Part shown: positions 1 to 23,122 of the stretch, piece after piece | Numbering within the stretch: position 1 is the stretch's first letter | How the letters are laid out: each line of letters starts with the position of its first letter | Source: a virus | Virus record (IMG/VR): IMGVR_UViG_3300030329_001194 | Span: 1 to 23,122 of that record | DNA length: 23,122 nucleotides | Direction: 5' to 3' (one strand) | Position numbers and translations under genes: made by a program | Notes under the pieces: generated by a model | What the model was told of the DNA's origin: nothing | The model's database searches: none | Seen by the model: only the letters and a program-made list of their open reading frames with translations

Positions 1-1
1 T

Positions 2-322
2 TTCAATAAACAAAAATTGTCAGGATTCACTGGTAACAGTACTAGATTCGATGCAGGTGCTGATGCAACCTTATACACATCAGTAGATGTTTACGCTTCT
101 GACTTCGGTCAACTTCAAGTAGTACCTAACAGATTCTCTAGAGATAGAGATGCTTGGGTATTAGACATGGATTATTGGGGAGTAGCTTTCTTAAGAGACT
201 TTTCAATGCATGAATTGTCAAAAACTGGAGACTCAGAGAAAAGACAACTAATTCTAGAAGCGACTCTAGAATCTAGAAATGAAGCTGCAAGCGGCTGCGT
301 AGCTGACTTAACAACTTCATAA
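2..322 (+). CDS. Major capsid protein, C-terminal part (SU10/DUF5309-like)
   Basis: This is the 3' end of a gene whose start lies before the window; the open frame runs from base 2. The visible 106 residues carry the tail of the SU10-type (DUF5309) HK97-fold major capsid protein: 'VDVYASDFGQLQVVPNRF', then a region with 'LDMDYWGVAFLRDF', then 'KTGDSEKRQLILEATLE' and a final 'RNEAASGCVADLTT'. In that family this C-terminal stretch forms part of the A-domain/P-domain shell and ends with an almost invariant 'ADLT'. The recognition is from memory of the family, not a search. It is followed by a 107-base gap with a strong hairpin, which fits a highly expressed gene set apart from the tail genes. 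The N-terminal arm and any scaffold or protease lie upstream and cannot be judged. Confidence 0.85.
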   Translation, partial: FNKQKLSGFTGNSTRFDAGADATLYTSVDVYASDFGQLQVVPNRFSRDRDAWVLDMDYWGVAFLRDFSMHELSKTGDSEKRQLILEATLESRNEAASGCVADLTTS

Positions 323-333
323 TAATATAACAA

Positions 334-373
334 ATGCGTAGGCGGGTAACCTCAAATTCTACCCGCCTTGCAT
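334..373 (+). terminator. Strong stem-loop after the capsid gene (possible terminator or mRNA end)
   Basis: Bases 340-348 (AGGCGGGTA) pair perfectly with 360-368 (TACCCGCCT) around an 11-base loop. After a small internal bulge the stem extends with ATGC (334-337) against GCAT (370-373). It starts 12 bases after the capsid stop codon, and the GC-rich stem stands out in AT-rich DNA. The downstream bases are not a clean U-run, so it may be a weak or leaky terminator, or a 3' end that protects capsid mRNA from exonucleases. The rest of the gap (374-429) shows no gene, only a Shine-Dalgarno-like GAGGA at 419-423 for the next gene. Confidence 0.6.
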
Positions 374-429
374 CCTAATTAACATTGAAGTCTTGAGAGG
401 GGTTAAAGGCGGAACAATGAGGAAACAAA

Positions 430-777
430 ATGAGAACATTAAACGACTACTTTTTACACGCAGCAATCGCAGACATTAGTACAGCATCATCAACATTCGT
501 GCCTGTACCTGATGGAGGCAAAGTAATAAAAATTATAACTGCTCTTCAAGGAGCAATTGGTACAGCTAATGGCGGAATTTCTTTTGAAATTGGTGGAACA
601 GCAATAACTGGTGGCGGGATTACAGTAACACAATCTGGATCTGCTGCTGGAGATGTTGATACAGCAGAACCAACTGCAGCTAACGAAGTTGCTGAAGATG
701 GAACTATTGAAATGATAACTGACGGAGCTTCTAGCAACACAGTTAAACTCAACGTAACATTTGTTATAAGAAGATAA
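430..777 (+). CDS. Small beta-rich structural protein, possible head decoration
   Basis: 115 residues, not assigned to a named family. It starts at an ATG six bases after a GAGGA ribosome site. The sequence is rich in Gly, Ala, Thr, Ile and Val in alternating patterns, with almost no Lys/Arg in the middle and a basic 'FVIRR' end, as in small all-beta virion proteins. There is no signal peptide or membrane segment. Its position directly after the major capsid gene, isolated by a hairpin on each side, suggests a capsid decoration/cement or fibre-like head protein made in quantity. The function is inferred from position and composition only; a tail-associated beta-sandwich is the main alternative. 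Confidence 0.65.
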   Translation: MRTLNDYFLHAAIADISTASSTFVPVPDGGKVIKIITALQGAIGTANGGISFEIGGTAITGGGITVTQSGSAAGDVDTAEPTAANEVAEDGTIEMITDGASSNTVKLNVTFVIRR

Positions 778-784
778 TTAATTC

Positions 785-804
785 AGGGGATGGAAACATC
801 CCCT
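785..804 (+). promoter_or_regulatory. Perfect 8-bp hairpin with GAAA tetraloop in the leader of the next gene
   Basis: AGGGGATG (785-792) and CATCCCCT (797-804) form a perfect 8-base-pair stem closed by a GAAA (GNRA) tetraloop. It lies 7 bases after a stop codon and 20 bases before the next start, with the AAGGAG ribosome site (811-816) directly downstream. No U-run follows, so a classical terminator is unlikely. An mRNA processing or stabilising hairpin, or a translation-tuning leader, fits better. Confidence 0.6.
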
Positions 805-824
805 AAACAAAAGGAGAACAAAAT

Positions 825-1103
825 ATGAACTATGGTTTAAGACATGGGACTGTGCATAAGCTAACTTCTGGAAGTTCATCTTCTGCAAGTTCAGCTTTTT
901 CAGCTAATATAGAATATATAAGAGTTGTAGGCACTATTGCTTGTCATATACATATAGCAGTATCACCAACAGCAACTACAAGTACTACTTATTTACCTGC
1001 AGGAGAAGTTGAAGTTATTAAAGTGTCAGCTGGAGAAAAGATTGCAGTATTAAGAATTGGTGGTTCTGACGGAGAATTATACGCTACAGAATTAACTGAA
1101 TAA
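825..1103 (+). CDS. Small beta-rich hypothetical structural protein
   Basis: 92 residues, family not recognised. It starts at the ATG after AAGGAG (811-816) with an 8-base gap. The sequence has a Ser-rich N-terminal third ('SGSSSSASSAFSAN') followed by alternating hydrophobic strands ('YIRVVG', 'HIHIAVSP', 'EVEVIKVSAGEKIAVLRI') typical of a small beta-sandwich. No signal peptide or helix is evident. Its stop overlaps the next start (TAATG), so it is translationally coupled to the head-tail genes that follow. A head-decoration or head-tail joining accessory role is plausible from position, but nothing in the sequence proves it. Confidence 0.6.
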   Translation: MNYGLRHGTVHKLTSGSSSSASSAFSANIEYIRVVGTIACHIHIAVSPTATTSTTYLPAGEVEVIKVSAGEKIAVLRIGGSDGELYATELTE

Positions 1104-1441
1104 TGGGTAAAGTAAGAGCAACCGAATGGAATGCTGATGCTAGTAGAACTCGTTATATACAAGAGTCTGATGGCAAACTAACAGTTAATAATCAGCAAAA
1201 CTTAAATCCTTTATTAGAAAGGAATAAGAAACTTTATACTCATAATGATGGCTATACAGCCTCAAGAGATATGAGACGGATTGCTAGTGTCCCTCCAATC
1301 ATACTACAGATTTGGACTAAAGAATATAATGGGACTAATAATTGGTGGGCTTTACCTAAAGAAACACAAAAAAAAATAATGAGAACTAAACTCAACAGTA
1401 GTGATTTTAGATACTTTAAAACTTCTGAAGGAAGATTATAA
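1103..1441 (+). CDS. Conserved phage structural hypothetical protein
   Basis: 112 residues. The C-terminal half has a pattern I remember from small proteins in SU10-like and other podovirus head-tail regions: 'MRRIASVPPIILQIW', a middle Trp/Pro stretch, then a short helix ending in 'LNSSDFRYFKTSEGRL', resembling the family ending 'Ln...d.R.frt..G.i'. The N-terminal half is polar and probably flexible. Both ends overlap neighbours by TAATG, directly before the adaptor gene, so a role in head completion or neck assembly is likely but inferred. A run of nine A bases (1368-1376) lies in the gene; the frame is intact across it. Confidence 0.65.
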   Translation: MGKVRATEWNADASRTRYIQESDGKLTVNNQQNLNPLLERNKKLYTHNDGYTASRDMRRIASVPPIILQIWTKEYNGTNNWWALPKETQKKIMRTKLNSSDFRYFKTSEGRL

Positions 1442-2112
1442 TGGCATTAAATACTTATGCAGCTTTAAAAACAGCTATCGCTAATTGGTTAAATCGAAGT
1501 GATTTAACAGATGAGATCGCTGATGATTTTATTAAACTTACAGAAGCTGATTTCAATTCAAAATTAAGAATAAGACAGATGGAACAAATAGATACAATAA
1601 CTATTGATTCAGAAACTGAAACTGTTCCTACTGGTTTTATTGGAGTTAGATCATTTTATATTTTATCAAGTGATACTAAATATACTTTAGAATACATTAC
1701 ACCCCATAATTTATTTGAAATAAGAGGAGGTTCTAGAACTGGTAGACCTCGTTCTTATACTATTGAGGCAGACAATGAAACAGAACAATTCAGATTTGGT
1801 CCTAGTCCTGATACTACTTACACTGGTTATTTATCATATTATAAAAACTTTGAATCTCTTAGTTCCTCTAGTGCCAACTCAAGTAATTATATTTTAAGCA
1901 ATCATCCTGGAATCTATTTGTATGGTAGTCTTTACCATGCATCCAATTTTATTGGAGGAATAGATCCAGAACAAAAACAGAATTGGTTACAAATGTACAT
2001 CGCAGCTCTTGAAAGATGCGAGAATAACGATAAACAAGATAACTATGGTGGAGCACCTGTAGTTCAAAGAACAGATGTGCAAACTGATTTATCTTTCTAT
2101 AGGCGGAAATAA
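1441..2112 (+). CDS. Head-tail adaptor protein (SU10/T7 gp11-like)
   Basis: 223 residues. The N-terminus ('YAALKTAIANWLNRSDL', then 'LTEADFNSKLRIRQME') is the helical pair typical of phage adaptor proteins that dock under the portal. The middle is beta-rich ('DTITIDSETETVPTGFIGVRSFYIL'). A C-terminal helix begins around 'NHPGIYLYGSLYHAS' and continues with 'WLQMYIAALERCENND', another feature I associate with this adaptor family. The size matches T7 gp11-type tubes (about 200 residues). It sits directly before the nozzle-like gene with a one-base TAATG overlap, the usual adaptor-then-nozzle order in podoviruses. Identification is by pattern memory and synteny. Confidence 0.72.
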   Translation: MALNTYAALKTAIANWLNRSDLTDEIADDFIKLTEADFNSKLRIRQMEQIDTITIDSETETVPTGFIGVRSFYILSSDTKYTLEYITPHNLFEIRGGSRTGRPRSYTIEADNETEQFRFGPSPDTTYTGYLSYYKNFESLSSSSANSSNYILSNHPGIYLYGSLYHASNFIGGIDPEQKQNWLQMYIAALERCENNDKQDNYGGAPVVQRTDVQTDLSFYRRK

Positions 2113-3557
2113 TGCAAGTACCTTTTGGAGAATGGTTACCTGATATACCTGATCATTTAAATAAAGGAGCTACAACTGCAACTAATGTATTCCCTGCAGC
2201 AGTTAGCTATAAACCATTTAAAGCATCACAGCAAAAATCTAATGCTTTAGATAGTCAATGCTTTGGTGCATTTTCTACAAAAGACAATAGTGCAAACGTC
2301 TATACTTTTGCAGGAACAAAATCAAAATTATACAAATTATCTGGCGAAACATTTTCAGATGTAAGTCAAGCCAGTACTACATACAATGCAGGAGCTGATA
2401 ACTTCTGGTCATTTTCTAACTTTGGAACAACAGTTGTTGCTTCCAATGGAGAAGATACTCCACAAAAATTTGTAGTAGGAACTTCTAGTGTATTTGCAGA
2501 TCTAGGTGGTTCCCCACCTATTTTTACATTTTCTGCAGTGATTAGAGATTTTCTTGTAGTAGGAAGAATTAAAACTGTTAAAAATAGAGTTCAATGGTCT
2601 GGCATTAATGATGTTGAAACATGGACATCAGGTACTAAACAATCTGATTATCAAGACTTAGCAGATGGTGGTGAGATTACAGGTATAGTCGGAGGCGAGT
2701 ATGGTTATATATTTCAAGAAAACCAAATAACTCGTATGGACTATGTGGGTGGTACAACAGTATTTAGATTTTCAGTTATATCTAAAAACAGAGGTGCTAT
2801 CTTTGCTAAAGCAATAACACAAGTAGGTAAAAGAGTTTTCTTTTATGCTCAAGATGGTTTCTTTGAAATTGATGGTGAAACTATTAGACCAATAGGACAA
2901 CATAAAGTTAATGATTATTTTGAAAGTAATTTATCTGCAGGCTATCAACAAAATATTATAGCTTCTACAGATCCATTAAATCATTTAGCAATATGGTCTT
3001 ATCCTAGTACTGCTGCTACAACAGGAGTTCAAGATCGTTTACTTATTTATAATTATTCTGTTAATAGATGGTCTGTAGTAGAAACAGCTGCTGAAATGAT
3101 TTTTTTACAATTTTCAGAAGCTTATACAGTTGATACATTAGATAACGTATCAAATAGTTTGGATGATTTAAATGTATCATTTGATTCTAGATATTGGTTA
3201 GGTGGAGTTGTTAATTTTGCAGGTTTTGATGGTGATCATAAACTTATTCAATTTGATGGAGATACTTTAGCAGCAACAATTGAAACAGGAGAAATAGAAC
3301 CATCACCTGGAAGACGATCAACTGTAACAATGGTTAGACCAATAGTAGATGGAACATCTACAGCACGAGTAACAAGTCGTGCAAGAGCAGCAGATTCAGG
3401 AACAAGTACTAGCTATGCTAGTTTGCAAACAAATGGAGATATACCTGTTAGATCTTCTGGAAGGTATCATAAAGTTGGAGTTGCTATAGCAGCAGCTGCA
3501 TCTTGGAATGATGCTCAAGGAGTAGATTTAATAGCAGTATCAGCAGGTAATCGATGA
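2112..3557 (+). CDS. Tail nozzle/stopper-like protein (tail tube protein B analogue)
   Basis: 481 residues, nearly all beta. The start 'MQVPFGEWLPDIPDHLNKG' followed by 'ATNVFPAAVSYKPF' matches the opening of phage nozzle or 'stabilisation' proteins ('...W.PD.......ga..a.Nv.P...gY.p'). Repeating strands with 'LYKLSG', 'WSGINDVETW', 'GGEYGYIFQENQITRMDYVGG' and 'RLLIYNYSVNRWS' look like beta-propeller blades, as in T7 gp12 and P22 gp10. No enzyme motif is seen. It follows the adaptor and precedes the tail fibre. In the virion it would close the portal-adaptor channel until ejection. Its stop overlaps the next small gene by ATGA. Confidence 0.72.
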   Translation: MQVPFGEWLPDIPDHLNKGATTATNVFPAAVSYKPFKASQQKSNALDSQCFGAFSTKDNSANVYTFAGTKSKLYKLSGETFSDVSQASTTYNAGADNFWSFSNFGTTVVASNGEDTPQKFVVGTSSVFADLGGSPPIFTFSAVIRDFLVVGRIKTVKNRVQWSGINDVETWTSGTKQSDYQDLADGGEITGIVGGEYGYIFQENQITRMDYVGGTTVFRFSVISKNRGAIFAKAITQVGKRVFFYAQDGFFEIDGETIRPIGQHKVNDYFESNLSAGYQQNIIASTDPLNHLAIWSYPSTAATTGVQDRLLIYNYSVNRWSVVETAAEMIFLQFSEAYTVDTLDNVSNSLDDLNVSFDSRYWLGGVVNFAGFDGDHKLIQFDGDTLAATIETGEIEPSPGRRSTVTMVRPIVDGTSTARVTSRARAADSGTSTSYASLQTNGDIPVRSSGRYHKVGVAIAAAASWNDAQGVDLIAVSAGNR

Positions 3558-3703
3558 GTGATACAATAGATATAGATAATATAAGATTTGCATTTTCAGA
3601 AACTGACTACTTTCAAAGAGAAGTAGAAAGATCTGTTAATGAATTAATACTAAAAAACAACCAGGAAAATGACAAAGCATTTATCTGGTTTATGGGAGGA
3701 TAA
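3554..3703 (+). CDS. Small 49-residue protein between nozzle and tail fibre genes
   Basis: ATG at 3554 overlaps the nozzle-gene stop by ATGA and the frame runs 49 codons to TAA at 3701-3703. The product begins 'MSDTIDIDNIRFAFSETDYF', is acidic and helical ('QREVERSVNELILKN'), and ends 'KAFIWFMGG'. The final codons carry GGAGGA (3695-3700), which serves as the ribosome site of the tail-fibre gene starting at 3707. Without this gene there would be a 150-base gap in an otherwise gap-free operon, and both junctions are typical coupling junctions, so I accept it. The function is unknown; an assembly chaperone or small fibre-attachment factor is speculation. Confidence 0.7.
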   Translation: MSDTIDIDNIRFAFSETDYFQREVERSVNELILKNNQENDKAFIWFMGG

Positions 3704-3706
3704 TAA

Positions 3707-5995
3707 ATGGCAGGATCATATATAGGCAAATACGATACAACAGCTGCTAATAATACTGCAACAGGCACAGGTTCGGTTAGTATAGCTGAAGGTATGCTGC
3801 CTTCTAATGTTAATAATGCTATGCGTGATATTATGGCGGACATTAGGCAATGGTATAATTCAGCTGAATGGATTGAATACGGAGATGGAGCAGGATCATA
3901 TACACCTGCTTATGCATCAGGAACAAGTTTTACAATTGCAGGTGCAGATGTAACTTCTGCTTACCATGTAGGTAGAAGAGTTAAAGCAGTAGGTTCGTCT
4001 ACAGGAACAATTTACGGATCAATTACTGCTACAAGTTTTTCAACAAATACAACAGTTACAGTTTCTTGGGATTCAGGTTCACTATCTAGTGAATCTTTAA
4101 CAATTTATATTGGTATTACAAGTGCAACAAACACTTCAATGCCAGAAACTCCATCTATTACTGGAGATTATACATTAGATGTATCAGGCGATATTATCCT
4201 AGATGCTGATGGCGGAGATGTATTCTTTAAAGATGGTGGTACTACCTTTGGAAGTGCTACTAATTCTTCAGGTAATTTAATTATTAAATCAGGTACAACA
4301 ACAGCTTTAACATTTAGTGGAGCTAATGCTACCCTTGCTGGAGATTTAACAATCTCTGGTGATGATTTAACAATGGGTACTAATACTTCAGGAATGTTAT
4401 TAGTAGCTGATGGTACAAATTTTAATCCAGTAGCAGTTAGTGGAGATGTTACTATGGCTTCTAATGGAGCAGTAACAATTGCTTCAACAGCTGTAGAAAA
4501 TTCTATGTTAGCTGGATCTATTGCTGATAGCAAATTATCTACAATTTCAACAGCAGATAAAGTTGCTGGTGGAGCTATTCAAATTGATAGTGGTACTGAT
4601 GGTACATCTATTACATTAGCAGATACAGATAAATTTTTAGTTGATGATGGTGGTACAACAAAATATGTTAATGCCTCTCAAATTAATAGTTATGTAAGTG
4701 CTTCCGTTGCAGCAGACGATCTTGGATCTGGTGATGCCGCAATTAATCTAACAACTTCATCTGGCAATATTACAATTGATGCAGCAGCTAATGATAGTGA
4801 TATTATATTTAAAGGAACAGATGCAACTTCCGATATTACAATGCTTACATTGGATGGAAGTGAAGCAGGACACGCAACTTTTAATAGTCACGTATCTGTT
4901 GGTGGATCTAATAACGAATTAAGATTTTATGAAGGTGCAAACTATATAGGTTTTGAAGCACCCGCTTTATCAGGAGATCAAATATGGGTATTACCTGCAG
5001 CAGATGGATCTTCGGATCAAGTATTAAAAACAGATGGCTCAGGTAATTTAGGTTGGGCTTCTGTTACAGGTACAATTACTGCTTTAAATAATCAATCAGC
5101 TAATCGATTAACTACAATCGGTTCAACAACAACACAGTTAGATGGTGAAGCAAATTTAACTTTCACAGGTTCAGCATTAACTTGTATAGGAACAATTACA
5201 GTTGGTGTAGATGACACAGGACATGACGTTAAGTTCTTTGGTGCAACAGCTAGTAGATACTGGTTATGGGATGAATCAGCAGATGGTGTAGTACAACAAG
5301 GTACATTAACTGTTGGAGTTGACGATACTGGATATGATGTAAAATTCTTTGGAGCTACAGCAAGTGCTTATATGCAATGGGATGAATCAGAAGATGATTT
5401 AATCCTAGGTGGTGCTGCAAGAATAGTTGTCCCAGAAGGACAATTAGTATTAGGTAGTACAGCTGTAAGTTCAACTGCAGCAGAATTAAATTTATTAGAT
5501 GGTGTTTCAGGATTAGTACAAGCAGATCTAACTAAATTAGCAGCAGTTAATTCTACAGACGCAGAACTTAATATATTAGATGGTTCAGCTAAATCTACAT
5601 CTTCAATTACATTAGCAGATACTGATGCTTTAATTGTTATAGATGGGAATACAACAAAACAAATTCCTGTTTCAGATATTAAAACATACAATCCAGGTGG
5701 AACTGCATGGCAAGCTGTTGTTACAGGTAATACAACAATGGTTTCTGGTAGAGGTTATTTTGTTAATACAACTTCAGCTGCAATTACAATGACATTACCT
5801 GCATCTCCTTCATTAGGAGATAGTGTAACGGTTATTGATTATGCAGGAACAGCAGATTCAAATAATATTACGATAGGAAGAAACTCTCAAAAAATTCATG
5901 GAGCTTCTGAGGATTTAACAGTAGCAACAGAACGAGCTGCCTTTACATTAGTATTTACAGATTCTACTCAAGGTTGGCTCTTAACGGAGAAATAA
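3707..5995 (+). CDS. Tail fibre protein
   Basis: 762 residues. Residues 1-80 are a virion-attachment type domain common in marine phage fibres: 'SIAEGMLPSNVNNAMRDIMA' followed by 'WYNSAEWIEYGDG'. The long middle is low-complexity Gly/Thr/Ser/Asp beta repeats, including 'DTDKFLVDDGGTTKYV', two 'TVGVDDTGxDVKFFGATAS' units (residues 498-516 and 535-553) and two 'AELNLLDG/AELNILDG' units, as in trimeric beta-helical fibres. The C-terminal domain (about 660-762) holds 'GRGYFVNTTSAAITMTLPAS' and ends 'RAAFTLVFTDSTQGWLL', a recurrent marine fibre tip. A strong GGAGGA ribosome site lies six bases upstream. No peptidase or lyase motif is evident, so receptor binding is the likely role. Confidence 0.85.
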   Translation: MAGSYIGKYDTTAANNTATGTGSVSIAEGMLPSNVNNAMRDIMADIRQWYNSAEWIEYGDGAGSYTPAYASGTSFTIAGADVTSAYHVGRRVKAVGSSTGTIYGSITATSFSTNTTVTVSWDSGSLSSESLTIYIGITSATNTSMPETPSITGDYTLDVSGDIILDADGGDVFFKDGGTTFGSATNSSGNLIIKSGTTTALTFSGANATLAGDLTISGDDLTMGTNTSGMLLVADGTNFNPVAVSGDVTMASNGAVTIASTAVENSMLAGSIADSKLSTISTADKVAGGAIQIDSGTDGTSITLADTDKFLVDDGGTTKYVNASQINSYVSASVAADDLGSGDAAINLTTSSGNITIDAAANDSDIIFKGTDATSDITMLTLDGSEAGHATFNSHVSVGGSNNELRFYEGANYIGFEAPALSGDQIWVLPAADGSSDQVLKTDGSGNLGWASVTGTITALNNQSANRLTTIGSTTTQLDGEANLTFTGSALTCIGTITVGVDDTGHDVKFFGATASRYWLWDESADGVVQQGTLTVGVDDTGYDVKFFGATASAYMQWDESEDDLILGGAARIVVPEGQLVLGSTAVSSTAAELNLLDGVSGLVQADLTKLAAVNSTDAELNILDGSAKSTSSITLADTDALIVIDGNTTKQIPVSDIKTYNPGGTAWQAVVTGNTTMVSGRGYFVNTTSAAITMTLPASPSLGDSVTVIDYAGTADSNNITIGRNSQKIHGASEDLTVATERAAFTLVFTDSTQGWLLTEK
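5198..5365 (+). repeat. Two-copy protein repeat with divergent codons inside the tail fibre gene
   Basis: Bases 5198-5254 and 5309-5365 encode the same 19-residue unit (TVGVDDTG-x-DVKFFGATAS) with one residue changed (His to Tyr), 111 bases apart. At DNA level 12 of the 19 codons differ by synonymous third-base changes and one by a replacement change. Confidence 0.85.
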
Positions 5996-5998
5996 TAA

Positions 5999-6967
5999 AT
6001 GGCTGATTATAAAGCTATCAAGGGCTGGACTATTCAAACAGTTTCTAGTGATCCTAGTAATCCTATTAAAGGACAGGTGTGGTATAATTCAACACTTGGA
6101 AAATTAAGAGGTGCTAAATTAGCTGCTGGTGCTTGGAGCACAGGAGCTAATGTAGGAACAGCAAGAGCTAATCCAGAAGGTGCTGATAGATCAACACCAT
6201 CCGCAGGTTTAATTTTTGGTGGAAGAACAAGTGGATCAGCAGGTGGTGGAGATACAGAAGAATATAATGGAACAGCTTGGTCTGAACAAAATGATTTAAA
6301 TGTTAATCGTTGGCGAGGTGGTGGTGCTGGAACTCAAACAGCAGGATTTAGTTTTGGAGGATCAACAGGACCTACAGCTCACGTTGGAACAGCAGAGACC
6401 TATGATGGTACAAGCTGGACTGAAGTTGGCGATCTTACTTCTACTACCAGACCTAATACAGTAGGATTTGGATTACAAACAGCAGCTTTATGCGTTGCTG
6501 GATATGGTGTAGCGGTTGTAGAACAATATAATGGTTCTTCTTGGTCAGAAGTCGGAGATTTAAATACTGCTAGAGGTTCTATGGCAGGATGCGGATCAAC
6601 AACAGCAGGACTTGTAGCACAAGGAGAATCTCCAGGTGGTAATATAGATTCAGTAGAACAATGGGATGGTTCAAGCTGGACTGAAGTTGCAGATTGTAAT
6701 ACTGCTCGAAATCAACCAGGTGGAGGTGGAACATCTACTTCTTCTATATGTTTTGGTGGCGATCCTTCTGCTTTAACAGAAAACTGGGATGGTTCTTCTT
6801 GGACTGAAGTGGGTGATATGTCTACAGCAAGAGGTCGTGCCGCAGCAGCAGGAACATCGAGTTCTGCATTTTGTGCAGCAGGTGCAACACCAGGAGCAAC
6901 GACTGGAGTTAATAATACAGAAGAATGGGATCAATCAGTATCTGGAAATAATTGGGATACAACATAA
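5999..6967 (+). CDS. Kelch-like beta-propeller protein, six repeats (tail-associated)
   Basis: 322 residues. Residues 1-50 are an anchor domain ('MADYKAIKGWTIQTV', then 'KGQVWYNSTLGKLRGAKL', then 'AGAWSTG') shared with two later genes. The rest is six tandem repeats of about 42-48 residues with consensus L-N-T-A-R-x(3-4)-G-x-G-x-Q-T-A-x(5)-G-G ... E-x-[YW]-[DN]-G-[ST]-[SA]-W-[ST]-E-x-x-D. The paired Gly residues and spaced aromatic/Trp fit Kelch-type propeller blades; six repeats suggest one six-bladed propeller. There is no signal peptide or catalytic motif. It follows the tail fibre by three bases and overlaps the next start by TAATG. The likely role is receptor or surface-glycan binding on the tail; this is inferred from neighbours. 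Confidence 0.8.
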   Translation: MADYKAIKGWTIQTVSSDPSNPIKGQVWYNSTLGKLRGAKLAAGAWSTGANVGTARANPEGADRSTPSAGLIFGGRTSGSAGGGDTEEYNGTAWSEQNDLNVNRWRGGGAGTQTAGFSFGGSTGPTAHVGTAETYDGTSWTEVGDLTSTTRPNTVGFGLQTAALCVAGYGVAVVEQYNGSSWSEVGDLNTARGSMAGCGSTTAGLVAQGESPGGNIDSVEQWDGSSWTEVADCNTARNQPGGGGTSTSSICFGGDPSALTENWDGSSWTEVGDMSTARGRAAAAGTSSSAFCAAGATPGATTGVNNTEEWDQSVSGNNWDTT

Positions 6968-8751
6968 TGGCAGATTACAAAGAATTAAAAGGAAAACATA
7001 TTTTAAGTATCGCATCAGACTTGGACAACGCTGCAGGTGAAGGACAAATTTGGTATAATACTACATCTGGAGACTACAAGACGATTGTTAAAGCGGCTGG
7101 AACTTGGTCAACTAGTAATAGTTTGAACACAGGTAAAGAAAAATCTTTTGGCATAGGAATTCAAACAGCTGCTCTTACTATAAGTGGAGAAGGTACAGCC
7201 ACAGTTGAACAATATGATGGTACTTCTTGGTCGGAAATTGCAGATGTTAATACAGCAAGAGAACATGGCGCAGGTTGTGGAACTGTAGCCTCAGGTCTTT
7301 TTTTCGGTGGACAACCTCCTGTTACAGGAAAAACAGAATCCTGGAATGGAACCTCATGGACAGAAACTGGAGATTTGAATACCTCTCGAAGAGGAGGAGG
7401 TGGATCAGGACCAAGTAGCTCTGCTGCTCTTGCAGCTACAGGTTATGATGGTTCTAATAATGTTACAAATGTTGAAAGTTGGAATGGATCAAGCTGGACT
7501 GAAGTGGCTGATGTTAATACTGCACGAAGAACAGGAGCAAGTGGAGGAACGAGCAGTACCGCTTCAATGATAGTAGGAGGCGGAGGACCTGGTAGTGGAA
7601 CAGCAAATGTCGAAGTATGGGATGGAGCAAGCTGGACTGAAGTAACTGATATTAATACTGCTAGAGAAGAATTTAAAGGTGCTCCAGAGACTTCTGCAAC
7701 AAATTTGGTTTTTGGAGGTGCTCATGATCCAGGTCCTACAGCTGCTACAGAATATTATGATGGATCTAGTTGGTCAGAGGTCGGAGATTTAAATGAAAAT
7801 AGACAAAGATTATCAGGAACAGGAACAACGATTTTAGCATTGGCTTCTGGAGGAGGAACTCCTCCCTCTCCCCTTGTTACTGTTGAAGAATGGGATTGGA
7901 CATCTACCCTTGCTGCAGGTGCATGGGCATCGGGTGGAGCAGCAAATAATCCAAGAGGTAAAGGTGGAGGAGCTGGAATTCAAACTGCAGCTGCAGTTTT
8001 TGGTGGTGTCGTTAGTGATACCCCTAAATCAAATACAACAGAAGAATATGATGGTTCTTCGTGGACAAATACAGGAAATTTAAATACAGGTCGACATGCT
8101 GGAGCTGGTTTTGGAGTACAAACAGCAGCTTTTTATTGTGCGGGAGAATCAACAGCTTATGTTGATAATGTTGAATCTTACAATGGTTCAACCTGGTCCG
8201 AAACAACAGATTTAAGTACAGCTCGTGGAGGTGCAGAAGGTAATGGTACAACAACAGCAGGAATGGTAGTTTGTGGTGCAGTAAACCCGCCTAATTTTTC
8301 AACTCTTAACGAACAATGGAATGGTTCTGCTTGGTCAGAAGATGCAGATACTAATACAGGTAGAAATGAGGGTGGATGTGTAGGCACATCAACCGCTGCT
8401 TTATATTTCGGTGGTTTTACTCCAGATTTAACAGCAAACTCAGAAGAATGGAATGGAACAGCATGGGCAGAAGGAAACAATGTAAATAGAGTTATTGGAC
8501 AATCAGGTGATTTTGGCATTCAAACTTCAGCGATTGCTGCTGGAGGAAGTCCAGGAGATGTAGCTAGCACAGAGGAATATGATGGTACTTCTTGGGCTGA
8601 AGTTGCAAATTTATCTACAGCAAGAAATATACTTATTGGAAATAATAATAGCACTGATTCTACTCTAGGATTAGTTATGGGAGGAGATCCAGGCGTTACT
8701 ACTACAGAAGAATGGACACAATCACAAAACATTAAGACAATAGCAGACTAG
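6967..8751 (+). CDS. Kelch-like double propeller protein, twelve repeats
   Basis: 594 residues from the ATG at 6967, which overlaps the previous stop (TAATG). A TTG five codons earlier is in frame, but the ATG gives the same 'MADYKxxKG' start as the paralogue. Residues 1-50 form the anchor ('EGQIWYNTTSGDYKTIV', 'AGTWSTS'). Six repeats follow to about residue 312, then a joint ('STLAAGAWASGG', about 314-325), then six more repeats. Conserved blade features are 'LNTAR', paired Gly, and 'E-x-[YW]-[DN]-G-[ST]-[SA]-W-[ST]-E'. The architecture is two six-bladed propellers in tandem, as if a single-propeller gene had duplicated internally. It probably lies on the tail surface as a host-binding or decoy protein; no enzymatic residues are apparent. 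Confidence 0.8.
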   Translation: MADYKELKGKHILSIASDLDNAAGEGQIWYNTTSGDYKTIVKAAGTWSTSNSLNTGKEKSFGIGIQTAALTISGEGTATVEQYDGTSWSEIADVNTAREHGAGCGTVASGLFFGGQPPVTGKTESWNGTSWTETGDLNTSRRGGGGSGPSSSAALAATGYDGSNNVTNVESWNGSSWTEVADVNTARRTGASGGTSSTASMIVGGGGPGSGTANVEVWDGASWTEVTDINTAREEFKGAPETSATNLVFGGAHDPGPTAATEYYDGSSWSEVGDLNENRQRLSGTGTTILALASGGGTPPSPLVTVEEWDWTSTLAAGAWASGGAANNPRGKGGGAGIQTAAAVFGGVVSDTPKSNTTEEYDGSSWTNTGNLNTGRHAGAGFGVQTAAFYCAGESTAYVDNVESYNGSTWSETTDLSTARGGAEGNGTTTAGMVVCGAVNPPNFSTLNEQWNGSAWSEDADTNTGRNEGGCVGTSTAALYFGGFTPDLTANSEEWNGTAWAEGNNVNRVIGQSGDFGIQTSAIAAGGSPGDVASTEEYDGTSWAEVANLSTARNILIGNNNSTDSTLGLVMGGDPGVTTTEEWTQSQNIKTIAD

Positions 8752-8796
8752 ACAAATGGAATTTAAACAAATATAAAAGGAAAAAGGAGGAGCAAT

Positions 8797-9090
8797 ATGG
8801 CAAATGACATCTTTAATTACTGCGTAGCAACGAACACTGGAAAGGGTTTCATCACACATGATGATAGCCGAAGATTCTGGATTAGTGGCAATCCTGGTAA
8901 TGTATGGGTTGCAACAGACTGTGTAGAATCAAGACATTGGATTGCAAGAAACAATGGTGTTTCTAAAACTAAAGAAGAAGCACAAGCTATTGTAACAGCA
9001 GAAGTTGAAGCAGCACAAGCAGCTTGGGATGCTTTATCTGATGAAGAAAAAGCATTAACATCAAGACCAGGCGACATAACTCTTCCCTAA
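8797..9090 (+). CDS. Hypothetical 97-residue protein inserted between propeller genes
   Basis: 97 residues with a very strong ribosome site (AAAGGAGGAG, ending about five bases before the ATG), the best in the window. The N-terminal half is beta-like and aromatic ('FNYCVATNTGKGFITHDD', 'FWISGNPGNVWVATD', 'HWIARNNGVSKT'). The C-terminal half is an acidic Ala-rich helix ('EEAQAIVTAEVEAAQAAWDALSDEE'-type). It does not share the Kelch consensus. The 45-base gap in front (8752-8796) and its own strong start suggest independent, high-level translation, as for a chaperone or adaptor needed in excess. The helical half could be a fibre-assembly helper. I do not recognise a family. Confidence 0.7.
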   Translation: MANDIFNYCVATNTGKGFITHDDSRRFWISGNPGNVWVATDCVESRHWIARNNGVSKTKEEAQAIVTAEVEAAQAAWDALSDEEKALTSRPGDITLP

Positions 9091-9099
9091 AGGAATTAA

Positions 9100-10926
9100 A
9101 TGGCAACGTACCGAGAAATTAAAGGACTCACCGTTCCTTATTTAGATGCTGATTTACCTTCTGCTTCTGCAGATACGCAAGAAGGACAGGTTTGGTATAA
9201 CTCAGCTACAGGAAAGCTACGAGCTTTTATATCCTATAATACATGGGCTACATCTAGTGCTGCAAGTACAGGTCGTGGAGAATTAGGTGGTACTGGACCT
9301 CAAACTGCTGCTTTTATATGTGGTGGTAGAAGTCCAACTGTAAGAGCACATACCGAACATTATAATGGTAGTGGCTGGTCAGAAGTTGCTGATCTTAATT
9401 CAGCTAGACATGCTTTAGCTGCTTTAGGTACGCAAACAGCAAGTTTAGCTTATGGTGGAGCATTTCCTGGAAGCACTGATTCGGATATATCGGAAGAGTT
9501 TGATGGTTCTTCTTGGTCAGAAGGAGACGATTTAAATACAGCAAGACAAGATTTAGGTGGTACTGGAGCTGGAACACAAACAGCTGGGTTAATGGCTGCG
9601 GGTAATGTTAAAGCAGGAGGTACTACTACCAAACAACTTTGTGAGTCTTACAATGGAACTAGCTGGTCAGAAGAATCTGATTTAGGAACAGCTAGATATT
9701 ATACGGGAATTATTGGAGCACAAGATGCTGCTCTTTGTGTATCAGGAGGTCCTGCACCTGCACCAGATGTAACTGTTAATGTAGAATCTTGGAATGGTTC
9801 ATCATGGACAGAAACTACAAATGTAAATACAGGAAAAGCTCAAGGAGCTTCTTTTGGAACACAAACTCATGCAATTAATGCAGGTGGTGATAATCCAGGT
9901 CCTTCTGAACTTAATGCAGAAGAATGGGATGGCACTTCTTGGACAGAAACGACTAACATATCCTCAGAAAAAAAATACCATACAGCTGGAGGAAGTGGAA
10001 CAGCAGGAGCTCATTTAGCTGGTTACGATATGAGTAATTATGTAGGTACAACAGAAGAATGGAACAAATCAATTTTAACCTATACCCCTGCAGCATGGGC
10101 AAGTGGTGGAAATTATGGACAATCTTTAAAAGGAGTTGGTGGAGCAGGAACTCAAACTGCTGGACTTGGATTTGGAGGTCAACCTCCCACTAAAGCTGAA
10201 ACTTATGAATACGATGGTACGGCTTGGACAGAAACAAATGATTTAAATACAGCAAGATATAATACACAAGGAACTGGAACTCAAACTGCAGGATTAGCAG
10301 CTGGAGGATATGATGCTCCAAATCGTAAAGACGAAGTAGAAGAATATAATGGTTCTACTTGGAGTGAACAAAATGATATACCTGCTGCTACATATAATGC
10401 GGGTATGGCTGGAACTCAAACTTCAGCTCTTTTCTTTGCAGGTAATAGTCCAGCTGGAGGAAGTACTGCTGAAACTTATGAATATGACGGCACAAATTGG
10501 ACTGATGGTGGAGATTTAAGTACAGCTAAAAATGCTAACACAGGATGTGGAACACAAACAGCAGGATTATCAATGTTTGGAGAACCTGGTGTATCTAGTG
10601 AAGAATATAATGGAACAGCTTGGACAGCTGGAGGAAATGGGAATATTGAACGATATGGTTTAGCTGGATGGGGAATCCAAACGGCAGCTGGAGTAGCTGG
10701 TGGTTATGGACCTGGATACTCAAGTCTTTCTGAACTTTATGATGGGACCTCTTGGTCAACAAATGCCTCTTTAAGTACAGCAAGAAGTGCGATAGGAACA
10801 GCAAGAAATTCAACACAAGAAGCTGGATTAGTATTTGGAGGATCAAGACCAGCTAATAGTGATGCAACAGAAGAATTTACAGGTGTAACAACAGCCGCAG
10901 AAGCTGCTGATATTGACTTTGACTAA
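9100..10926 (+). CDS. Kelch-like double propeller protein, twelve repeats (third paralogue)
   Basis: 608 residues, preceded by an AAAGGAATTAA leader right after the previous stop. The N-terminal anchor ('MATYREIKGLTVPYLDADL', 'QEGQVWYNSATGKLRAF', 'NTWATS') is homologous to the two earlier paralogues. Repeats one to six run to about residue 320. The joint 'YTPAAWASGG' (about 327-336) follows, then six more repeats to near the end, closing with an acidic tail ('AAEAADIDFD'). Loops between strands vary strongly in length and sequence while the blade core is kept, as in receptor-binding propellers. It is a stand-alone late gene with a short 29-base gap after it. Role as for its paralogues: probable tail-surface binding, by inference. 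Confidence 0.8.
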   Translation: MATYREIKGLTVPYLDADLPSASADTQEGQVWYNSATGKLRAFISYNTWATSSAASTGRGELGGTGPQTAAFICGGRSPTVRAHTEHYNGSGWSEVADLNSARHALAALGTQTASLAYGGAFPGSTDSDISEEFDGSSWSEGDDLNTARQDLGGTGAGTQTAGLMAAGNVKAGGTTTKQLCESYNGTSWSEESDLGTARYYTGIIGAQDAALCVSGGPAPAPDVTVNVESWNGSSWTETTNVNTGKAQGASFGTQTHAINAGGDNPGPSELNAEEWDGTSWTETTNISSEKKYHTAGGSGTAGAHLAGYDMSNYVGTTEEWNKSILTYTPAAWASGGNYGQSLKGVGGAGTQTAGLGFGGQPPTKAETYEYDGTAWTETNDLNTARYNTQGTGTQTAGLAAGGYDAPNRKDEVEEYNGSTWSEQNDIPAATYNAGMAGTQTSALFFAGNSPAGGSTAETYEYDGTNWTDGGDLSTAKNANTGCGTQTAGLSMFGEPGVSSEEYNGTAWTAGGNGNIERYGLAGWGIQTAAGVAGGYGPGYSSLSELYDGTSWSTNASLSTARSAIGTARNSTQEAGLVFGGSRPANSDATEEFTGVTTAAEAADIDFD

Positions 10927-10955
10927 TATTTAAAAAAAGAGTATAAAACCTCTAT

Positions 10956-11642
10956 ATGAAAGAGAAAAGAAACATACACGAACTTATTGTAAAAGAAGAA
11001 CCTCATCTTCATGAAATATTAGATCCTGCACAAGTTGCTAAATTTAAAGAATTAACAAACGAACTTAGAGATACCTGGACAAAGAAACAAATGTTCAGAA
11101 CAAAAACAGAGATGGAATTTTCTGTTTTAAATGATGCTAAATATCCAACCAATGCTGCTAAGTATTGGCAATGTGTGAGAGAACAAAATACTCACATGGA
11201 AAACTTAATGCATTTATCCTTTGATGCTCGTAAAAATGATATTGAAATAAAACAAAAATTAAAAGAACTAGAAGAAGAAAAAGACGAATTAAAAAAAGAA
11301 CTCATACAAGTAGAAATAGATGAAAAAACTTATAGTAAAGCTAGTATGCAACTTGTTGCAGCTCATCGTATGAGAGAAGTTACTGAATGGTCTAACTTTA
11401 AAAAGATTTATAATGATGGTACTTTTGATGATAAGAATGTAGATACACACCAACTATTATCATACAAAAAGATCATGAAGAATAGAAAGAATACATTAAC
11501 TCCTGGATCTTCACAACCTGAAGTCTTTAATGTATTAGGTCAATTGCAAACAATTGAACGGGTGGAAGAAGAACGAAAAGCCCTTGGACACGAAAAGAAA
11601 AAGGCTATAAGTGAAACACCTAAATACGGAAAACAAGGCTAA
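10956..11642 (+). CDS. Coiled-coil hypothetical protein
   Basis: 228 residues, largely helical and highly charged. A clear coiled coil spans about residues 95-122 ('KLKELEEEKDELKKELIQ'). N-terminal 'HELIVKEEPHLHEILDPAQV' and C-terminal 'LLSYKKIMKNRKNTLTPGS' flank it. No membrane segment, signal peptide or enzymatic motif is seen. The start lacks a good ribosome site ('CCTCTAT' precedes the ATG), so expression may be low. Its last 32 bases overlap the sulfotransferase gene in another frame, tying it to the modification cassette. It might scaffold or recruit the following enzymes, or be a fibre assembly factor, but neither is shown. Confidence 0.65.
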   Translation: MKEKRNIHELIVKEEPHLHEILDPAQVAKFKELTNELRDTWTKKQMFRTKTEMEFSVLNDAKYPTNAAKYWQCVREQNTHMENLMHLSFDARKNDIEIKQKLKELEEEKDELKKELIQVEIDEKTYSKASMQLVAAHRMREVTEWSNFKKIYNDGTFDDKNVDTHQLLSYKKIMKNRKNTLTPGSSQPEVFNVLGQLQTIERVEEERKALGHEKKKAISETPKYGKQG

Positions 11643-12405
11643 ACAAATCTACTTTCTTTGTGCGATGCCAAGATCAGGGAATACCTTATTTGCATCACTC
11701 ATGAATCAAAATCCAGAGATTGCTGTTACCGCCAATAGTATCACCTTGGAAATTATGAAAGATTTATTTCTTCTTAAAAAAATAGATGCCTTTCAAAATT
11801 TTCCTGATGAACAATCTTTAGATAATGTTATGGATGAAGTTTATAATCTTTATTATAAACATTGGAATTATAAAGTTATTATTGATCGAGGACCTGTTTG
11901 TACATCTAGCAATCTAAAGATCATGCAAAAACATTTTAAACAACCTATACGATGTATTGTATTAGTTAGAGATTTATTAGATGTTTTAGCTTCTTATATT
12001 AAATGGTTTGAAACTGAGCCAACTGCTTTTTTAAATCAATTAAAAACAATAGATGAAAAATTAAGTCGACTTATGCACAAGTATGGAGCAATAGCAAAAG
12101 GACTTTTATCTATTCAGTATTTACTTCAGCATCCTGAGATGGCTGTGTTTATTAAGTATGATGATTTAGTTGTTAATCCAGAACAAGAATTAAGAAAAGT
12201 CTACACTTTTTTAAATCTCCCCTATTTTCCGCATAAGTTTATTGATCTAGATCAAATTACCGTGAATGGTTTACAATATAATGATAGTATTACAGGTAAA
12301 AATATGCACACCATTAGAACACAAAATGTTCACAAGGTTGATAATCCATATAAGAATATGATACCAGAGAGATTTATTAAGGAATATGGACACATCCGAT
12401 TTTAA
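11611..12405 (+). CDS. PAPS-dependent sulfotransferase family protein
   Basis: 264 residues from a GTG start. Transfers a sulfuryl group from PAPS to a hydroxyl, phenol or amine in characterised members. The 5'-phosphosulfate loop is 'CAMPRSGNTLFASLM' (residues 17-31; P20-R21-S22-G23-N24-T25), and the 3'-phosphate site is R120-D-x-x-D-x-x-x-S128 ('VLVRDLLDVLAS'), with the same eight-residue Arg-Ser spacing as cytosolic sulfotransferases. The PRSGxTL loop and Cys-free helix also recall tyrosylprotein sulfotransferases. The length is normal. There is no signal peptide, so it acts in the host cytoplasm. It overlaps the gene before by 32 bases and the oxygenase after by 20. The acceptor is unknown. 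Confidence in the family is high, in the substrate none. Confidence 0.82.
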   Translation: MKHLNTENKAKQIYFLCAMPRSGNTLFASLMNQNPEIAVTANSITLEIMKDLFLLKKIDAFQNFPDEQSLDNVMDEVYNLYYKHWNYKVIIDRGPVCTSSNLKIMQKHFKQPIRCIVLVRDLLDVLASYIKWFETEPTAFLNQLKTIDEKLSRLMHKYGAIAKGLLSIQYLLQHPEMAVFIKYDDLVVNPEQELRKVYTFLNLPYFPHKFIDLDQITVNGLQYNDSITGKNMHTIRTQNVHKVDNPYKNMIPERFIKEYGHIRF

Positions 12406-13045
12406 ATTTATCTGGTTAGGGCAAACTATTTTAAGATATAAAGTTCCTTTAGATGTTTTTAATACTCTTAATGGAATTTACGAAACTAATTTTGTTAATC
12501 TTCCTGATGCTCATAAACAACTTGTGGGGAAAATAAGAAAAGAAAATTCTTTGTTTTTTGGTGGTGCTCCCAATAATAAAATGCACCGACATAATTTACT
12601 TCCTCCTTATGTTTTAAATTGGTTTGAAAGTAAATTTAGACATTATTTAGATTTTAATAAAATACATCCTTATACACTTCATATGAACTCTATATGGATT
12701 AATGAGATGAAAGCAGGAGAATACAATCCTATTCATATTCATCAAGGCACGATTTATACAGGACTTTCATCAGTCATGATGCTTAAACTTCCTAAAGATA
12801 TGGGTCCTGAATATGCAAGACCTGATACTCCTTTAAATGGTAAGTTACAAATCGTAGGTGCAGCTAATGGTCAATTTGTAAAATCTGACTATTCACCTAT
12901 TGCAGAAGAAAGAGATTTTTATATTTTTCCTTATGACATGAGGCATTGTGTTTATCCTCATACCAATCCTAATGCCATAAGACGCACACTTGCAGCCAAC
13001 ATGGATGTAGAGTATAACCCTGTTAGTACAAGGACAGCAGGATGA
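12386..13045 (+). CDS. Putative 2OG-Fe(II) oxygenase A (2OG-FeII_Oxy_5-like)
   Basis: 219 residues, start ATG with AAGGAAT just upstream and a 20-base overlap with the sulfotransferase gene. The order fits a double-stranded beta-helix dioxygenase: 'SIWINEMKAGEYNPIHIHQG' with H117-x-H119, then 'SSVMMLKLP', then 'FYIFPYDMRHCVYPH' with distal H187, then 'AIRRTLAANMDVEY' with R199/R200 as the likely 2-oxoglutarate carboxylate binder. The usual H-x-D/E is replaced by H-x-H, as in the related enzyme at 13623. Such enzymes hydroxylate or oxidise using O2, 2OG and Fe(II). The N-terminal 100 residues are less conserved and may bind the substrate. The substrate is unknown. Confidence 0.68.
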   Translation: MDTSDFKFIWLGQTILRYKVPLDVFNTLNGIYETNFVNLPDAHKQLVGKIRKENSLFFGGAPNNKMHRHNLLPPYVLNWFESKFRHYLDFNKIHPYTLHMNSIWINEMKAGEYNPIHIHQGTIYTGLSSVMMLKLPKDMGPEYARPDTPLNGKLQIVGAANGQFVKSDYSPIAEERDFYIFPYDMRHCVYPHTNPNAIRRTLAANMDVEYNPVSTRTAG

Positions 13046-13626
13046 TACCTACAGAACCTACTTGGAGAAGTTATATAGCTGAAACAACTCAGCCTATCTT
13101 TTCACCTAAACAATGCCAGATGGTTATTGATAAGGGCATGAGTTTAAAAAAAGAAACAGCTGCAGTAGGTATGGGTAATCCCAAAGGAAGTGGTATTGAT
13201 CCTGACAAAAGAATTACAACAATTAGTTGGATTCCTTTTAAAGAAATGCCAGAGATGTATCGTGATATTGAAAAGACTATGCTTCAAGCAAACAATAATC
13301 ACTTTGGTTTTGAAGGAATGCGATTAACTGAACCTGGACAATTTACACATTATCTTACAGGTGGATTTTATGAATGGCATATGGATAATGATGTAGTAGG
13401 AAAACATCAGCCTCCTGTTCGTAAAATCTCAATGACACTTCTGTTATCTGATCCTTCTACCTTTGAAGGTGGTGAATTAGAGTTTATGAGTAAAGGTAAG
13501 ACTGCAAAGTTAAAACAAGGTCAAGCTATTTTCTTTGCGAGTTGGTTACAGCACCGAGTTAAACCCGTTACTAGAGGTGAGAGAAAATCTTTAGTCATGT
13601 GGTTTGGAGGTCCTTCCTTTAAATGA
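13042..13626 (+). CDS. PKHD/prolyl-4-hydroxylase-type 2OG-Fe(II) oxygenase B
   Basis: 194 residues with a complete catalytic set: H113-x-D115 ('YEWHMDND'), distal H171 ('WLQHRVKPV') and R181 ('TRGERKSLVMW') ten residues later for 2-oxoglutarate. 'SMTLLLSDPSTFEGGELEF' is the PiuC/PKHD hydroxylase signature, and the size matches that family (about 200-230). Known relatives hydroxylate peptidyl proline or unknown protein targets; PiuC itself is linked to iron uptake. The start overlaps the previous stop by ATGA. It is the most canonical of the four oxygenases in this cassette and the one most likely to be catalytically active by inspection. Confidence 0.85.
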   Translation: MIPTEPTWRSYIAETTQPIFSPKQCQMVIDKGMSLKKETAAVGMGNPKGSGIDPDKRITTISWIPFKEMPEMYRDIEKTMLQANNNHFGFEGMRLTEPGQFTHYLTGGFYEWHMDNDVVGKHQPPVRKISMTLLLSDPSTFEGGELEFMSKGKTAKLKQGQAIFFASWLQHRVKPVTRGERKSLVMWFGGPSFK

Positions 13627-14204
13627 TTACTGAGCATCATTTTCCAACAATCATTTATATTAAAGATCTACCGAATGCTCTTCAGTTGAATCAATATTTA
13701 GAACAAAAGATTATTCAATGGAGCCAACAGGATAAAGGCGAACAAAAAACTAATGCAGGTGGATGGCATAGTAAAACGGATATGAATAAAAAAGAAGAAT
13801 ACAATCCGTTAACAAAAGAACTCTTTAATATGCAAGATGAGATTTATCAAAAAGAGCATTTGTCTTTAAAACCTGTACTTGGAAATATGTGGGCAAATAT
13901 TAATTATCCAAAATGTTTTAATAGACCTCATATTCATCCTAACTCATTATTCTCAGGTGTTTATTTTATTAAGACTCCTCAAAAATCTGGTAATTTGATG
14001 GTATACGATCCAAGACCAGGAGTTCAAATGGCAATGCCTAGTCGTAAAAAGGGAGATCTTCCTCCTGCATCGTGGAGAGAAGTACATTACGAACCTGTTG
14101 CAGGAAGATGTATTATGTTTCCTTCTTGGTTATGGCATGAAGTAAAACCTAATGAAAGTAATGATATAAGAATATCTGTATCGTTTAATTTTTTACAACG
14201 ATGA
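13623..14204 (+). CDS. 2OG-Fe(II) oxygenase C (2OG-FeII_Oxy_5 family)
   Basis: 193 residues. The family pattern is plain: 'GNMWANINYPKCFNRPHIHP' with H103-x-H105, 'SLFSGVYFIKTPQKSGNLMV', 'YDPRPG', then 'IMFPSWLWHEVKPNES' with distal H172 and 'IRISVSFNF' with R183. This matches the putative 2OG-FeII_Oxy_5 family as I remember it, where H-x-H-P precedes the SGVYY strand. The N-terminus ('EHHFPTIIYIKDLP') is also typical. Start and stop both overlap neighbours by ATGA. Substrate unknown; family members in marine phages and bacteria are uncharacterised as far as I know. Confidence 0.82.
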   Translation: MITEHHFPTIIYIKDLPNALQLNQYLEQKIIQWSQQDKGEQKTNAGGWHSKTDMNKKEEYNPLTKELFNMQDEIYQKEHLSLKPVLGNMWANINYPKCFNRPHIHPNSLFSGVYFIKTPQKSGNLMVYDPRPGVQMAMPSRKKGDLPPASWREVHYEPVAGRCIMFPSWLWHEVKPNESNDIRISVSFNFLQR

Positions 14205-14845
14205 GTTTCAAAGAAAAGAAATATGAAGTTATTCCCAATGCTATTTCTTACGAACTCGCTAATTTTGCTTTTAATTACTTTTTACTTAAAAGAGATGCTG
14301 TAAACTGGATGTATCAGAATAATTACATATCAGAATTTACACCAGGATTTGGTACTTGGAAAGATAAACAAATTCCTAATACCTATTCCTGTTATGGTGA
14401 TTTTTTCATGGAAACTTTAATGATGAAAGTATTACCTATTATGCAAAAGTTTACAGGTTTAAATGTTATACCAACGTATACTTATACTAGAGCATATAAA
14501 AAGGGAGATATTTTAAAAAGGCATAAGGATAGACCTAGCTGTGAAATATCCACAACCTTACATTTAGGTGGAGAACCTTGGTCTATTTATATAGATCCTA
14601 CGGGATCTAATAACGTGATTGATGAATATAAAAATATTCATAAACCTAATGCTCCTAAAGGAGTACCCGTTGATCTTAACGTAGGAGATATGTTAATATA
14701 TAGCGGATGTGATTTAGAACATTGGAGAGAACCTTTTGAAGGTAATGTCTGTGTTCAAACATTTCTTCATTATAATAATGCAGATGGAAAATTTGCTTAT
14801 AATAATAAATTTGATAAACGACCAATGTTAGGAATACCAAAATGA
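14201..14845 (+). CDS. 2OG-Fe(II) oxygenase-like protein D
   Basis: 214 residues. 'YTRAYKKGDILKRHKDRPSC' places H108-x-D110 as the metal pair, and 'MLIYSGCDLEHWREPFEG' gives distal H174. After it, where most relatives have Arg about ten residues on, there is 'NVCVQTFLHYN' with Gln186 and no Arg, so co-substrate binding may differ; R176 directly after the histidine is a possible substitute. 'EISTTLHLGGEPWSIYID' is the jelly-roll core between them. I recall the same 'HW-RE...Q-x-FLHY' end from marine-phage relatives, so it may be family-typical and not decay. Coupled by ATGA on both sides. Substrate unknown. Confidence 0.75.
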   Translation: MSFKEKKYEVIPNAISYELANFAFNYFLLKRDAVNWMYQNNYISEFTPGFGTWKDKQIPNTYSCYGDFFMETLMMKVLPIMQKFTGLNVIPTYTYTRAYKKGDILKRHKDRPSCEISTTLHLGGEPWSIYIDPTGSNNVIDEYKNIHKPNAPKGVPVDLNVGDMLIYSGCDLEHWREPFEGNVCVQTFLHYNNADGKFAYNNKFDKRPMLGIPK

Positions 14846-15072
14846 AACAATTACTATTAGCACTACAAAGACAATACGAAGCTAAAATATTAGAAGCAGA
14901 TTATCAGATTAAGCATTATAGTTCTCATAATTTAGCTGTTAATGCTCATTCAGATATTATAAATGAACTTGATAAATGGGTAGATCGTAAAGCCTTTTAT
15001 GAAGGTAAGTTAAAACAAGTTATAACTTATATGCCTAAAGAAGATAAGAAAGATAAAAAGGATGGCAAATAA
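14842..15072 (+). CDS. Small helical protein closing the oxygenase cassette
   Basis: 76 residues, helical throughout: 'KQLLLALQRQYEAKILEAD' with heptad-like hydrophobics, 'DIINELDKWVDRKAFYEGKL', and a Lys/Asp-rich tail ('KEDKKDKKDGK'). No membrane segment or motif. It overlaps oxygenase D by ATGA and the next gene by 11 bases, so it belongs to the same coupled transcript. The size and layout would suit a small coiled-coil partner of a larger protein; the family is not recognised. It may belong with the virion genes downstream and not with the enzymes. Confidence 0.65.
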   Translation: MKQLLLALQRQYEAKILEADYQIKHYSSHNLAVNAHSDIINELDKWVDRKAFYEGKLKQVITYMPKEDKKDKKDGK

Positions 15073-15388
15073 TTATAAATTCACTGGTGTAGCATTAGCT
15101 ACAACTTCTGAAACAACTTTATTAACAGCAGCAGCTGATACTACAGTTGTTATAAGATCTATTAGAGTTACTAATAATACTTCTAATACACCGACTATCT
15201 CATTAGATTTATCTGATGATTCAGCAAGTACTGAGTATACAATATTAAAAACTCAAACACTTGCAGCTAATACAGGTGTAGAATTATTATCAGTACCTTT
15301 AGTCCTAGAAGAATCTGATGCACTAAAAGCAACAATGAGTTCAACAGATTCAACACATATAGGAATAAGTTACTTAGTAATTTCGTGA
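15062..15388 (+). CDS. Small beta-sandwich virion-like protein
   Basis: 108 residues of alternating beta strands: 'TTVVIRSIRVTNNTSN', 'TISLDLSDDS', 'TEYTILKTQTLAANTGVELL', 'LVLEESDALKATMS' and 'IGISYLVIS'. This layout (strand, 'ANT-x-ELL', 'LEESDALKA', final 'SYLVI') is common in small phage proteins found near tail fibres or internal virion genes, and I read it as structural. No signal peptide. The start (GATGG) sits inside the end of the previous gene, whose AAAAGG supplies the ribosome site. Precise function is unknown; a tail or decoration protein is the best guess. Confidence 0.65.
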   Translation: MANNYKFTGVALATTSETTLLTAAADTTVVIRSIRVTNNTSNTPTISLDLSDDSASTEYTILKTQTLAANTGVELLSVPLVLEESDALKATMSSTDSTHIGISYLVIS

Positions 15389-15819
15389 TCCAATTAATTA
15401 ACATACCAACCAAAAGTGTTGATGAGGCTTGGGGGGTAGTTAGAACCGATATAGCCAATGCTTTAACACGTTCTAACGGATATGCTTTATCAGAGCATAT
15501 TAAGAAATGGATTATAGAAGAAAAGATGCAGCTCTGGATTCTTTGGGATCAAGAAGCTGACAAAGAAAAGTATTACGGAGTTGTTGTAACTGAAGTAATA
15601 CAACGACCATTACAACGATGCCTGAATATTAAAATAATGACAGGAAGACATCGTGAGAAATGGCAACATTTAATCAAACATATAGAAGACTTTGCTTGGC
15701 AACAAAATTGCGATTTACTCGAATTAGTTGCTAGACCTGGGTGGAAGAAAATTCTGAAACCCTTTGGTTATAAAGAAAGTCATGTATTGTTAGAAAAGAA
15801 AAAAAAGGAGAATAAATAA
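15385..15819 (+). CDS. GNAT-like protein, possible T7 gp13-type internal virion factor
   Basis: 144 residues from a GTG start that overlaps the previous stop (GTGA). The C-terminal half looks like a GNAT fold: 'LNIKIMTGRHREKWQHLI' followed by 'IEDFAWQQNCDLLELVAR' and 'PGWKKILKPFGYKESHVLLE', the last being the familiar 'R.gW...l...GF' end of N-acetyltransferases. The acetyl-CoA loop is degenerate (no clear R/Q-x-x-G-x-G/A), so it may not be active. In T7 a GNAT-like protein, gp13, lies between the nozzle and internal core genes and is needed for assembly of the core. This gene holds the same place here, so that role is the best inference. Confidence 0.62.
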   Translation: MIQLINIPTKSVDEAWGVVRTDIANALTRSNGYALSEHIKKWIIEEKMQLWILWDQEADKEKYYGVVVTEVIQRPLQRCLNIKIMTGRHREKWQHLIKHIEDFAWQQNCDLLELVARPGWKKILKPFGYKESHVLLEKKKKENK

Positions 15820-15820
15820 T

Positions 15821-16555
15821 ATGTCAATCGGAGGCGGAGGAAGTGGCGGTGGAACACAAACTACTGTAGCTTCTACACAACCATATGGTCCAGCGGAACC
15901 TGCTTTAGGGCAGATTCTGTCTGAAGCACAAACTATATATGGGCAAGGTCCAGCAGCAGCTGGATATGTTGCTCCTACAACTCAAACCCTAGAAGGTATA
16001 GCAGCTCAAGAACAAATAGCTAATGCTGCTAATCAGCAAATATTAGGTACTATTCAAGGTCAGTATACGAATCCTTTTTTATCTCCTTTGATCGCACAAT
16101 CTGCTCAAGATGTGTATTCTAATGTAGCTGGACAATTTTCTGGTATGGGTAGAACACCAACAAGTCCAATGGCACAACAGGCTGTTATAGGTCAAGTTGC
16201 ACAAAAAGCATTACCTTATGCATTTGGTCAATTAGAACGAGAACGAGCAAGACAACTTCAAACAGCTCAAAGAGTACCAAGTTTAACTGCTGTTGGCGGA
16301 CAATTAGAAGATATACAAAGACAACAACAAATGGCTCCAAGTGATGCGTTAGCTCAATATTATAATGTTGCAGCTCCCATTGCTTTTGGGCTACCAACAC
16401 AAAACGTACAAAATCAACTACCAGACGCTAACCCAATAACTATGGCTGCAGGCGGAGCAATGACAGGAGCAGCTTTAGGATCTATGTTTCCTATGGGAGG
16501 AGGCATGGGTGCACTTATTGGTGGCGGTATGGGATTATTAGGAGGATTATTATAA
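15821..16555 (+). CDS. Internal virion protein with C-terminal glycine zipper (gp14-like)
   Basis: 244 residues. The N-terminus is Gly-rich ('SIGGGGSGGGTQTTVAS'); the middle is Ala/Gln-rich and helical ('GIAAQEQIANAANQQILGTI', 'QLERERARQLQTAQRV'). Residues 208-244 form a glycine zipper ('MTGAALGSMFPMGGGMGALI', then 'GGGMGLLGGLL'), a segment able to insert in membranes. Small ejected proteins of podoviruses (T7 gp14 class) have a similar size, an Ala/Gln-rich body and a membrane-active part. The ribosome site is AAGGAGAA about 12 bases upstream. It overlaps the next micropeptide by TAATG. An outer-membrane pore component during ejection is the inferred role. Confidence 0.65.
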   Translation: MSIGGGGSGGGTQTTVASTQPYGPAEPALGQILSEAQTIYGQGPAAAGYVAPTTQTLEGIAAQEQIANAANQQILGTIQGQYTNPFLSPLIAQSAQDVYSNVAGQFSGMGRTPTSPMAQQAVIGQVAQKALPYAFGQLERERARQLQTAQRVPSLTAVGGQLEDIQRQQQMAPSDALAQYYNVAAPIAFGLPTQNVQNQLPDANPITMAAGGAMTGAALGSMFPMGGGMGALIGGGMGLLGGLL

Positions 16556-16653
16556 TGGATAAATTTTTAGACACAATAGAACATTACTGGACTAATCACA
16601 AAAAAGCTGTGATTATAGTTGCAGTAATAATCGTATTAGCAATCATAGCGTAA
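16555..16653 (+). CDS. Single-pass membrane micropeptide (32 residues)
   Basis: ATG at 16555 overlaps the preceding stop (TAATG); TAA is at 16651-16653. The product 'MDKFLDTIEHYWTNHKKA' continues with a hydrophobic stretch of about 14 residues ('VIIVAVIIVLAIIA') that would span or insert in a membrane, with the N-terminal part charged. The stop codon doubles with the AAGGAG ribosome site (16652-16657) of the next gene. Its coupling on both sides argues it is a real gene. It could be a small ejection or lysis-timing peptide. No family is recognised, and this is too short for confident assignment. Confidence 0.62.
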   Translation: MDKFLDTIEHYWTNHKKAVIIVAVIIVLAIIA

Positions 16654-16664
16654 GGAGAATATAA

Positions 16665-17603
16665 ATGTCAGGAGGCGGAGGCGGCAACGGCAATGGCGGA
16701 GGCGGAGGACCACCAGGTGGTGGTGATCCAGGAATGTCTTATTCAGCTCCAACAGGTCGTCAAGATAGAGAAGGAGCTGCATCATCTCAAACATATTCAG
16801 CACCAGATAGAGGTGGACCTCCAGGAGGAGGAGATCCAGGTATGACTTATACTGCACCTGCTCCAACACCAGATAGAAATACATATGATGAGTGGGCTAC
16901 AGTTATTGATACACCTGAAGTTATACCTACTGTTACATCTGAAAATGTATCTAAAGAACCTGTGTATGCTGATAGAATCCAAAGAATATCTACTGGAGAA
17001 GAACCTGGTTATAGAGCACAAGATTCTCAACCTTTTGGTTTAAGTAAAGAAGAGGCATATAGACAAGGTAAAATTACAGTAGATCAAAGAGATGCTGATC
17101 CTGTATTAACAGCACCAGAAGAAAGAGATTTAACAAGAGATTTAACCTTTGCAGAGCATTGGAATTTAGCACCAGACGCTTTAAAATATTCACCTACCCT
17201 TAGACTATTATGGGCTACAGGTGCAAATTTAGGAGAATGGTCTAAAAGACAAGGTGCTAATGTTTGGGATTGGGGAACAGGAGAATCTAATATTTCACCT
17301 GCTCCTGATAGAGGAGATGGACAAGGTGCAACAGGTGCAGTATCTGCAGCACAATCTAATTACATAACTTCTGGACAAACATCTCCAAGTAATTCTGTTG
17401 CTGCTAATTGGTATCAAAGTTTAGGAACAGGAAGTGCATCAGGTAATAGTGGTGCATTTAATCTAGCTTCTGAATATGCAGCTGCACAACAAAAAGTAAA
17501 ACAAACACTAGGAACACCTAGTGCTGTAGGAATGTTAGCTGTAAATGATAGTCCATTTTTTGACTTCTTACAGAAACATAATTTGACAAAAGGAATATTA
17601 TAA
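16665..17603 (+). CDS. Gly/Pro-rich virion-associated hypothetical protein
   Basis: 312 residues with a disordered N-terminus: a Gly-Asn run and then a twice-repeated unit 'GGPPGGGDPGM[ST]Y[ST]AP' (residues about 14-29 and 50-65). The middle is acidic and polar with helical stretches ('ERDLTRDLTFAEHWNLAPD', 'LRLLWATGANLGEWSKRQ'). The C-terminus ('YAAAQQKVKQTLGTPSAVG', 'FFDFLQKHNLTKGIL') looks amphipathic. No enzyme motif. The start is set by AAGGAG eight bases upstream. It stands between a gp14-like gene and a gp15/gp16-like set, so an internal virion protein is the natural reading. Disordered Gly/Pro tracts in ejected proteins would ease unfolding through the portal. Confidence 0.62.
   Translation: MSGGGGGNGNGGGGGPPGGGDPGMSYSAPTGRQDREGAASSQTYSAPDRGGPPGGGDPGMTYTAPAPTPDRNTYDEWATVIDTPEVIPTVTSENVSKEPVYADRIQRISTGEEPGYRAQDSQPFGLSKEEAYRQGKITVDQRDADPVLTAPEERDLTRDLTFAEHWNLAPDALKYSPTLRLLWATGANLGEWSKRQGANVWDWGTGESNISPAPDRGDGQGATGAVSAAQSNYITSGQTSPSNSVAANWYQSLGTGSASGNSGAFNLASEYAAAQQKVKQTLGTPSAVGMLAVNDSPFFDFLQKHNLTKGIL
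16704..16859 (+). repeat. Two-copy Gly-Pro protein repeat with divergent codons
   Basis: Bases about 16704-16751 and 16812-16859 encode 'GGPPGGGDPGM-x-Y-x-AP' twice. The two copies differ at about eight synonymous positions in sixteen codons plus two Ser/Thr replacements. Confidence 0.75.
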
Positions 17604-17604
17604 T

Positions 17605-18663
17605 ATGGGAATGTTCGATATATTCGCAAATTGGGGTATGCAAAACCCTGATGAAAGAAAGAAATCTTTAGAAGAAATTGCTAGAGGTTCACAATATGGT
17701 ACAGGTTTACAAAACAAAAGTGATTTTAAAGATAGTTCTAGTTTAGTTTCTAGATATAATTTAAGAGATAGACAAAATCCAAATGTTGTACCTATGCAAA
17801 AAAAACAATCAATTTACCCAGATGCCATAACAACAGGTGGTCAAGGAACTCAACAAGGTGATATAGGATTTTTACAAAGACTCTCTAATTTAGCTGGAGT
17901 AGATATGGATAAAGCTGCAGCAATGTGGAAAGACAAAGGTGGCTTTGAAGGACTAATGTCTAATCCTGCCTTTACTATGGGCTTAGCATTTATGCAAGCT
18001 GGAGCTAATGGTAAAACTTTAGGTCAAGATGCACTAAACAATGTTGTTAAAGCAGCAGGAATATCTGCTGAATTTAAAGATAGAATAGCAGCTAGAAAAC
18101 AAGCACCTATACAAGCTACTGCTGGAGATATAGCAGAAGTTAAAGATTTACTTCAAACTATGAAAATAGACGAACCTAATATGTGGGAAAAAGCATTTGG
18201 TTGGATTAAAGGTGATAATGTTACTGCTAAATATGATGAAGCAGCTGAACAAATTGCTGTTGAATATCAAAAAGAAATTGCAATACTTCAGAAAAATAAT
18301 AAATCGGGTAAACCACTTGTTATTGATACACCTTTAAAGAAAAGAATTATTAAAAAAGTTCTTAAATCAGGTAAAATTAAACATAAAAAAGGATGGTTTG
18401 GTCCAGTAACTAAAGGTACTATACAAGGTACATCTGAAGATCCTTTTAAAGCAAGAGGTGGTCCAGTTAAAGCTAATAAAGCCTACATTGTAGGAGAAGA
18501 AGGACCAGAAATTATGATAGCTAAATCATCAGGTAAAGTATTATCTAACGATGATTCACAAATATTTGCTATGCTATTAGCAGCAAACCCACAATTACAA
18601 AAAGTATCTAAAGCGAGAGCTGAGAAGATTATGAGATCTCGTTTCCCTGAATACTTTGAATAG
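17605..18663 (+). CDS. Internal virion/tape-measure-like protein with GEEGPE motif
   Basis: 352 residues. The C-terminal part (about 283-313) has 'RGGPVKANKAYIVGEEGPEI' followed by 'MIAKSSGKVLSNDD', a motif that in many phages ends tape-measure proteins ('GG.v.ag..YlVGE.GpEl'). Before it lies a helical, charged body with 'LSNLAGVDMDKAAAMW' and 'AFTMGLAFMQAGANGK', possibly a short membrane-active helix. It is far too short for a classical tape measure, which suits a podovirus internal core protein sharing that C-terminal motif. The start codon is one base after the previous stop, with AAAGGAATA upstream. The exact role (core or ejection) is inferred. Confidence 0.65.
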   Translation: MGMFDIFANWGMQNPDERKKSLEEIARGSQYGTGLQNKSDFKDSSSLVSRYNLRDRQNPNVVPMQKKQSIYPDAITTGGQGTQQGDIGFLQRLSNLAGVDMDKAAAMWKDKGGFEGLMSNPAFTMGLAFMQAGANGKTLGQDALNNVVKAAGISAEFKDRIAARKQAPIQATAGDIAEVKDLLQTMKIDEPNMWEKAFGWIKGDNVTAKYDEAAEQIAVEYQKEIAILQKNNKSGKPLVIDTPLKKRIIKKVLKSGKIKHKKGWFGPVTKGTIQGTSEDPFKARGGPVKANKAYIVGEEGPEIMIAKSSGKVLSNDDSQIFAMLLAANPQLQKVSKARAEKIMRSRFPEYFE

Positions 18664-18671
18664 GAGACATA

Positions 18672-19169
18672 ATGATTAAAATATTCCATCCCAGAGGACT
18701 GAAAGAACTTATCTGGAAAGCAGGAAGAACTACTGAAACAGTAGCTTTTAAAAGATTAATTAAAAAACATCCTAAGCAAGGCATTAGAGCATTTACAATT
18801 GCTCAACGCAAAGGATTAAAAAAAGTTCAAGCTCTTGGTAAAAGACATGGAGTTGAAGGACTTGGTGTATCTTTAAGAGGAAAAAGAGTTAAACCTTCTA
18901 GATATAAACCCACACATTTTGATGATCCTAATAAGGCTTATGCTGATCTACATCAAATTAAAGGTAGAGCTTCAGCAGAAGCTAAAGAAACATTACATGG
19001 ATGGGGATTTAGACCAAGAAATCCTAAATTTTACAAAGTTTCAGAAAGAAGAATAGATCCTTTAACAGGAAGAGCTTCTCTTGTTAGAGTTCGTAAAGGA
19101 CCACAATATATAAAACATAAAAATTTATCTGCTTGGATCAAAAGTGGTAGAAAAACTTATAAAGATTAA
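18672..19169 (+). CDS. Small basic protein upstream of the large ejection protein
   Basis: 165 residues, very rich in Lys and Arg ('IWKAGRTTETVAFKRLIKKH', 'FTIAQRKGLKKVQALGKRHG', 'LSAWIKSGRKTYK'), with predicted pI well above 10. No membrane segment, signal peptide or recognised domain. The middle contains 'HQIKGRASAEAKETLHGWGF' and 'FYKVSERRIDPLTGRASLVR', reminiscent of small beta folds. A GGAG site lies in front and it overlaps the large gene after it by TAATG. A basic, co-translated partner in the ejection set could bind DNA or neutralise charge in the capsid. That is inference; the family is not known to me. Confidence 0.62.
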   Translation: MIKIFHPRGLKELIWKAGRTTETVAFKRLIKKHPKQGIRAFTIAQRKGLKKVQALGKRHGVEGLGVSLRGKRVKPSRYKPTHFDDPNKAYADLHQIKGRASAEAKETLHGWGFRPRNPKFYKVSERRIDPLTGRASLVRVRKGPQYIKHKNLSAWIKSGRKTYKD

Positions 19170-22100
19170 TGGCTAATGATTTTAATGTTAATGAATTTAA
19201 ATTAAAAGACCCAGTACGTAGTATACCCGATGGTTTAAAAGAACCAGTAAAGGATTCAACGCCTGGGTTTTTTCAGTCTCTTCGTAATCCATATCACCTA
19301 TGGTTAGAAGAATCTTTACCAGCATCACTCTACCAATGGATGACTGGCAATACAAAAAAGAAACAAGCACAAGAAGCACTCAATTACATTCGTAATAATC
19401 CTCAGCAACAAGGATCTAAAATTTATCAGGAAGCTGAAAGAAAACTACAAAGATTTGGTTATCTTTTAGATGATGGTCCTATGTCCATAGACATGAAGGA
19501 AGTTGGTAATATGATTAAAGCCAACCCTAAACTCTTTGGAGCTGAATTAGTTAATATGATTATGGCAGATCCTTGGTTATTATTTATGCCTCTTGGATGG
19601 CATAGATTAGGTAGAGGAGTTGTTAATGGTATTAGATTAAAACGAGCTAAGAATCTTAGCATGACTACAGTAGCAGCTAAGAAAGCTGATAACATGGCTG
19701 ATATTAAAGTTGGAGCTATGGCTACACTCGGAATACCTTTTGCATTCTCAACTGCATGGCAATTAGGAGAAGATGCTACATTAGATCCTAAAAGAACTAC
19801 AGTAGAAACTACATTAGGAGCTACAGCAGGAGCTTTAATCTCAGTAGGTTTTGCAGGCACAGGAGCTTTAGCACAAAGATTAACTCAAGTTCCTAAAAAT
19901 AGAGTTTTACAAATACAAAACCAAGTTTTAAATAAACATGGAATTAATCCTGAGAAATTATTAGACTATAATGAAAATGGTATTTTCCGTTCTGTTGATG
20001 AACTTATAGACGAGATACAAAAACAAACTAGAATTATTACAGATCCTAAAAAATTTCAAGTTATTAAAGCAGATATGACTGCTGCCTTAAGACAGCTGAA
20101 TGAACATGGAAGAGATATGTCTTTTAATGCTGCTCTTAAAAGAGGTGGTACTCTTGCAGCTATAGGTGCAACTGCACAATTCTTAACAGCTGATGATGAG
20201 AAATTATTAGCAACAGCTAAGGGTGCAGGAGCTGGTGCAGCTATATATTTAGCTGGAAGATTCCTTACAAGTAAACTTAGGCAAATGCCTAAAGACTTTG
20301 ATGCTGCTACTATATCAGCAGAAGCTACATTAGATGCAGCTAAAATGAGTACAGTTAAATTAAACTCTGCTGCATATGAACTAGCTAATAAGATTAAACA
20401 AAATATACCTGATGCAATAGATTCTAGACGTAAGATATTTTATTACTTAACTAGAGCTAGAGTTGATAGAAAAAACTTTAGATATGATGGTAAATTAAAA
20501 CCTATTGCTGATTCAGAATTATCTGCTAGAGAATTAGATGCAGCTAAAGCTATTAGAAAAACATTTGATAGTTTAGAGCAATCTCTTGGTAAAGAAGGTA
20601 GTGGTTTATTATTTAATAAAAGAGTTAACTATCTTCCTTTATTATGGGAACATTATAATCCTAAGATACAACCTTTTAGATTTGTTAAAGAATTTGATCA
20701 AACAGTAACTGGTCCATCAGGTAAGTTTCAGTTTGCTAAACGTGGTGTCTTTGGAGATATTAACGCAGGACTTCAAAAGAACTTTAAAATTAAACCAGGT
20801 TATGATGATCCTACTGAACTTATTAAAGTATATACTCATGCAGCAGGTAAAGCATTATCTACTAGGGCTTTAATTACAAGTTTAGAAACTTCAAAAATAG
20901 AAGGTCTACCTCTCTTAATCAGAAGAGGAACAAGACCTGTTAATCAAAACTATATAGAATTTAAACATCCTTACTTTGAAGGTAAAGAAGGATTCCCTTA
21001 TATCCATAGAGGAATGGATAAATCATTAAGAATGGTTTTCGATGCTACAGATGAACAACCATTAATGTCAGCACTTTTTACGACTAACTTAATGATGAAG
21101 AGATTAGCGGTAGGTTTTTCATTTTTCCATGCAGGTGCATTAGTTGAATCAATGTGGTTTGCTGGATCTAAATGGAATTTTATTAAGAAAATATTAAACC
21201 CAAGATCTAAAGCTGAATTAGAAAATCTAATTAATAATCCTAGAACTTATGTTAATGAGTTTCCTCATGCAGTAAACCAATTAGAACAACATGGCTTTAG
21301 GGATGTTATTCAATTTTCTAGAGGATCAGGATTACAAATATCAACACCTGAAGATATAGGATTTGATAGATTCTATTATAACTTAAGAGGAGTTGATACC
21401 TTTTTAAAAAGACATTTTGGTATTTCATCTAGTGGTAAAGCTGAAAAAGTTTTTAAATGGTTTGATAGAATAACTTGGGATAGAGTATTTACTCATGCTA
21501 AACTTAATACTTTTCTTACAGCATTAAATAAATCTGTACAGCCTGGAGATACTCAAGCTATTATATACAGGAAAGCACAACAAGCAGCACAGTTTTCTAA
21601 TGATGCTTTTGGTGGACAAGACTGGGCTAAATTAGCTAATAGCATACAAACACCTTGGTTAAAGAGAATGATGCAAACTACATTTGCACCAGGCTCTAGA
21701 GGTTATATGCAGTTGTTAATGTTTGCTCCTGACTGGACAATATCTAATGTTAGAATTATTGCTAAGTCTTTACCTGCATTTGAAGCTGATCCACAGTTAA
21801 GAAGACTATACCAATTTTATTTTGCTAAAGCTGCACTTACTTATGCAGCAGCAGGATCTGCATTAAACTATGCATTTAGCGGACACTCTATATTAGAGAA
21901 TACAGATCCAACAAGAATTGACTTAGGGAATGGTGAAGTACTTACTTTCTCAAAACAGTTAATGGAACCTTTCCATTGGATAACTGCTCCACAATCTACT
22001 GGTCTTAAAAAGATAGGAGCATTACCTAGAGTTACAATAGAAGTATTAACAAATAAGAAATACTTGACAACTAAGTGGAGTCCAAACATCACTAAGAAAG

Positions 22101-22354
22101 ATGATGAAGCTATTGAAAAAGGTTTAAAGATAGGTGGTCAGGTTGGTAAAAGATTTTTACCTATTTGGCTGCAAACAGCATCACAAAATATTGCTGAAGG
22201 TTTAGAACGAGATGGGCTTAGTGCTGATCTTGCTTGGGACACAGCAGTTGATTTTGTGCTAGGGCAAAGTGGTCACCCTAGATACCAAGGACCACGATAT
22301 ACACAATATAAAACAAAAGGATTAGTAAGGTCTCCTTACGAAACATTATTTTAA
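19169..22354 (+). CDS. Large internal virion / DNA-ejection protein (gp16-like)
   Basis: 1061 residues, the largest protein here. Hydrophobic Gly/Ala-rich segments occur around residues 181-196, 215-235, 325-340, 350-366, 644-665 and 887-902, spaced by charged helices; several have small-residue faces ('TLGATAGALISVGFAGTGAL', 'GAGAGAAIYLAGRFL') that could enter a membrane. The middle ('ARVDRKNFRYDGKLKPIADS', 'LLFNKRVNYLPLLWEHYN') recalls large polyvalent phage proteins, whose function is unclear. I see no transglycosylase active-site signature near the N-terminus, unlike T7 gp16. Size and place at the end of the internal-protein run suggest the channel-forming protein that passes into the host at ejection. 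Overlaps by TAATG on both sides. Confidence 0.7.
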   Translation: MANDFNVNEFKLKDPVRSIPDGLKEPVKDSTPGFFQSLRNPYHLWLEESLPASLYQWMTGNTKKKQAQEALNYIRNNPQQQGSKIYQEAERKLQRFGYLLDDGPMSIDMKEVGNMIKANPKLFGAELVNMIMADPWLLFMPLGWHRLGRGVVNGIRLKRAKNLSMTTVAAKKADNMADIKVGAMATLGIPFAFSTAWQLGEDATLDPKRTTVETTLGATAGALISVGFAGTGALAQRLTQVPKNRVLQIQNQVLNKHGINPEKLLDYNENGIFRSVDELIDEIQKQTRIITDPKKFQVIKADMTAALRQLNEHGRDMSFNAALKRGGTLAAIGATAQFLTADDEKLLATAKGAGAGAAIYLAGRFLTSKLRQMPKDFDAATISAEATLDAAKMSTVKLNSAAYELANKIKQNIPDAIDSRRKIFYYLTRARVDRKNFRYDGKLKPIADSELSARELDAAKAIRKTFDSLEQSLGKEGSGLLFNKRVNYLPLLWEHYNPKIQPFRFVKEFDQTVTGPSGKFQFAKRGVFGDINAGLQKNFKIKPGYDDPTELIKVYTHAAGKALSTRALITSLETSKIEGLPLLIRRGTRPVNQNYIEFKHPYFEGKEGFPYIHRGMDKSLRMVFDATDEQPLMSALFTTNLMMKRLAVGFSFFHAGALVESMWFAGSKWNFIKKILNPRSKAELENLINNPRTYVNEFPHAVNQLEQHGFRDVIQFSRGSGLQISTPEDIGFDRFYYNLRGVDTFLKRHFGISSSGKAEKVFKWFDRITWDRVFTHAKLNTFLTALNKSVQPGDTQAIIYRKAQQAAQFSNDAFGGQDWAKLANSIQTPWLKRMMQTTFAPGSRGYMQLLMFAPDWTISNVRIIAKSLPAFEADPQLRRLYQFYFAKAALTYAAAGSALNYAFSGHSILENTDPTRIDLGNGEVLTFSKQLMEPFHWITAPQSTGLKKIGALPRVTIEVLTNKKYLTTKWSPNITKKDDEAIEKGLKIGGQVGKRFLPIWLQTASQNIAEGLERDGLSADLAWDTAVDFVLGQSGHPRYQGPRYTQYKTKGLVRSPYETLF

Positions 22355-22548
22355 TGAGTAGACATACAGAAAATAAAGAAGAAATATTAAAAATTCATGG
22401 CGAACTTAAGGTAATTAATACTAAGTTAGATAACCATATTGTACACTTAACAGCTAGAGTAAATACGATTTATAAAATTATTTGGGTTGTTGGTGTTATG
22501 GCGTTAGGAAACCTTTTAGGGTTAGTTAAAACTCTCCTGGTTCCATAA
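22354..22548 (+). CDS. XhlA/holin-like small membrane protein
   Basis: 64 residues. The first 38 are a charged helix with heptad spacing ('EEILKIHGELKVINTKLDNH', 'LTARVNTIY'), followed by a membrane segment about 39-57 ('YKIIWVVGVMALGNLLGLV') and a short tail. An amphipathic coiled coil before a C-terminal membrane helix is the layout of the XhlA haemolysin/holin-accessory family, and the N-terminal 'K-x-[DE]-I-x-x-x-x-x-x-L' spacing fits. It lies at the end of the virion genes where phage lysis genes often start. TAATG overlaps at both ends. No endolysin is visible, so the partner would be downstream. A non-lysis membrane anchor is possible. Confidence 0.6.
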   Translation: MSRHTENKEEILKIHGELKVINTKLDNHIVHLTARVNTIYKIIWVVGVMALGNLLGLVKTLLVP

Positions 22549-22772
22549 TGAAAGTAGCTTTGGCAATTGTTATGTGCTCTCTTGTTTATGCAGAGTGCAT
22601 GCCTCCTTATGAATTTCCCGAAAGATACCGAAGTCATTACGAATGTATGATTGCAGGATATGAAAAATCATTATCTAAAATGAAAGAAATTGGGAGAACA
22701 GATATTAATAAAGATCAAGTATTTATTAAATTTGCTTGTTATCCAGTAGAAGAACCAGGTTCAGATACATAA
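22548..22772 (+). CDS. Small secreted protein with signal peptide
   Basis: 74 residues. 'MKVALAIVMCSLVYAECMPP' is a signal peptide with a Lys, a hydrophobic core and a 'VYA' cleavage site before Glu16. The exported part has three cysteines (17, 33, 64) and 'PYEFPERYRSHYECMIAGYE'. The Cys at 17 is not in a canonical lipobox (VYAEC and not L-x-G/A-C at the cleavage point), so signal peptidase I processing is more likely than lipoprotein anchoring. It follows the holin-like gene with TAATG overlap. A spanin-like or superinfection-exclusion role in the periplasm is possible; I do not recognise a family. Confidence 0.62.
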   Translation: MKVALAIVMCSLVYAECMPPYEFPERYRSHYECMIAGYEKSLSKMKEIGRTDINKDQVFIKFACYPVEEPGSDT

Positions 22773-22825
22773 TTTTGTACCTCTAGGTCTAGACTAACAC
22801 ACTAATTAGTTGTACAAGCAATAAT
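22773..22825 (+). promoter_or_regulatory. Intergenic gap with palindromes; possible promoter/operator
   Basis: This 53-base gap is the only one of more than 12 bases in the second half of the window. It holds a perfect 10-base palindrome ACTAATTAGT (22801-22810) and a TCTAGGTCTAGA near-repeat (22782-22793). TTGTAC occurs at 22775-22780 and again at 22811 in the form TTGTACAA. No convincing -35/-10 pair at 17-base spacing was found, so any promoter call is weak. Confidence 0.3.
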
Positions 22826-23122
22826 ATGCTTCGAAAATCAATACTTTGCATTAGCGATCAACACTCTCCATATCATCATCCAGATACACTTGACTTTCTG
22901 GCTGCACTCAAGAAAGAATACAAACCCGATTGTATTGTGAATATGGGAGATGAATTAGACTGGCACAGTATTTCTTTTCATGACCATCATCCAGGATTAC
23001 GTGCACCTAAAGATGAACTTACGGAAGCTAAAGTATTCTTCCAAGAGTTACATAGTATGTTTCCTAAAATGCATTTATTGGATTCCAATCATGGAAGTCT
23101 AGTATTTAGGAAAGCAACAAGA
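22826..23122 (+). CDS. Calcineurin-like metallophosphoesterase, N-terminal part
   Basis: 99 residues, open at the window edge. The first strand gives 'ILCISDQHSPYHH' (D11-x-H13), the second 'IVNMGDELDWHS' (G41-D42 with D45) and the third 'LLDSNHGSLVFRKA' (N88-H89-G90). These are the metal-ligand blocks D-x-H, G-D-x-x-D and G-N-H-D/E in the usual order, with 'SNHG' in place of 'GNHD'. Enzymes of this fold hydrolyse phosphomono- or diesters using two metals. The final histidine blocks would be beyond the window. No good ribosome site precedes the ATG. Marine phages often carry such genes; the substrate, possibly nucleotides or nucleic acid, is unknown. Confidence 0.75.
   Translation, partial: MLRKSILCISDQHSPYHHPDTLDFLAALKKEYKPDCIVNMGDELDWHSISFHDHHPGLRAPKDELTEAKVFFQELHSMFPKMHLLDSNHGSLVFRKATR

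Follow-up and report, generated by a model that had tools for sequence, protein, structure and literature searches.

The window, by which is meant the whole stretch of 23,122 nucleotides of viral DNA that was analysed, contains a sulfotransferase gene (ST) followed by four oxygenase-like genes (OX1 to OX4), five consecutive + strand reading frames that overlap head to tail between positions 11611 and 14845 (Table 1). The overlaps between ST and OX1, OX1 and OX2, OX2 and OX3, and OX3 and OX4 are 20, 4, 4, and 4 nt, respectively, and on its upstream side ST shares 32 nt with the coiled-coil gene (10956-11642). The reading frames, their overlaps, and the profiles confirm what an earlier note had seen here, a coupled row of one sulfotransferase and four different oxygenase-like genes; the gene identities hold as well, by Pfam for ST and OX1 to OX3 and by the AlphaFold2 fold for OX4. 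Comparison of 11-15 closely related sequences for each gene gives median dN/dS values of 0.10-0.18, which places all five genes under purifying selection; the value for the coiled-coil gene is 0.04. The coiled-coil protein is 48-97% identical to homologues in 26 other loci, and its helical model (pLDDT 78) matches no viral fold at E<=0.001. (The PHROG 1811 reading frame behind OX4 is replaced by a nozzle-like gene in other backbones.)

Table 1. Cassette and tail-repeat genes in the window
Feature	Coordinates	Strand	Remarks
Propeller-like tail-repeat protein A, candidate substrate	5999..6967	+	PHROG 27227, 1e-67
Propeller-like tail-repeat protein B, candidate substrate	6952..8751	+	PHROG 27227, 6e-129
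Small protein between repeat proteins	8797..9090	+	homologues at same place in related loci
Propeller-like tail-repeat protein C, candidate substrate	9100..10926	+	PHROG 27227, 1e-120
Coiled-coil/helical protein, usual partner at cassette head	10956..11642	+	helical model, homologues
ST, PAPS-type sulfotransferase, optional member	11611..12405	+	264 aa, GTG start; PF13469, PF00685
OX1, 2OG-Fe(II) oxygenase-like, PF13759 type, HxH...H...R	12386..13045	+	219 aa
OX2, 2OG-Fe(II) oxygenase, PKHD/prolyl-hydroxylase type, canonical HxD...H...R	13042..13626	+	194 aa
OX3, 2OG-Fe(II) oxygenase-like, PF13759/TIGR02466 type, HxH...H...R	13623..14204	+	193 aa
OX4, HxD...H, 2OG-Fe(II) oxygenase by predicted fold	14201..14845	+	214 aa; PHROG 2954
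Small ORF, PHROG 1811	14842..15072	+	overlaps OX4 by 4 nt

Pfam profiles assign OX2 to PF13640 (62.8 bits, cut-off 27), and OX1 and OX3 to PF13759 (35.3 and 93.8 bits, cut-off 27). OX2 has both hallmarks of the Fe(II)/2OG oxygenase superfamily, a double-stranded beta-helix family profile and the HxD...H...R/K motif, and its residues H113-x-D115...H171...R181 are invariant in 31 sequences. It has this motif set and related profiles in common with PKHD-type and prolyl hydroxylases (PiuC, YbiX, Pseudomonas P4H, and PHD2), but scores under the NCBIfam cut-offs. OX1 and OX3 belong to the superfamily by their PF13759 matches; the carboxylate (D/E) of the HxD/E facial triad is not present in either, and because an invariant HxH is found there, they are termed oxygenase-like. 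(In OX1, H117-x-H119...H187...R199/R200 is invariant in 36 sequences; across 31 OX3 sequences, H103-x-H105...H172 never varies and R183 hardly does.) Residues 57-190 of OX3 match 3bvc and 2rg4 (E 3e-26 and 6e-24), solved but uncharacterised PF13759/TIGR02466 proteins that also have H-I-H at this triad site; OX1 forms a distant branch of this group (TIGR02466 22.5 bits, cut-off 62.5).

OX4 matches PHROG 2954 ('ferrochelatase') at 2e-50 and nothing relevant in Pfam. The solved folds nearest to its AlphaFold2 model (pLDDT 87) are 2OG oxygenases: there are 604 PDB matches at E<=0.001, and nearly all of the best 50 are such enzymes, the exceptions being two trypanosome RNA-editing subunits and two uncharacterised proteins. 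Structural Z scores are 15.0-16.7 over 153-187 residues among the 50 matches listed. OX4 is predicted to have the double-stranded beta-helix fold of the superfamily. Its HxD...H metal triad (H108, D110, and H174) is invariant in 42 sequences, as are R97 and R176. The fold is shared with the prolyl hydroxylases named above at 10-18% identity; unlike these enzymes, which have an arginine at the usual spot beyond the second His, the OX4 of the window has no R or K about 10 residues past H174, where the 2OG-binding basic residue usually lies. Ferrochelatase, the identity given to OX4 by PHROGs and two papers, was considered and rejected: no Pfam ferrochelatase model matches OX4, HTVC033P gp58, or HTVC023P gp67 at E<=1, no NCBIfam ferrochelatase model matches OX4 at E<=0.1, and the predicted fold is that of a prolyl-hydroxylase-type oxygenase. 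The PHROG 2954 label is apparently wrong for OX4, and the data indicate that the PHROG 2954 family is itself of oxygenase fold.

ST matches PF13469 (50.3 bits, cut-off 27) and PF00685 (44.4 bits, cut-off 22), and the combination of family profile and both PAPS motifs (PRSGNT and RDxxDxxxS) in its sequence points to a PAPS-dependent sulfotransferase; across 15 ST sequences, PRSGNT, R120, D121, and S128 do not vary and D124 hardly varies. The solved chains nearest to the ST profile are those of protein-tyrosine sulfotransferase 1 (TPST1), which has the PAPS motifs in common with ST, but the similarity is limited to two short stretches (E 1.1e-5). The sulfotransferases of cyanophages S-SKS1 and S-SRM01 are 26-27% identical to that of the window over 94-96% of the sequence, and these, like the sulfotransferases of OM43-type viral genomes, whose phage function is termed unclear in the available text of PMC10580990, lie outside any fixed four-oxygenase tail cassette.

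Related cassettes are common in IMG/VR, and the ocean podoviruses that bear them probably infect SAR11 bacteria. Of 39 OX3-seeded loci with enough sequence on either side, 38 show the order OX1-OX2-OX3-OX4, and a tail-repeat gene lies directly upstream of the coiled-coil gene in all 27 loci with room, which bears out the link to tail genes that had been drawn for the window. The coiled-coil gene and OX1 to OX4 constitute a fixed block directly behind tail-repeat (adhesin-like) genes; because the same gene order is seen again in dozens of contigs, a chance arrangement is excluded. The cassette is present in two podovirus backbones. The contigs nearest the window share 67-97% identity with it in the cassette proteins, 42-51% in the repeat proteins, and only 23-28%, over part of its length, in the nozzle-like protein behind OX4; the 48-kb record G002, in which this arrangement is seen, lacks a window-type nozzle gene. 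An 88-kb record consists of two chained phages, between which repeats and cassette are strongly different and the nozzle gene and genes 15062 and 15385 are 84-92% identical. Since non-cassette genes of this pair are equally divergent (50% identity for gene 825, 44% for 16665, 57% for 17605, and 74% for 19169), the pair alone is no proof of exchange as a unit.

ST is an optional member. Of 40 loci, 14 have it, for the most part in a single slot between the coiled-coil gene and OX1; the other 26 cassettes keep the oxygenases and lack ST, and the oxygenase tree requires at least seven gains or losses. Independent variation among relatives, which the earlier note had named as a point against its reading, is thus a property of ST and not of OX1 to OX4. 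With ST optional, sulfation need not follow the action of the oxygenases, and the proposed pathway of hydroxylation followed by sulfation is not supported as an obligatory one.

Oxygenase groups of this kind have been described before, and the claim that no similar system was known is too strong. According to the available text of PMC9599517, HTVC023P-type pelagiphages have several 2OG oxygenases, not orthologous to each other, in the same neighbourhood (adjacency is not stated), one of them adjoining every 'ferrochelatase'; the paper takes the OX4 family as ferrochelatase and the gene group as auxiliary metabolism, and the word 'sulfotransferase' does not occur in its main text. The window likewise has an oxygenase adjacent to the 'ferrochelatase', as OX3 and OX4 overlap. 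The cultured phages HTVC033P and HTVC023P carry OX2, OX3, and OX4 in the same order behind tail genes, but adjoining glycine-rich fibre genes rather than tail-repeat genes; OX1, the coiled-coil partner, and ST were looked for in both and not found. New here are the corrected identity of OX4, ST, the APS-kinase-like neighbours, and the link to tyrosine.

That link lies in the tail-repeat proteins A, B, and C, which are labelled propeller-like or kelch-like from their repeat pattern alone (protein A has no Pfam match). The repeat motif E-x-[YWF]-[ND]-G-[ST]-x-W is present in 5 copies in protein A (aromatic site 3 Y, 2 W), 9 in protein B (5 Y, 4 W), and 10 in protein C (7 Y, 2 W, 1 F). Tyr rather than Trp is more often found at the aromatic site in loci with ST, with a mean of 0.79 in 87 ST+ loci versus 0.48 in 33 ST- loci (tree-corrected PGLS p=0.007 for all 120 loci combined). 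In the discovery set, Tyr occupies 396 of 531 copies from 43 ST+ loci versus 63 of 252 copies from 14 ST- loci (PGLS p=0.012); in new contigs alone, the values are 606/705 and 156/240 (p=0.043). The residue directly before the aromatic site is acidic at a frequency of 0.57 in ST+ versus 0.27 in ST- loci (p=0.003), and four control motif positions show no shift with ST (p 0.24-0.98). The sister-pair test is not significant in the discovery set (5 pairs: 2.0 in the same direction, 0.1 in the opposite one, and 2.9 tied), the new set (9 pairs: 3.0, 0.9, and 5.1), or all sets (14 pairs: 4.0, 1.5, and 8.6). Over their whole length, the repeat proteins likewise differ with ST in their content of G, W, V, N, A, and I, so that a difference in repeat type could account for the Tyr signal; their total Tyr does not differ (p=0.13). 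Tyr-rich ST- loci exist (L247, 1.00; L234, 0.90; L330 and L278, 0.85), as do Tyr-poor ST+ loci (L058, 0.36; L089, 0.30; L087, 0.20; and L161 and L239, 0.00 on 4 and 3 motifs). Among the open-access papers listed in literature searches, none was seen to report a tyrosine-sulfated bacteriophage protein.

Covariation with tyrosine suggests that ST uses a hydroxyl already in place, not one made by the oxygenases. It is suggested, tentatively and at somewhat less than an even chance, that the cassette tailors the tail, with the oxygenases hydroxylating tail proteins and ST sulfating repeat tyrosines. Each of the four oxygenases would prefer its own sites and hydroxylate side chains of newly made tail proteins during infection; ST, where present, would move sulfate from PAPS onto repeat-position tyrosines, often beside an acidic residue; and the sulfate would add negative charge to the propeller-like repeats, which may alter adsorption specificity or stability. 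Counted against tail tailoring are the HxH instead of HxD in OX1 and OX3, the glycine-rich fibre neighbours in cultured relatives, the glycosyltransferase of HTVC023P, and the position of the S-SRM01 sulfotransferase amid glycan genes.

The supply of PAPS could be boosted in some relatives by a kinase/nucleotidyltransferase pair. The APS-kinase-like gene, which is absent from the window, has ST and OX genes as neighbours, in several different orders. The APS kinase model PF01583 (cut-off 21.1) gives 23.9 bits for the kinase of L058 and 20.1 for that of L051, with AAA models slightly higher. The nucleotidyltransferase is nearest to NMN adenylyltransferases and weakly like ATP sulfurylase (17.6 bits in L051, cut-off 24.3), which favours a NadR-like pair that makes NAD instead of PAPS and is uninformative on sulfation. 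This is a serious prospect, though short of probable: the APS kinase model matches 11 of 11 kinase members at E<=0.01 (general AAA models match as many), solved APS kinases are the best matches that extend over more than the P-loop (two long multi-P-loop chains rank higher), and ST is present in 30 of the 42 loci with the kinase.

An unlikely alternative to tail tailoring is that a glycan is modified, either a host surface polysaccharide (as a block to superinfection) or a virion glycan, the oxygenases making sugar or lipid hydroxyls that ST then sulfates. In Synechococcus phage S-SRM01 the distant ST does lie among glycan genes, its neighbours being a glycosyltransferase and a nucleotide-sugar epimerase; about 6 kb downstream of its oxygenases, HTVC023P carries a gene annotated as glycosyl transferase group 1; ST has a short N-terminal match (25 bits, cut-off 500) to NoeE, a sugar sulfotransferase; and the fold matches of OX4 include EvdO1 and HygX, oxygenases of sugar-containing antibiotics. 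However, no glycosyltransferase or sugar-nucleotide gene was found in the repeats-to-nozzle stretch among the searched window genes and eight insert proteins from five loci, and modification of a glycan would not predict covariation with a repeat tyrosine.

ST might also have nothing to do with the oxygenases, which would act on tail or other proteins while ST acts on a small molecule or host protein and its slot is a landing place for extra genes. The many cassettes that lack ST fit this, as do the other genes found in the same two slots (ParB-like genes, the APS-kinase-like and nucleotidyltransferase pair, and a second, weak sulfotransferase-like gene) and the ST of L012, which is 73% identical and sits in a different phage context, its neighbours presumably being ribonucleotide-reductase-like and Fe-S-scaffold-like genes (labels that come partly from sequence). 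Such independence is nevertheless also unlikely, given that the tyrosine covariation is repeated on new contigs and that, among the best 80 of at least 596 ST relatives, 65 of the 66 with room downstream continue into OX1-2-3-4, the 66th having an additional OX2. An OX2-like gene also comes next after a distant ST in L077, and OX2-like reading frames lie about 2 kb after the distant ST of S-SKS1. Very improbable is the auxiliary metabolism published for pelagiphages and marine phages (in the available text of PMC9599517, PMC12753301, PMC11561400, and PMC5628999), in which the oxygenases and 'ferrochelatase' would alter how the host handles iron, nitrogen, or 2-oxoglutarate: OX4 has a predicted oxygenase fold and no ferrochelatase-model match, and the genes are located in the tail module, not by metabolic genes.

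Few unexplained genes are as common in marine phages as those of 2OG oxygenases, and together with the 'ferrochelatase' they have been tied by two studies to abundant, seasonal pelagiphages and read as metabolic genes (available text of PMC9599517 and PMC11561400). The oxygenase fold indicated for the PHROG 2954 family, the fixed position of the block after the tail repeats, and an optional ST that covaries with a repeat position would put a precise story in place of a vague metabolic one, and tail tailoring can be tested by mass spectrometry, partly in the cultured phages HTVC023P and HTVC033P. In its fullest form, which is rather unlikely, the cassette would be a post-translational assembly line that decorates receptor-binding propeller repeats through four site-specific hydroxylases and an optional tyrosine sulfotransferase, sometimes with its own PAPS supply. 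If this is true, the gain and loss of ST, matched by Tyr/Trp exchange at the repeat sites, would be a chemical switch of adhesin charge, and this switch would be a new way of changing host specificity.

The window spans the entire IMG/VR virus record (23,122 bases) and runs from the final part of a head protein gene through podovirus-type tail genes, repeat proteins, a coiled-coil gene, a sulfotransferase gene (ST), and the oxygenase-like genes OX1 to OX4 to further genes, among them one for a putative ejection protein. The five cassette genes lie where the earlier note had placed them, with successive overlaps of 20, 4, 4, and 4 nt. The repeat proteins, one of them encoded at window positions 9100-10926, belong to PHROG 27227 and have no match in a Pfam search ("propeller-like" is a label taken from their repeat pattern). 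Downstream of the cassette, one product has a weak likeness to the P22 gp7 ejection protein, and a 1061-aa protein, for which PHROG and Pfam searches gave no match at the thresholds applied, is probably an internal virion protein. By backbone, the closest isolate is Pelagibacter phage HTVC106P, with 61% identity in the head protein, 79% in the next gene, and 48% in the nozzle, which makes a SAR11 host likely. The 88,284-base IMG/VR record G001 matches the window at 99.6% identity over the window's full length, contains most window genes twice, about 44-45 kb apart, and ends in 933 bases that repeat the window's start. Its layout suggests two related phages, each about 44 kb long, joined by chimeric assembly or as a concatemer, and not a single 88-kb genome; among its loci (L017-L021), ST is present in one of the two chained copies and absent from the other.

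Profile searches place ST in PF13469 and PF00685 above cut-off, with both PAPS motifs conserved; its nearest solved chains are those of protein-tyrosine sulfotransferase 1 (E 1e-5, across two short stretches). OX2 has the canonical HxD...H...R set and is kin to PKHD-type hydroxylases such as PiuC, while OX1 and OX3 match PF13759 and have HxH...H...R residues. OX3 also matches the solved structures 3bvc and 2rg4, which are uncharacterised proteins; OX1 has no match among PDB sequences at E<=1. Profile-profile comparison gives a probability of 85.7% for OX3/OX2 and 46.5% for OX1/OX3. The coiled-coil protein matches no phage record, and its fold has no viral counterpart at E<=0.001. Scanning genomes for bacterial ST relatives gave 13 pattern matches and no true relative; a second scan with OX3 gave six relatives (best 52%, on an alphaproteobacterial MAG contig), none of which has any other gene of the cassette on its own strand within 7.5-12.6 kb or allows a host function to be read. 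Each phage chained in G001 has one more distant OX1/OX3-like gene, and an OX1-like gene is also found in HTVC106P.

OX4 matches no Pfam family and falls in PHROG 2954, which is labeled 'ferrochelatase'. The AlphaFold2 model of OX4 (pLDDT 87) has an oxygenase-type fold, matching prolyl hydroxylases, SnoN/SnoK, and PHD2 (best Foldseek E 5e-9; Z 15.0-16.7 among the matches listed), its HxD...H residues are invariant, and the family's proteins in pelagiphages HTVC033P and HTVC023P have no ferrochelatase match either. A sequence search of the PDB returned no real match, only two unrelated entries (E 0.64 and 0.69), and the OX4 and OX2 profiles showed no signal when compared with each other, so the assignment rests on fold and residues. 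From the predicted structure and these residues we conclude that the PHROG 2954 label is wrong, and both 'ferrochelatase' families, 2954 and 3531, appear to be 2OG oxygenases. This matters because the label is built upon in the available text of PMC9599517 and PMC11561400 (phrog2954 is named in a figure legend of the latter). The first half of PHROG 3531 matches OX4 and the second half OX2, as though two oxygenase domains had fused.

A search seeded with OX3 recovered 55 IMG/VR loci. (Counts of order, ST presence, and neighbours are per locus and not dereplicated, so that near-identical contigs are included.) The survey of co-occurrence and order proposed in the earlier note bore out its expectation for the oxygenases, since OX1-OX2-OX3-OX4 is kept in 38 of the 39 loci with room on both sides (the exception, L071, has neither OX2 nor OX4), but not for ST, which lies between the coiled-coil gene and OX1 in only 14 of the 40 loci where both flanking genes are visible. 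An obligatory two-step pathway of hydroxylation followed by sulfation was therefore rejected, ST being missing from 26 of these 40 cassettes. On the oxygenase tree ST has changed at least seven times, and the close sisters L059 and L069 differ in it. A tail-repeat gene precedes the coiled-coil gene in all 27 loci with room. The cultured phages HTVC023P and HTVC033P have OX2-OX3-OX4. Relatives of ST and of the coiled-coil gene number at least 596 and at least 561 stretches, respectively. Among the best 80 of the ST relatives, 66 have downstream room, and 65 of these continue into OX1-2-3-4, the remaining one with an extra OX2; directly before ST, in the 59 loci with upstream room, is a coiled-coil gene (49), a ParB-like gene (4), a tail-repeat gene (2), or nothing recognised (4). 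Every gene shows purifying selection when close relatives are compared (dN/dS, 11-15 close sequences per gene). An ST 73% identical to the window's is found in another phage context, between a ribonucleotide-reductase-like gene before it and an Fe-S scaffold-like gene after it.

Cassette proteins share 67-97% identity with their window counterparts in the closest contigs, although the nozzle-like protein after OX4 there has only 23-28% identity, over partial length, to the window nozzle. That other nozzle family includes HTVC023P gp72, whereas the window nozzle is of the HTVC106P type. (The nozzle and other small profiles were built from the same loci, HTVC023P among them, and their E-values are thus not independent.) Cassettes with tail repeats are thus present in two backbones. 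Comparing the two phages chained in G001 gives 84-92% identity for the nozzle and window genes 15062 and 15385, mostly 28-42% for the repeats, and 50-70% for the cassette. As genes 825 (50%), 16665 (44%), 17605 (57%), and 19169 (74%) are divergent too, this comparison by itself does not set the cassette apart.

The window repeats contain 24 copies of the motif E-x-[YWF]-[ND]-G-[ST]-x-W (15 Y, 8 W, 1 F). The association of its tyrosine with ST was first spotted by scanning 20 residues and 5 motifs, and only the test on new contigs was fixed in advance. In the first set, from which 21 loci were removed by hand (same contig or identical cassette repeated) along with loci lacking a coiled-coil gene and following OX1, those in which repeat protein amounted to <200 aa, and exact duplicates, Tyr occupies the aromatic site in 396 of 531 copies in 43 loci with ST versus 63 of 252 in 14 without (phylogenetic regression on the cassette tree, p=0.012, 57 loci). 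New contigs were then drawn with coiled-coil and OX1 profiles; 63 of 132 loci (L210-L341) were kept after dropping those without a coiled-coil gene (9) or an OX1 after it (7), already used (17), duplicated (14), or with <3 motifs (22). Here the counts are 606 of 705 in 44 loci versus 156 of 240 in 19 (p=0.043), and phylogenetic regression on both sets together gives p=0.007 (120 loci). The Tyr share of a locus lacking ST is lower than that of its nearest ST-bearing relative in 29 of 33 comparisons, higher in 3, and equal in 1, partners being shared and the comparisons thus not independent. With ST, Tyr within the motif goes up, Trp goes down, and the preceding residue becomes acidic; four other motif positions do not shift. 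Total Tyr content was discarded as a marker of ST, since it is not significant after tree correction, while the motif position is. Because the whole-protein content of G, W, V, N, A, and I differs with ST as well, and because independent-pair tests, with few informative pairs, are not significant, the covariation is a repeated lead, not proof.

The gap between the coiled-coil gene and OX1 and that between OX3 and OX4 are variable. In the second gap, many loci have ParB-like genes, and five have another sulfotransferase-like gene, weakly matched (PF03567, 18.2 bits versus a cut-off of 22). Downstream of ST in L051, L058, and other loci come genes for an APS-kinase-like kinase and a small nucleotidyltransferase; this pair and the neighbouring ST and OX genes are arranged in several ways. 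Among 42 loci from a kinase-seeded search, 30 have ST, 33 an OX gene, and 8 neither, some with quite different gene orders. The nucleotidyltransferase is nearer NMN adenylyltransferase than ATP sulfurylase, so supply of PAPS by the pair in these relatives is a possibility, not a result. Synthesis of its own PAPS by the window phage was rejected, as neither gene of this kind was found in the searched pieces of G001. Kinase relatives open longer ORFs in phages KU682439 (DLP6) and OR548257 (Salvovirus), with no annotated sulfotransferase within 4 kb; DLP6 has an Fe(II)-dependent oxygenase three genes upstream.

Coordinates of cassette genes and related features
Feature	Location	Remark
ST	window 11611-12405	+ strand
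OX1	window 12386-13045	+ strand
OX2	window 13042-13626	+ strand
OX3	window 13623-14204	+ strand
OX4	window 14201-14845	+ strand
P22 gp7-like	window 15821-16555	
1061-aa protein	window 19169-22354	
ST relative	L012:6285-7067	
OX3 relative	L202:6001-6561	
OX1/OX3-like	G001:26130-26822, G001:69524-70222	- strand
OX1-like	HTVC106P, 3441-4094	
Second sulfotransferase-like gene, unrelated-looking	L045:1666-2496, L046:2219-2821, L123-L125	between OX3 and OX4
Short ParB_N-like proteins	L003:6185-6616, L050:2524-2823, L054:2383-2706	both variable slots
Overlapping 129-aa APS-kinase-like kinase and 115-aa NMNAT-like nucleotidyltransferase genes	L058:6059-6779, L051:228-954, L089, L093, L100, others	

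Single sulfotransferases are already known from cyanophages, in phage records, and from OM43-type viral genomes (available text of PMC10580990). The accessible parts of two other papers describe several 2OG oxygenases near one another in HTVC023P-type pelagiphages, one adjoining each 'ferrochelatase' (PMC9599517), and phage oxygenases structurally like prolyl hydroxylases (PMC12774648). Within what was available of the literature outside subscription journals and preprints, no paper was found that describes a phage cassette of sulfotransferase and oxygenase genes or the sulfation of phage proteins. Most likely, the oxygenases would hydroxylate newly made tail proteins encoded beside them and ST, where present, would sulfate repeat tyrosines. 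The sequence data themselves show the profile and fold identities, the fixed order, the place behind tail repeats in different backbones, purifying selection, the optional ST, and its covariation with repeat Tyr; enzyme activity, a protein substrate, and sulfotyrosine are inferred. Since ST is dispensable and seems to track tyrosine, the hydroxyls introduced by the oxygenases are probably not its acceptors.

We hold this tailoring of the tail as a tentative, possible reading. A more specific version, in which four site-specific hydroxylases and an optional tyrosine sulfotransferase decorate the receptor-binding apparatus and the Tyr/Trp exchange is a charge switch of the adhesin, is unlikely. 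Also unlikely is modification of a glycan, of the host surface or virion, for which a glycosyltransferase gene near the oxygenases of HTVC023P speaks; this gene, and the divergence of other chained-pair genes as great as that of the cassette, slightly lower the standing of the two tail readings and raise that of the glycan. If tail proteins are the substrate, as the tailoring reading would have it, their modification may alter adsorption.
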